Program-made: the position numbers and the translations under genes
Notes under the pieces: model-generated
What the model was told of the DNA's origin: nothing
What the model saw: the letters and a program-made list of their open reading frames with translations, nothing else
The model's database searches: none
Part shown: positions 1 through 64,000 of the stretch, piece by piece
Numbering within the stretch: the stretch's first letter is position 1
How the letters are laid out: each line of letters begins with the position of its first letter
Source of the DNA: Buttiauxella gaviniae ATCC 51604
GTDB lineage: Bacteria; Pseudomonadota; Gammaproteobacteria; Enterobacterales; Enterobacteriaceae
Direction of reading: 5' to 3'
Assembly: GCF_001654835.1 (NCBI RefSeq)
Contig: NZ_LXEP01000028.1
Location: 62,001-126,000 of the forward strand
Length of the DNA: 64,000 bases

Positions 1-456
1 AAATACGACTTTAGTATTGGGTTGCACAAGCTCTGCGATGCCTGCGCCAATCATTGGGTCAAACCAGGTGGTGCTCACGCCGAGTTTTGCGAGAATTTTG
101 GTGCAGAAGTCCTGGCTTGGCTCATAGGCGGAGCCGGTCATTAGTACATTGTCGCCCTGCTCGACGAACGCCAGAATCGCATTGGCAACGGCTGCGGCGC
201 CACAAGGGTAAAGCGCACAACCCGCGCCGCCTTCGAGTTCGCACATCGCTTCTTGTAAAGAGAAGTGGGTCAGGGTGCCACGGCGACCATAAAAAAGTTC
301 GCCTTTCGCGCGGTTAGCCGTCGCCTGTTTTTTAGCTTCAACAGTTTCAAAAACCAACGAGGAAGCGCGTTGAATGACGCTGTTAACCGAACCCTGGGTG
401 AATTTTTTATCGCGCCCGGCATTAACCAGCGCCGTTTCAATGTGCTTTTTACTCAT
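1..456 (-). CDS. metC: Cystathionine beta-lyase (partial, C-terminus beyond window)
   Basis: PLP enzyme of methionine synthesis that cleaves cystathionine to homocysteine, pyruvate and ammonia in the cytosol. The reverse-strand translation begins [15 protein letters not shown] and continues through [12 protein letters not shown], a tyrosine-ligand region ([16 protein letters not shown]) and a phosphate-binding region ([14 protein letters not shown]), matching the first ~150 residues of MetC. The catalytic lysine lies outside the window. I chose the ATG at 456 because it aligns with the E. coli start; an in-frame ATG at 480 would add eight residues. It is divergent from exbB, as in E. coli. 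Only the N-terminal third is visible. Confidence 0.93.
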
Positions 457-561
457 CTTCACTTTACCCTGTTTAACCATCTGGATGTCTAAATCTAACT
501 TATCATGCTTTTGCTGCGTAAGCGCAAGGAATGCATAGACAATTTAAGGCACTCTTTAAAT

Positions 562-580
562 ACTAATGAGAACTACTATC
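562..580 (+). promoter_or_regulatory. Fur box upstream of exbB
   Basis: The 19-mer at 562-580 matches the classical Fur consensus (GATAATGATAATCATTATC) at 13 of 19 positions by my alignment. It lies about 65 bases before the exbB start, in the metC-exbB divergent region. Fur control of exbBD is established in E. coli, so repression under iron sufficiency is the expected behaviour. The site is seen; the function is inferred. Confidence 0.72.
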
Positions 581-644
581 AATTCGATGTCGTTTTGATA
601 TTATTGCGCACAGTTTTTGTATCATTTCGTGGTGGAGAGTAAGA

Positions 645-1379
645 GTGACGAATAATTTGATGCAGACAGACCTCTCTGTCTGGGGCATGTATCAACATGC
701 CGACATCGTGGTAAAGATTGTGATGATCGGCCTGATTATGGCCTCTGTCGTCACATGGGCAATCTTCTTTAGCAAAAGTGTTGAGCTATCCTCGCAAAAG
801 CGTCGTTTGAAGCGTGAACAGCAACAACTGGCTAATGCCCGCTCTCTGAACGAAGCCAGTGAAATGGCTGAAGCATTTGATGCGAAGAGCCTGAGCACAA
901 TGCTTATCAATGAAGCGCAAAATGAGCTTGAGCTTTCCGCAGGCAGCGAAGATAACGAAGGCATTAAAGAGCGTACCGGTTTCCGCCTTGAGCGTCGTGT
1001 TGCGGCAGCGGGTCGCCACATGGGGCGTGGTAATGGATTCCTTGCGACCATCGGTGCGATCTCTCCGTTCGTCGGCCTGTTTGGTACGGTCTGGGGCATC
1101 ATGAACAGCTTTATTGGTATTGCGCAGTCGCAAACCACTAACCTTGCTGTAGTGGCACCTGGTATTGCAGAAGCATTGTTAGCAACGGCTATCGGCCTGA
1201 TTGCAGCAATTCCTGCGGTGGTTATCTACAACGTATTTGCCCGTGTTATTGGTGGCTATAAAGCTTCTTTGGGTGACGTTGCGGCTCAGGTTCTGTTGTT
1301 GCAAAGCCGTGACCTGGATTTAGACGCTAGCTCTCAGGCTCGCCCGGTACGTACGGCTCAGAAACTGCGTGTAGGTTGA
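645..1379 (+). CDS. exbB: TonB-system proton channel subunit ExbB
   Basis: Inner-membrane subunit of the ExbB-ExbD-TonB complex, which uses the proton motive force to energise outer-membrane receptors for siderophores and vitamin B12. The 244-residue protein has the family length and is nearly identical to E. coli ExbB. It has one N-terminal membrane helix (about residues 16-39), a charged cytoplasmic stretch (KRRLKREQQQ), and two further helices around GAISPFVGLFGTVWGIM and EALLATAIGLIAAIPAVV. The start is GTG, as in E. coli. exbD follows after 4 bases, so the two form one operon. A Fur box precedes it. Confidence 0.97.
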   Translation: MTNNLMQTDLSVWGMYQHADIVVKIVMIGLIMASVVTWAIFFSKSVELSSQKRRLKREQQQLANARSLNEASEMAEAFDAKSLSTMLINEAQNELELSAGSEDNEGIKERTGFRLERRVAAAGRHMGRGNGFLATIGAISPFVGLFGTVWGIMNSFIGIAQSQTTNLAVVAPGIAEALLATAIGLIAAIPAVVIYNVFARVIGGYKASLGDVAAQVLLLQSRDLDLDASSQARPVRTAQKLRVG

Positions 1380-1383
1380 TCCC

Positions 1384-1809
1384 ATGGCAATGAGTTTTAA
1401 CGAAAACCACGACGATAACGGCGAAATGCATGAAATCAACGTGACACCGTTCATCGATGTCATGTTGGTATTGCTGATTATTTTCATGGTGGCCGCACCG
1501 CTTGCGACAGTGGATGTGAAGGTTAACCTTCCTGCATCTTCAAGCCAGCCGCAACCGCGCCCGGAAAAGCCGGTCTACCTGTCTGTCAAAGCCGATCGCA
1601 CGATGTTTATTGGCAATGATGAAGTGACCAAAGAGAACATGATCAATGCTCTGATGGCTGCGACTGAAGGCAAGAAAGACACCACGATTTTCTTCCGCGC
1701 AGACAAAACGGTTGATTATGAAACCATGATGAACGTGATGGATACGCTGCATCAGGCAGGGTATTTGAAGATTGGGTTGGTGGGACAAGAAGTCACTGCC
1801 GCCAAATAA
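1384..1809 (+). CDS. exbD: TonB-system subunit ExbD
   Basis: Partner of ExbB in the TonB energy-transducing complex. It has one N-terminal transmembrane helix and a periplasmic domain. The 141 residues equal the E. coli length. The membrane segment (VMLVLLIIFMVAAPLA) carries the conserved essential aspartate in NVTPFIDVML (Asp25), the proposed proton-path residue. The C-terminal domain ends LHQAGYLKIGLVGQE as in the family. The gene starts 4 bases after exbB and is followed by a strong terminator, so exbBD is a closed two-gene unit. Confidence 0.97.
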   Translation: MAMSFNENHDDNGEMHEINVTPFIDVMLVLLIIFMVAAPLATVDVKVNLPASSSQPQPRPEKPVYLSVKADRTMFIGNDEVTKENMINALMAATEGKKDTTIFFRADKTVDYETMMNVMDTLHQAGYLKIGLVGQEVTAAK

Positions 1810-1826
1810 TTTTTGCATGATCTTAC

Positions 1827-1864
1827 AACGGCCCGTTAGCTCAACTAACGGGCCGTTTTTCTTT
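1827..1864 (+). terminator. Rho-independent terminator of exbBD
   Basis: A perfect 13-base inverted repeat (arms 1827-1839 and 1845-1857) with a 5-base loop is followed by a T-rich run. It lies 18 bases after the exbD stop. Confidence 0.92.
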
Positions 1865-2027
1865 TGTCCGCATTCCCGTCTGACTTAATTCAAATTTTAA
1901 AATCACACGAACGTATTATTGATAACGTGTGAAACTTATTCGCGATAAATCAATGTTTATCTATGCTATTTCTATGCGGGATTATTCCGTCATGAAAATA
2001 CATAATGACAAATGCGTGGATAACAAT

Positions 2028-3479
2028 ATGGCAACGATGACTGTTTTGCATACTGGCAATAAACAGCCCGACGTGGTGTCTCTGAGAAGCATTTATCTGC
2101 ATGCTGATGTTTTAATGTTTTGGGTCGTGTGGGGAATGTTTGTTATTTCCCTAGCGGTGGGGTGGGCTTATGATGCGATCCCGGTGGCGCTGGTAGCGGG
2201 CAGTTTACTTGCGTTGAGTTCCAGTGTTATCAAAGTATTACTACCCGGTACGCTATTTACCCGCTTGTATTATGCGTTCACATTAATCGGTTTTGCCGCA
2301 TTGCTCATTCAATTAGGTGACGGTGAAACTGAATATCACTTTTCGGTTTTTGTATTACTATCAGCATTATTAGCTTATCGCGATTATAGACCATTATTAA
2401 TGGGGGCCGTAGTTGCAGCACTTCACCATGTTTTATTTGCCTGGCTGCAAGCTAATGACTTATTCGGTATCACCTGCTTTATGCATCCCGGCATTCATAT
2501 GGTGGTATTCCATGCCATTTTTGTGGTGGCGCAAACGGCGATACTCATTTACATGGCATTGCGCATGGCCGATGACGCACGTTCAGCCAGCGAAGTGGCA
2601 CAGTTAGCAGCACAGATAAATCGCCAGCCGGGTTGCCTGACCCTTACAAGTAGTGAAAGAGAAAGCCGCACGCCGTTTGCTCAAACCTTTAATACTACGC
2701 TTACCACGATGAGGAACACGCTAAGCCAGGTGAGCGCTGGTGTGGCATCAGTACTCACAGCTTCGGAAAGTATCATCCAGCGTAATACCGCACTGTCTAA
2801 ACGCACTGACGAGCAGGCAGCCGCACTTGCCATTGCTGCCAGTGCCATGGAACAGCTCAGCTCCTCCGCAGTCTCGACTAGTGACAAAGCGCAAAGTGCC
2901 AGGATGCTTGCCACTCAGGCAAGTAATCTCGCCAGCAAAGGTGGAGTCAGTATTGATGCTGCCACACACACTATGGAACAAATCCGCGAAGAGTCTGACC
3001 ACATCAGCAACATTCTTGAACTGATCGATGGCATTGCCTTCCAGACTAATATTTTGTCGCTAAATGCCTCCGTTGAAGCAGCCCGGGCAGGCGCTCATGG
3101 TCGAGGATTCGCGGTGGTAGCTTCTGAAGTACGCACGTTGGCGTTACGTTGCGAAAACGCGGCCAAAGACATTCGCCAGTTGATAAGCGTATCGGTAGAG
3201 TGTACTCGGACAGGCTCGGTACAAGTGGAGAACGCGGGGCAAACCATGCGTGAAGTAATTGGTTCCATCAATGCGTTGGCAGAGTTGGTGGAAGAGCTTT
3301 CCGAGATGAGTGGCCAGCAAAGCATCAGCATCACGCAAATGAATGAGAGCATCGCCAGTATCGATGAAAGCGTGAGGTATAACGTGGAACATACTGCGCA
3401 AACCGTACAGGCCGCGCGCCAACAACAGCAACAGGCTGATGATTTACAGCAGGCAATCTCTGTATTTCGTCTGGCCTGA
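2028..3479 (+). CDS. Methyl-accepting chemotaxis protein with membrane-embedded sensor
   Basis: Chemoreceptor signalling to CheA/CheW. The C-terminal half is a classical MCP domain whose hairpin tip reads DGIAFQTNILSLNASVEAAR, followed by GRGFAVVASEVRTLA. Instead of a periplasmic ligand domain, the N-terminal half has about six hydrophobic segments with short loops. It contains histidine-bearing motifs: EYHFSVFV, YRDYRP and ALHHVLF, then further histidines in HPGIHMVVFH. No HAMP domain or C-terminal CheR-tethering pentapeptide is obvious. The open frame extends upstream to a GTG at 1929, but those 33 residues look non-coding. I chose the ATG at 2028, with one at 2037 equally possible. A weak sigma-28-like -10 (CGCGATAA, 1941-1948) precedes it, but its -35 is poor. 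Confidence 0.85.
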   Translation: MATMTVLHTGNKQPDVVSLRSIYLHADVLMFWVVWGMFVISLAVGWAYDAIPVALVAGSLLALSSSVIKVLLPGTLFTRLYYAFTLIGFAALLIQLGDGETEYHFSVFVLLSALLAYRDYRPLLMGAVVAALHHVLFAWLQANDLFGITCFMHPGIHMVVFHAIFVVAQTAILIYMALRMADDARSASEVAQLAAQINRQPGCLTLTSSERESRTPFAQTFNTTLTTMRNTLSQVSAGVASVLTASESIIQRNTALSKRTDEQAAALAIAASAMEQLSSSAVSTSDKAQSARMLATQASNLASKGGVSIDAATHTMEQIREESDHISNILELIDGIAFQTNILSLNASVEAARAGAHGRGFAVVASEVRTLALRCENAAKDIRQLISVSVECTRTGSVQVENAGQTMREVIGSINALAELVEELSEMSGQQSISITQMNESIASIDESVRYNVEHTAQTVQAARQQQQQADDLQQAISVFRLA

Positions 3480-3549
3480 TAACAGGTTTTTCGAGCGTAT
3501 TTATGTCGCAAAAAAAGAGTGCCTGCTTGCCGCAGGCGCTCCAGAAATC

Positions 3550-3942
3550 TTATAAATGCGGAGTTTTGTAACTGTTTTCCAGCAATGCACGCGTACGTGA
3601 GAGCGTTTGTGCTTCTTCATCTCTCAACTTCTGATACACCGCCTCCAGTCGAGCCAGAACTTCGGTTTTAAGCCTGGGCTGGTGGCTGATGATCTCGCTG
3701 AGAACTGCGCCGTAAATCTCATCTTTCACACGATATGGGTAAATTTGATGGCGGTTATGCCATTTTTGTTCAACCAATGCCGCAGTGATATTGACCTGAC
3801 CTTGCGCGATGCGAGCAATATTTTCATTTTTAATTTGTACCAGCGCGGCAATATTTTCACGTAATAACGTATTGTCAGACGCAGTATCGTCAGATGGTGC
3901 AGCCGTTTGAAGAGGGGGGAATTGCAATTCTGACATTGGCAT
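3550..3942 (-). CDS. Hypothetical protein, 130 aa, second gene of a coupled pair
   Basis: I do not recognise this protein. It is soluble, with no signal peptide or membrane segment. After a Ser/Asp-rich N-terminus (residues 1-25) it is mostly charged and likely helical. Regions such as ALVQIKNENIARIAQGQV and a C-terminal helix rich in Glu, Arg and Leu could form a coiled coil. Its ATG overlaps the stop of the upstream gene in a TAATG junction, so the two are probably translationally coupled; an ATG two codons later is also possible. It converges with the chemoreceptor gene. Composition is AT-leaning compared with exbBD. Confidence 0.72.
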   Translation of the reverse strand: MPMSELQFPPLQTAAPSDDTASDNTLLRENIAALVQIKNENIARIAQGQVNITAALVEQKWHNRHQIYPYRVKDEIYGAVLSEIISHQPRLKTEVLARLEAVYQKLRDEEAQTLSRTRALLENSYKTPHL

Positions 3943-4340
3943 TACTCATCCAGCGAATAAAATAGAGGCCAGCTTTTTTCCTGAGTTAACTGATTGACCC
4001 AGATTTGCTGTGAATGATGACTTATCTGCAATTTTTTATCTTCTATTAGCATTTGCAGATCGGCAGAGTTGATTTTTTCTTGTTCTATGAGTTCATTTAA
4101 TACTTTCACTATGGCTTCAATTTTCACTGCATAAAACAAACGATCTTTTAAATGCCGGTCGTTCTCTTCAAACAATGTATTTTTCGCTTGTCCAGCATAA
4201 TGAGGGGCGCTCAGAATCATTTTCTCCAGAACTAAAATATTATCCTGAGGATTTAGTGTTAGAGCGCTATGTTCTTCTGAACCGGCAATATCAGCCTGCG
4301 AGACAGGAAAGGTCACTGGCACCAGGGTGTTGGGCAGCAT
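3942..4340 (-). CDS. Hypothetical protein, 132 aa, first gene of a coupled pair
   Basis: Unrecognised. It is soluble, with no signal peptide, and has an N-terminal proline-containing segment followed by charged helical sequence (LFEENDRHLKDRLFYAVKIEA, KVLNELIEQEKINSADLQML). The pattern of small, acidic, helical proteins encoded in tandem resembles partner or chaperone pairs, but no family motif is visible and I assign no function. It is transcribed leftward from a 103-base divergent spacer shared with the membrane-anchored gene at 4444. The downstream partner starts inside its stop codon. Confidence 0.72.
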   Translation of the reverse strand: MLPNTLVPVTFPVSQADIAGSEEHSALTLNPQDNILVLEKMILSAPHYAGQAKNTLFEENDRHLKDRLFYAVKIEAIVKVLNELIEQEKINSADLQMLIEDKKLQISHHSQQIWVNQLTQEKSWPLFYSLDE

Positions 4341-4443
4341 TAAGGATGTCCTTTTATATCAATAGAATAAATTTTTATGTTTAACAGACGCCAGGTTGAC
4401 TATATGTTGCCTCAAAATTACTATAAAAAAAACAGGAGTTCCC

Positions 4444-4947
4444 ATGCAAAGCGTCTTTTATTCAATTGTATTAATATTGTTATTGCTGTGCATAGTACTG
4501 GTGCTGATGCGCGAGATTTCGCGTCCCAAAGTTAAATTAACTCCCGGTAGCGTCCCTAAATTAAATTTATCTGAAATTGACGAGCGTGAAGATTATTTTG
4601 CTAAGTTAATGTCAAAAATAACGCCTGATTATTACTGGCGAGTGAGCCATGAATATGTGGATTTCAATCATGCCACTATCAAAAGGATGCATATCGACGA
4701 ACTTAGCGCTGACCTTACACTCTTTAACGCTCAGCGACGTTGTAGTGATTTACACTCTGCCATCTACCGCTATTACGATAACCTCAGAAAACGCTGTTCC
4801 GAGGGGGAGAAGGTACCTTTTGCTGATATCGAGCTGCTGAATTTACGCCAGTGCTTTGATGAGTTCAGTCATGATGCTTATCCCGCGTTGGTTGCTTTAG
4901 TATGGCCGCATCTTCAGCGACCGGAAGTCTGCCTTGAGAATGTATAG
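4444..4947 (+). CDS. Hypothetical membrane-anchored protein, 167 aa
   Basis: Unrecognised. Residues 4-22 form a single hydrophobic helix (VFYSIVLILLLLCIVLVLM), followed by basic residues (REISRPKVK). This suggests an N-out/C-in signal anchor with a cytoplasmic domain of about 140 residues. That domain has many aromatic and charged residues (DYYWRVSHEYVDF, YRYYDNLRKRC) and no family signature I know. The start at 4444 is supported by a good ribosome site (CAGGAG, 4433-4438); the longer frame from 4396 lacks one. It is divergent from the pair at 3550-4340, with which it may function. The GC content is visibly low. Confidence 0.75.
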   Translation: MQSVFYSIVLILLLLCIVLVLMREISRPKVKLTPGSVPKLNLSEIDEREDYFAKLMSKITPDYYWRVSHEYVDFNHATIKRMHIDELSADLTLFNAQRRCSDLHSAIYRYYDNLRKRCSEGEKVPFADIELLNLRQCFDEFSHDAYPALVALVWPHLQRPEVCLENV

Positions 4948-5140
4948 CGCCTTTTGCCAATTAGGCTGATTTTATATCAGGCTGTTTTTTAAACTAAAAA
5001 AAGCCAAATCTTAAAATGGACTGATTATCTGCTGGATTAACGTTCAGTACTGTTTATTATTTGCTCACCCAAAAGGAGTTGTTCGCCACGTTGCTGAAGA
5101 TTCAGTAATACAGTATTTGCCATCAAAAAAGATATGACTC

Positions 5141-5701
5141 ATGTATTTGTTTAAAAAAATGATTACCGCTTCACTTTTAATTATCCCTTTAGTTATTAGT
5201 GCAAATTCCTTTGCTTTTAATATGCCAAAGGAATTTGCATCATTAGGGGTTAAAACTCTTTCTAATAAAGATGTGTTTTCTAAGCAAGCTTCTTTTATAA
5301 AATCTGAAAGAAAAGCAACTTCTAATAATATCAGGTCATCCATATTGGCTGAATTTTCCAATTGGAAAGGAACACACTATCGATTTGGTGGTACTACACA
5401 TAAAGGTGTGGATTGCTCTGCCCTCATGCAGCATATTTTTAGTGATTCTTTCCACAAGTCTTTGCCAAGAACAACAACTCAGCAAATTCAAAATGGTGAG
5501 CACGTCAATAAAGAAATGCTCAAGCCTGGCGATTTAGTCTTTTTTCAAACTTCACTTGGCACCCGTCATGTTGGCGTGTATGTCGGTAATAACGAGTTTA
5601 TCCATGCCTCAAGCAGCGTGGGAGTAACCATTTCCTCACTGGCTAACCGTTACTGGATGGATCATTATGAAACGGCTCGGCGTTTAAAAATGATTGGCTG
5701 A
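5141..5701 (+). CDS. Exported NlpC/P60 family peptidoglycan endopeptidase
   Basis: Predicted murein DD- or LD-endopeptidase acting in the periplasm. Residues 1-25 form a signal peptide (hydrophobic core ITASLLIIPLVISANSFA) without a lipobox cysteine, unlike E. coli NlpC and MepS. The catalytic domain (about 65-186) carries the NlpC/P60 triad: Cys92 in GVDCSALMQ, His143 in TRHVGVYVG and His155 in EFIHASSSVGV. It also has the WKGTHYRFGG entry motif of MepS/NlpC. The protein resembles MepS through the C-terminus (RYWMDHYETARRLK). It is AT-rich compared with the core genes. No clear ribosome site precedes the ATG; Met7 is an alternative. Confidence 0.88.
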   Translation: MYLFKKMITASLLIIPLVISANSFAFNMPKEFASLGVKTLSNKDVFSKQASFIKSERKATSNNIRSSILAEFSNWKGTHYRFGGTTHKGVDCSALMQHIFSDSFHKSLPRTTTQQIQNGEHVNKEMLKPGDLVFFQTSLGTRHVGVYVGNNEFIHASSSVGVTISSLANRYWMDHYETARRLKMIG

Positions 5702-5875
5702 ATATAAATAATATTTCTGAGGTTTTATTTTGCTGTCACTACCATTATTATGGCCATTCATTTTGAAATGTTCATTCTAACTCATGTATTTAATGAATGA
5801 GATCGTATTAATGTATTTGGTTCGAATATAAGTTCATGGGGTTTATATTATTATTTTCAACGAGATTGTTATTAA

Positions 5876-6406
5876 ATGAAAAGTAATTTAATTCACCATA
5901 TGGCTAGTGCAGTAATGGTGGTCCTTGTTGCGGGTACGATGCTCATAGGTTGTGATGCAAAACAAGCAGGAGAAGCGTCAATGAAATTTGTAAATGTAGA
6001 AATGGTCTTAGTGGATTCTGGTTTGCTGAAGCAAGAGCAGGATCACCTCAAAGCCGTGAATGAAAGTTTGCATAAAGGCCAACAATTGGCTGAAAAGAAT
6101 TACACCAGTCTGCCTGCGAATAAAGTTGATGCCGCGCGAAAAGCGGATAGAAATGTTCTTACGCAACAATGGAAAGGGCAGCAACAAGCTGCGCGTAATG
6201 TGGTGATGGCTGCATTGAAGAGTGCGACCGATGCTTACCGTAACGACAACAAAATTGGCATGATTTTGCCGACACAAGTAGCGATGTCAGTTTCGCCGGA
6301 ACTGGATATCAGTGCCGATCTGACCCAGAAGCTTAAAACCACAAAACTAGAATTCCCAAAACTGCCAGATTTCGCCGTTAAAGCGAGTGGACCTGCTGCA
6401 AAATAG
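5876..6406 (+). CDS. Skp/OmpH-like lipoprotein
   Basis: Predicted lipoprotein. The signal peptide ends in a lipobox LIGC with acylated Cys26. The next residue is Asp27, which in enterobacteria usually retains lipoproteins in the inner membrane. The mature part starts FVNVEMVLVDSGLLKQEQ, which resembles the beginning of Skp/OmpH-type periplasmic chaperones. A charged helical region rich in Gln, Lys and Ala (about 45-110) and a short beta-like tail (MILPTQVAMSVSPELDIS) follow. I infer a periplasm-facing helical protein; the chaperone role is not shown. It is 174 bases after the NlpC/P60 gene on the same strand. Confidence 0.72.
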   Translation: MKSNLIHHMASAVMVVLVAGTMLIGCDAKQAGEASMKFVNVEMVLVDSGLLKQEQDHLKAVNESLHKGQQLAEKNYTSLPANKVDAARKADRNVLTQQWKGQQQAARNVVMAALKSATDAYRNDNKIGMILPTQVAMSVSPELDISADLTQKLKTTKLEFPKLPDFAVKASGPAAK

Positions 6407-6417
6407 TCCAGTAAGCA

Positions 6418-6450
6418 AAAAGCTTCGTTGAAACACTCAGCGAAGCTTCA
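6418..6450. terminator. Hairpin after the lipoprotein gene
   Basis: An 11-base inverted repeat (6421-6431 with 6437-6447, one G-U pair) lies just after the stop at 6406. The rightward tail is only weakly T-rich, so it may be an inefficient terminator. Confidence 0.5.
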
Positions 6451-6610
6451 ATTCATCCGAGAGCTCCTGTCAAAACCCCCATAAGTAAATGCGATAATAC
6501 CGCTCAAAATTCCTGGGTAGAATGGCGACTATTGCCCAAGCAATGCCTGGATCAGCAGACAGGCCATAACTGAGCTGGCTTCCCTTTATCTTCATTTTCA
6601 GGAGCCAGTT

Positions 6611-7969
6611 ATGTCTGCACAACGTTTGTGGATCAAAAATCCCCGCGCAGTTTTTACCGCTAATTCACAAGATGCCTCCGGTGGCGTGGTGATAGAAGGC
6701 GCGGTTATCCGTGAATTAATGCCTGCTGGTGGTGAGCCTTCCATGCCTTGCGATGCGGTGTTCGACGCCCGCGATCTCGTGCTACTGCCCGGCCTTATCA
6801 ATACACATCATCATTTCTACCAAACTCTGACGCGCGCCTGGGCTCCAGTGGTTAACGTGCCACTATTCCCGTGGTTAAAGCAGCTTTACCCCATTTGGGC
6901 TCGTCTCGATGCTGAAGCCTTGGCTCTTGCCAGCAAAGTCGCAATGGCAGAGCTGCTGCTTTCTGGTTGCACCACAACCACGGATCATCACTATCTTTTC
7001 CCGCAGGGAATGGAAGAGGCGATTGATGTGCAGGTTGATGTGGTTAATGAGCTCGGAATGAGGGCGGTATTGACGCGCGGCTCAATGAGCCTTGGTGAAG
7101 ACGACGGCGGTTTGCCTCCACGGCACACCGTACAGCAGGCGGAGACAATATTACGCGACAGCGAACGGTTGATTAAACGCTACCATCAGCGAGGGGAAGG
7201 GGCGTGGTTACAAATAGCCCTCGCGCCATGCTCGCCGTTTTCTGTGACTACCGAAATCATGCGTGACAGCGCCCAACTTGCTCAGCAAGAAGATGTGCGT
7301 TTGCATACTCATCTGGCTGAAACACTGGATGAAGAGAACTTCTGCCTGCAACGTTTCGGCCTACGAACTGTGGATTATCTGGAAAGCGTGGGTTGGCTTA
7401 ATGACAGAACATGGCTTGCACATGGTATTCACTTTGATGAGCGCGAAATTCTACGGCTTGGGCGCGCGGGAGTTGGCGTTTGCCATTGTCCTGTTTCCAA
7501 TATGCGCCTGGCATCAGGCATGTGTCCGACAGTGGATTTAGAAAATGCAGGTGCCGCGGTGGGGCTTGGCGTGGATGGTTCTGCATCTAACGATGCTTCA
7601 AACATAATGTATGAAGCGCGGCAGGCACTCTATCTGCAACGCCTGCGCTATGGCGCCGAAGCGATTACGCCGCAACGTGTGCTGGGTTGGGCGACTCAAG
7701 GTTCTGCGAAATTGATTGGCCGCAGTGACATCGGTGAAATTGCCGTCGGGAAACAGGCGGATCTGGCGTTGTTTGCACAAGATGAGCTGCGTTTTAGCGG
7801 CAGCCATGATGCCATCGCAGCCCTGTTGCTATGCGGTGCTGAAAAGGCAGAGCATGTGATGGTTGGAGGTAAGTGGCGGGTGACGCAGGGCAATATCATT
7901 GGTCTGGATGTACCGGATCTTATCTCCCGCCATCGAAAGGCTGCGAAGAAATTAGTCGCTGATATTTAA
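6611..7969 (+). CDS. 8-oxoguanine deaminase (amidohydrolase)
   Basis: Cytosolic metal-dependent deaminase of the amidohydrolase superfamily. The 452 residues match the 8-oxoguanine deaminase / hydroxydechloroatrazine-hydrolase-like group, which deaminates 8-oxoguanine to urate. Metal and catalytic motifs are all present in order: INTHHHFYQTLTR (HxH pair), LHTHLAET (third histidine and catalytic Glu), WLAHGIHFDE (fourth histidine) and GVDGSASNDASN (catalytic aspartate). The C-terminal IGEIAVGKQADLALF is the usual return to the small beta domain. A ribosome site (CAGGAG, 6599-6604) precedes the ATG. It stands alone; the next gene converges 2 bases away. Substrate assignment rests on similarity. 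Confidence 0.88.
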   Translation: MSAQRLWIKNPRAVFTANSQDASGGVVIEGAVIRELMPAGGEPSMPCDAVFDARDLVLLPGLINTHHHFYQTLTRAWAPVVNVPLFPWLKQLYPIWARLDAEALALASKVAMAELLLSGCTTTTDHHYLFPQGMEEAIDVQVDVVNELGMRAVLTRGSMSLGEDDGGLPPRHTVQQAETILRDSERLIKRYHQRGEGAWLQIALAPCSPFSVTTEIMRDSAQLAQQEDVRLHTHLAETLDEENFCLQRFGLRTVDYLESVGWLNDRTWLAHGIHFDEREILRLGRAGVGVCHCPVSNMRLASGMCPTVDLENAGAAVGLGVDGSASNDASNIMYEARQALYLQRLRYGAEAITPQRVLGWATQGSAKLIGRSDIGEIAVGKQADLALFAQDELRFSGSHDAIAALLLCGAEKAEHVMVGGKWRVTQGNIIGLDVPDLISRHRKAAKKLVADI

Positions 7970-7971
7970 TA

Positions 7972-9333
7972 TTAGTCTTCCGTCAGTTCCTCGCCGCTTT
8001 TGCCTTTTCCCCATTCAACGCGGCGCTGGAGCATTTTTTTCAGCGCCCGCCCGGTGGTATTTAACCAGCCCGTTGGGCGCGGATCGGCCAGCATGCTCAA
8101 TGCGCGGGCGTAATCGAGCAGCAGGCCTGGCGTCCATGCCATAGTTTCAGCGCGTTTACGCAGTTGCAGAGCTACCCACAGTTCTGGCGTCGACATCAGT
8201 TTCCCCATCGCCATCCAGAAACCACGTTTTTGCCAAAGCCTGCCAACCGAACCCTCGAGTGCGGCTTCCAGAGCCCGCGCCACGCTGCTTGAACAGTTCC
8301 GATACGTCAAATTGTACGATTCATTCTGGCGATAGTTTTCCCAGAAAGCCTTAAGCCGGGATTCGCTGTAATTGCGGATGCGTACTTGCCTTGTCGACGG
8401 GCACCACTTTGCGGCTTCCGTCGCATAATCTCGCTGAAACAGCCCTGGGACGTTATTTTCGGGTGTGGCGCGCAGCAGGCGAGCGAACTCATCCGGAGAC
8501 TGGTCAATAAGCTCAGCAGGATAGAGGCTGATGTAAATGCCTCCGGGGGATTCAAGTGCGGCGTGGCCGGTTGAAATAACCCCGTTGCGGTCGACTGCGG
8601 CGATATAGCGGCTAATTACCGGGCGAGGGATGGCTTCACCAGCGGCTGAACCGACGGGCGTCCAGACATGCACCGTAAGCGCTTTTTCGTCATCGTTCGG
8701 TGGGCCGTCCCACTCCACAACGTCAGGTGGAAGATGAGCGGCTTCTTCCATGAATACAGTACCTTTCAGAGCTGGATTCTCAGCGGCATTTTTGACGCGA
8801 TTAGCGAGGATAAACAGGTTCCAGCCAGCAAATGCCAGGCCTAATCCGAGGCAGTAGGGCACCGTTCCGGAATAGTGGGTCGGCCACGGTTGGAAGAAAA
8901 ATATCGCCAGCGCAATCTCAACAATGCCGCCCCATAAAGCAGGCCGCCAGCGTCGGTAGCGAACCACCACGGCTGAAGCAATTTGCAGTGCGCCATCAAA
9001 TAAAAACAACAAACCAAAGATCATGGATAAAACGAAGTTACCGTGATGATGGCCCGCCAGAATCAATAGCGAAGCGACAGTAAATGCCCCGCCTTTTACG
9101 TAGCGCAGCACGCGTTGCCCGCCCATACCGCTGTGCGCCACCATCAATGTTGCAACACCTTCAAACAACAACAGGCAGGCAAAGGGTTGGATAGGGAAAT
9201 AGAGCGAGCCATCCAAAGCATCAACAATAATCACCACTCCGGCAATAAGCGTGATCCAGCCAAAACGGCGTAGCCCGCGCCAGTGGGAGCGCAGGAAATC
9301 AACACCAAGCAGGATCATTGTTAGTCGCATCAT
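7972..9333 (-). CDS. HdeD-like membrane protein fused to a permuted papain-like domain
   Basis: A 453-residue protein in two parts. Residues 1-178 contain about six hydrophobic helices in the HdeD/DUF308 style (FLRSHWRGLRRFGWITLIAG, with MIFGLLFLFDGALQI later). Residues ~215-365 are soluble and contain His257 in STGHAALESPGGIY and Cys347 in YRNCSSSVA. The His-then-Asn-Cys order is typical of circularly permuted NlpC/P60 (papain-fold) hydrolases. The remaining C-terminus is basic and helical. The open frame reaches 9609, but its first 92 residues look non-coding. I chose the MMRLTMILLGVDFLRSHWR start at 9333, without a strong ribosome site. The enzyme activity is inference. Confidence 0.8.
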   Translation of the reverse strand: MMRLTMILLGVDFLRSHWRGLRRFGWITLIAGVVIIVDALDGSLYFPIQPFACLLLFEGVATLMVAHSGMGGQRVLRYVKGGAFTVASLLILAGHHHGNFVLSMIFGLLFLFDGALQIASAVVVRYRRWRPALWGGIVEIALAIFFFQPWPTHYSGTVPYCLGLGLAFAGWNLFILANRVKNAAENPALKGTVFMEEAAHLPPDVVEWDGPPNDDEKALTVHVWTPVGSAAGEAIPRPVISRYIAAVDRNGVISTGHAALESPGGIYISLYPAELIDQSPDEFARLLRATPENNVPGLFQRDYATEAAKWCPSTRQVRIRNYSESRLKAFWENYRQNESYNLTYRNCSSSVARALEAALEGSVGRLWQKRGFWMAMGKLMSTPELWVALQLRKRAETMAWTPGLLLDYARALSMLADPRPTGWLNTTGRALKKMLQRRVEWGKGKSGEELTED

Positions 9334-9644
9334 GGATGTTATTCCGAGAATCAGTTCAACACATATATAGCCCACAAGACCGTGAAATGCGTGATTGGCG
9401 CTTCTGTAAGTCAGTTTTTTTGTGATTTTAACCGGAACTGGAAGATGTCTCTCAACACGATAATGCTCTGGATGACCGTTCATTAGGCGATACGTTATTA
9501 GTCGCGTGCTACAGCACATCTGTAGCCGGGAGTTCCATCTCGCGCTATTTTGATTAGGCCGGGAAGCAAATTCCGCGAGCGTTGAGGAATAGTTGTTCCC
9601 GGAAGGCATTTACTGCCGAGCAATCAGGACTTGCTGATTCGTTA
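9334..9644. other. Spacer between the HdeD-like gene and the monooxygenase-like gene
   Basis: About 310 bases, open in the HdeD-like frame but with no protein-like composition (scattered Arg, His, Ser and Cys). I see no repeat, RNA gene or clear promoter. It probably holds the promoter and leader of the HdeD-like gene. Confidence 0.4.
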
Positions 9645-9884
9645 TCAATCTTCTTTCAAAGGAAGGGCGGAATATGGATGAACAGCAATACGCATGGGCG
9701 GTTCAACCAGGAGAGCGATTATCTCATCGCGAAGCTCATCAGCTAACTCCTCGCGAGCGATAATGAAACGGTCAGAGGCTCCTGATTTCGTCATTCCGAT
9801 AGTTGCCAGTTCGAAAAGCTTGTCGCCCAAGCCAGGCTTTGCACGCATCTTGATGATATAAGCGGGCTGATCTTGAAGTGCCAT
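9645..9884 (-). CDS. Short antibiotic-biosynthesis-monooxygenase-like protein, possibly internally deleted
   Basis: 79 residues starting MALQDQPAYIIKMRAKPG, preceded by a strong ribosome site (GAGAGGAA) that decides against the ATG five codons upstream. The first half resembles ABM-fold quinol monooxygenases (YIIKMRAKPGLGDKLFELA, then SDRFIIARE). The end (ELADELRDEIIALLVEPP) resembles the C-terminus of the same family. The middle of the usual domain, with the beta strand and helix containing the conserved aromatic residues, seems to be missing at RFIIAREELADE. It may be a natural in-frame deletion or a short family member; I cannot tell from sequence alone. It lies upstream of the HdeD-like gene on the same strand. 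Confidence 0.62.
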   Translation of the reverse strand: MALQDQPAYIIKMRAKPGLGDKLFELATIGMTKSGASDRFIIAREELADELRDEIIALLVEPPMRIAVHPYSALPLKED

Positions 9885-10243
9885 GATGTTTCCTCTCAAA
9901 ACTTATTCTTTTGATATGGCACACCATACTGCCATCGTATGTCGAAGTGTTCCTGACAAAGTTTGATCACTCGTGATAAATGCCTGAGAAGCATAATATT
10001 TTCGCTAGTGGTTTTCTCTGCGGTCGGTGTGTAGTTGAACGAACCTGTTCCCAGTATCGGGCCGTCATTTCAATCGATTTATGAGCGGCACTAGTTTGAA
10101 ATCGACAGCCAACGGCATTTTGGTCGAAAGGGCAGGGAATCGCTAAAGAGAAATGGTCTGTTTTGACGTTAGAAGCAGAGAAGTGACCTTGGAGGCGACG
10201 AGTAATCGAACGCAGTTCGATGGAGAGTCCGAATCCCAGAAAG
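9885..10243. other. Intergenic region left of tRNA-Phe
   Basis: About 360 bases with no convincing open frame. Near its right end (10215-10231) is a segment reading GTTCGAT-3-GAGTCCG, which resembles the T-arm of the adjacent tRNA-Phe but in opposite orientation. No integrase, insertion sequence or direct repeat of the tRNA 3' end is visible. Confidence 0.4.
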
Positions 10244-10270
10244 CAAAAAACCAGCCCTTAGGCTGGTTTC
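10244..10270 (-). terminator. Terminator of tRNA-Phe
   Basis: On the reverse strand, an 8-base stem (AACCAGCC/GGCTGGTT) with a 4-base loop is followed by a T-run. It ends transcription 10 bases after the tRNA. Confidence 0.9.
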
Positions 10271-10279
10271 TTTAAATAG

Positions 10280-10355
10280 TGGTGCCCGGACTCGGAATCG
10301 AACCAAGGACACGGGGATTTTCAATCCCCTGCTCTACCGACTGAGCTATCCGGGC
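10280..10355 (-). tRNA. pheV: tRNA-Phe (GAA)
   Basis: A 76-base tRNA on the reverse strand, with encoded CCA end, acceptor stem GCCCGGA/TCCGGGC, D-loop AGCTCAGTCGGTAGAGC and anticodon GAA in the loop TTGAAAA. The T-arm is GGTTCGATTCC. It is identical in style to E. coli pheV/pheU and, as with pheV, lies next to speC. Its 3' end, a well-known integration target for islands, faces the accessory region at 3.5-9.9 kb. Confidence 0.97.
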
Positions 10356-10365
10356 AACGGGGCGC

Positions 10366-10394
10366 ATTAAACCGTAAAGGCCGTTTGGCGTCAA
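10366..10394 (-). promoter_or_regulatory. Promoter of tRNA-Phe
   Basis: On the reverse strand: -35 TTGACG (10394-10389), 17-base spacer, -10 TTTAAT (10371-10366), then a GC-rich discriminator (GCGCCCC). That discriminator is characteristic of stringently controlled stable-RNA promoters. Confidence 0.87.
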
Positions 10395-10528
10395 CGCTTT
10401 TGTGTTAATAAGCCGTGCGTTTGCACGAATAATGTGCTCTGCGTGGCAACTCGGGTTGAACGACAGGGCAGAAGGTGCCATGATTGTGCGAAATTTCACA
10501 CATCTGCAACGGGGCGTTTATTGATGTT

Positions 10529-10727
10529 TATACCCGTCATACTTCAAGTTGCGGATGCGTTGGCAGCGTTCACTCACCCGATAAATCTGCTCTCGCAGAT
10601 TTAAACGCTGCTAGCAGCGGCCCGAAGGGGGAGGCCCATGAATGGGCCGAATAATCACTTACAACAGTAAGCTCATCGGGATTCGTTCTCTTGCCGCCTT
10701 CCCGCAACTCGAATTATTTTGGGTATA
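10529..10727. repeat. ERIC element with internal insertion (199 bp)
   Basis: The ends are the inverted TATACCC...GGGTATA termini with the CATACTTCAAG and CAACTCGAATTATTTT arms of an ERIC. The usual central sequence (CACTCACCC ... ATCACTTAC ... GTAAGCTC) is interrupted by about 74 bp at 10580-10653. That insert contains its own hairpin (AAATCTGC/GCAGATTT) and a GGCCC-rich palindrome. Removing it leaves 125 bp, the length of the uninterrupted copy at 18388. ERICs with roughly 70-bp inserts are known in enterobacteria. Confidence 0.88.
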
Positions 10728-10751
10728 TAGTCAATGATTTCCAGCATCTCG

Positions 10752-10985
10752 ATGGCGCTCGTTCACCTTTCTACTATATCCCGAAGACCCTTGCTCACCA
10801 TGCGGTGAGGGCAACGCATGCTCACTGCAGGACATCAGTAAAATTAGGCAATGCCTGGTTTTACTGATGTCTGGCGGTCGGAGTGGGTATCATCCTTCAG
10901 ACCATCAAGACACATTCGCCGGGGAATGCTCCCTTTGCTGTGCCATAAGGCACTCACTCATCCTTGGCCTCTGGGATTTGTGCAT
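10752..10985 (+). promoter_or_regulatory. Structured speC leader with a possible upstream peptide
   Basis: A 234-base stretch before speC with several inverted repeats: CTCACC/GGTGAG at 10794-10809, a 13-base perfect repeat with arms 10831-10843 and 10859-10871, and GTGCC/GGCAC at 10940-10953. The GGTGAG arm can alternatively pair with CTCAC at 10821-10825, so exclusive folds are possible. A small frame, ATG at 10752 to TGA at 10808 (18 codons, MALVHLSTISRRPLLTMR), ends inside the first hairpin. The speC frame is open upstream to 10851. Leader control of speC is inference. Confidence 0.45.
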
Positions 10986-13124
10986 ATGAAATCTTTAAAA
11001 ATTGCCGCCAGCCACGATGTGGTTGCAACTCTGTCCACGCATCGTGAAGTGGTTGCGCTTGATAGCACAGACTTCACCGATATTGCCGCTGTTGTTCTTT
11101 CTGAAGCCGATAGCCGCAGCGGTATTCTTGCGTTGCTTAAACGGACTGGTTTTTCGATACCCGTTTTTCTAGCGGCTGATACCTGCTCAGGCGAGCAGGA
11201 AGGTATTACGGGGTTGATCACCGGCAAAGCTCAGGACTATCTGGAGCTTGAAACCGCTGCTGTAGATTATGAAGAAAGCTTGCTCCCTCCGTTTTTCGAT
11301 ACATTGACGAAATATGTCGCGATGGAAAACAGCACTTTTGCCTGTCCTGGTCACCAACATGGTGAGTTTTTTAAAAAGCATCCAGCAGGGCGCCAGTTTT
11401 ATGATTTCTTCGGTGAGAATCTATTCCGCGCTGATATGTGCAATGCGGACGTTAAACTCGGGGATTTGCTGATCCATGAAGGGTCGGCCAAACATGCGCA
11501 GAAGTTTGCCGCCAAAGTATTTAATGCCGATAAAACTTACTTTGTTTTAAACGGTACCTCGGCTGCAAATAAAGTCGTGACCAATGCGTTGCTGACTCGT
11601 GGCGATTTGGTCCTATTCGATCGCAATAACCATAAATCAAACCATCACGGTGCATTGATTCAGGCGGGGGCCACGCCGGTATATCTGGAGGCATCTCGCA
11701 ACCCATTTGGTTTTATCGGCGGAATCGATGCGCACTGCTTTGATGAAAAGTATCTGCGTGAATTGATTGCAGAAGTTGCACCAGAACGTGCTCAGCAAAA
11801 ACGCCCGTTCCGCCTTGCAATTATCCAGCTCGGTACTTATGACGGCACGGTTTATAACGCACGCCAGGTAGTGGATAACATCGGCCATCTTTGCGATTAC
11901 ATTCTGTTTGATTCAGCTTGGGTCGGTTATGAGCAATTCATCCCGATGATGGCTGATTGCTCGCCGTTGTTATTGGATCTTAATGAAAATGATCCTGGCA
12001 TTTTTGTTACGCAATCAGTGCATAAACAGCAGGCTGGATTCTCGCAAACTTCGCAGATCCACAAGAAAGATAACCACCTCCGTGGGCAGGATCGTTTTTG
12101 CCCGCATAAGCGGTTGAACAATGCTTTCATGCTGCATGCTTCAACCAGCCCGTTCTACCCGCTGTTTGCGGCACTCGACGTGAATGCGAAAATTCACGAA
12201 GGGGAGAGCGGCCGCCGTTTGTGGGCTGAGTGTGTCGATCTGGGGATTGAAGCGCGTAAAGCGATCATCGCTAACTGCAAGATGATCAAACCGTTTATTC
12301 CTCCGGTAGTTGCGGGCAGGCCGTGGCAGGATCACCCAACGACAGCAATTGCCCAGGAACGCTGTTTCTTTAGCTTTGAGCCGGGTGAAAAGTGGCATGG
12401 TTTTGAAGGCTATGCGCAGGATGAATACTTTGTCGATCCTTGCAAGCTGCTGCTGACTACGCCGGGGATCGATCCGCAAACTGGGCAATATACGGACTTC
12501 GGTGTACCTGCGGCGATTCTCGCAAACTACCTGCGTGAAAACGGTATTGTCCCCGAAAAAGCAGATCTCAACTCGATTCTATTCCTGCTCACGCCTGCGG
12601 AAAGCGCGGAGAAGATGGCTCATTTGGTAGCGATGCTGGCGCAATTTGAACAGCATATTGAAGACGATACGCCGCTGGTGGATGTGTTGCCGACGATCTA
12701 TCAGAAGTATTCCCAACGCTATAAAGGCTACACGCTGCGTCAACTTTGCCAGGAGATGCACGATCTGTACGTCAGTTTTGAAGTGAAGGATCTGCAAAAA
12801 GCGATGTTCCGCAAAGCCAGTTTCCCTGCCGTTGCCATGAACCCGCAGGATGCCAACAGCGAGTTTATTCGCGGCAATGTGGAACTGGTACGCCTGAGTC
12901 AGTCAGAAGGGCGTATTGCAGCGGAGGGAGCGTTACCGTACCCGCCGGGCGTGCTTTGTGTGGTGCCAGGCGAAGTCTGGGGCAGTGCCGCGTTGCGTTA
13001 TTTCCTGGCGCTTGAAGAGGGCGTGAATATGCTACCGGGCTTCTCGCCGGAGTTGCAGGGCGTGTATAGCGAAACGGATGCTGATGGAATTAAGCGTTTG
13101 TACGGTTATATGATTCAGGCGTAA
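10986..13124 (+). CDS. speC: Constitutive ornithine decarboxylase
   Basis: PLP-dependent decarboxylase converting ornithine to putrescine, the entry to polyamine synthesis. The 712-residue product matches E. coli SpeC (711 aa) through domains in order: N-terminal wing/response-regulator-like domain (1-~105), PLP domain with FACPGHQHG, and the PLP lysine in VTQSVHKQQAGFSQTS. The C-terminal domain ends PGFSPELQGVYSETDADGIKRLYGY. I chose ATG 10986 because MKSLKIAAS aligns with the E. coli start. The frame is open 45 codons further upstream, but that part overlaps leader hairpins. It is preceded by the structured leader and followed by a bidirectional terminator shared with nupG. Confidence 0.97.
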   Translation: MKSLKIAASHDVVATLSTHREVVALDSTDFTDIAAVVLSEADSRSGILALLKRTGFSIPVFLAADTCSGEQEGITGLITGKAQDYLELETAAVDYEESLLPPFFDTLTKYVAMENSTFACPGHQHGEFFKKHPAGRQFYDFFGENLFRADMCNADVKLGDLLIHEGSAKHAQKFAAKVFNADKTYFVLNGTSAANKVVTNALLTRGDLVLFDRNNHKSNHHGALIQAGATPVYLEASRNPFGFIGGIDAHCFDEKYLRELIAEVAPERAQQKRPFRLAIIQLGTYDGTVYNARQVVDNIGHLCDYILFDSAWVGYEQFIPMMADCSPLLLDLNENDPGIFVTQSVHKQQAGFSQTSQIHKKDNHLRGQDRFCPHKRLNNAFMLHASTSPFYPLFAALDVNAKIHEGESGRRLWAECVDLGIEARKAIIANCKMIKPFIPPVVAGRPWQDHPTTAIAQERCFFSFEPGEKWHGFEGYAQDEYFVDPCKLLLTTPGIDPQTGQYTDFGVPAAILANYLRENGIVPEKADLNSILFLLTPAESAEKMAHLVAMLAQFEQHIEDDTPLVDVLPTIYQKYSQRYKGYTLRQLCQEMHDLYVSFEVKDLQKAMFRKASFPAVAMNPQDANSEFIRGNVELVRLSQSEGRIAAEGALPYPPGVLCVVPGEVWGSAALRYFLALEEGVNMLPGFSPELQGVYSETDADGIKRLYGYMIQA

Positions 13125-13128
13125 GAAC

Positions 13129-13163
13129 AATGTCTCCCGTTTCTGAATGAAACGGGAGACATT
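13129..13163. terminator. Bidirectional terminator between speC and nupG
   Basis: A perfect 14-base inverted repeat (13129-13142 with 13150-13163) and 7-base loop sits between the convergent stops of speC and nupG. Confidence 0.88.
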
Positions 13164-13168
13164 GATTA

Positions 13169-14422
13169 TCAGACTGCTGGCTGAACGGCCGCTGGCGTCC
13201 TGACATGTTTATATTTGAACAGTGCGACGAAGGCGAAGGCCAGCACCAGTGAATAACCGGCGAAAATCAGCCACACGCTTTGCCAGTCAGTAATACCTTG
13301 CAGCGTGAAGTGCTCTACCACTTTACCGCTGACAATCCCGCCCAGGATGCAACCAAAACCGTTTGTCATCATCAGGAACATGCCCTGTGCACTGGCACGG
13401 ATTTCTGGTCTCACCTCTTTTTCAACGAATACTGAACCGGAAATGTTGAAGAAGTCGAAGGCGCACCCGTAGACTATCATCGACATCACCAGTAATACGG
13501 TACCCATTGGTGATGGGTCGCCAAAGGCAAACAGACCAAAGCGCAGCATCCACGCTACGATGCTGATAAGCATCACGTTTTTAATGCCGTAACGAATCAG
13601 GAAGAACGGAATCGTCAGGATAAATACGGTTTCGGAAATCTGAGAAATCGACATCAGCACCGACGCGTGTTCGACGATAAAGCTGCTGGCGAACAGCGGG
13701 TTCTGGTCAAAGCTGTGCAGGAAGGTGTTACCGAACATATTGGTAATTTGCAGTTCGGCGCCCAACAGCATGGAGAAAATGAAGAAAATAGCCATGCGCT
13801 TGTTTTTGAATAACGCAAAAGCATCCAGGCCAAGCATTGAAGTCCAGCTCTGGTTTTTCTGCGCGTTGGCGACCGGGATGTGCGGCAGCGTCAGAGTGAA
13901 CAGCGCTAAAACGACGGACAGTGTTGCGCCGATATAAAGCTGCATATGGCTTAATTCAAAGCCTGAGAAGCTAACGCCCCACATGGCGAAGATAAAGCCA
14001 ATGGTTCCCCAGATACGAATTGGCGGGAAGTCCCTCACGATATCCATCCCCGCTGATTGCAGGCGATAGTAAGAGATGGTGTTCACCAACCCAAGCGTTG
14101 GCATATAGGCCAGAGAGTTCAGCAGAATGACGATAAACATCGCGCTTGGCGTTGTGACCTGTGCGGCGAAATACAAGGTTATGGCACCGACAATGTGGCA
14201 AGCCGCGTAGAGCCAGCGCGCACTAATCCATTTGTCCGCAATAATGCCGAGTGACGTCGGCATGAATACCGCAGCAATACCCAAAGAACTGTACACCGCG
14301 CCGATAGCTGCGCCATCGAACTTGAGGGTGACGAACATATAGGAGCCGAGCGTAGTGAGCCAACTCCCCCACAGGCAGAACTGCAGAAACGAAAGTATTT
14401 TTAGCTGCAGCTTAAGGTTCAT
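13169..14422 (-). CDS. nupG: Nucleoside:H+ symporter NupG
   Basis: Inner-membrane proton-coupled permease for purine and pyrimidine nucleosides (MFS-related NHS family). The 417 residues match E. coli NupG (418) with about 12 hydrophobic helices. Signature stretches include MNLKLQLKILSFLQFCLWGS, FPPIRIWGTIGFI and FDFFNISGSVFVEKE. The start at 14422 has a good ribosome site (GAGGAAA) and aligns with E. coli; the frame continues upstream to 14500 without support. E. coli nupG is controlled by CRP, CytR and DeoR, and a CRP-like site lies about 150 bases upstream here. Confidence 0.96.
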   Translation of the reverse strand: MNLKLQLKILSFLQFCLWGSWLTTLGSYMFVTLKFDGAAIGAVYSSLGIAAVFMPTSLGIIADKWISARWLYAACHIVGAITLYFAAQVTTPSAMFIVILLNSLAYMPTLGLVNTISYYRLQSAGMDIVRDFPPIRIWGTIGFIFAMWGVSFSGFELSHMQLYIGATLSVVLALFTLTLPHIPVANAQKNQSWTSMLGLDAFALFKNKRMAIFFIFSMLLGAELQITNMFGNTFLHSFDQNPLFASSFIVEHASVLMSISQISETVFILTIPFFLIRYGIKNVMLISIVAWMLRFGLFAFGDPSPMGTVLLVMSMIVYGCAFDFFNISGSVFVEKEVRPEIRASAQGMFLMMTNGFGCILGGIVSGKVVEHFTLQGITDWQSVWLIFAGYSLVLAFAFVALFKYKHVRTPAAVQPAV

Positions 14423-14573
14423 GTAAATTTCCTCACAGGATTTTGGTGTTGAATGTTTCATTTCTAACATATGACATGAAATATGTTGTGAAAGTAACAT
14501 TAGCAGTGCCGTGAAGTAATTTTTGGTACATTCAGCAAATAAATGAAAACATCCTCAAATTGCATTCGAAAAT

Positions 14574-14589
14574 AGTGATTTGGGTTACA
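14574..14589. promoter_or_regulatory. Possible CRP site upstream of nupG
   Basis: AGTGA-N6-TTACA matches the CRP core TGTGA-N6-TCACA at 8 of 10 positions, with A/T-rich flanks. It is about 150 bases before the nupG start. CRP control of nupG is known in E. coli; this exact site is inferred. Confidence 0.45.
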
Positions 14590-14630
14590 CTTTTTGCGCA
14601 ATCAGGCGATAAAACGGGAGAGGAGAGGGA

Positions 14631-14664
14631 TATCTCCCACCGTAGAAACGGCTGGTGGGAGATA
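14631..14664 (-). terminator. Hairpin after mltC
   Basis: A perfect 11-base inverted repeat (14631-14641 with 14654-14664), 16 bases downstream of the mltC stop on the reverse strand. The tail is pyrimidine-rich rather than pure T, so termination may be partial. Confidence 0.6.
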
Positions 14665-14680
14665 GGACAAGCATCAGAAG

Positions 14681-15757
14681 TTAGCGTCGGCGGTAACTCT
14701 TCTGTGCGGTATTCACTTTGTATAGATAGTTGCGTGATTCCGCTGAAGGGTGGCGTGTAGTAAGAGTCTGATACACATCGCCCGGATCCATACTGTTGAT
14801 AATGTTGTAGGCACGGTTCTTGTCGTTGTTGAACACGCGCAGAACACTACCCGCACCGCCATTATAAGCAGTTATCACAGCGTAGCGACGTGATGTTGGG
14901 TTATCAATTCCACTCAGGTAGCTGTTTTGCAGAATGGCCAGATAAGCAGTACCCGTATCGATATTGCTTTCAGGATCAAACAAATAGCTGCGGCTTGGCT
15001 TGCCCCATTTCCCCTGAGATTTAAATACATCAACCCCTGCACTATGCTGTACAACTTGCATCAAACCGAGCGCGTCGGCGTGGCTTACTGCGTAGGGGTT
15101 GAAGCTTGATTCCGTCTGCATAATGGCCAGAATCAACGATTCATCGACACCGTATTTCTTCGATGCTTTACGCACCATGCCGATATATTTATGTGCACGT
15201 TTATCAAGGTGGTTTGGTACCAGATTGATAGTCACGCTATAAACAATTTTAAGCCCGGTACTACGGCTTTTCAGGCGAGTTTGCAGCAGATAGTCAGCAA
15301 ATTTGGCAGCGCGACCTTCCCAACGAATTGCCTGGCCGGTGTTATCCACAACCTGGCCATACAGGAATGGTTGTTTGGAGATCAACACATCGTTGGCATC
15401 GGAATAAAGATCGATAGAACCAGGATCGTCACCCATCAGCAAAGTTGTAATGATCGCCTGGCGCAGGTGCGCCGCAGGATCGGTACCAGCAATGGTTTCA
15501 ATAGTAATCGTACCGTCGTCAAAGTTGATGTGGCTACGTGTCAGGTACTGGTCAGTATATTTTACGTAGTCTTTTGGACCCGCAATCAACACTTCCTTCA
15601 TACCCCAGATATTTTCGATGTTGTGAGCAAATTGCCCCATCAAAATATCAAAACCATTAGTGTCCTTAACAAAAGCTTCGTTATAGGAATCATCTTTTTT
15701 GCTCGAACAGGAGATGAGCAACGGGACAACCAGAGCTAGCGCGAGAAATTTTTTCAT
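14681..15757 (-). CDS. mltC: Membrane-bound lytic murein transglycosylase C
   Basis: Lipoprotein that cleaves peptidoglycan glycan strands to 1,6-anhydro products. A 358-residue product against 359 in E. coli. The signal peptide ends at lipobox LISC (Cys17) with Ser at +2, consistent with outer-membrane sorting. An MltC-specific N-terminal domain ([13 protein letters not shown]...) is followed by an SLT domain with catalytic Glu in [13 protein letters not shown], plus ALGLMQVV and [13 protein letters not shown]. It lies downstream of yggX, probably in the same transcript as mutY-yggX, as in E. coli. Confidence 0.96.
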
Positions 15758-15820
15758 CGTTCCGTGTATGCGTATGCTTGTGCTTGTTGGTTTGCATAAG
15801 GGCCGAAGGCCCTCGTATTT

Positions 15821-16093
15821 TTATTTTTCTGGCGGCGTGTAGCCTTCGATGTGGACTTCTTTGCCTTCGAACAGGAAATTGACCATTTCAGCTTCCAGCT
15901 CTTTGCGATGTTCTGGATTCATCATGCTCATTTTACGTTCGTTAATCAGCATGGTTTGCTTTGCCTGCCACAACGCCCACGCTTCTTTAGAGATTTCGTT
16001 ATAAATACGTTTGCCTAGTTCGCCTGGATAAAGTTGGAAATCCTGGCCTTCTGCGTCACGTTGTAGGTAAGTACAAAAAATAGTTCTGCTCAT
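15821..16093 (-). CDS. yggX: Fe(II)-trafficking / oxidative protection protein YggX
   Basis: Small cytosolic protein (90 residues) that protects Fe-S clusters from oxidants. It matches E. coli YggX along its length, with [19 protein letters not shown] including the redox-relevant Cys7 and the C-terminal [13 protein letters not shown]. Two adjacent ATGs exist. I chose the second (16093), which matches E. coli and is 5 bases from the ribosome site; the first overlaps the mutY stop. The MutY-YggX pairing joins two defences of Fe-S proteins and DNA against oxidation in one operon. Confidence 0.95.
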
Positions 16094-16095
16094 CA

Positions 16096-17181
16096 TTATT
16101 CCTCTTCAACGGCTCGGGCCGCTTTTACGACTACCGGCTCGGCGTGCAATTGCTGTAATAAACGCTCTACAGGGGCGGCCAGTCCTACGGACGGTGGCTG
16201 CGCTAAGTTATACCAGAGAGCTGTTCCTTCATCCATGCACCCACTAAATGAAGGCACTGGGAGCCATATTGGGACGATGTCCAAATGAAAGTGGCTGAAT
16301 GTATGGCGGAAGGCGGTTAATTGCGTGAGATTATCTGCTGGAATCTGGTGTTGCGCCAGCCAGTCGCGTAGTTCATTTTCGGTTTCGAATTGTGGGAAAC
16401 AGTACAAGCCACCCCACAGACCAACCGGTGGACGCTGGGCAAGTAGTACGCTGTCCTGGTGCTGCATCATCAATAAGTAGCCGGTGCGTTCCGGTATTGT
16501 AACTTTAGGCTTCTTACCTGGATAACTGGCCCAACTGTTATTGGCATAGGCCACGCAGATATTATTCACCGGGCAAAGTTCGCATTTTGGCTTCGAGCGG
16601 GTACAAACCATCGCTCCAAGATCCATCATTGCCTGGTTAAACTGGCTTACACCTTGCGCGGGCGTGACTTGCTCACTGATATCCCAAAGTTTCTTTTCAA
16701 CATCTTTTTTACCGGGCCAGCCTCCAATGGCATAACAACGTGCAAGCACGCGTTTTACGTTGCCATCGAGAATCGGGAAGTGTTTACCAAGCGACAGAGA
16801 AAGAATAGCGCCCGCAGTCGAGCGCCCAACACCTGGCAATGCGGCCACTTCTTCAAAGGTTTCTGGAAACACGCCCATGTGAAGATTCGCCACCATTTGA
16901 GCAGCTTTATGCAGGTTTCGGGCGCGAGCGTAATAACCCAGCCCAGTCCACAGGTGTAGCACTTCATCAAGGGGGGCGTTGGCGAGATCTGTGATAGTCG
17001 GGAAGCGCTCCATAAAACGCTCAAAGTAAGGAATGACCGTGGCAACTTGCGTTTGTTGCAACATCACCTCAGACAGCCATACTTTATAAGGCGTTTTTTC
17101 GAGTTGCCATGGCAGTGTTTTGCGCCCGTATTTTTGGTACCAGTCGAGAACCTGGTGGGAGAATTGCGGCGCATGTGTCAT
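16096..17181 (-). CDS. mutY: Adenine DNA glycosylase MutY
   Basis: Base-excision enzyme removing adenine paired with 8-oxoguanine. The 361 residues contain the catalytic Glu38 ([10 protein letters not shown]), a helix-hairpin-helix ([13 protein letters not shown]) with Asp139 in LDGNVKRVL, and a [4Fe-4S] loop with Cys193, Cys200, Cys203 and Cys209. The C-terminal Nudix-like domain senses 8-oxoG ([11 protein letters not shown]). The C-terminus is about 11 residues longer than in E. coli. It is divergent from trmB. It complements MutT (52.0 kb) and, in the nucleobase pool, perhaps the 8-oxoguanine deaminase at 6.6 kb. Confidence 0.97.
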
Positions 17182-17339
17182 TGTTACCCGGCATCCGATA
17201 AATAATAAGTGTGTGATTTAGGGGGCTGATTCCAGCACAGACGACTCTGTGCTGTAAACCGGAACTTTCTGGTGCTTGCTTCTCACCATTAACTTTGGAT
17301 AATGCCCGTTTCCCGAAAACTAACTTAAGCCTGAACACC

Positions 17340-18059
17340 ATGAAAAATGACGTCATCTCACCGGAATTTAATGAAGAAGGCCGCGCAATGCGCCGGATTC
17401 GTAGTTTTGTGCGCCGTCAGGGCCGCCTGACTAAGGGCCAGGAGTTCGCTCTGGAAAACTATTGGCCGGTGATGGGCGTTGAATATCAAGACGCGCCTGT
17501 TGATTTTACCGAGCTGTTTGGCCGCGAAGCGCCAGTCACGCTGGAAATCGGTTTCGGCATGGGTACGTCGCTGGTGGCAATGGCAAAGGCTAATCCACAG
17601 CAGAATTTTTTGGGCATAGAAGTGCATTCACCGGGTGTGGGTGCATGTCTCGCGACGGCTCACGAAGAAGGTGTCGAGAACCTGCGTGTGATGTGCCACG
17701 ATGCGGTCGAAGTGCTGCAAAAAATGGTTCCTGACAATTCTTTATCCATGGTTCAGCTCTTTTTCCCTGATCCGTGGCACAAAGCGCGTCATAATAAGCG
17801 CCGTATCGTTCAAGTGGCGTTTGCCGAGTTCGTGAAAAGCAAACTTAAACTGGGGGGTGTGTTCCATATGGCAACCGACTGGGAACCTTATGCGGAACAC
17901 ATGCTCGAAGTGATGTCCTCTATTGATGGTTATAAAAACCAGTCAGAGACTAACGACTACGTACCGCGCCCGGATTCACGTCCGGTGACCAAATTTGAAC
18001 AACGTGGCCATCGTCTTGGTCACGGCGTATGGGACTTAATGTTCGAGAGGGTAAAGTAA
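17340..18059 (+). CDS. trmB: tRNA (guanine-46-N7)-methyltransferase
   Basis: SAM-dependent enzyme that forms m7G46 in tRNA variable loops. The 239 residues equal E. coli TrmB. It shows the SAM-binding [15 protein letters not shown], then [14 protein letters not shown], the catalytic-site [16 protein letters not shown] and a C-terminal [20 protein letters not shown]. The start at 17340 gives [10 protein letters not shown] as in E. coli; the frame extends 15 codons upstream without support. yggL begins inside its stop codon (TAATG), so the two are translationally coupled. Confidence 0.97.
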
Positions 18060-18385
18060 TGGCAATTAATCGTAGCCGTCGTTTGCGTAAGAAAATGCAC
18101 ATCGACGAATTCCAGGAAGTGGGGTTCTCTGTTGCATGGCGTTTCCCAGAAGGCACCTCCGAAGAACAAATCGATAAAATCGTTGATGAATTCATCGATG
18201 AAGTTATCGATAAAAATGGTCTGGCTTTTGATGGCGGCGGCCACCTTTCCTGGGAAGGCTTAATCTGCCTGCAGGAAATCGGCAAATGTACCGAAGAGCA
18301 TCAGGCTCTGGTGCGCAAATGGCTTGAAGATCACAAGGCAGAAGACGTTCGCACTAGCGATCTGTTTGATGTCTGGTGGGATTGA
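18059..18385 (+). CDS. yggL: YggL family protein (DUF469)
   Basis: Small 108-residue cytosolic protein, almost identical to E. coli YggL, with a basic N-terminus (NRSRRLRKKMHIDEFQE) and a conserved core (GFSVAWRFPEGTSEEQID). In E. coli it associates with the 50S ribosome, and a ribosome-linked role is the reported view. It starts in a TAATG overlap with trmB. An ERIC element begins 2 bases after its stop, inside the trmB-yggL-yggN string. Confidence 0.95.
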   Translation: MAINRSRRLRKKMHIDEFQEVGFSVAWRFPEGTSEEQIDKIVDEFIDEVIDKNGLAFDGGGHLSWEGLICLQEIGKCTEEHQALVRKWLEDHKAEDVRTSDLFDVWWD

Positions 18386-18387
18386 TA

Positions 18388-18512
18388 TATACCCTAATCT
18401 TTCAAGCTGCACGTGCGTTGGCTTTCCTCGCTCACCCCAGTCACTTACTTAAGTAAGCTCCTGGGAATTCACTGCGTCGCCGCCTTCCTGCAACTCGAAA
18501 TCTGTGGGTATA
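18388..18512. repeat. ERIC element (125 bp, uninterrupted)
   Basis: A full-length ERIC with terminal TATACCC/GGGTATA. Its centre carries the classical segments matching the ERIC2 primer region (CGCTCACCCCAGTCACTTACT) and the ERIC1R region (TAAGCTCCTGGGAATTCAC). It follows the yggL stop by 2 bases, so it is probably transcribed into the yggL mRNA tail. Confidence 0.95.
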
Positions 18513-18524
18513 TGCAGAATAATC

Positions 18525-18552
18525 AGGTCGGTGAAAACCGGCCTTTTTTTTC
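18525..18552 (+). terminator. Terminator between yggL and yggN
   Basis: AGGTCGGT pairs with ACCGGCCT around a 3-base loop (one G-U pair), followed by eight Ts. It should end the trmB-yggL-ERIC transcript before yggN. Confidence 0.85.
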
Positions 18553-18580
18553 TTAAATTTTTAGATGTTCAGGAGTGACT

Positions 18581-19297
18581 ATGATTCGTAAGGCTTTGAT
18601 GGGCGTTCTGCTGCTAACTGCGATGCAGGCGCAGGCCGACTATAAATGCAGCGTCACGCCTCGCGATGACGTGGTAATCAACCCGCAATCCGTTCAGGTT
18701 GTTGGTGAGAATGGCAATCTGGTTATTGCCCCCGATGGCAGCCTGAAATTTAACGGCAAGCCACACACATTAAACGCAACGCAGCGCCAGTTGGCCCTGG
18801 ATTACCAGAAAGCGTTGCGCACCGATCTCCCTTGGATCAACAACGGTGCACTGACACGTGTTGAAAAGGGTCGTGTCGCGCTGGATAAAATCATCGCTAA
18901 AGAAGTGGGTGAGAGCAGCAATATGCGTGGCCGTCTGACTAAACTCGACGCGCAGCTTAAAGAGCAGATGAACCGTATTATTGAAACCCGCCCGGATGGT
19001 TTAACCTTCCACTATAAAGCGATTGATCAAGTGCGCTCCGAAGGGCAACAGTTGGTGAATCAGGCGATGGGCGGCATCTTGCAGGACAGCATTAACGAAA
19101 TGGGTGCTAAAGCGGTTCTGAAAGGTGGCGGCAATCCGCTGCAAGGCGTACTGGGAAGCCTTGGTGGCTTACAGACCTCGATTCAGAATGAGTGGAAAAA
19201 TCAGGAAAAAGATTTCGAGCAGTTTGGCCGCGATGTGTGTAGCAAAGTGGTGACGCTGGAAGGGCAACGTAAAGGGCTGGTTGAGACACTTAAGTAA
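18581..19297 (+). CDS. yggN: Exported YggN family protein (DUF2884)
   Basis: 238-residue periplasmic protein of unknown function that matches E. coli YggN. The signal peptide (MIRKALMGVLLLTAMQAQA) is cut before DYKCSVTPRDD. Conserved stretches include DGLTFHYKAIDQVR and NQAMGGILQDSINEMGAKAV. The ATG at 18581 follows AGGAG by 5 bases, so I prefer it to an in-frame GTG at 18575. Family members are annotated DUF2884; no enzyme motif is visible. Its stop codon touches the next ERIC element, beyond which synteny with E. coli switches to the leu region. Confidence 0.93.
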   Translation: MIRKALMGVLLLTAMQAQADYKCSVTPRDDVVINPQSVQVVGENGNLVIAPDGSLKFNGKPHTLNATQRQLALDYQKALRTDLPWINNGALTRVEKGRVALDKIIAKEVGESSNMRGRLTKLDAQLKEQMNRIIETRPDGLTFHYKAIDQVRSEGQQLVNQAMGGILQDSINEMGAKAVLKGGGNPLQGVLGSLGGLQTSIQNEWKNQEKDFEQFGRDVCSKVVTLEGQRKGLVETLK

Positions 19298-19422
19298 TAC
19301 CCTTCATACTTTAGGCTGACTCTTTGTTGGCTTCGTGCTCTCGCCCAGGTCACTTACTCATGTAAGCTCCCTGGGCCTCGAACACTTGCCGCCGCGATGC
19401 AGCTCGAATTATTTTGGGTATA
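19296..19422. repeat. ERIC element at the synteny junction (127 bp)
   Basis: An ERIC with recognisable CATACTTTAGGCTG and AGCTCGAATTATTTTGGGTATA ends and a central CCAGGTCACTTACTCATGTAAGCTCC. Its left end has drifted (ATACCC) and overlaps the yggN stop. It fills the space between the convergent yggN and leuD genes, which are far apart on the E. coli map. Confidence 0.93.
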
Positions 19423-19436
19423 AGACTTGCTGCTTA

Positions 19437-20042
19437 TTAACGCATAAACGCCGGTTGTTTCTGCTCGTAAGCTGAAATTGAACCTTCGTGCTGTAACGTC
19501 AGACCGATACTATCGAGCCCTTCTAACATGCAGTGGCGGCGGAAAGTATCGATATTAAACGAATAGCTTTTCTCACCCGCAATCACGGTTTGTGCTTCCA
19601 GGTCGACCACGAATTTAATCCCCGGATTTGCCGCGACCAGCTTAAACAGCTCATCGACTTCTGCTTCGCTCAGCGTCACCGGCAGCAACTGATTATTGAA
19701 TGAGTTGCCGTAGAAGATATCCGCAAAACTTGGCGCGATAACCACCTTGAAGCCGTAATCAGTTAATGCCCACGGCGCATGCTCACGCGAAGAACCACAG
19801 CCGAAGTTTTCACGTGCCAGTAAAATTGAAGCGCCTTTAAATTCCGGGAAGTTCAGCACGAACTCTGGGTTTGGCTGCTGGCCGGCATCATCCAGAAAAC
19901 GCCAGTCGTTAAACAAGTGAGCACCAAAACCAGTACGGGTCACCTTCTGCAAAAACTGCTTAGGAATAATTGCGTCGGTATCAACGTTTGCGGCATCCAG
20001 CGGAACGACCAGGCCGGTGTGTTGAATAAATTTCTCTGCCAT
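19437..20042 (-). CDS. leuD: 3-isopropylmalate dehydratase small subunit
   Basis: Swivel subunit of isopropylmalate isomerase (LeuCD), leucine synthesis step 2. The 201 residues equal E. coli LeuD, with [15 protein letters not shown] and the [13 protein letters not shown] substrate-binding loop. It is the last gene of leuABCD, 10 bases after leuC. No strong terminator is visible between its stop and the ERIC at 19296-19422, so the ERIC may lie in the leu mRNA 3' end. Confidence 0.97.
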
Positions 20043-20052
20043 GGTGTTTCCC

Positions 20053-21453
20053 TTATTTCAATGTACGGATGTCAGCAAAATGACCAGAAACAGCGGCGGC
20101 TGCTGCCATTGCCGGGCTAACCAGGTGTGTACGACCACCGCGGCCCTGACGGCCTTCAAAGTTACGGTTGCTGGTGGATGCACAGCGTTCACCCGGCTCC
20201 AGGCGGTCGTTGTTCATCGCCAGACACATGGAGCATCCAGGTAAGCGCCATTCAAAGCCAGCTTCAATAAAGATCTTATCCAGACCTTCTGCTTCGGCCT
20301 GCGCTTTGACCGGACCGGAACCTGGAACTACCAACGCCTGCACGCCTGGTGCAACTTTACGGCCTTTGGCAATTTCTGCCGCAGCGCGCAAATCTTCAAT
20401 GCGTGAGTTGGTGCATGAACCGATAAACACTTTATCGATAGCGACTTCGGTTAATGGAATGCCTGGTTTCAGGCCCATGTATGCCAGAGCTTTTTCAGCA
20501 GAGGCACGTTCAACCGGATCAGCGAAAGATTCAGGATTCGGGATGTTTTCGGTGACGGAAATGACCTGACCTGGGTTGGTGCCCCAGGTGACTTGCGGTG
20601 CAATGTCAGCAGCATCCAGGGTCACAATGCTGTCGAACTTAGCGCCTTCGTCAGTGCTAAAGGTTTTCCAGTAGGCGACGGCGTCATCCCAGCTTTCTGC
20701 TTTCGGTGCGTGCAGACGGCCTTTCACGTAGTTAAACGTGGTTTCGTCTGGTGCAACGATGCCCGCTTTGGCACCCATTTCGATTGCCATGTTGCACAAT
20801 GTCATGCGGCCTTCCATCGACAGCGCCTGAATCGCACTACCACAGAATTCCACTACATGACCGGTGCCACCCGCACTGCCGGTTTTGCCTATGATTGCCA
20901 GCACGATATCTTTCGCGGTAATGCCCGGTGCAGCGGTGCCAGTCACTTCAATCTTCATAGTTTTGGCGCGGCCCTGTTTCAGGGTTTGCGTTGCCAGAAC
21001 ATGTTCAACTTCCGAAGTACCGATACCGAACGCCAGTGCGCCAAATGCGCCGTGGGTTGCGGTGTGCGAGTCGCCACAAACGATGGTCATGCCAGGCAAA
21101 GTAATACCCTGCTCTGGGCCCATCACGTGGACGATGCCCTGGAACGGGTGGTTCAGGTCATATAATTCAACGCCGAACTCTTTGCAGTTTTTCATCAATT
21201 CCTGCATCTGAATGCGGGCCATTTCGCCGGAAGCGTTGATGTCTTTAGTCTGCGTAGAAACGTTGTGGTCCATGGTGGCAAATGTTTTACCTGGCTGACG
21301 CACCGGGCGCTTATGCGCACGCAAACCATCAAACGCCTGCGGGGAGGTCACTTCGTGCACCAGATGACGGTCGATGTACAACAGTGGTGTTTCATCGACT
21401 GCTTCGTAGACGACGTGGGCATCGTACAACTTTTGATATAACGTCTTCGCCAT
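20053..21453 (-). CDS. leuC: 3-isopropylmalate dehydratase large subunit
   Basis: Catalytic [4Fe-4S] subunit of isopropylmalate isomerase (2-isopropylmalate to 3-isopropylmalate). The 466 residues equal E. coli. Cluster-binding cysteines lie in FIGSCTNSR and in [10 protein letters not shown]. Aconitase-type substrate motifs are [14 protein letters not shown] and [13 protein letters not shown]. It begins 2 bases after the leuB stop, in the leuABCD operon transcribed leftward. Confidence 0.97.
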
Positions 21454-21455
21454 GA

Positions 21456-24120
<2,665 letters not shown>

Positions 24121-24161
24121 GTTGTGGTCCTTTCTCGTCTTAGGGGCCCTTGCTACGAGCA

Positions 24162-24192
24162 TAAAAAAACCCGCGCAGTGGCGCGGGTTTTT
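24162..24192 (-). terminator. leu operon attenuator
   Basis: On the reverse strand, ACCCGCGC pairs with GCGCGGGT around a 4-base loop and is followed by a run of seven Ts. It lies between leuL and leuA, 42 bases before the leuA ATG. Its position after a Leu-rich leader peptide is the classical transcription attenuation layout. Confidence 0.92.
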
Positions 24193-24209
24193 CTGTCTGA
24201 TGGCTTGAA

Positions 24210-24293
24210 TCAACGCTCGATTTCGCCCACCAGCCTACCGCGCAAAGAAGTTGCGTTTAGTAGTAGACCTAGTAGGCGAATGGTGCGAATCAT
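24210..24293 (-). CDS. leuL: leu operon leader peptide
   Basis: A 27-codon frame ending in TGA, upstream of the attenuator. It begins [19 protein letters not shown]. Five leucines at codons 7, 8, 10, 11 and 12 are all the rare codon CTA, so ribosome stalling should be very sensitive to charged tRNA-Leu(CUA). When leucine is short, stalling there would favour the antiterminator and expression of leuABCD. The frame was found by reading the sequence; its function follows from E. coli leuL (28 codons). Confidence 0.9.
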
Positions 24294-24328
24294 GTTTTCA
24301 AGCCCCAAGTGAATTCGTTATGCATTTA

Positions 24329-24357
24329 TTGGTACTTGATCTGCCCTGCTGTGTCAA
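24329..24357 (-). promoter_or_regulatory. Probable leuLABCD promoter
   Basis: On the reverse strand there is a perfect -35 (TTGACA, 24357-24352). Seventeen bases on, a weak -10 (TACCAA, 24334-24329) lies about 36 bases before the leuL start. The -35 is convincing; the -10 is tentative. Confidence 0.6.
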
Positions 24358-24961
24358 CAATCGATTCTCTCAGACACAGTTTTGGCGATAGTAAGGTGGG
24401 TGTGACGGTCAGTTATTTGTGCTGGTATATCAATTTTTCATAATATTTATAAAAGGTATGAAAAAGGACTGTTTACCGTTTTATGTAAAAATGAAATCGT
24501 CAGAAACAATTAAAAATAATATGTTTATTACCATCGTCATTCATCATAGTTATGATTTGCGAGGGTTAATCAAGGCAAGAATCCTATTTTAGGAATTTAT
24601 CTCCTTTCCTTATCACTCGATTCTCAGTAGAACTATTGTTTCCGACCAGCGATGTCATCCATGGTTGATATATAATTCAGTAGGTGAATCATTGTGCGAT
24701 AAGTCATTTTGTGATTTCATTAGCATGTTCAGGAAATCAACTGACACAAAAAAGTTATATACATCTTTATAGTTATACCAGACTTGTCAGTAGCTGAAGC
24801 CGTGTTGGCGTGTCAGGAAACGTGAATTAAAAATTTTAATTTTATTTTTAAATAATGTTTTCAATTGTATTGATCAGCATGTTCTGCTTAGCAAGTGATA
24901 ATAGGGATAGCCCGCAGAGTTAATCTGTGAAAAAGGACGAACCATCTTAGTGGAGTTTGCC
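24358..24961. other. AT-rich leuL-leuO intergenic region
   Basis: About 600 bases, strongly AT-rich with many A/T tracts, no coding frame and no repeat. In E. coli the same position carries the H-NS-silenced leuO promoter region, with LeuO autoregulation. The composition here fits H-NS binding, but individual sites cannot be assigned by eye. Confidence 0.6.
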
Positions 24962-25906
24962 ATGTCTGATAATTATGTAGAACAACCAACAGTTCATGAT
25001 GGGTTTAAACCTCAACTACGTTCTGTTGATTTAAATTTATTAACAGTATTTGATGCTGTTATGCAAGTGCAGAATATTACCCGTGCTGCTCAAACCCTGG
25101 GGATGTCTCAGCCCGCAGTGAGTAATGCGGTAGCTCGGTTGAAAATAATGTTCAATGATGAACTATTTGTACGTTATGGCCGAGGCATACAACCTACGGC
25201 TCGGGCCTTCCAACTGTTTGGCTCCATTCGCCAGGCATTGCAGCTGGTACAGAATGAGTTACCAGGAGCAGGTTTCGACCCGAGCAGCAGTGAAAGGGTG
25301 TTTAACATTTGTGTTAGCAGCCCTTTAGATAATTTTTTAACCTCTGTTATCTTTAATAATGTGAAACGCTTTGCGCCAGGTATTCAGTTACTCTTTAAAT
25401 CCTCTTTAAATAAAGATATTGAACACCAATTACGTTATCAGGAAACAGAGTTTGTTATTAGCTATTCTGAATTTCGTCGACCTGAGTTCACATGTATTCC
25501 ACTATTTGAAGATGAAATGGTTCTGGTGGCGAGTAAGAAAAATCCACGCTTAGTTAAACCATTAACTGAAGAAGACGTTTATAACGAAAAACATGCGGTT
25601 GTTTCTCTGGATCGCTTTGCATCATTCAGTGCACCATGGTACCCAACAGCAGATAAACTGGCCTGTATTGCTTATCAAGGGATGGCAATGATCAGCGTTT
25701 TAAATATTGTGTCGCAGACTCAACTGGTTGCGATAGCACCACGCTGGTTAGCTGAGGAGTTTTCTGACTCGCTGAATTTACAAACATTCACACTGCCGCT
25801 TAAAGAAAATACAGCTACTTGTTATTTATCGTGGCATGAAGCAGCAGGGCGCGATAAAGGGCATCAATGGATGGAAAAATTACTGACTACAGTGTGCAGT
25901 AAGTAG
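24962..25906 (+). CDS. leuO: LysR-family regulator LeuO
   Basis: DNA-binding regulator that antagonises H-NS and controls leu, bgl, cas and other stress genes. 314 residues as in E. coli LeuO. The N-terminal winged helix-turn-helix is [17 protein letters not shown]...[19 protein letters not shown], and the C-terminal effector domain is conserved to [17 protein letters not shown]. The ATG at 24962 has GGAG 6 bases upstream; an in-frame GTG four codons earlier is less likely. Unlike E. coli, the N-terminal tail is poor in Pro and Glu. It sits between leuLABCD (divergent) and ilvIH. Confidence 0.96.
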
Positions 25907-25930
25907 ATTTAGAATCCTTGTCTGAGTAAT

Positions 25931-25966
25931 CCGGATGGTTAAAACTATCCGGTTATCCTTCTTTTA
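25931..25966 (+). terminator. Terminator of leuO
   Basis: CCGGAT pairs with ATCCGG at 25931-25952, extended by two inner pairs, followed by a pyrimidine- and T-rich tail (CCTTCTTTT). It lies 24 bases after the leuO stop. Confidence 0.75.
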
Positions 25967-26317
25967 TTAGCCTTTGTAGTTTTTTCTTCTTTAGTTGTTT
26001 TTGTGCTTTCTCTCCAGAACATATGATAAATCGTCCGCTAATTAGATTTATCCTGCAAAGCCATTATCCATAATATTTTCATTCATAGTTTCCGCTTATG
26101 GTCAGAGCATAACTCTGTCAGTAGAGGGTTTTGTAGTGTTCGTAAGAAAATCCTTGTTTGAGACTTGAAGATTGGCAATTGATTGCCTGATTTTCAACGG
26201 TTATGTTAGGCAACTATCAATAATAAAAAGACATATGCAGGGCGCAATAACCTGCCTCAACGACTTAGCTGAAATGATTTCGGTGGTCGGTCAAACACGT
26301 AAGCCTGGAGGCAAACC
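25967..26317. other. leuO-ilvI intergenic region, probable Lrp-responsive promoter
   Basis: About 350 bases, AT-rich, without coding frames. In E. coli the region upstream of ilvI holds several Lrp sites activating ilvIH. The A/T composition and position fit, but I cannot place Lrp boxes reliably. Confidence 0.5.
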
Positions 26318-28042
26318 ATGGAGATGTTGTCAGGAGCCGAGATGGTCGTCCGATCGCTTATCGATCAGGGCGTTAAACATGTATTCGGTTACCCAGGAGG
26401 CGCAGTACTCGATATCTATGATGCGCTTCATACTATTGGCGGCATTGATCACGTGCTGGTACGCCATGAACAAGCGGCAGTGCATATGGCTGATGGCCTG
26501 GCACGTGCAACCGGTGAAGTGGGGGTCGTGCTGGTGACATCCGGTCCCGGTGCTACAAACGCAATCACCGGCATTGCTACGGCTTACATGGACTCCATTC
26601 CAATGGTGGTGCTTTCTGGTCAGGTTGCAACATCGCTGATTGGCTATGATGCATTCCAGGAATGCGACATGGTGGGGATTTCTCGCCCGGTCGTGAAACA
26701 CAGCTTTTTAGTCAAACAAGCAGAAGACATTCCTGGCATCATCAAGAAAGCCTTCTGGCTTGCAGCAAGTGGCCGCCCAGGTCCGGTTGTGGTCGATTTG
26801 CCAAAAGACATTATGAGTCCGGCAAATAAGTTCCCTTATAGTTATCCCGAAACCGTCAGTATGCGTTCTTATAACCCGACCACTCAAGGTCACAAGGGGC
26901 AGATTAAGCGCGCATTGCAAACCTTGCTGGCGGCGAAAAAGCCGGTCATGTATGTCGGTGGCGGTGCGATCACTTCTGCCTGTCATGATGAACTGCTTGA
27001 ACTAGCCCAGAAGCTGAATATTCCGGTCGTATCCTCGTTAATGGGTCTTGGTGTGTTTCCAGGGACTCATCGGCAGGCTTTAGGCATGCTGGGGATGCAC
27101 GGAACCTACGAAGCTAACATGGTGATGCACAACTCCGACGTGATTTTCGGGGTAGGTGTGCGCTTTGATGACCGTACCACCAACAATCTCGCGAAGTACT
27201 GCCCGAATGCGACAGTGCTGCATATTGATATCGACCCAACTTCTATTTCTAAAACGGTCGGTGCGGATATTCCTATTGTTGGCGATGCGCGTCAGGTTTT
27301 ACAGCAAATGTTGGAGCTGATGGCGCAGGAAGATACGTCGCAGTCCTGCGATGATATCCGTGACTGGTGGCAACAGATTGAGCAATGGCGTGCGCGCCAG
27401 TGTCTGGAGTTTGACAGAACAAGCGATAAGATTAAGCCACAGGCGGTTATTGAAACTATCTATCGTCTGACCAAGGGTGAGGCTTACGTCACCTCTGATG
27501 TCGGTCAGCACCAAATGTTTGCTGCACTTTATTACACCTTTGATAAACCTCGCCGTTGGATTAACTCTGGCGGCCTCGGCACTATGGGCTTTGGTTTGCC
27601 AGCCGCACTGGGTGTGAAGCTGGCATTGCCAGACGAGACCGTGGTTTGCGTTACGGGTGATGGCAGTATTCAAATGAATATCCAGGAACTCTCTACCGCG
27701 CTGCAATATGGTTTGCCGGTATTGGTGCTTAACCTCAACAACCGCTATCTCGGTATGGTGAAACAGTGGCAGGACATGATTTATTCTGGCCGCCATTCTC
27801 AATCCTATATGGAGTCGTTACCTGATTTTGTGCGCGTTGCGGAAGCTTATGGGCATGTAGGGATCAACATTAACGAGCCGCATGAGCTGGAAAGCAAGTT
27901 GATCGAAGCGCTGGAGGCCGTGCGTAACCAGCGTCTGGTATTCGTCGACGTCGCAGTTGATGGCACTGAGCATGTGTACCCGATGCAGATCCGTGGCGGT
28001 GGTATGGATGAGATGTGGTTAAGCAAAACGGAGAGAACCTGA
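26318..28042 (+). CDS. ilvI: Acetolactate synthase III large subunit
   Basis: Catalytic subunit of AHAS III, a TPP- and FAD-dependent enzyme forming acetolactate or acetohydroxybutyrate for valine, leucine and isoleucine. 574 residues, equal to E. coli. Motifs include [14 protein letters not shown] with the catalytic Glu in [22 protein letters not shown] (FAD region) and the TPP motif [15 protein letters not shown]...[19 protein letters not shown] precedes the ATG. The ilvH ATG follows the stop by 2 bases. It supplies keto acid precursor to the divergent leu genes. Confidence 0.98.
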
Positions 28043-28044
28043 TT

Positions 28045-28536
28045 ATGCGCCGGATATTATCTGTATTACTCGAAAATGAGTCCGGGGCGCTGTCCCGTGT
28101 AATAGGCTTATTTGCTCAGCGCGGTTACAACATTGAAAGTCTGACCGTGGCTCCAACTGACGATCCCACACTATCTCGCATGACTATCCAAACGGTTGGT
28201 GATGCGAAAGTGCTGGAGCAGATTGAAAAGCAGCTGCATAAACTAGTGGATGTCCTGCGTGTCAGCGAACTGGTGCAAGGGGCGCATGTCGAGCGTGAAA
28301 TCATGCTGGTAAAAGTGCAGGCGAGTGGTTACGGGCGTGAAGAAGTGAAGCGCAACGCGGAAATCTTCCGTGGGCAAATCATTGATGTCACACCAACGCT
28401 CTACACGGTTCAACTGGCAGGGACTAGCGACAAACTGGACGCATTCCTGAATACCATTCGTGAAGTGGCTAAGATTGTCGAAGTAGCACGCTCAGGTATT
28501 GTAGGCGTATCGCGTGGCGATAAGATTATGCGCTAG
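28045..28536 (+). CDS. ilvH: Acetolactate synthase III regulatory subunit
   Basis: Valine-sensing small subunit that activates IlvI. 163 residues as in E. coli, with an N-terminal ACT domain ([30 protein letters not shown]) and a C-terminal domain ([20 protein letters not shown]). The frame extends upstream into ilvI; the ATG at 28045 matches E. coli and follows the ilvI stop by 2 bases. A strong terminator ends the ilvIH operon. Confidence 0.97.
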
Positions 28537-28558
28537 CCTGTAATGGCGGCTAAATAAT

Positions 28559-28592
28559 AAACCCGGTAAAACACGTACCGGGTTTTTTTTTG
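28559..28592 (+). terminator. Terminator of ilvIH
   Basis: ACCCGGTA (28561-28568) pairs perfectly with TACCGGGT (28576-28583), followed by eight more Ts. Confidence 0.94.
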
Positions 28593-28710
28593 CAAATAGC
28601 GCAGCAACTGCCAGCAAAAGCGGTTGCCCGAGGTATTATTCTGCGCTTAGATGATAAAAATGAAACCATGACCAGGGTATGGTTATGGAAATCCTAAATA
28701 AGGGGCTACT

Positions 28711-29715
28711 GTGAAATTGGATGAAATCGCGCGCCTGGCTGGAGTTTCGCGCACTACGGCGAGCTACGTCATCAACGGTAAGGCAAAACAGTATCGCGTT
28801 AGCGATAAGACCGTTGAGAAAGTCATGGCAGTTGTACGCGAACATAACTATCACCCGAATGCTGTGGCTGCAGGATTGCGTGCCGGGCGCACGCGTTCTA
28901 TCGGATTAGTTATTCCAGATCTTGAAAACACAAGCTATACCCGTATCGCCAACTATCTGGAGCGCCAGGCTCGTCAGCGTGGATATCAGTTGCTTATCGC
29001 ATGCTCGGAAGATCAGCCTGACAATGAAATGCGTTGTATTGAGCACCTGCTACAACGCCAGGTTGATGCGATCATTGTTTCAACGTCACTGCCACCTGAA
29101 CATCCATTCTATCAACGCTGGGCGAACGATCCTTTTCCCATCATCGCGCTCGATCGTGCATTAGATCGCGAAAATTTCATAAGCGTAGTCGGTGCAGACC
29201 AGGAAGATGCGGAAATGCTGGCCAGTGAGCTGCGTACTTTCCCTGCAGAAACGGTTCTTTATCTTGGCGCGTTGCCGGAGCTGTCAGTGAGCTACTTGCG
29301 CGAACAAGGTTTCCGTACCGCGTGGAAAGATGATCCACGTGAAGTGCACTTCTTATATGCCAACAGTTATGAGCGTGAAGCCGCAGCGCAGCTTTTTGAT
29401 AAGTGGTTGGAAACGCACCCAATGCCACAGGCGCTTTATACCACCTCATTTGCATTATTGCAGGGTGTGATGGATGTAACTTTACGACGTGAAGGTCATT
29501 TGCCGTCAGAACTGGCTATTGCCACTTTCGGGGACAATGAATTGCTCGATTTCCTGCAATGTCCAGTATTGGCTGTTGCGCAGCGCCACCGTGATGTAGC
29601 GGAACGAGTACTGGAATTGGTATTGGCAAGCCTCGATGAGCCACGTAAACCTAAGCCTGGATTAACCCGTATTCGTCGTAATCTATATCGTCGTGGCAGT
29701 TTAAGTCGGCACTAA
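28711..29715 (+). CDS. cra: Catabolite repressor/activator Cra (FruR)
   Basis: LacI-family global regulator of carbon flow that senses fructose-1-phosphate or fructose-1,6-bisphosphate. It activates gluconeogenic genes and represses glycolytic and fru genes. 334 residues as in E. coli. The N-terminal helix-turn-helix is [23 protein letters not shown], the hinge contains [16 protein letters not shown], and a periplasmic-binding-protein-like core runs to [12 protein letters not shown]. The start codon is GTG. It is monocistronic, between the ilvIH terminator and the mraZ promoter region. Confidence 0.97.
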
Positions 29716-29721
29716 CAAGAG

Positions 29722-29750
29722 ATGGCAGTTACGGCTGCCATTCTTAATTA
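29722..29750 (+). terminator. Possible terminator of cra
   Basis: ATGGCAG/CTGCCAT stem (29722-29728 with 29735-29741), 6 bases after the cra stop, followed by TCTTAATTA. The tail is only partly T-rich. Confidence 0.55.
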
Positions 29751-29755
29751 AGAAT

Positions 29756-30188
29756 AATCCCGTTTTATATCCCATAGTTATTCAGGTAATTATTTTTCAT
29801 TGATAATAGACACTTCTCTTAATTCCAGAATCGATATAATTCCTTCTTCTGAATTATTTTGTTACATAGCAGTGTGTAAAAGTGCCCGATAATTAAACAA
29901 TAGTTCTCAGTGACCATTCAAACTAACCCGCAGCCCGCGTTTCGCCTGCATCTGGCGCTGTTATCCTGCAGAGAAATACCTTAAAATGCCGACCGCGTCG
30001 CAAACTGAACACTTCATATTTTACCTTGCAGGTTTTCAGTCGATTTAACGATATTTATGCTTATTGATCTTTTTTCTTTCAAATATTCATAACGTTAATT
30101 TTGCATCGTGGATGTAGCGCCTTTTCACGCCAGTCATTTATCAATCGCTTAGGAGATAAAAATTATTTCCATTAGCGTTGTAGCTTGC
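29756..30188. other. cra-mraZ intergenic region
   Basis: About 430 bases, AT-rich, no coding frame and no ERIC or other repeat seen. It precedes the dcw cluster promoter. A 16-base palindrome at its left edge (29740-29755) is probably incidental. Confidence 0.5.
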
Positions 30189-30218
30189 TTGACAAGGTTT
30201 TCCTCCGCTCCGTAAACT
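30189..30218 (+). promoter_or_regulatory. mraZ (dcw cluster) promoter
   Basis: -35 TTGACA at 30189-30194, 18-base spacer, -10 TAAACT at 30213-30218. It corresponds to Pmra of E. coli, the main promoter driving the first dcw genes. Confidence 0.85.
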
Positions 30219-30226
30219 CCTTTAGG

Positions 30227-30261
30227 TGGGATTTTGTGGGTCAAAGTGGTGGAAAGGGGAA
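30227..30261 (+). promoter_or_regulatory. MraZ-binding repeats
   Basis: TGGG-type pentamers recur every 10 bases: TGGGA (30227), TGGGT (30237), TGGTG (30247) and a degenerate GGGAA (30257), each separated by 5 bases. This is the known operator arrangement of MraZ, placed just after the expected transcription start, so MraZ should repress its own operon here. Confidence 0.82.
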
Positions 30262-30279
30262 TTTAAGGGTGAGGCTGGC

Positions 30280-30738
30280 ATGTTCCGTGGGGCAACATTA
30301 GTCAATCTCGACAGCAAAGGGCGGCTTGCCGTACCTACCCGTTACCGGGATGCGCTTGTCGAAACCTCTGAAGGTCAGATGGTTTGTACCATCGACATCC
30401 ATCACCCATGCCTGCTGCTTTATACCCTTCCCGAGTGGGAAATTATTGAACAAAAGCTAGCTCGTCTGTCGAGCATGAACCCTGTTGAGCGTCGCGTGCA
30501 GCGATTATTACTGGGGCATGCCAGCGAATGTCAGATGGATAGCGCCGGGCGATTATTGCTAGCACCTGTTTTGCGCCAATATGCCGGGCTAACCAAAGAA
30601 GTGATGCTGGTTGGGCAGTTCAATAAGTTTGAACTGTGGGATGAAACGACCTGGCATCAACAGGTCAAGGAAGACATCGACGCTGAGCAGGCTACGACAA
30701 CCACCTTGTCGGACCGTCTGCAGGACTTGTCACTATAA
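30280..30738 (+). CDS. mraZ: Transcriptional regulator MraZ
   Basis: AbrB-like (SpoVT/AbrB fold) DNA-binding protein that represses the dcw cluster; it forms ring oligomers. 152 residues as in E. coli, with two tandem MraZ domains containing [21 protein letters not shown] and [19 protein letters not shown] (DXXXR-type motifs). The ATG at 30280 aligns with E. coli. The longer frame from 30226 would run through the operator repeats and is rejected. It is the first gene of the cluster; rsmH follows after 3 bases. Confidence 0.97.
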
Positions 30739-30741
30739 ATA

Positions 30742-31683
30742 ATGATGGAAAATTTTAAACATACTTCAGTCCTGCTTGATGAGGCCGTGAATGGTCTCAA
30801 CATTCGTCAGGATGGCATCTACATTGATGGCACGTTTGGCCGCGGTGGTCACTCTCGCCTGATTCTTTCCCAACTGGGACCAGAAGGGCGCCTGTTGGCA
30901 ATCGACCGTGATCCTCAAGCGATTGAGGCTGCCAGGGCAATTGATGATCCGCGCTTCTCTATCATTCATGGGCCTTTCTCTGAATTAGCTGAATACGCAC
31001 GCGAACGCGACTTGCTGGGAAAAATTGACGGCATCCTGTTGGATCTTGGCGTTTCTTCCCCGCAACTCGATGATGCAGAACGCGGCTTCTCGTTTATGCG
31101 TGATGGCCCGTTGGATATGCGTATGGACCCGACTCGTGGCCAGTCAGCTGCCGAATGGTTGCTCAGTGCTGAAGAAGCAGATATCGCCTGGGTGATTAAA
31201 ACCTTCGGCGAAGAAAAGTTCGGCAAACGTATTGCGCGCGCCATTATCGAGCGCAACCGCGAACAGCCAATGACACGCACTAAAGAACTTGCGACGGTTG
31301 TAGCAGCAGCAATGCCGGTTAAAGACAAATTCAAACACCCGGCCACGCGTACTTTCCAGGCAATTCGTATCTGGATCAACAGCGAACTTGATGAGATCGA
31401 AAAGGCACTGAAAGGCTCGATTGAAACGCTCGCAACGGGTGGCCGCCTGTCAATTATCAGTTTCCACTCTCTGGAAGACCGAATTGTTAAGCGCTTTATG
31501 CGTGAAAACACCCGTGGACCACAGGTTCCGGCCGGTATCCCAATGACTGAAGCCCAGTTGAATAAGCTTGGTGGCAGATATTTAAAATCAATTGGCAAAA
31601 TGATGCCAGGCGATGAAGAAGTGGCGGAAAACCCGCGCGCGCGTAGTTCGGTTCTGCGCATCGCTGAAAGGACGAACGCATGA
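30742..31683 (+). CDS. rsmH: 16S rRNA (cytosine-1402-N4)-methyltransferase
   Basis: SAM-dependent enzyme making N4-methyl-C1402 in 16S rRNA; in E. coli it is also reported to counteract MraZ. 313 residues as in E. coli. SAM-binding sequences [16 protein letters not shown] and [14 protein letters not shown], and [21 protein letters not shown], are conserved, as is the C-terminal [18 protein letters not shown] 30742 with an adjacent second ATG; ftsL overlaps its end by 4 bases (ATGA). Confidence 0.97.
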
Positions 31684-32045
31684 TCAGCAGAGTGGCAGAA
31701 GCCCTGAATAAAGTTACTGGCCAGTTAAGCAGTGGCGAGCGGCATGCATTACCAACAGTGATTGGTGGTGATTTGCTGCGTCATGGGAAACTACCGCTGA
31801 TCTTGTTCATCGCCATTATCGTTACCGCCATTTTTGTTGTGACAACCGCTCACCACACCCGTCTGCTTACCGCTCAGCGTGAGCAAATGGTTGTGGAACG
31901 TGATGCGCTGGATATCGAATGGCGAAATCTGATTTTGGAAGAAAATGCACTGGGCGATCATAGCCGGGTGGAGCGGGTCGCAACGGAAAAGCTGCAATTG
32001 CAGCATGTTGACCCATCGCAGGAAAACATTGTAGTTCAGCAATAA
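31680..32045 (+). CDS. ftsL: Cell division protein FtsL
   Basis: Bitopic divisome protein forming the FtsQ-FtsL-FtsB complex that activates FtsW-FtsI. 121 residues as in E. coli: cytoplasmic N-terminus (1-37), transmembrane helix (about 38-58, [19 protein letters not shown]), and a periplasmic leucine-zipper-like coiled coil ([21 protein letters not shown]) with the control region [11 protein letters not shown]. It overlaps rsmH by 4 bases; ftsI starts 15 bases later. Confidence 0.97.
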
Positions 32046-32060
32046 GGAATCGCGTGGCAG

Positions 32061-33827
32061 ATGAGAGCAGCGGCAAAAACGCTTAAACCGAAACGCCAGG
32101 AAGAACAGGCCAACTTTGTAAGTTGGCGTTTTGCGTTGCTTTGCGGTTGCATTTTGCTGGCGCTGGTTTTCTTGCTGGGGCGCGTTGCCTGGCTGCAAAT
32201 CATTGCGCCAGATATGCTGGTTCGCCAGGGAGACATGCGCTCTTTGCGTGTGCAGGAAGTCTCTACTTCTCGTGGCATGATTAGCGATCGCGCTGGTCGC
32301 CCATTGGCAGTAAGCGTGCCGGTGAATGCGATTTGGGCCGACCCGAAAGAGCTGCATGATGCAGGTGGTATTACGCTGGACAACCGCTGGAAAGCGCTGG
32401 CGGATGCTCTGAAAATCCCTCTTGACCAACTAGCCTCCCGTGTTAACAGCAACCCGAAAGGCCGATTTATTTATCTCGCTCGTCAGGTAAACCCTGATAT
32501 TGGCGATTACATCAAAAAACTGAAACTTCCCGGCATTCATTTACGCCAGGAATCTCGCCGCTACTACCCTTCAGGCGAAGTAACCGCTCACCTCATTGGC
32601 TTCACTAACGTAGATAGCCAGGGTATCGAGGGCGTTGAAAAAAGCTTCGACAAATGGCTGACCGGCCAACCGGGCGAGCGCGTCGTGCGTAAAGACCGTT
32701 TCGGGCGTGTTATTGAAGATATTTCTTCAACCGATAGCCAGGCCGCTCATAACCTGGCTTTGAGCATTGACGAACGCTTGCAGGCTCTGGTTTATCGCGA
32801 ACTCAACAACGCGGTGGCTTTCAACAAAGCAGAATCAGGTAGTGCGGTGTTGGTGGATGTCAGCACGGGTGAAGTATTAGCGATGGCGAACAGCCCATCC
32901 TATAACCCAAATAATTTAAGCGGAACCCCGAAAGACGTGATGCGTAACCGTACCATTACGGACGTTTTCGAGCCGGGTTCGACAGTGAAACCTATGGTGG
33001 TCATGACTGCGCTGCAACGTGGCGTGGTACGTGAGAATACAGTTCTGAATACCGTGCCGTACCGCATTAATGGTCATGAGATCAAAGATGTGGCGCGCTA
33101 CAGCGAATTGACCCTTACCGGGGTGCTACAGAAGTCGAGTAACGTCGGGGTTTCTAAACTGGCGTTAGCGATGCCCTCCTCAGCGTTGGTAGATACTTAC
33201 TCACGTTTTGGATTGGGAAAAGCGACCAACTTGGGGCTGGTCGGAGAACGCAGTGGCTTATATCCGCAAAAACAACGGTGGTCTGACATAGAGAGGGCCA
33301 CCTTCTCTTTCGGCTACGGGCTAATGGTAACCCCGTTACAGTTAGCGCGAGTCTACGCAACGATTGGCAGCTACGGCGTGTATCGCCCACTGTCGATTAC
33401 GAAGGTTGATCCACCGGTTCCAGGTGAACGTATTTTCCCTGAACAGTTGGTTCGTACCGTCGTTCATATGATGGAAAGTGTGGCATTGCCTGGTGGTGGT
33501 GGTGTTAAAGCCGCCATCAAAGGCTACCGCATTGCAATTAAGACCGGTACGGCGAAAAAAGTCGGTCCGGACGGAAAATACGTCAACAAATACATTGCTT
33601 ACACCGCAGGCGTAGCGCCAGCAAGTAACCCTCGATTTGCGCTGGTTGTGGTGATTAACGACCCACAAGCAGGGAAATATTACGGTGGTGCCGTCTCTGC
33701 ACCTGTGTTCGGTGCCATTATGGGCGGCGTTCTGCGCACCATGAATATCGAACCGGATGCTCTGGCGACAGGTGAAAAAAGTGAATTTGTAATCAATCAA
33801 AATGAGGGATCAGGTGGCAGATCGTAA
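32061..33827 (+). CDS. ftsI: Septal peptidoglycan transpeptidase PBP3
   Basis: Essential divisome transpeptidase and beta-lactam target. 588 residues as in E. coli. A short cytoplasmic tail and one membrane helix ([19 protein letters not shown]) precede a pedestal domain (from [15 protein letters not shown]). The catalytic domain has the active serine in [10 protein letters not shown] (Ser307 by E. coli numbering), SSN in LQKSSNVG and KTGTAKK. No motif insertion of the kind linked to beta-lactam resistance near residue 333 is seen. murE overlaps its end by 14 bases. Confidence 0.98.
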
Positions 33828-35301
33828 TTTGCGCGACCTTCTTGCTCCGTGGGTGCCGCAAGCGCCGGAGAGAGCTCTGCGAGAAATGACACTCGATAGC
33901 CGCGTGGCGGCATCGGGCGACCTTTTTGTGGCTATAGTCGGTCATCAGGCGGACGGGCGTCGATATATCCCGCAGGCAATAGCGCAAGGTGTAGCCGCTA
34001 TCGTTGCTGAAGCTGAAGGCGAAGCAGTAGATGGCGAAATCCGTGAAATGCACGGTGTGCCGGTTATTTATCTGAGCCAATTGCATCAACGACTTTCTGC
34101 TTTGGCTGGGCGTTTTTACAACGAACCCTCAAGTGCATTACGCCTGGTTGGCGTAACGGGCACAAATGGCAAAACCACGACCGCTCAGTTGCTCGCGCAG
34201 TGGAGCCAGCTGTTGGGCGAAACCAGTGCCGTTATGGGTACTGTGGGTAACGGTTTACTCGGAAATGTGAAACCTACCGAAAACACCACTGGTTCTGCAG
34301 TCGACGTGCAGCACGTGCTGGCGGCCCTGGCTGATGAAGGCGCGAGCTTTGCAGCGATGGAAGTTTCCTCACACGGGTTGGTTCAGCATCGTGTTTCCGC
34401 ATTGAAATTTGCCGCCAGCGTATTCACCAATCTCAGCCGCGATCATCTTGATTACCACGGTGATATGGCAGGCTATGAAGCCGCCAAATGGCTGCTGTTC
34501 TCAGAACATGATTACGGGCATGCGGTTATCAATGCTGATGATGAAGTCGGACGCAATTGGTTAGCGCGTTTGCCTGACGCTGTTGCCGTTACGATGGAAG
34601 ATAATTTACAGCCTGGCTGTCGTGGCCGTTGGATGAAAGCAACCAACGTGCATTATCACGATGGTGGGGCCACTATCCAGTTCAGCTCTTCATGGGGCGA
34701 TGGTGAAATCGAAAGCCGCCTGATGGGGGCTTTCAACGTCAGCAACTTGTTGTTAGCGCTGGCCACTCTGTTAGTGCTGGATTACTCACTCGAAGAATTG
34801 CTGAAAACGGCTCCGAGCCTGCAACCTGTTTGCGGTCGCATGGAAGTTTTCGCAGCTCCTGGTAAGCCGACGGTTGTAGTGGATTATGCCCATACGCCAG
34901 ATGCGCTGGAAAAAGCCCTGCAGGCAGCTCGTTTACATTGTAGCGGCAAGCTGTGGTGTGTCTTCGGCTGCGGCGGTGACCGTGATAAAGGTAAGCGCCC
35001 AATTATGGGTGGTATCGCTGAACAGTATGCCGATGTTGTTGTTGTTACCGATGACAACCCTCGCACTGAAGAGCCAAAAGCGATCGTTGCCGATATTCTT
35101 GTCGGTATGCTGGATGCTGGTCGTGTACATGTACTTTCAGGCCGTGCCGAAGCTGTCACTAACGCAGTTATGCAAGCGCAAGAGAATGATGTGGTTCTGG
35201 TGGCCGGGAAAGGTCATGAGGATTATCAAATTGTGGGTGTACGCCGTCTGGACTACTCCGACCGTGTCACTGTCGCCCGTCTGTTGGGGGTTGTGGCATG
35301 A
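33814..35301 (+). CDS. murE: UDP-MurNAc-tripeptide synthetase (mDAP-adding)
   Basis: ATP-dependent ligase adding meso-diaminopimelate to UDP-MurNAc-L-Ala-D-Glu. 495 residues as in E. coli. ATP-binding [15 protein letters not shown], central [12 protein letters not shown], and the mDAP-recognition motif DNPRTEEP (DNPR) are present. The start is GTG at 33814 ([10 protein letters not shown] in frame), matching E. coli; an upstream ATG at 33802 is in frame but less likely. It overlaps ftsI by 14 bases and murF by 4. Confidence 0.97.
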
Positions 35302-36656
35302 TCCGCGTTTCCTTGAGCCAACTTGCCACTGTCCTGAAGGGAGAGTTGCATGGTGCTGATGCTGATATCATTGATGTCACTACCGACACGCGCAAATTAA
35401 CGCAGGGCTGTCTGTTCGTCGCACTGAAAGGTGAGCGTTTTGATGCTCATGACTTTGCGCAAGATGCCGTGAAGGGTGGGGCAGGGGCGTTATTGGTTAG
35501 CCGCAAGTTAGCTATCAATGTTCCACAGCTAGTCGTGGCCGATACGCATCAGGCATTTGGCGAGCTCGCCGCCTGGGTACGTCAGCAAGTTCCAACACGT
35601 ATTGTCGCGCTAACCGGTTCTTCCGGCAAAACCTCTGTAAAAGAGATGACCGCAGCTATTTTGCGTGAGTGTGGTAACACCTTATATACCGCTGGCAATC
35701 TGAATAACGATATTGGCGTGCCAATGACGTTGTTACGCCTGACGCCAGAACATGAATATGCGGTTATTGAGCTCGGTGCGAATCACCAGGGTGAAATCGC
35801 CTGGACTGTGAACATCACGCGCCCGGAAGCTGCGTTGGTCAATAACCTGGCAGCTGCACACCTGGAAGGGTTTGGGTCGCTTGCCGGTGTGGCGAAAGCA
35901 AAAGGTGAAATCTTCACTGGTTTGCCTGAGAACGGCATCGCTATTCTCAACGCAGATAACAATGATTGGCTGAACTGGCAGGAAGTGATTGGTGAGCGCA
36001 AAGTATGGCGTTTTTCACCTAATGCCACAGGCAGTGATTTTACTGCAACCAATGTGCACATTACTGCGCATGGCACCGATTTCACCATCAAAACACCAAT
36101 GGGTGACGTTGATGTTACGCTCCCACTTCCTGGCCGCCATAACATTGCTAATGCGCTGGCTGCGGCCTCACTTGCGATGTCAGTGGGTGCTTCTCTGGAA
36201 GCGGTTAAAACCGGCCTGGCAGGTCTTAAAGCCGTTCCCGGGCGTCTGTTCCCGATTCAACTTTCTGAAAACCAATTGCTCCTCGACGACAGTTACAACG
36301 CCAATGTGGGGTCGATGACCGCTGCAGCACAGGTGCTGTCTGAAATGCCGGGTTACCGCGTGATGGTGGTCGGTGATATGGGTGAGTTGGGTGCAGAGTC
36401 TGTTGAATGCCATCGTCAGGTGGGTGAAGCAGCAAAAGCGTCAGGCATTGATTGCGTACTAAGTGTGGGCACACTGAGCGAAACAATCAGTACCGCCTCT
36501 GAAGTTGGCGAACATTTTACCGATAAGCCTTCTTTAATTATGCGCCTGAGGGCGCTACTCGCTGAGCATTCAATGATTACCATTTTAGTGAAGGGTTCAC
36601 GTAGTGCCGCCATGGAACAGGTAGTACACGCATTACAGGAGAATGGAACATGTTAG
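35298..36656 (+). CDS. murF: UDP-MurNAc-pentapeptide synthetase
   Basis: Adds D-Ala-D-Ala to UDP-MurNAc-tripeptide, completing the cytoplasmic precursor. 452 residues as in E. coli, with ATP loop [28 protein letters not shown], and C-terminal [17 protein letters not shown] and VGDMGELG. It begins in an ATGA overlap with murE and overlaps mraY by 7 bases. DdlB at 42.9 kb supplies its D-Ala-D-Ala. Confidence 0.97.
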
Positions 36657-37732
36657 TTTGGCTGGCCGAACACTTGGTCAAATATTATTCCGGCTTTAAC
36701 GTCTTTTCCTATCTGACGTTTCGCGCCATTGTCAGCCTGCTGACTGCTCTGTTCATCTCGTTATGGATGGGGCCGCGTATGATTGCTCGTTTGCAGCAAC
36801 TCTCCTTCGGCCAGGTTGTGCGTAACGACGGCCCGGAATCTCACTTCAGCAAACGCGGTACACCAACGATGGGCGGGATTATGATCCTGACTTCTATCGT
36901 TATCTCCGTGTTGATGTGGGCATATCCATCAAATCCTTATGTCTGGTGTGTGTTGTTCGTGCTGATCGGTTACGGGGTGATTGGCTTTATCGATGACTAC
37001 CGCAAAGTGGTGCGTAAAGACACTAAAGGTCTGATTGCACGATGGAAATACTTCTGGATGTCGGTCATCGCGCTGGCTGTAGCTTTCACGATGTACAGCG
37101 TAGGAAAAGGAACGCCAGCCACCGAGCTGGTTGTGCCGTTCTTTAAAGATGTAATGCCGCAGCTTGGTCTTTTCTACGTGCTGTTGGCGTACTTTGTTAT
37201 CGTCGGCACTGGTAACGCAGTAAACCTGACTGATGGCCTGGATGGGTTGGCGATTATGCCAACCGTGCTGGTGGCATCAGGTTTTGCGCTGGTTGCGTGG
37301 GCGACTGGTAACATTAAGTTTGCAGAGTATCTGCATATTCCTTATCTACGTCATGCCGGGGAACTGGTCATCGTCTGTACGGCGATTGTTGGTGCGGGGC
37401 TTGGTTTCTTATGGTTCAACACCTACCCGGCGCAGGTATTTATGGGCGATGTGGGTTCATTAGCTCTGGGCGGTGCGCTCGGAACAATCGCTGTACTGCT
37501 GCGTCAGGAATTCCTGCTGGTAATCATGGGCGGCGTGTTTGTGGTTGAAACGCTATCGGTCATCTTGCAAGTCGGCTCCTTCAAATTGCGCGGGCAGCGC
37601 ATTTTCCGCATGGCCCCAATTCATCACCATTATGAATTGAAAGGTTGGCCGGAGCCGCGAGTCATTGTGCGCTTCTGGATTATTTCGCTGATGCTGGTCC
37701 TGATTGGCCTGGCTACCCTGAAGGTGCGTTAA
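36650..37732 (+). CDS. mraY: Phospho-MurNAc-pentapeptide translocase
   Basis: Polytopic membrane enzyme transferring phospho-MurNAc-pentapeptide to undecaprenyl phosphate (lipid I). 360 residues as in E. coli, about ten membrane helices. Aspartate-rich motifs GFIDDYRKV and [13 protein letters not shown], the metal-site [10 protein letters not shown] and the HHHYELKGW loop are all present. It overlaps murF by 7 bases; murD starts 2 bases after its stop. Confidence 0.98.
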
Positions 37733-37734
37733 CT

Positions 37735-39051
37735 ATGACTGATTACCAGGGTAAAAATGTCGTCATTATCGGATTAGGCCTCACGGGCCTGTCCTGCGTG
37801 GACTTTTTCCTTGCGCGTGGTGTTACACCACGTGTGATGGACACCCGCATTTCACCGCCGGGTCTTGAGAAATTGCCTGAATCGGTGGCGCGACATACTG
37901 GCTCACTCAACGAAGACTGGTTGTTAGCGGCTGACTTGATTATTGCCAGCCCTGGTATCGCCGTAGCCCATCCTGCTTTGACCCGTGCGGCAGATGCCGG
38001 TGTTGAAATTGTGGGTGATATCGAACTCTTTTGCCGCGAAGCACAAGCTCCGATTGTGGCGATTACTGGCTCGAATGGTAAAAGCACTGTCACCACTTTA
38101 GTCGGTGAAATGGCTAAAGCAGCTGGTGTGAATGTGGGTGTCGGTGGAAATATCGGCCTGCCCGCGTTAATGCTGCTGGAGCCAAATCGTGAGCTTTACG
38201 TGCTTGAGTTATCCAGCTTTCAGTTAGAAACCACCTTTAGCCTGAAAGCTGCTGCAGCGACGATTCTTAACGTCACTGAAGACCATATGGACAGGTATCC
38301 GTTTGGTCTGCAGCAGTATCGTGCAGCCAAATTACGTGTTTATGAAAACGCCGCTGTTTGTGTAGTCAACGCCGATGATGCGCTGACGATGCCTGTGCGT
38401 GGTGCAGATGAACGCTGCATCAGCTTTGGCGTAGACGTAGGTGACTATCACCTTAATCACCAGCAAGGCGATACCTGGCTGCGGGTGAAAGGCGAGAAAA
38501 TACTGAACACCAAAGAAATGAAAGTGGTTGGTCGTCATAACTACACCAACGCACTTGCTGCACTTGCGCTGGCTGATGCAGTAAAACTTCCGCGCTCCAG
38601 CAGCCTAAAAGCACTTACAACATTTACCGGTCTTGCTCATCGCTTCCAGCTTGCCTGGGAACGTAACGGCGTGCGCTGGATTAACGATTCTAAAGCAACC
38701 AATGTTGGCAGCACTGAAGCGGCGCTAAATGGCTTGAAAGTTGAAGGTGCGCTGCATCTGTTGTTAGGGGGTGACGGCAAATCTGCTGATTTCTCTTCAC
38801 TTGCTCAATACCTGCAAGGCTCTGCAATTCGTCTTTACTGTTTTGGCCGCGATGGTGCTGAACTTGCTGCATTGCGTCCGGATGTTGCTGAGCAAACTGA
38901 AACGATGGAACAGGCGATGAAATTAATCGCTTCTCGTGTCAAGACAGGTGATATGGTTCTGCTTTCCCCTGCTTGTGCAAGCCTCGATCAGTTCAAAAAC
39001 TTTGAGCAACGTGGTGACCAATTCACCTTACTTGCGAAGGAGCTTGGCTGA
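37735..39051 (+). CDS. murD: UDP-MurNAc-L-Ala--D-Glu ligase
   Basis: ATP-dependent ligase adding D-glutamate to UDP-MurNAc-L-Ala. 438 residues as in E. coli: N-terminal UDP-binding fold ([17 protein letters not shown]), ATP loop [24 protein letters not shown], and C-terminal [18 protein letters not shown]. The frame extends upstream into mraY; the ATG at 37735 matches E. coli ([10 protein letters not shown]). The ftsW start overlaps its stop (TGATG). Confidence 0.97.
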
Positions 39052-40295
39052 TGCGCTTATCTCTCCCTCGCCTGCGTATGCCTCGCGTGCCTGGATTTGC
39101 CATCCTGGCCTGGTTGGGTTCGGCGCTTAAAGGCTGGGTGATGGGCACCAAGGAAGCAGATTCCAATAACATCGTGATGTATGACCGCACGTTGTTATGG
39201 CTGACTTTCGGGTTAGCAGCTGTCGGTTTCATTATGGTGACATCTGCATCTATGCCAGTAGGGCAGCGCCTGGCCAATGATCCTTTCCTGTTTGCGAAAC
39301 GCGACGGGTTGTACATCATTCTGGCGTTTGCTCTGGCAATGGTGACATTGCGCCTGCCGATGGATTTCTGGCAGCGTCACAGTACCGCAATGCTGTTACT
39401 CTCTATCGCTATGCTGTTGATTGTACTGGTTGTCGGTAGCTCTGTTAACGGTGCTTCACGTTGGATTGCTTTCGGCCCGTTGCGTATTCAGCCAGCTGAG
39501 TTCACTAAGCTGTCGTTGTTCTGTTATCTCGCCAACTATCTGGTTCGTAAGGTTGATGAAGTGCGTAATAACCTGCGCGGCTTCCTCAAACCGATGGGCG
39601 TGATTCTGGTATTAGCCGTGCTGCTACTGGCGCAGCCTGACCTTGGTACGGTGGTTGTACTGTTTGTTACTACGCTTGCGATGCTGTTCCTGGCGGGAGC
39701 CAAACTCTGGCAGTTCCTGGCGATTATCGGTATGGGTATCTCAGCCGTTATTCTGCTGATCCTTGCTGAACCGTATCGTATCCGCCGCGTAACGTCATTC
39801 TGGAATCCATGGGATGACCCATTTGGTAGTGGTTACCAGCTAACACAGTCTCTGATGGCATTTGGCCGCGGCGAATTGTGGGGGCAGGGCTTAGGTAACT
39901 CGGTTCAAAAACTTGAATATTTACCAGAAGCACATACCGACTTCATCTTCTCGATTATCGGAGAAGAGCTGGGATATATCGGTGTGGTACTAGCTTTATT
40001 GATGGTATTCTTCGTGGCTTTTCGTGCGATGTCCATTGGCAAACGTGCATTAGAAATGGACCAGCGTTTTGCGGGCTTCTTAGGTTGCTCAATTGGAGTC
40101 TGGTTTAGTTTTCAGGCACTGGTAAACGTGGGTGCAGCAGCGGGTATGCTGCCAACGAAAGGTCTGACATTACCACTGATCAGTTACGGTGGTTCGAGTC
40201 TATTAATTATGTCTACAGCAATCATGATGTTGCTGCGTATCGATCATGAAACACGTCTGGCCAAAGCGCAGGCGTTTACGAAGGGTGTGCGATGA
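39051..40295 (+). CDS. ftsW: Septal peptidoglycan polymerase FtsW (SEDS)
   Basis: SEDS-family glycosyltransferase that works with FtsI at the septum. 414 residues (E. coli 414), ten predicted membrane helices. Conserved parts: [32 protein letters not shown] with the essential aspartate region, the large periplasmic loop [20 protein letters not shown], and [14 protein letters not shown]. It starts within the murD stop; murG starts in an ATGA overlap with its end. Confidence 0.97.
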
Positions 40296-41359
40296 GTAAT
40301 CAAACCCGGCGGTTAATGGTGATGGCAGGCGGGACCGGTGGGCATGTGTTCCCGGGTCTTGCAGTGGCTCATCATTTAATGGCTCAGGGCTGGCAAGTAC
40401 GCTGGCTCGGAACCGCCGATCGTATGGAAGCTGACTTAGTTCCTAAGCATGGGATTGAGATCGATTTTATTCGTATTTCAGGCTTGCGTGGCAAAGGCCT
40501 GAAAGCAATGTTGCTGGCGCCGGTTCGTATTTTCAATGCCTGGCGTCAAGCGCGGGTCATCATGAAAGCCTATCGTCCGGACGTGGTTCTGGGGATGGGT
40601 GGTTATGTGTCAGGTCCTGGTGGTCTTGCGGCATGGTCACTGGGTATTCCGGTGGTGTTGCATGAGCAAAACGGTATTGCCGGGTTAACCAACAAATGGC
40701 TGTCAAAGATCGCTAAAAAAGTGATGCAGGCGTTTCCGGGGGCATTCCCAAATGCTGACGTAGTGGGCAACCCGGTACGTACCGATGTGCTGGCTTTACC
40801 ATTGCCACAAGAACGTTTTGCCGGGCGCGAAGGCCCTGTGCGGGTATTAGTTGTTGGTGGTTCTCAGGGCGCGCGCGTGCTGAACCAGACCATTCCGCAA
40901 GTTGCCGGTCGCCTGGGCGATGCTGTCACCATTTGGCATCAGAGTGGCAAAGGTGGCGAAGAGTTTGTTACGCAAGGTTATGCAGACGCAGGACAGCCTC
41001 AGCATAAAGTAACCGAGTTTATTGATGATATGGCCGCCGCCTACGCGTGGGCCGATGTCGTGGTCTGCCGCTCCGGTGCATTGACCGTTAGCGAAGTCGC
41101 GGCTGCAGGGTTACCTGCACTGTTTGTTCCCTTCCAGCACAAAGACCGGCAGCAATACTGGAATGCGCTGCCGTTGGAAAAAGCTGGAGCGGCAAAAATA
41201 CTGGAGCAACCGCAGTTTACCGTGGATGCCGTTACCCAAACTCTCGCCGGATGGGACAGAGCAACGTTATTGGCAATGGCCGAGCGTGCGCGTGCTGTAT
41301 CCATTCCTGATGCCACAGAGCGGGTAGCAAAAGAAGTGAGCGCCGCAGCACTGGCGTAA
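40292..41359 (+). CDS. murG: GlcNAc transferase MurG
   Basis: Peripheral membrane GT28 enzyme converting lipid I to lipid II. 355 residues as in E. coli. G-loops [17 protein letters not shown] and [15 protein letters not shown], donor-site [14 protein letters not shown], and [23 protein letters not shown] are present. It overlaps ftsW by 4 bases. A 67-base spacer precedes murC, as in other enterobacteria. Confidence 0.97.
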
Positions 41360-41426
41360 TCATTGTGGGCGGCTGTGTTGCCCATGAATATTTGAAGTAA
41401 TGGCGTTCGACGCTGCAGGTTAGAGA

Positions 41427-42902
41427 ATGAATACACAACAACTGGCGAAACTGCGTTCTATCGTGCCCGAGATGCGTCGCGTCCGGCACATTCACTTTGT
41501 TGGCATCGGCGGCGCCGGTATGGGCGGTATTGCCGAAGTTTTAGCTAACGAAGGTTACCAGATTAGTGGGTCTGATCTGGCTCCGAACCCGGTCACTCAA
41601 CAGTTGTCGGCGCTGGGCGCCACGATTTATTTCAACCATCGCCCGGAAAACGTGCTGGATGCGAGCGTTGTGGTGGTTTCGACCGCAATCTCTATGGATA
41701 ACCCGGAAATTGTTGCGGCTCATGAAGCCCGTATCCCGGTTATCCGCCGTGCTGAAATGTTGGCTGAGTTGATGCGCTTCCGTCACGGCATTGCGATTGC
41801 CGGTACGCACGGCAAAACAACCACCACGGCGATGGTTTCCAGCATCTATGCAGAAGCAGGCCTGGATCCTACTTTTGTGAACGGTGGCTTGGTGAAAGCC
41901 GCAGGAACCCACGCGCGTTTAGGTCACAGTCGTTACCTGATTGCAGAAGCAGATGAGAGTGATGCGTCATTCCTCCACCTGCAACCGATGGTTTCTGTGG
42001 TGACGAATATCGAAGCAGATCACATGGATACTTACCAGGGTGACTTCGAGAATTTAAAGCAGACATTTATTAACTTCCTGCACAACTTACCGTTCTATGG
42101 CCTGGCCGTAATGTGTGTCGATGATCCAGTTATTCGCGAGTTGTTGCCGCGCGTAGGTCGCAAAATCACTACGTACGGTTTTAGCGAAGATGCGGACGTG
42201 CGCATTGAAAGCTATCAGCAGAAAGGCCCGCAGGGGCATTTTACGATTGTGCGCCAGGACAAACCTGCTCTGCATGTCACGCTGAACGCACCAGGTCGTC
42301 ACAACGCGTTAAATGCGGCTGCGGCGGTTTCTGTTGCAACAGAAGAAGGCATTGATGATGCAGACATTCTGCGTGCTCTGGAAAGCTTCCAGGGGACAGG
42401 TCGCCGGTTTGATTTCTTAGGCGAATATCCGCTTGCACCGGTCAACGGCAAAGAGGGCACCGCAATGCTGGTGGATGACTACGGTCACCATCCGACAGAG
42501 GTCGATGCAACCATTAAAGCGGCGCGCGCGGGCTGGCCGGATAAAAACCTGGTCATGATTTTCCAGCCACACCGTTTCACTCGTACCCGTGATTTGTACG
42601 ATGACTTTGCTAACGTATTGTCGCAAGTGGATTCATTGCTGATGCTGGACGTTTATTCTGCTGGTGAAGCTGCGATTCCCGGTGCTGATAGTCGTTCACT
42701 TTGCCGCACCATTCGTGGACGCGGAAAAGTGGACCCGATTCTGGTCCCAGATGCCAGTCAGATCGCTGACGTTTTAGCACCAGTTTTGTCGGGAAATGAC
42801 TTGATCCTGGTGCAAGGTGCAGGAAATGTCGGGAAAGTTGCCAGAAACCTGGCTGAATTTAAATTGCAGTCCCACACTAAGGAAGGAGACCAACATGGCT
42901 GA
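41427..42902 (+). CDS. murC: UDP-MurNAc--L-alanine ligase
   Basis: First Mur ligase, adds L-Ala to UDP-MurNAc. 491 residues as in E. coli. UDP-binding [20 protein letters not shown] loop [23 protein letters not shown] and the C-terminal [20 protein letters not shown] and [12 protein letters not shown] are intact. ddlB begins inside its last 8 bases. Confidence 0.98.
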
Positions 42903-43815
42903 TAAAATCGCTGTCCTGCTGGGCGGTACTTCCGCTGAACGTGAGGTGTCATTGCAATCAGGCGCTGCAGTACTTGCGGGTCTTCGAGAAGCAGGAATTG
43001 ATGCGCACGAAGTTGATCCTAAAAACACGCCAGTGACTGAGCTAAAAGCGCAGGGGTTCGACAAAGTATTTATTGCCTTACATGGTCGTGGTGGGGAAGA
43101 CGGAACGCTGCAAGGATTACTGGAATTCTTAAAGTTGCCTTACACCGGTAGTAGCGTGATGGCTTCTGCTGTCACTATGGATAAATTGCGTACCAAATTG
43201 CTGTGGAAAGGTGCTGATTTACCGGTTGCTCCGTGGGTTGCGCTAACTCGTCGTGACGTTGAAGCGGGCATTAGTGCAACCACAGTTGAACGCATCGCAA
43301 GCTTAGGGTTGCCTGTCATCGTTAAGCCAAGCCGTGAAGGCTCAAGCGTTGGTATGTCTAAGGTTGATAACGTTTCAGCTCTGCCTGCAGCGCTTGAATT
43401 AGCCTTTGAGCATGACGAAGAAGTGCTAATTGAAAAATGGTTAAGTGGCCCTGAGTACACGGTTGCGATTCTTGGCGAAGAAATATTACCGTCAATTCGT
43501 ATCCAACCCGCTGGAATTTTCTATGATTATGAGGCGAAGTATCTCTCTGATGAGACACAATATTTCTGCCCGAGCGGTTTAATTGAGCAGCGCGAACAAG
43601 AATTGCAGGCTTTAGTGCTGCAAGCCTGGCAAGTTTTGGGCTGCAGTGGCTGGGGGCGCGTAGACGTGATGCTTGATAGCGACGGCCAGTTTTATCTGCT
43701 GGAGGTTAATACCTCTCCAGGTATGACCAGCCATAGCCTGGTGCCAATGGCGGCACGTCAGGCTGGGATGACCTTCTCTCAACTGGTAGTGCGTATTCTG
43801 GAGTTGGCAGACTGA
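42895..43815 (+). CDS. ddlB: D-alanine--D-alanine ligase B
   Basis: ATP-grasp ligase producing D-Ala-D-Ala for MurF. 306 residues as in E. coli. Motifs: [45 protein letters not shown], and metal-binding [22 protein letters not shown] (Tyr/Lys-type substrate loop with [10 protein letters not shown]). The frame is open upstream within murC; the ATG at 42895 has GGAG and matches E. coli. It overlaps murC by 8 bases; ftsQ begins 1 base after its stop. Confidence 0.97.
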
Positions 43816-43816
43816 T

Positions 43817-44653
43817 ATGTCGCAAGCAGCTCTGAATACGCGTAATCGCCAGGAAGAAGAAGAAACCAGTACTCGTCGCAGTAACGGTGGGCGACTGGCC
43901 GGGATAATTTTCCTGAGCGCAGTACTGTTTACGGTATTTATCGGCGGCTGGATTGTGGTCGGCTGGATGGAAGATGCTCAGCGCCTGCCGCTCTCGAAGT
44001 TGGTGGTTACTGGTGAACGTCATTACACCCGCAACGATGATATTCGTCAGTCAATTCTGGCACTTGGGCCCCCGGGCACCTTTATGACCCAGGATGTGAA
44101 TATCATCCAGCAGCAAATTGAACGCTTACCATGGATTAAGCAGGCGAGCGTAAGAAAGCAGTGGCCGGACGAATTGAAGATTCATCTGGTTGAATATGTG
44201 CCCATCGCGCGCTGGAATGATCAGCATATGATTGATGCGCAAGGAAATTCGTTTAGTGTTCCTGCAGAACGTTCTGCAAAGCAGACTTTACCTATGTTAT
44301 CCGGGCCAGAAGGCAGTGAAGGTGAAGTGTTGGAAGGCTTCCGCGACATGGGCGCAGTGCTGGCAAAGGATAAATTTACGTTGAAAGAAGCGGCGATGAC
44401 CGCTCGTCGTTCCTGGCAATTGACGTTGAATAATGGCATTAAGCTCAACTTGGGCCGGGGCGATACGATGAAACGCTTGAGTCGCTTTGTAGAACTTTAC
44501 CCTGTTCTGCAGCAGCAAGAGCAAGCCGACAACAAAAGGATTAGTTATGTCGACTTGCGTTATGACTCAGGCGCGGCAGTAGGCTGGCAGCCTGCTCCCG
44601 TAACAGAACAACCTAATCCTAATCAGCAACAGAATCAGGCACAGGCAGAATAA
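43817..44653 (+). CDS. ftsQ: Cell division protein FtsQ
   Basis: Bitopic divisome scaffold binding FtsB-FtsL. 278 residues (E. coli 276). Cytoplasmic tail (1-~28), membrane helix (about 29-51, [22 protein letters not shown]), POTRA domain starting [20 protein letters not shown], then the beta domain with [16 protein letters not shown]. The Gln/Asn/Pro-rich C-terminal tail is slightly longer than in E. coli. ftsA starts 2 bases after the stop. Confidence 0.96.
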
Positions 44654-44655
44654 CA

Positions 44656-45912
44656 ATGATCAAGGCGACGGACAGAAAACTGGTAGTAGGACTGGAGATC
44701 GGTACCGCAAAGGTTGCCGCTTTAGTAGGGGAAGTTCTGCCTGACGGTATGGTCAATATTATTGGCGTGGGCAGTTGCCCATCGCGTGGTATGGACAAAG
44801 GTGGCGTAAACGATCTTGAGTCAGTCGTGAAATGCGTTCAGCGCGCGATTGACCAGGCCGAATTAATGGCGGACTGCCAGATATCTTCGGTCTACCTTGC
44901 GCTGTCAGGTAAGCATATTAGCTGTCAAAACGAGATTGGCATGGTGCCGATTTCAGAAGAAGAAGTGACACAGGAAGACGTTGAGAACGTTGTTCACACC
45001 GCGAAGTCAGTACGCGTACGTGACGAACATCGTGTTTTGCACGTAATCCCGCAAGAATATGCAATTGACTACCAGGAAGGCATCAAAAATCCTGTAGGTT
45101 TATCAGGTGTTCGCATGCAGGCTAAAGTGCACTTGATTACCTGCCACAACGACATGGCTAAAAACATCGTCAAAGCTGTTGAACGTTGTGGTCTGAAAGT
45201 TGACCAACTGATCTTTGCAGGCCTTGCAGCAAGCTACGCAGTTTTGACCGAAGATGAGCGTGAATTAGGGGTCTGCGTAGTCGATGTCGGTGGTGGTACA
45301 ATGGATATCGCGGTCTACACTGGCGGCGCACTGCGCCACACCAAAGTTATCCCTTATGCAGGGAACGTGGTGACCAGCGATATCGCTTATGCCTTCGGCA
45401 CACCACCGAGTGACGCAGAAGCCATTAAAGTGCGCCATGGCTGCGCGCTAGGTTCGATGGTGGGTAAAGATGAAAACGTTGAAGTGCCAAGTGTCGGTGG
45501 ACGTCCACCGCGTAGCCTGCAACGCCAGACGCTCGCTGAAGTTATCGAGCCTCGTTATACCGAATTATTGAACCTGGTAAACGAAGAGATTTTGCAGTTA
45601 CAAGAACAACTTCGTCAGCAAGGTGTGAAGCACCACCTGGCCGCTGGGATTGTTCTGACAGGTGGCGCCGCGCAAATTGAAGGGCTGGCAGCTTGCGCGC
45701 AACGGGTGTTCCATACGCAAGTACGTATCGGACAGCCGCTCAATATTACAGGCCTGACTGATTATGCCCAGGAGTCTTATTACTCCACAGCAGTCGGCTT
45801 GCTGCACTACGGGAAAGAAACACATCTCAGTGGTGAAGCAGAAGTGGAAAAACGAACCTCTGTCGGCTCATGGATTAAGCGAATCAACAGCTGGCTGAGA
45901 AAAGAGTTTTAA
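44656..45912 (+). CDS. ftsA: Cell division protein FtsA
   Basis: Actin-like ATPase tethering FtsZ to the membrane. 418 residues (E. coli 420). Phosphate loops LVVGLEIGTAKVAALVGE and VCVVDVGGGTMDIAVYTGG, the 1C domain around VSQTEDV-like region 80-165, and GIVLTGGAAQIEGL are conserved. The C-terminal amphipathic membrane-targeting helix is GSWIKRINSWLRKEF. It is 63 bases upstream of ftsZ, in the ftsQAZ group. Confidence 0.97.
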   Translation: MIKATDRKLVVGLEIGTAKVAALVGEVLPDGMVNIIGVGSCPSRGMDKGGVNDLESVVKCVQRAIDQAELMADCQISSVYLALSGKHISCQNEIGMVPISEEEVTQEDVENVVHTAKSVRVRDEHRVLHVIPQEYAIDYQEGIKNPVGLSGVRMQAKVHLITCHNDMAKNIVKAVERCGLKVDQLIFAGLAASYAVLTEDERELGVCVVDVGGGTMDIAVYTGGALRHTKVIPYAGNVVTSDIAYAFGTPPSDAEAIKVRHGCALGSMVGKDENVEVPSVGGRPPRSLQRQTLAEVIEPRYTELLNLVNEEILQLQEQLRQQGVKHHLAAGIVLTGGAAQIEGLAACAQRVFHTQVRIGQPLNITGLTDYAQESYYSTAVGLLHYGKETHLSGEAEVEKRTSVGSWIKRINSWLRKEF

Positions 45913-45975
45913 ATTTTATAAGAGACCAGACAAAATTAGCGGTCTCAGGCGACAGGCACAAAACGGAGAGAAACT

Positions 45976-47127
45976 ATGTTTGAACCTATGGAACTGACCA
46001 ACGACGCGGTGATTAAAGTCATCGGCGTCGGTGGTGGCGGCGGTAATGCCGTTGAACACATGGTGCGCGAACGCATCGAAGGTGTTGAATTCTTTGCAGT
46101 GAATACTGATGCTCAAGCGTTACGTAAAACTGCTGTAGGCCAGACTATCCAGATTGGTAATGGTATTACCAAAGGTCTGGGTGCTGGAGCGAACCCTGAA
46201 GTGGGTCGTACCGCTGCGGAAGAAGACCGTGAAGCGTTACGTACGGCCCTTGAAGGCGCAGACATGGTATTTATCGCTGCAGGTATGGGCGGTGGTACAG
46301 GTACAGGTGCTGCACCTGTAGTTGCAGAGGTTGCTAAAGATCTGGGCATTCTGACCGTTGCTGTTGTGACTAAGCCATTCAATTTTGAAGGCAAGAAGCG
46401 CATGGCATTCGCGGAGCAGGGTATTGCTGAGCTCTCTAAGCACGTCGACTCCTTGATCACTATCCCTAACGACAAATTGTTGAAAGTACTGGGCCGTGGT
46501 ATTTCTTTGCTTGACGCTTTTGGCGCAGCAAACGATGTGCTCAAAGGCGCGGTGCAGGGTATCGCAGAACTGATTACTCGTCCGGGCCTGATGAACGTCG
46601 ACTTTGCTGACGTGCGCACAGTAATGTCCGAAATGGGTTATGCCATGATGGGCTCTGGTGTGGCAAGTGGTGAAGACCGTGCTGAAGAAGCGGCAGAAAT
46701 GGCGATTTCCAGCCCGCTGTTGGAAGACATCGATCTGTCCGGCGCTCGTGGCGTTCTGGTTAACATCACCGCTGGCTTCGACCTGCGTCTGGATGAGTTC
46801 GAAACGGTGGGTAACACCATTCGTGCGTTCGCATCTGATAACGCGACTGTGGTTATCGGTACTTCTCTGGACCCAGAGATGAACGACGAACTGCGTGTAA
46901 CTGTTGTTGCAACCGGTATTGGCATGGACAAACGTCCAGAAATCACCCTGGTGACCAACAAGCAGACTCAACAGCCAGTTATGGATCGCTACCAACAACA
47001 CGGTATGGCTCCGCTTCAGCAAGAGCAGAAACCTGTTGCCAAGGTAGTTAATGACAATACGCCACAAACGACGAAAGAGCCTGATTATCTGGATATTCCA
47101 GCGTTTTTGCGCAAGCAAGCTGATTAA
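45976..47127 (+). CDS. ftsZ: Cell division GTPase FtsZ
   Basis: Tubulin-like GTPase that forms the Z-ring. 383 residues as in E. coli. The tubulin signature GGGTGTG is at residues 105-111, with [13 protein letters not shown] near the N-terminus and the T7 synergy loop [15 protein letters not shown]. The linker is Gln-rich, followed by the conserved C-terminal peptide [14 protein letters not shown] that binds FtsA, ZipA, ZapD and MinC. ZapD itself is encoded at 52.6 kb. Confidence 0.98.
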
Positions 47128-47141
47128 GAATAAACCGGAAT

Positions 47142-47170
47142 TTGGGGAACTGCGCTCTTTGTGCTAAACT
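47142..47170 (+). promoter_or_regulatory. lpxC promoter
   Basis: Extended -10 (TGC TAAACT, hexamer 47165-47170) with a weak -35 TTGGGG (47142-47147) 17 bases upstream, in the 100-base ftsZ-lpxC gap. The TGn extension compensates for the poor -35. Confidence 0.6.
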
Positions 47171-47206
47171 GGCCCACCGATTGTGATATACACTTCGGTT
47201 GGATAG

Positions 47207-48145
<939 letters not shown>

Positions 48146-48153
48146 CACCAGAA

Positions 48154-48672
48154 TTATTTATTGCGACTGGTTTCATTGGTACTCTCTCCGGCCAATGACG
48201 CCAGTCGTTCTATTATTGCCTTTAATTTTTCCGGGCTACGTTCAGCCACCATTCTTAATGCCTCTGCACTTTGCTGACTCAGAACTCTGTTAACCCCTCC
48301 AGTTTTACCCTTCACTGTTTGAATGCTGTTTTCTTGTACTGATTCTTGCCCAATTGCAGCCAGTGATGGATTAATCCTGATGTCGATTGATGTCAATGAT
48401 GGTAATATTTGTGCACGTAATGCACTCAGTAGCGTGGCTTGTTCATAGCGTAAACGCATCAGCCAGCTAGCATTTGCAGTTTCAAGTACGAGAATGCCTT
48501 GTCGGAAATTTGCTACCCGGCACCAGGGATGTAGTTGAGCGGGTAATATCCCTTTCACAGCCCTGTTGAGCCTAAGTAGTGCAGTTGCGCGTTGTTGCAC
48601 GTTTTGCAACACGCTTTCGGCTCCAGCATCATCGAACAAATGATCTAAAGATTGTGGGCGACTATCACGCAT
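48154..48672 (-). CDS. DciA-like protein (DUF721)
   Basis: 172 residues, soluble. The N-terminal half ([21 protein letters not shown], later [39 protein letters not shown]) has the DUF721 pattern of DciA, the ancestral loader of the replicative helicase in many bacteria. The Ser/Gln-rich C-terminal tail is variable. It is the only minus-strand gene between lpxC and secM; its start is 22 bases from the divergent secM start. Enterobacteria load helicase with DnaC, so the role of a retained DciA-like protein is unclear. Family assignment is by pattern, not search. Confidence 0.78.
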
Positions 48673-48694
48673 ACATAATGCTCCGGCGGATAAA

Positions 48695-49201
48695 GTGATT
48701 GGTATTCTAAATTGTTGGCGACAGTTTGGCAGACGTTATTTCTGGCCGCATCTCTTATTAGGGATGGTCGCGGCGAGTTTTGGTATGCCTGCGCTCAGCC
48801 AAAATACCGAGCCAACAGCCCCTGCTGAAACATCCACCAGTAGCCACGATTACCTCAACAAGGTCAGCTTCAATAGTCTGGCATTATTGCAGGAAAGTAC
48901 CCGCCGACCATCATTTAGTGTCGATTACTGGCATCAGCATGCAATTCGAACTGTAATTCGTCACCTTTCTTTTGCTATGGCGCCGCAAACGCAGCCAGCA
49001 GCACAAGAGAGTTTGCCACTTCAGGCACATAAACTCGCTTTACTGGACACGCTCAGTGCGCTGCTCACCCAGGAAAGCAAACCCCCAGTTATTGTGCGCC
49101 ACACTGCACTTTGGCAATCGCCAGCTGTCGAGACTTTTAGTCCTGCCATTTGGATAAGCCAGGTCCAGGGTATCCGCGCTGGCCCACAACGCCTCAGCTA
49201 A
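48695..49201 (+). CDS. secM: SecA translation regulator SecM
   Basis: Exported arrest peptide that monitors Sec activity and controls secA translation. 168 residues (E. coli 170), GTG start. The signal peptide is unusually long (about 1-36, [20 protein letters not shown]), followed by conserved [20 protein letters not shown]. The arrest motif at 148-164 reads [17 protein letters not shown], against FSTPVWISQAQGIRAGP in E. coli. The essential F-x5-W-I-x4-GIRAGP residues are kept. The segment before it is shorter than in E. coli. secA follows 66 bases later. Confidence 0.95.
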
Positions 49202-49267
49202 CTCCATTTCCTTTAATTATAACGTTATTTTAGCTCTGCCCTGACGGTAGGCGTTTGAGAATTAATT

Positions 49268-51973
49268 ATGCTAATCAAATTATTAACTAAAGTTTTCGGT
49301 AGCCGCAACGACCGCACCCTGCGTCGCATGCGTAAAGTTGTCAATATTATCAATAGTATGGAACCGGAAATTGAAAAACTTTCGGATGATGAATTAAAAG
49401 CAAAAACTGGCGAATTCCGTGCGCGTCTTGAGAAAGGCGAAGTGCTGGAGAATCTGATCCCAGAAGCTTTTGCTGTTGTTCGTGAGGCGAGTAAACGTGT
49501 ATTCGGCATGCGCCACTTCGACGTGCAGTTGCTGGGCGGTATGGTTCTGAACGAACGCTGCATCGCAGAGATGCGTACTGGTGAAGGTAAAACACTGACT
49601 GCAACTCTGCCTGCATACCTGAACGCATTAAGCGGCCGTGGTGTTCATGTTGTTACTGTGAACGACTATCTGGCCCAGCGCGATGCTGAAAACAACCGTC
49701 CTTTGTTCGAATACCTTGGCCTGAGCGTTGGTATCAACTTGCCAAACATGCCAGCACCTGCAAAGCGCGAAGCTTATGCAGCTGACATTACTTACGGCAC
49801 CAACAACGAGTACGGCTTTGACTACCTGCGCGACAATATGGCGTTCAGCCCTGAAGAACGCGTTCAGCGCAAACTGCACTATGCATTGGTGGATGAGGTT
49901 GACTCAATTCTTATCGATGAAGCACGTACGCCGCTGATTATCTCCGGCCCTGCTGAAGATAGCTCCGAGATGTACCGTAAAGTAAACAAAATCATCCCGA
50001 GCCTAATCCGTCAGGAAAAAGAAGATTCTGATACTTTCCAGGGCGAAGGCCACTTCTCGGTGGACGAAAAATCTCGTCAGGTAAACATTACCGAACGCGG
50101 TCTGGTGCTGGTTGAAGAGTTGCTGGTACGCGAAGGCATTATGGAAGAAGGTGAGTCTCTGTACTCCCCGACGAACATTATGCTGATGCACCACGTAACT
50201 GCTGCATTGCGTGCGCACGTGCTGTTCGCCCGTGACGTTGATTACATCGTTAAAGATGGCGAAGTTATCATCGTTGATGAACACACCGGTCGTACCATGC
50301 AAGGCCGTCGCTGGTCTGATGGCCTGCACCAGGCTGTTGAAGCTAAAGAAGGCGTCGACATTCAGAACGAAAACCAGACGCTGGCATCCATCACCTTCCA
50401 GAACTACTTCCGCCTGTATGAAAAACTGGCCGGTATGACGGGTACTGCGGACACAGAAGCATTCGAATTTAGCTCTATCTACAAACTCGATACCATTGTT
50501 GTGCCGACTAACCGTCCAATGATCCGTAAAGACATGCCTGATCTGGTCTATATGACCGAAGCAGACAAGATTATGGCAATCATTGAAGATATTAAAGAGC
50601 GCACGATCAACGGTCAGCCTGTTCTTGTCGGTACTATTTCAATCGAGAAATCCGAAGTGGTTTCTGCTGAATTGACCAAAGCCGGTATCAAACACAACGT
50701 TCTGAACGCCAAATTCCACGCCAACGAAGCAGGTATCGTTGCTCAGGCCGGTTACCCAGCCTCTGTGACCATCGCAACCAACATGGCTGGTCGTGGTACG
50801 GATATCGTGTTGGGTGGTAGCTGGCAGGCAGAAGTTGCTGAGCTTGAAGACCCAACGCCTGAGCAAATCGCGCAGATTAAAGCTGACTGGCAGATTCGCC
50901 ATGACGCAGTTCTGGCATCAGGTGGCTTGCACATTATCGGTACCGAGCGTCACGAATCTCGCCGTATCGATAACCAGTTGCGTGGCCGTTCCGGCCGTCA
51001 GGGCGATGCGGGTTCATCTCGTTTCTACCTGTCCATGGAAGATTCACTGATGCGTATTTTCGCATCGGATCGTGTTTCAGGCATGATGCGTAAACTCGGT
51101 ATGAAGCCGGGCGAAGCGATTGAACACCCATGGGTTACTAAGGCAATTGCTAACGCCCAGCGTAAAGTTGAAAGCCGTAACTTCGATATCCGTAAACAGC
51201 TTCTGGAATATGATGATGTGGCCAACGATCAGCGTCGTGCGATCTACAGCCAGCGTAACGAATTGCTGGATGTGAGCGACGTTAGCGAAACCATCAACAG
51301 CATCCGCGAAGACGTCTTCAAAGTGACTATCGACGCACACATTCCACCGCAATCACTGGAAGAAATGTGGGATGTTGAAGGCCTGGAAGAACGCCTGAAA
51401 AACGATTTCGACCTTGAACTGCCAATTAAAGAGTGGCTGGATAAAGAGCCTGAACTGCACGAAGAAACTCTGCGTGAGCGTATTTTGCAGAACGCTATTG
51501 AAGTGTATAAGCGTAAAGAAGAGGTTGTTGGCATTGAAATGATGCGCCACTTCGAAAAAGGCGTCATGTTGCAGACTCTGGATTCACTGTGGAAAGAGCA
51601 CCTTGCAGCGATGGATTACCTGCGCCAGGGTATCCACTTGCGTGGTTATGCGCAGAAAGATCCTAAGCAAGAATACAAGCGTGAATCCTTTGCGATGTTT
51701 GCATCAATGCTTGAAGCGCTGAAATATGAAGTGATCAGTACGCTCAGCAAAGTGCAGGTTCGTATGCCTGAAGAAGTAGAGGCAATGGAGCAGCAGCGTC
51801 GTGAAGAAGCTGAACGTTTGGCGCAGATGCAACAGTTGAGCCATCAGGATGCTGACACACTTGCTGCTGAAGAGTTGGCTGCGGAAACAGGTGAGCGCAA
51901 AGTGGGCCGTAACGATCCGTGCCCATGCGGTTCAGGTAAGAAATTCAAACAGTGCCATGGCCGTTTAAGCTAA
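49268..51973 (+). CDS. secA: Preprotein translocase ATPase SecA
   Basis: Motor of Sec-dependent export. 901 residues as in E. coli. Walker A MRTGEGKT at 102-109, [13 protein letters not shown], helicase motifs [14 protein letters not shown] and [18 protein letters not shown]. The C-terminal zinc-binding segment [14 protein letters not shown] binds SecB. Its translation is expected to rise when SecM stalls the ribosome. Followed by a strong terminator. Confidence 0.98.
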
Positions 51974-51990
51974 GAATGTAATTGTTGATA

Positions 51991-52017
51991 AAGGCGCAGC
52001 TTGCTGCGCCTTTTTTC
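51991..52017 (+). terminator. Terminator of secM-secA
   Basis: GGCGCAGC pairs perfectly with GCTGCGCC around TT, flanked by AA and followed by six Ts, 18 bases after the secA stop. Confidence 0.92.
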
Positions 52018-52037
52018 TATGGAGCAGCTGCACAAAA

Positions 52038-52442
52038 ATGAAACAACTAGAAATCGCCGTTGGCATAATCCGCAATCAAGCGGGTGAGATTTTTATTACT
52101 CAAAGAGCCGCCGATGCTCACATGGCCAATAAGCTTGAATTTCCCGGTGGGAAGATTGAAGCCGATGAAACGCCTGAGCAGGCATTAGTTCGTGAGCTTC
52201 AGGAAGAGACAGGTATCACGGCTACCGGCTTTACTCTTTTTGATAAACTGGCTTATGAGTTCCCGGACCGGCATATCACGCTGTGGTTTTTCATGGTGGA
52301 AAGTTGGGAAGGTGAACCGTGGGGTAAAGAAGGGCAACCGGGTCAATGGATTGCGCAAAATGCGCTGGTGGCGTCAGATTTTCCACCAGCCAATGAACCA
52401 GTAATTAGCAAATTAGTTATTAACAAACTACAGCAAGGTTAA
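52038..52442 (+). CDS. mutT: 8-oxo-dGTP diphosphatase MutT
   Basis: Nudix hydrolase removing 8-oxo-dGTP from the nucleotide pool. 134 residues (E. coli 129). Complete Nudix box [24 protein letters not shown] at about residues 37-60, preceded by [18 protein letters not shown] and EFPGG. It starts just after the secA terminator. Its 3' end overlaps the convergent yacG stop by 4 bases. Together with MutY it forms the GO system in this window. Confidence 0.96.
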
Positions 52443-52636
52443 CGCAGGTCTTCTTCACTCCAGTCGTCGCTTTCTGATAAATCGCCGCTGCTAGGAATTC
52501 GTTTTTCCTCGGCGGCCCATTCACCTAGGTCAATCAACTGGCAGCGTTTGCAGCAAAATGGGCGATATGGGCTGGTTTCATCCCAGATGACAACTTTACC
52601 GCAACCCGGGCAATTCACTTTTATTGTTTCAGTCAT
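52439..52636 (-). CDS. yacG: DNA gyrase inhibitor YacG
   Basis: 65-residue zinc protein that binds GyrB and inhibits gyrase. Zinc ligands are Cys9, Cys12, Cys28 and Cys32 (CPGCG ... FCCKRCQ); the acidic C-terminus ([16 protein letters not shown]) is typical. Last gene of the coaE-zapD-yacG operon, starting 9 bases after zapD. Confidence 0.95.
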
Positions 52637-52645
52637 ATTCGCTCC

Positions 52646-53389
52646 TTAACAGCACGCGAGCTCAAAATCGAGACGTTCAGGGATGAGTCCATTTTCGCTA
52701 TCCAGTGGTAAGAAACGGATCGCAAAACGGCTCTTATGACCAGAAACCTGCGGATAAAGCTGTGAGGAAAGGTCCAGCTGTAAACGCAGTAAATCGGCGT
52801 CATCCCCGTTATTCTGATAAAAACCATTGAGGCTGGTTTGTCTACGTAATGGTGCAGAATTACGAATAATATCGAGTACCAGATCCAGCGCTTGTTTTAA
52901 TGGCTGCAACGTCGCAAGCCAGCTATTAATTTGCGCATCACGCTGATCCTGGGGGGAATATAGCCAGATGTGCAATGTCGGCAAATCAAAACTACAGCAC
53001 CCGCCTGGGATACTCAGGCGCTGGCGAACGAGGGCAATCAAACGGTCTTCACGTAATGCTTGTCCCAAGCGAGGGGCTGCCATTAAAACACCACCACGTT
53101 CTTTGAGTTGGCTACGCAGTGAATCAATGCGCTGCATATCTACGCCTGGAACTTCAGACCAGTTCAATAATTTACGCTGCTGGCGTTCCAGCTCTTTAAG
53201 AATATCTGTGCGAATCTCACCACGCTCAAAGACATCGAGCAGGTCACCGATATTGCGGAAAAAATGAAGTGCTTTGGCTGTTTCGTCTACCGGTAATGAA
53301 CTTTCGAGTTGTTGGATTAAGAACTCGATACGCAACCAGGTACGCATTTTTTCATTAAGTGGGTGCTCAAAAAGAATCTGGGTGCTCAT
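52646..53389 (-). CDS. zapD: Cell division protein ZapD
   Basis: FtsZ-crosslinking Z-ring protein (formerly YacF). 247 residues as in E. coli, starting [22 protein letters not shown]. Conserved [15 protein letters not shown] and the [14 protein letters not shown]-terminal region are present. Its ATG lies within the coaE stop (TAATG), so it is translationally coupled. It acts on the FtsZ tail encoded 6 kb away. Confidence 0.96.
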
Positions 53390-54009
53390 TATTCATTTTC
53401 CTGCTGTGCGGCCTGGGCTGCCAGTTGCAGATACTGGCGGTGCAGACGGTCAACATGTGCGGCCACCTGTGCAGTACCACCATCATTATTAATTACATCA
53501 TCGGCGGCGCTTAAGCGTGCCTCGCGTGTCGCCTGTGCAGCAAGGATTTGCAGCACATGTTCGCGACTAACTTTATCGCGCGCAATAGTACGTGCGATTT
53601 GCACTTCTGGCGAGACATCAACAACCAGAACACGATCTGCCTTTTGTTGTAGGTTATTCTCAATTAATAAAGGAACAACCCATAAAACGTAGGGAGAAAG
53701 CGCCTGGTTGATTTCGGCTTGGGTGCGCTGATGGATAAGTGGGTGTAGCAGAGCATTGAGCCATTTTTTCTCTTCCTCGCAAGAGAAGATCTTTGCGCGA
53801 AGAGCTCGACGGTTGAGAGTGCCATCCTGAAGGAGGATCTCATCACCAAAATGGTCAGAAATAATGCGAAGAGCGGGCTGACCGGGCTCTACGACCTGAC
53901 GCGCAATGACGTCAGCATCAACAACGGTAATACCTAAGCGGGAAAAGTTATCGGCGATAGTACTCTTACCACTGCCAATACCACCCGTTAATGCAACCGT
54001 ATAAACCAT
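53389..54009 (-). CDS. coaE: Dephospho-CoA kinase
   Basis: Last step of coenzyme A synthesis (phosphorylates the ribose 3'-OH). 206 residues as in E. coli. P-loop GGIGSGKST at about 9-17, [27 protein letters not shown] and the lid [21 protein letters not shown]. The open frame reaches 54126, but ATG 54009 ([10 protein letters not shown]) matches the family start. First gene of coaE-zapD-yacG. Confidence 0.96.
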
Positions 54010-54139
54010 AAGAGTCGGACCCTGAAGCGATTTTATATTTCTAAGGTAAATTTTAACGATTGTAGCGTAAAAAAGACTGTTTTCGCAGTCTTGCGGCTGC
54101 ATTAATAGTGCGTATGATAGCGTCACTGGAATTGGTAGT

Positions 54140-54208
54140 TATACCCGCCATACTTCAAGCCGCAGATGCGTTGGCCGCAATCCTGCAACTCGAATTATCC
54201 AGGGTATG
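54140..54208. repeat. Internally deleted ERIC element (69 bp)
   Basis: It has the ERIC left end (TATACCCGCCATACTTCAAG) and right end (CTGCAACTCGAATTATCCAGGGTA), but the central ~56 bp with the ERIC1R/ERIC2 segments is missing. It lies between coaE and guaC. Confidence 0.87.
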
Positions 54209-54261
54209 TATTGCCGATTGCGTTCACGCGTCCTTCGCCATTCGACCCAGGAATCTGCAAC

Positions 54262-55305
54262 ATGCGTATTGAAGAAGATTTGAAGTTAGGTTTTAAAGAC
54301 GTTCTTATCCGCCCGAAACGTTCCACACTGAAAAGCCGCTCTGATGTAGAGCTCGAGCGCCAGTTCACTTTCAAACACTCCGGTATTGCATGGTCAGGTG
54401 TTCCGATCATTGCTGCTAACATGGACACCGTTGGTACATTCGGCATGGCCCAGGCATTGGCCTCGTTTGATATCCTCACCGCCGTGCATAAGCACTACTC
54501 TGTTGAAGAGTGGAGCAACTTCGTTAAGTCTGCTTCAGACGACATCCTGAAGTTCGTGATGGTTTCAACCGGTACATCAGACGCTGATTTCCAGAAGACC
54601 AAACAGATTCTTTCTTTGAACCCAGCGCTGAAATTTATCTGTATCGATGTGGCTAATGGCTATTCCGAACACTTCACTCAGTTCGTTTCTAAAGCGCGTG
54701 AAGCGTGGCCGGACAAAGTTATCTGTGCAGGTAACGTTGTTACTGGTGAAATGTGCGAAGAGCTTATCCTTTCCGGTGCGGACATCGTTAAAGTTGGTAT
54801 CGGTCCAGGTTCTGTGTGTACTACTCGAGTGAAAACAGGTGTCGGTTACCCGCAACTTTCTGCTGTTATTGAATGTGCTGATGCTGCTCATGGCCTCGGT
54901 GGCCAGATTGTTAGTGATGGCGGTTGTACTATGCCGGGCGATGTTGCTAAAGCATTTGGCGGCGGCGCAGATTTCGTGATGCTGGGCGGTATGCTGGCTG
55001 GTCATGACGAAAGTGGCGGCACAATCGTTGAAGAAAACGGCGAGAAATTCATGCTGTTCTATGGCATGAGCTCCGAATCTGCAATGACCCGCCATGTTGG
55101 TGGTGTTGCACAGTACCGTGCAGCAGAAGGCAAAACCGTTAAGCTGCCATTGCGTGGCCCTGTTGAAAATACTGCCCGCGATATTATGGGCGGCCTGCGT
55201 TCTGCATGTACTTACGTTGGTGCTTCTCGCCTGAAAGAGTTGACCAAGCGTACTACGTTCATTCGTGTGAATGAGCAGGAAAACCGCGTTTTCAATAGCC
55301 TCTAA
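54262..55305 (+). CDS. guaC: GMP reductase
   Basis: NADPH-dependent deamination of GMP to IMP, purine salvage. 347 residues as in E. coli. The IMPDH/GMPR barrel has catalytic Cys186 in [24 protein letters not shown], and phosphate-binding [15 protein letters not shown] and FVMLGGML. The frame is open upstream into the ERIC; ATG 54262 ([14 protein letters not shown]) matches E. coli. Convergent with hofC. Confidence 0.97.
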
Positions 55306-55319
55306 GCTATCAGCGACAT

Positions 55320-55345
55320 ACGGCGTGGCATTTTCGCTACGCCGT
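55320..55345. terminator. Hairpin between guaC and hofC
   Basis: ACGGCGTGGC (55320-55329) pairs with GCTACGCCGT (55336-55345) with one wobble pair. No T-run follows on either strand, so termination is uncertain. Confidence 0.5.
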
Positions 55346-56550
55346 CATCCCGCGCTCATTGCATCACCTAACTGAAAAATAGGCAGATACATCGCGATGA
55401 CCAGCGTCCCAATGATAATCCCCACAACTAACATCATTACTGGCTCCAGAGCGGCGGCAAGATTGTCTGCCAGTTCCTCGGTATGGTTATGATGCCAACT
55501 CGCCAGCTTCTCGAGCATTAAATCTAGGGCGCCTGACTCTTCTCCTATTCTTATCAATTGGCAACACAATGGCGTGAAGCGCTCGCTTTGTGAGAGTGTT
55601 TGCCATAGTGGTATTCCTTGAGTCACCTGGTAGTTTATTTGCAGAATAACCTGCTTCCACAGTAGTTGCGGCAAAGTGGTTTCTACAGCTTTAAGCCCTT
55701 GTAGCAAGGGAATTCCTGCCTGCTGGGAAAGGGATAGTGTGGTGTAGATTTGGCTAAGGATTTGCCCACGCCATAGCGGAGCGAGCAATGGGATTTGCAG
55801 CATCAGACGTTGTTCGTACTCTTGCCAATGAGGTTTCTTTGTTCGCAAAATATAGCCAAAGGCCGTGAGTATAATAGTGACTAACAGCCACCATGCTCCC
55901 TGTGTTGTTACCCAGTTTGATACTGCCATTACCGCCACTGTAATAGCGGGTAATGGGGCATTAAATGAACGATAAATATTGGCAAATTCGGGCAGTACAA
56001 AACTCATCATCCCGATTGTCACCAGTAGTGCTATCGCTACGATAAATAGTGGATAACGCAGGGCTTTCATGACTTTTTTACGTAGCTGGTACAGTTTTTC
56101 TTGTTGATCAGCTAGCTTCTGGCAGCACTCGTCTAGCTTCCCGGTTAGCTCACCAATATGAATCAGAGCGATGAACAACGGCGGGAAAATCCCTGGCCAT
56201 TGCTGTAAGGCGGCAGAGAAAGAGATGCCATTTGAAACGCGATACCCGATATCCTTTAGTAATGCCCGCCATTCACCAAAAGGGTGTTGCTGCGCGATAA
56301 GTAATAGCCCGTCAGACAAAGATATTCCCGCCTGAAGCAACGTCGCCAGCTGGCGGAATATCTGTATTTTTTGCTGAATATGCCAGCAGCCTCGGCGGGT
56401 GTGCGATATTTTCCGCAACTGTAAAAGCTGGAGGTCCCAAGTGAATAGCTTTTCACTGACAGATTCCGCGTCATCTGCAAGCACATCCCCTTGTTGAATT
56501 TGCCCGTGTTGATCGACTGCTTTCCAGTGCCAGAGTACAAATTTAGCCAT
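55345..56550 (-). CDS. hofC: Type IV pilus inner-membrane protein HofC (PilC-like)
   Basis: Platform protein of the type IV pilus/type II secretion-like assembly system. 401 residues (E. coli about 400). Two GspF-type domains around QLATLLQAGISLSDGLLLI and YTTLSLSQQAGIPLLQGL, each followed by membrane helices, and a C-terminal helix (VMMLVVGIIIGTLVIAMYL). I chose ATG 56550 (MAKFVLWHWKAVDQHG), which overlaps the hofB stop by 8 bases. Third gene of ppdD-hofB-hofC. Confidence 0.95.
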   Translation of the reverse strand: MAKFVLWHWKAVDQHGQIQQGDVLADDAESVSEKLFTWDLQLLQLRKISHTRRGCWHIQQKIQIFRQLATLLQAGISLSDGLLLIAQQHPFGEWRALLKDIGYRVSNGISFSAALQQWPGIFPPLFIALIHIGELTGKLDECCQKLADQQEKLYQLRKKVMKALRYPLFIVAIALLVTIGMMSFVLPEFANIYRSFNAPLPAITVAVMAVSNWVTTQGAWWLLVTIILTAFGYILRTKKPHWQEYEQRLMLQIPLLAPLWRGQILSQIYTTLSLSQQAGIPLLQGLKAVETTLPQLLWKQVILQINYQVTQGIPLWQTLSQSERFTPLCCQLIRIGEESGALDLMLEKLASWHHNHTEELADNLAAALEPVMMLVVGIIIGTLVIAMYLPIFQLGDAMSAG

Positions 56551-57922
56551 GAGGAACACCAAGCACCCGATATAGCTCTTCAAGAGTGGTTAGCCCTTGT
56601 TCAACAGCCTGGCAGCCACTTTCAAATAGCGTCATCATGCCTTGTTCCCTTGCCAGAGTTTCGATTTCATGGGCTGGCATGCCGGCAATAATTGCTGATT
56701 GAAGTGCTGTATCGATAAGCAAAATTTCAAATAATGCACTTCGCCCGTAGAACCCTCCATAACAGCGCTCACAGCCAGTTGCTTGCCAACGAGGCAAAGC
56801 TGTGGCCCAAAGCGATGTGGGTAGGATGATGTCTTCAGGGAGTTGTTCTTTACAGTGTGGGCAGAGTTTACGTACCAGGCGCTGTGCAACGACCATATTC
56901 AGTGCAGATGCTAACATCCATCGCTCGACTCCCATTTGTTCGAGGCGAACGACAGTCTCAGTCGTGGAATTAGTATGCAATGTTGAAAGTACCAGATGCC
57001 CTGTTTGCGCTGCTTTAATGGCTATTTCTGCCGTATCGCCATCACGAATTTCACCCACCATGATGATATCCGGATCCTGACGTAGTAAGGCGCGTAAAAC
57101 ACTTTGAAAATTAAGCCCCGCTTTAGTGTTAATTTGCGTTTGATTAAGACCTTGCATAGGGATTTCTATCGGGTCTTCAACACTACATAGATTGGCTGAG
57201 ACTTGGTTGAGTATCTTTAATGCACTGTAAAGCGTGATTGTTTTCCCACTCCCTGTGGGGCCGGTGACGAGAATCATGCCCTGGGGATTGGCTAAAGCGC
57301 TTTGAAAGCGAGAGCTATCCTCTGGTGACATGCCTAACTCCGATAGCTCAAAGGTTTGCTCTGTTTGAGCCATCAAACGTAAGACAACTTTTTCACCGTT
57401 ATACACCGGCAGTGTCGCTATGCGAAATGAACATTTGCGCTGTTCGATTTCGATCTCCATTTGCCCATCTTGGGGAAGGCGGCGTTCTGCTATATCCAGA
57501 TTTCCCAATACCTTAAGTCGCGCGGTTAGTGGTGCAGCCAGATGTGATGGCAGCAGTGGTTGAAGTTGCAACACGCCATCAACGCGAAAACGAATTTGAT
57601 ACCCTTGCTCTAACGGTTCGAAGTGAATGTCTGATGCCCTGAGTTGCAGGGCTTTGTGGAGCGTATCTTGCAACAGTTGAACCACTGGAGCTGTATTCTC
57701 AAGAGGTTCCTCCGCGCTAACAGACGGCCGCGAGTGCCTTGCTTTTTCCAGCTGTTCAACTGGCCAGTATTCAACATTGGCAGGCTTATCACAGATAAAA
57801 CGCAATGCTTCAAAAAACTGTACGGGTGGGTTTGGCGCAATAGCGATATGCAGCAATGGAGCTTCAGAAAGCAATATCGCCTGATATTGGTTACACAGTG
57901 CGAGAATCTGCTGATTTGCCAT
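56543..57922 (-). CDS. hofB: Type IV pilus assembly ATPase HofB (PilB-like)
   Basis: Secretion/pilus-extension ATPase of the GspE/PilB family. 459 residues (E. coli 461). Walker A GPTGSGKT, Asp box and Walker B (RALLRQDPDIIMVGEIRD), His box (STLHTNST), and a zinc tetracysteine beginning CPHCKEQ and continuing CERCYGG. The N-terminal domain is short, as in E. coli HofB. It starts 3 bases after the ppdD stop and overlaps hofC by 8. Confidence 0.96.
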   Translation of the reverse strand: MANQQILALCNQYQAILLSEAPLLHIAIAPNPPVQFFEALRFICDKPANVEYWPVEQLEKARHSRPSVSAEEPLENTAPVVQLLQDTLHKALQLRASDIHFEPLEQGYQIRFRVDGVLQLQPLLPSHLAAPLTARLKVLGNLDIAERRLPQDGQMEIEIEQRKCSFRIATLPVYNGEKVVLRLMAQTEQTFELSELGMSPEDSSRFQSALANPQGMILVTGPTGSGKTITLYSALKILNQVSANLCSVEDPIEIPMQGLNQTQINTKAGLNFQSVLRALLRQDPDIIMVGEIRDGDTAEIAIKAAQTGHLVLSTLHTNSTTETVVRLEQMGVERWMLASALNMVVAQRLVRKLCPHCKEQLPEDIILPTSLWATALPRWQATGCERCYGGFYGRSALFEILLIDTALQSAIIAGMPAHEIETLAREQGMMTLFESGCQAVEQGLTTLEELYRVLGVPHG

Positions 57923-57925
57923 GGT

Positions 57926-58375
57926 TTAATTTCCCGCTTGTGTATTATCAAAACGGAAGACTTCTTCGCAGGTTTGTTGAAGAGAATTATTACTGCCAGA
58001 GCTACAGGTTCGTGACCAGCCTTCAATTCCTTCTACATCACTCCAGCGTGGAGACAGGGAAATGGTTAGTCCGTTGAGACTTTCTTGCCCCGCAAGCGTA
58101 ACAGCACCTTGTTCGATGCTCATGCTGCTTATATAGCGGGTGGTTTTAGGTGTAGGAATACTGTTGCTCCCCGCGTCACATTGGCTAATCCCACCCCTTT
58201 CAATCGCGCAAAGTTCAATGGCGGTACGATAGGGCAGGAAGGTTTGCAACACGTCAGTCAGAGCCGCTTTACGCAGGTAGTTTTGATAGGTGGGAATACC
58301 GATGGCGCTAAGAATCGCAATAATACCGATGACTACCATCAGCTCAATAAGTGTGAATCCTTGTTGTTTGTTCAT
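57926..58375 (-). CDS. ppdD: Prepilin PpdD (major type IV pilin)
   Basis: 149 residues (E. coli 146). Prepilin leader MNKQQG is cut before FTLIELMVVIGIIAILSAIG, the class III signal with Phe1 and Glu5 of the mature pilin. The globular domain carries two cysteine pairs, Cys in ELCAIERGGISQCDAG and CSSGSNNSLQQTC, expected to form disulfides. It is the first gene of ppdD-hofB-hofC; the peptidase PppA is not in the window. Confidence 0.96.
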   Translation of the reverse strand: MNKQQGFTLIELMVVIGIIAILSAIGIPTYQNYLRKAALTDVLQTFLPYRTAIELCAIERGGISQCDAGSNSIPTPKTTRYISSMSIEQGAVTLAGQESLNGLTISLSPRWSDVEGIEGWSRTCSSGSNNSLQQTCEEVFRFDNTQAGN

Positions 58376-58521
58376 ATGCCGCTCCTGGTTGAGATAGCGG
58401 CACTTTGCGTCGTTTAAATTCTTCGGGCGAGTGCGAGTGTAAATATCAGGAAGCTCTCTTCCAGGATATTTCTGTTAATTGCAAAAACGACAATAAAAAT
58501 GCGAGCGGTAACGTAACGGGA

Positions 58522-58552
58522 AGATATAAGCAGATGAGTTTTGCTCATCTGC
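58522..58552 (-). terminator. Terminator after nadC
   Basis: On the reverse strand, a 9-base perfect stem (GCAGATGAG/CTCATCTGC) with a 5-base loop and a moderately T-rich tail (TTATATCTT), 10 bases after the nadC stop. Confidence 0.75.
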
Positions 58553-58562
58553 CTGGCAGAAA

Positions 58563-59492
<930 letters not shown>

Positions 59493-59535
59493 CTACATTG
59501 ATGCGACCTCAAGTACCACTCTAAGGAGACCGTGG

Positions 59536-60099
59536 ATGCAGCTAAAAGACGGCTGGCTGGTGGGTGTTAAACATGTCCCATCCCCACATTTCGATTGCCG
59601 ACCAGAGGATGAAACACCTTCCTTATTGGTGGTGCACAACATCAGTTTACCGCCAGGCGAATTTGGTGGGCCATGGATTGATGCGTTGTTTACCGGAACA
59701 CTTGATTCGCAAGCTCATCCGTACTTCGCGGGTATCGCACATTTACGAGTTTCAGCACATTGTCTTATTCGTCGTGATGGCGAAATCGTTCAATATGTTG
59801 CTTTTGATAAACGTGCCTGGCATGCAGGGGTTTCTTTGTATCAGGGCCGTGAACGCTGTAACGATTTTTCGATTGGTATTGAGTTGGAGGGGACAGATAC
59901 GCTGCCCTATACTGATGAGCAATATCAACAGCTTGCCGCGATTACAGATCTACTGGTGAAGGTTTATCCGGCAATTGCTGACCATATGACGGGACATTGC
60001 GATATTGCACCGGAGCGTAAAACCGACCCTGGTCCTGCATTCGACTGGTCGCGTTTTCGCCACTCGGTAGAGGTAACGCCGAATAAGGAGATGGAATGA
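59536..60099 (+). CDS. ampD: 1,6-anhydro-N-acetylmuramyl-L-alanine amidase AmpD
   Basis: Cytosolic zinc amidase recycling anhydro-muropeptides; its loss derepresses AmpC in species with ampR-ampC. 187 residues (E. coli 183). Zinc ligands His34 (VVHNIS), His154 and Asp164 ([15 protein letters not shown]), plus catalytic Glu in [18 protein letters not shown] lies 7 bases before ATG 59536; the longer frame from 59452 overlaps the nadC start region and is rejected. ampE overlaps its end by 4 bases. Confidence 0.96.
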
Positions 60100-60950
60100 C
60101 GCTGTTTACATTACTGCTGGTGATGATTTGGGAACGGTTATTTAAGCTGGGCGAACACTGGCAGCTAGATCACCGCCTTGAAGCGCTTTTCCAGCGAGTA
60201 AAAAACTTTTCGTTATTACGTACTATTCTGATGACTGCCCTATGTATGTTGGTGGTTTTCCTCTGTATTCGCGCGTTACAAGGTTTGTTCTTCAACGTGC
60301 CACTGCTCGTTTTCTGGATTGCACTCGGCGTGTTGTGTATTGGCGCAGGCCAGGTTCGACTGCATTACCATGCGTATTTGCAGGCTGTGAGCCATGGCGA
60401 TAGCCACGCGCGCGATGCGATGGCGAGTGAACTGACGCTGATTCACGGTGTTCCACCTGATTGTGATGAGCGCGAGTATCTGAAAGAGCTGCAAAATGCG
60501 CTGCTGTGGATTAACTTTCGTTTTTATCTCGCACCACTTTTCTGGTTTATCGTCGGCGGTGTGTGGGGGCCGGTAACGCTTGCAGGTTATGCATTCTTGC
60601 GCGCGTGGCAGACGTGGCTTGCGCGCCATCATTCTCCGCAAGAGCGTTTGCATTCCGGTATTGATACCATTTTACATGTGCTGGACTGGGTGCCTGTGCG
60701 TCTGTTTGGTGTGGCATATGCACTACTGGGACATGGAGAAAGGGCGCTTCCTGCGTGGTTTGCATCGTTAGCCGATCGCCATACTTCGCAATATCAGGTA
60801 TTGACCAGGCTGGCTCAGTATTCGCTAGCCCGAGAGCCGCATCTCGATAAAATCAAAACGCCAAAAGCCGCTGTTTCAATGGCGAAGAAAACGTCGTTGG
60901 TGATTTTGGTGGTGGTGGCGTTGCTGACTATTTACGGCACTCTGGTTTAA
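60096..60950 (+). CDS. ampE: Membrane protein AmpE
   Basis: 284-residue inner-membrane protein as in E. coli, of the CobD/AmpE type, co-transcribed with ampD. Role proposed as sensory or regulatory in beta-lactamase induction, not well defined. It starts [25 protein letters not shown] and has about four hydrophobic segments, ending in a C-terminal helix ([20 protein letters not shown]). In E. coli aroP follows; here a convergent xyloside operon does. Confidence 0.95.
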
Positions 60951-61019
60951 TGCTCTCTATTGAAGGTTCTTTATTTAAAGGGATTCCCGGCAAGCGTTGC
61001 GCCACCGGGTTTCTCAATC

Positions 61020-62567
61020 TTAAACCACGATAGTAAAGTGTGAATAAAAACCCACTCCAGGTTGTGCTACTGCCTGGTGTGAGGCGGCGAAAACCCCCAC
61101 TTTTGCGCCAACCCATTTACCTTTTCCTGCAGCAAAACAAGGCGTGACGCTTTGCCAGTCAGTGCCATTTTCGCTAAAACTGAAATGACAAATTCCGCCA
61201 GGTTTTACATCCACCTTTAGCCAAAGTGGCGTGTTTTGCGGCCAGTCGGCAATATCTCGTTGTTGCTGATGAAGTACCCCGGTATCGCTCATCCAGGCGG
61301 ATATAAACGTAATTTTGCGCTTTCCTTCATATTGCTCAAGCGCCAGCGCTGCGTAGCGTTCGCCGTAAATTATCAGGCCACTGAGTTCGCCCGGTTGAAC
61401 GAACGCCGCCTCTAGTCTGGTGGTTGCGCTGAACTCACGCGCAGGAAATTTTTGCAGTAGCAGATTTGGTTGAGCGTACAACGCCTGCTCGCCCTGGTAT
61501 TCCGGCATTATCTGGCAGGTTAGTGCCAGCGTATTTGTGGCGGATTGTAGCCATTTTTGCTGGGGATGAGCCTGCCATTGCCACTGTAAACCTGGGCGGC
61601 CTTCGGCAAAGCTATCGCTGGTTTGCGGCGTTTCATTACCCTGCGGATCTTTTGCGATTGAAGGGAGGCGATGTTCAGTTACGGGCTGTCCAATTCCTTC
61701 AGCCGTTTGGTTTTCGCCAATGATCGGCCAACCATTTTCCAGCCAGCGCATGGGTTGTAGATGCACAATACGCCCATAAAGGTCGGCATCCTGGAAATGC
61801 ACAAACAAACATTCGCCGTTATCGAGTTCAACAAAACCGCCCTGATGCGGGCCGTTAATCTGAGTTTCTCCTTGTTGTAAAACCACTCTGGCTTCCCATG
61901 GGCCTTGCAGATTTTTGGCGCGCAATACTGATTGCCAGCCGGTTTCAACCCCTCCAGCAGGTGCGAAGATATAATACCAGCCGTTGCATTTGTAGAACTT
62001 TGGCCCTTCGATCGTCGGCTGATCCAGCGCTCCGTCGTAAATAACTCGCCCTTCGTTCAGGATCGAACGGCCATCCGGCGACATCTCAAGTAACTGCAAC
62101 TGATGTTTTCTGCCGCTACGACTGTGGGCAAAAGCATGAACCAGCCAGGCTCGCCCATCTTCATCCCAAAGCGGGCAGGGGTCAATCCAGCCTTTTGCGG
62201 CTTTCACGCAGTGTGGAGCGCTCCATTCTCCACAAGGATCTTCCGTAAACGACATGAAAATTCCTTCATCTGGCGTGCTGAAAAATACCCAGAACTTTCC
62301 ATCGTGATAGCGAACTGACGGCGCCCAGACACCTTTTCCCGGCTGCATGGTGTCGTAAGTATTGTTATCAAAGTGAGAGAATACGTGGTTGATGATTTTC
62401 CAGTTTACTAAGTCTTTCGAATGCAGAATGGGCAGCGCGGGAAAATGGTTAAAGCTCGATGAAACCATATAAAAATCATCGCCTTTACGCACAATATCTG
62501 GATCTGAATAATCTGCATGGATAATTGGGTTTTTGTAATATCCAGGGCGATTTGTGATATTAACCAT
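61020..62567 (-). CDS. xynB: Beta-xylosidase, glycoside hydrolase family 43
   Basis: Cytosolic hydrolase releasing xylose from short xylo-oligosaccharides. 515 residues. The five-bladed propeller has the GH43 triad: catalytic base Asp in DYSDPDIVRKG, pKa-setting Asp in KGWIDPCPLWDED, and acid Glu in TIEGPKFYK. A C-terminal beta-sandwich (DUF1349-like, about 325-515) follows. Similar to E. coli YagH. ATG 62567 overlaps the xynT stop by 8 bases; a start four codons upstream is also possible. Second gene of xynT-xynB. Confidence 0.92.
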   Translation of the reverse strand: MVNITNRPGYYKNPIIHADYSDPDIVRKGDDFYMVSSSFNHFPALPILHSKDLVNWKIINHVFSHFDNNTYDTMQPGKGVWAPSVRYHDGKFWVFFSTPDEGIFMSFTEDPCGEWSAPHCVKAAKGWIDPCPLWDEDGRAWLVHAFAHSRSGRKHQLQLLEMSPDGRSILNEGRVIYDGALDQPTIEGPKFYKCNGWYYIFAPAGGVETGWQSVLRAKNLQGPWEARVVLQQGETQINGPHQGGFVELDNGECLFVHFQDADLYGRIVHLQPMRWLENGWPIIGENQTAEGIGQPVTEHRLPSIAKDPQGNETPQTSDSFAEGRPGLQWQWQAHPQQKWLQSATNTLALTCQIMPEYQGEQALYAQPNLLLQKFPAREFSATTRLEAAFVQPGELSGLIIYGERYAALALEQYEGKRKITFISAWMSDTGVLHQQQRDIADWPQNTPLWLKVDVKPGGICHFSFSENGTDWQSVTPCFAAGKGKWVGAKVGVFAASHQAVAQPGVGFYSHFTIVV

Positions 62568-63993
62568 GATTATTAGCACCTGTGGAAATTAAAGCTGGTG
62601 TAACTGCTGGGGTGTTAATTTCTTCAACTTGTTCACGATGAGCGAGATCGCGCTGAATTTGGTTCATCATTTTGTCATCAAGAATATAGAAACGGCTTAA
62701 CCAGTAGAGTACCAGATAGGAAATAGACGGGCCGATGGTTAATAAACCAATAATGCCATTGGTAGCAAGCGTTGTTTGCGTTGGATTACCCGCCTGATAA
62801 CCGAACCATCCAAGTGAGAAACCGACAAATGCCCCAGCAACGGCCATGCCCATTTTTAATGCAAATAGGTTTCCGGAGAACGATAGCCCTGTAATTCGGC
62901 GACCAAATTTCCATTCGCCGTAATCTGCCGCGTTAGCCATCATATTCCATTTGAAAGGTTGATACATTTGGTGGAAGAAGCCGACGAGGAAATAAAGTGG
63001 GAATACAACAGCAAGCCAGGTTGGTGGAACAAAGAACATCACCACACCGATAACAACCAGCAATAAGTTAATATTTTTAAATAATGATACAGCACGATAG
63101 CGTTGTGCCAAATAGCCTGCGGCGATGCTGCCGATAATGGTGCCAACCACACTTGTGGAAACAAATGCGGATTTCATCGCGGTTCCAGCAGCACTTTCGA
63201 TGCCGCCGAGCATCAAGTAAGTAGCGTAGTACAATGTTGCTGCACTGCGCATTACGCCTGCCATACTTGAGAAAAAGGTGATCACTGCCACGATACGCCA
63301 CTGGTCATTCGCCAGTAAAATTCGCAGGTCATCCATCATACTACTGTTGGTTTCGACTTTTGGGCGAACACGTTCAGAGGTGCTAAAGAAGCAGAAAAAT
63401 AGCATGATGACGGCGAGTGTTCCCATAATCGCCATGGTTGCCTGAAAGCCGAATTGTTTATTTTCTTTACCCAGCCAGTCAACTAAAAATAATGTTGCGA
63501 CAGAAACAACTAATCCGGCGAGTGACGAAATAGTGAAGCGATAAGATTGGGCAGATAAACGATCTTTTTCATCGGTGGTAATCACGCCACCCAGTGCGCA
63601 ATACGGAATGTTAATAAATGTATAGCAAAGCATTAATAATGTATAGGTAATATAAGCATAAAGCAGCTTTCCTGATTCACCAAAATCCGGTGTGCTGAAG
63701 GTTAATACCGCCAGCACCGCATAAGGAATTGCAAACCAAATTAACCATGGTCGGAAATGCCCCCAGCGCGTGTGTACGCGATCGGCAACCAATCCGGTAA
63801 GTGGGTCGGTAATTGCATCAAGAACGCGGGTAACCAGAAACATTATTCCCACTGCGGCAGCGGATAGTCCGTAAATATCAGTATAGAAATACGTTAAAAA
63901 CATGGTGACTGAGGAATAAACTATTCCGCATGCGGCATCGCCCATACCGAAGCCAATTTTTTCCGCAGCGGAGAGTTTCCTTGCTGTACTCAT
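62560..63993 (-). CDS. xynT: Xyloside:cation symporter (GPH family)
   Basis: Inner-membrane permease of the glycoside-pentoside-hexuronide family importing xylosides. 477 residues, 12 hydrophobic helices. GPH signatures include KIGFGMGDAACGIVYS, the RVLDAITDPLTGLVADR loop, and DYGEWKFGRRITGLSFSG. Similar to E. coli YagG. The ATG is 7 bases from the window edge, so promoter and ribosome site are not visible. It is translationally coupled to xynB, giving uptake plus cytosolic hydrolysis. Confidence 0.92.
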   Translation of the reverse strand: MSTARKLSAAEKIGFGMGDAACGIVYSSVTMFLTYFYTDIYGLSAAAVGIMFLVTRVLDAITDPLTGLVADRVHTRWGHFRPWLIWFAIPYAVLAVLTFSTPDFGESGKLLYAYITYTLLMLCYTFINIPYCALGGVITTDEKDRLSAQSYRFTISSLAGLVVSVATLFLVDWLGKENKQFGFQATMAIMGTLAVIMLFFCFFSTSERVRPKVETNSSMMDDLRILLANDQWRIVAVITFFSSMAGVMRSAATLYYATYLMLGGIESAAGTAMKSAFVSTSVVGTIIGSIAAGYLAQRYRAVSLFKNINLLLVVIGVVMFFVPPTWLAVVFPLYFLVGFFHQMYQPFKWNMMANAADYGEWKFGRRITGLSFSGNLFALKMGMAVAGAFVGFSLGWFGYQAGNPTQTTLATNGIIGLLTIGPSISYLVLYWLSRFYILDDKMMNQIQRDLAHREQVEEINTPAVTPALISTGANNHG

Positions 63994-64000
63994 TTTATTT

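Follow-up and report, generated by a model that had tools for sequence, protein, structure and literature searches.

An oriC-spanning inversion common to Buttiauxella joins yggN to leuD, and the ERIC element found there most likely came in afterwards

The window analyzed here, a stretch of 64,000 nucleotides from Buttiauxella gaviniae ATCC 51604 (G000:C28:62001-126000), belongs to a draft genome of 5.07 Mb in 133 contigs. Mapping of E. coli K-12 proteins on the window revealed two blocks, each in K-12 order, which meet between yggN and leuD:

1..19297, no strand: left block, with the K-12 gene order from metC to yggN, running away from oriC on the left arm
18393..18510, plus strand: second ERIC, between yggL and yggN, away from the join (model match)
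18575..19297, plus strand: yggN (K-12 3.101 Mb), which ends the left block, with the join directly 3' of its stop
19298..19421, plus strand: ERIC (subtype a) filling the yggN-leuD gap, a full-length match to a model that includes this copy
19437..20042, minus strand: leuD (K-12 0.0788 Mb), which opens the right block, with the join directly 3' of its stop
19437..57910, no strand: right block, with the K-12 gene order from leuD to hofB, running away from oriC on the right arm

The left block reads metC-exbB-exbD ... speC-nupG-mltC-mutY-trmB-yggL-yggN and the right block leuD-leuC-leuB-leuA-leuO-ilvIH-cra-mra/fts/mur-secA-mutT-coaE-guaC-hofCB. An earlier note, made from the letters of the window, had described a map running from metC to yggN and then upwards from leuD, and K-12 gene order bears this out, on the right side as far as hofB. 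The K-12 map likewise agrees with the neighbors that the note had named, ansB adjoining yggN (3.101 Mb) and setA adjoining leuD (0.0788 Mb). The stops of yggN (19297) and leuD (19437) lie on opposite strands, hence the two genes converge, and the 139 bp between the stops contain, as first described, a single full-length ERIC-like element (19298-19421). Among the matches listed, the best counterparts of the window's yggN in named genomes belonged to Buttiauxella (B. massiliensis 100%, B. agrestis 98%), and the best places found in a search against E. coli genomes match leuC-leuD only. The gene yggN is named in PMC7518454, and enterobacterial core gene order is the subject of PMC2615449. Further along the right block, the segment across the ftsA-ftsZ boundary (45892-45984) was matched by Rfam to PssrA, which is described as an sRNA of Shigella encoded on a plasmid.

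The element at the join is an intergenic, dispersed, imperfect palindrome of about 125 bp. The 2-kb stretch that holds both ERICs matches 44 other places of its genome and hence contains a dispersed repeat, and both strands of the element at 19298-19421 fold better than every one of 200 shuffled versions (z -4.1 and -5.7). We take it to be an ERIC from its presumed agreement with the ERIC consensus; an Rfam search returned no match at the yggN-leuD join. The second ERIC is followed by a terminator-like hairpin (18525-18544), but shuffled sequence also yields one such site. Two further ERIC-related sequences were observed in the window. At 10531-10726 an ERIC is interrupted by a 74-base internal insert, which by eye resembles, in reverse complement, the insert that the join ERIC of another Buttiauxella genome (G007) contains; a comparison on the forward strand alone was not above shuffles. 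Between coaE and guaC (54142-54207) lies a short ERIC remnant that has kept both ends and lost its middle.

The yggN-leuD join was recovered in 12 of 12 Buttiauxella genomes, and so was its reciprocal, hemW-setA, where the gap measures 39-155 bp. The window's own genome has the latter on another contig (G000:C15, L120), with 44 bp between the stops and no ERIC. A scan for YggN relatives found 190 coding stretches, of which 80 loci were kept. In 60 of these 80, hemW lies within about 10 kb of yggN, with or without ansB between them; neither hemW nor leuD is near yggN in 12, L051 and L081 being contig ends; and leuD follows yggN in 8, all labelled Buttiauxella. Since yggN-leuD is confined, among these 80, to loci labelled Buttiauxella, and other genera keep the parental order, it was rejected as the ancestral arrangement. 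Correspondingly, setA adjoins leuD in 18 of 18 other genomes examined, at 30-461 bp, with the exception of one locus at 2.3 kb (L145). A locus labelled uncultured Buttiauxella (L019), in which hemW stays near yggN, groups with Dryocola in both of our trees. Buttiauxella itself is monophyletic with support 1.0 in the protein tree, which was built from five genes and 100 tips, contains some weak backbone nodes (0.57, 0.34, 0.61) and omits g48. Gene order and trees together mark the Buttiauxella arrangement as derived relative to the outgroups.

The earlier note had also predicted a reciprocal join of ansB to setA, bearing an ERIC in inverse orientation. The reciprocal join does exist, but its partner is hemW: in the nearest outgroup loci (L016-L019) neither ansB nor yggM was found in the interval from yggN to hemW, so that hemW and not ansB is the gene expected there. 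An ERIC is lacking from the 44-bp gap of the window's genome; G008 and G009 are the two of the 12 genomes that have one at this join.

In K-12 the yggN end lies 825.0 kb and the setA|leuD point 794.6 kb from oriC. Distances from oriC were determined in three closed or nearly closed Buttiauxella genomes, in all of which the yggN and hemW joins lie on opposite sides of the origin, at 796.5 and 777.7 kb in G003 (ratio 0.976), 758.6 and 730.2 kb in G004 (0.963) and 787.5 and 779.7 kb in G009 (0.990). Reciprocal joins in all 12 genomes, placed on opposite sides of oriC in 3 of 3 with ratios of 0.96-0.99, support an inversion that spans oriC and is nearly symmetric, and in both respects the original proposal has held.

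We therefore regard as highly probable an oriC-spanning inversion between two convergent gaps in an ancestral Buttiauxella, with the present ERIC most likely a later insertion and not the substrate. Breaks would have fallen in the convergent yggN>...<hemW gap of the left arm and in the convergent setA>...<leuD gap of the right arm, and exchange of the two broken gaps would have given yggN>...<leuD and hemW>...<setA. The inversion would then have been fixed in the Buttiauxella ancestor, and the ERIC at the join would have arrived later in a non-coding gap where palindromic elements come and go. Such an event may have been tolerated because both gaps are 3'-to-3', which would spare promoters and operons, and because nearly symmetric endpoints would preserve arm length and replication direction.

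Some observations count against this explanation. The ERICs at both joins of G008 and G009 and the disagreement of the trees on the first branch of the genus are described below; in addition, the oriC core is turned in a way that one inversion of K-12 order would not produce. The orientation of yggN relative to mnmG, which stands beside oriC, is opposite to that of K-12 in all three Buttiauxella genomes (G003, G004, G009) and in 14 of 33 distinct genomes, among them the close outgroup G097 (34 handles were counted, G026 and G238 sharing coordinates). Mapping of the two segment ends and of the oriC region placed the oriC core turned relative to the arms. The difference between K-12 and Buttiauxella is more than one simple inversion; we infer at least two flips around oriC between them, the inner one being common in the family. 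The turned core in 14 of 33 genomes suggests that nested oriC flips are frequent in the family.

The yggN|hemW boundary has been reused: five further lineages carry reciprocal joins of yggN|hemW to points at 0.2-3.7 min (mutT, rluA, satP, yacL, hemL). Atlantibacter has yggN-mutT in 4 of 4 loci and hemW-secA in the 2 of 2 examined. A clade of the genera g76 and g140 and the loci labelled Enterobacter sp. kpr-6 and ENT03 has yggN-rluA and hemW-djlA in all of 5 genomes; in the kpr-6 and ENT03 loci yggN and rluA are separated by 1.3 and 4.7 kb. In g122, yggN-satP-dnaK and hemW-(one extra ORF)-mog-talB were found in 2 of 2 genomes, and the single genomes of g43 (G075) and g48 (G080) carry yggN-yacL with hemW-acnB and yggN-hemL with hemW-fhuB, respectively, the yggN of g48 being 59% identical to that of the window. 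In the protein tree the rearranged clades are separate (Buttiauxella, Atlantibacter and g122 each with support 1.0; g76+g140+kpr-6+ENT03 with 0.997). A locus labelled Citrobacter freundii M-21 (L021) has the Atlantibacter-type gene order and groups with Atlantibacter, and this label is probably wrong.

On the K-12 map the six right-hand points, mog|satP, djlA|rluA, setA|leuD, secA|mutT, acnB|yacL and fhuB|hemL, lie at about 9.9, 59, 79, 111, 134 and 173 kb, that is 726, 775, 795, 827, 850 and 889 kb from oriC, the last two distances following from the same arithmetic as the first four. Four of the points are convergent in K-12 (mog-satP, djlA-rluA with yabP and yabQ between, setA-leuD and fhuB-hemL), and secA-mutT and acnB-yacL are co-directional. 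The two joins lie on opposite sides of oriC at 700 and 649 kb in G108 (one contig) and, less symmetrically, at 860 and 742 kb in G266 (two contigs); the other reuse lineages are drafts, placed on opposite arms from the K-12 map only. These data incline us to the view that oriC-spanning inversions have repeatedly broken the chromosome at yggN|hemW (about 825 kb from oriC on the K-12 map), a point used independently by six Enterobacteriaceae lineages with six partners at 726-889 kb. If so, large flips in Enterobacteriaceae would reuse a few permissive, roughly symmetric sites. Inversions are better tolerated in non-structured regions of the nucleoid, and the endpoints may lie in or near such regions of the E. 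coli nucleoid.

Rearrangements of other kinds were also observed around these genes. In Shimwellia and Entomohabitans, fau adjoins yggN and ftsP adjoins hemW (L056, L078, L179; L167, L168, L180), as though the left arm had lost a block to another place. In g108 yggN stands beside yjiA-btsT and in Franconibacter beside other genes, hemW being next to ftsP in both. Eight distant genomes (G089, G100, G137, G146, G149, G183, G198, G239; loci L183-L190, L195-L202) have tas after yggN in 8 of 8 and lplT after hemW in 6 of 8. All of these arrangements need more than one inversion of K-12 order.

The reuse raises a tentative alternative, by which yggN|hemW is unusually breakable or replication-related and this property explains both the inversion and its recurrence. 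The reciprocal joins to six opposite-arm points in six lineages speak for it, as do at least 10 changes of the yggN neighbor on the 100-tip tree (neighbors labelled by the analyst). As a control we used hemW-metK, a pair about 11-12 kb apart in K-12 with several boundaries between; genes on different contigs were scored as apart, and part of each count consequently reflects contig ends. Among the 74 genomes whose yggN matched best (67-100% identity), yggN and hemW were apart in 22 and the control pair in 7 at a limit of 50 kb, but the control rises to 12 and 19 at limits of 25 and 15 kb, and several of the 74 come from one genus. In 131 genomes with all three genes among the matches listed, yggN-hemW was apart in 41 and hemW-metK in 36, 42 and 53 at 50, 25 and 15 kb, and in 36 closed-like genomes the numbers were 8 for yggN-hemW and 9 (50 kb) or 10 (25 kb) for the control. 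A raised break rate at yggN|hemW is not established, because the excess over the control varies with the genome set and the distance limit, and the gap may merely tolerate breaks better than others. For these counts yggN and hemW were searched separately, as a joined query gave hemW places only among the matches listed; 138 genomes had both genes among the matches listed, within 15 kb of each other in 97 and not in 41. Inspection of one side or both covered 20 of the 22 genomes scored as apart, in some cases through a locus of the same genome recognized by its identical coordinates; the other two are G184, whose yggN stands at the end of a contig, and G190.

The content of the gaps varies within the genus. 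The yggN-leuD gap carries ERIC-a in five of the 12 genomes (G000, G001, G002, G005, G006) and ERIC-b in three (G007, with an internal insert, G008 and G009); the four joins free of ERIC hold, as judged by eye, another palindromic repeat (G003, G004) or a hairpin only (G010, G011). ERIC-a copies are mutually 93-97% identical (93-95% between the window's copy and the four others), whereas ERIC-a and ERIC-b share 70-75% (G008 and G009 copies) or 77-79% (G007 copy), about as much as ERIC-a shares with the unrelated ERIC at 18393 (70-77%). Gaps were scanned with an ERIC model built from the copies found here, that of the window included. It matched 8 of 12 yggN-leuD joins and 2 of 12 hemW-setA joins (G008, G009), and, in other genomes, one yggN-hemW gap out of 68 (L035) and 0 of 19 setA-leuD gaps, with no match in the nearest-outgroup parental gaps (L016, L018, L019, L220; L145-L148).

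The inversion may have arisen between short palindromes other than ERIC (REP-like units or terminator hairpins) that the two convergent gaps had in common, an origin that we hold to be possible though doubtful. Repeats of this kind were seen by eye in the yggN-hemW gap of L016 and L018 and at both joins of G003 and G004; the name REP presumably applies to them. They are, however, short, diverged and as variable among species as the ERICs, no matching repeat was visible by eye in the setA-leuD gap of L016-L019, and no chimeric junction emerged.

Homologous recombination between two inverted ERICs, later lost or replaced in most lineages, appears unlikely. It is consistent with the ERICs in eight of 12 yggN-leuD gaps, the main match of all eight lying in one orientation, and with G008 and G009, the only two of the 12 genomes with an ERIC at both joins, whose pairs have the relative orientation expected after ERIC-ERIC recombination. 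The protein tree moreover places G008+G009 first in the genus, contrary to the DNA tree, in which G004, free of ERIC at both joins, branches first with 80% bootstrap (several nodes of this tree are weak, 39-80%); this disagreement on the first branch leaves room for an ancestral ERIC pair. Against such a pair stand the two subtypes at one join with 70-79% identity, the absence of ERIC from 10 of 12 reciprocal gaps, the hairpin-only gaps of G010 and G011 and the other repeats of G003 and G004, and the near absence of ERIC from parental gaps elsewhere (1/68 and 0/19). The mechanism put forward in the earlier note, recombination between inverted ERICs, thus finds no support for the element seen in the window: its own genome has no partner at the reciprocal join, two subtypes occupy the yggN-leuD join, 4 of 12 joins are ERIC-free, and parental gaps are nearly devoid of ERIC. 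The window's ERIC-a is hard to see as a recombination substrate. Finally, an assembly error, conceivable in a 133-contig draft, is practically discounted by the presence of both joins in all 12 assemblies of the genus, three of them closed or nearly closed.

What could be taken for an oddity of a draft contig hence becomes a rearrangement of the whole genus, known at both ends. It illustrates that the presence of a repeat exactly at a breakpoint does not make the repeat the cause of the break. A boundary reused across lineages further offers a handle on whether the location of breaks or selective tolerance lies behind the frequency of symmetric inversions. Among the papers listed in a literature search, none concerned the Buttiauxella inversion or a yggN/hemW breakpoint, which leaves absence from print unproven.

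Flips of the oriC region can be mediated by rrn operons; the Buttiauxella case resembles such flips in that the orientation of yggN relative to the oriC core is changed with respect to K-12 (14/33 genomes; 3/3 Buttiauxella). As for ERIC elements, whose copy numbers and occurrence at gene 3' ends are treated in passages of PMC10969869, the join copy is alike in its length of about 125 bp, its imperfect palindrome, its intergenic position and its many copies, and differs in being most likely a later arrival without a demonstrated role in the inversion. Symmetric inversions around oriC are described as over-represented or dominant, often with repeats at their ends, in the passages seen of PMC2483231, PMC9584773 and PMC5850607. 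The Buttiauxella inversion is like these inter-replichore events in its endpoints on opposite arms, their near-equal distance from oriC and the replication direction kept; it differs in being common to a whole genus and in that one of its endpoints recurs in the reciprocal joins of five other lineages.
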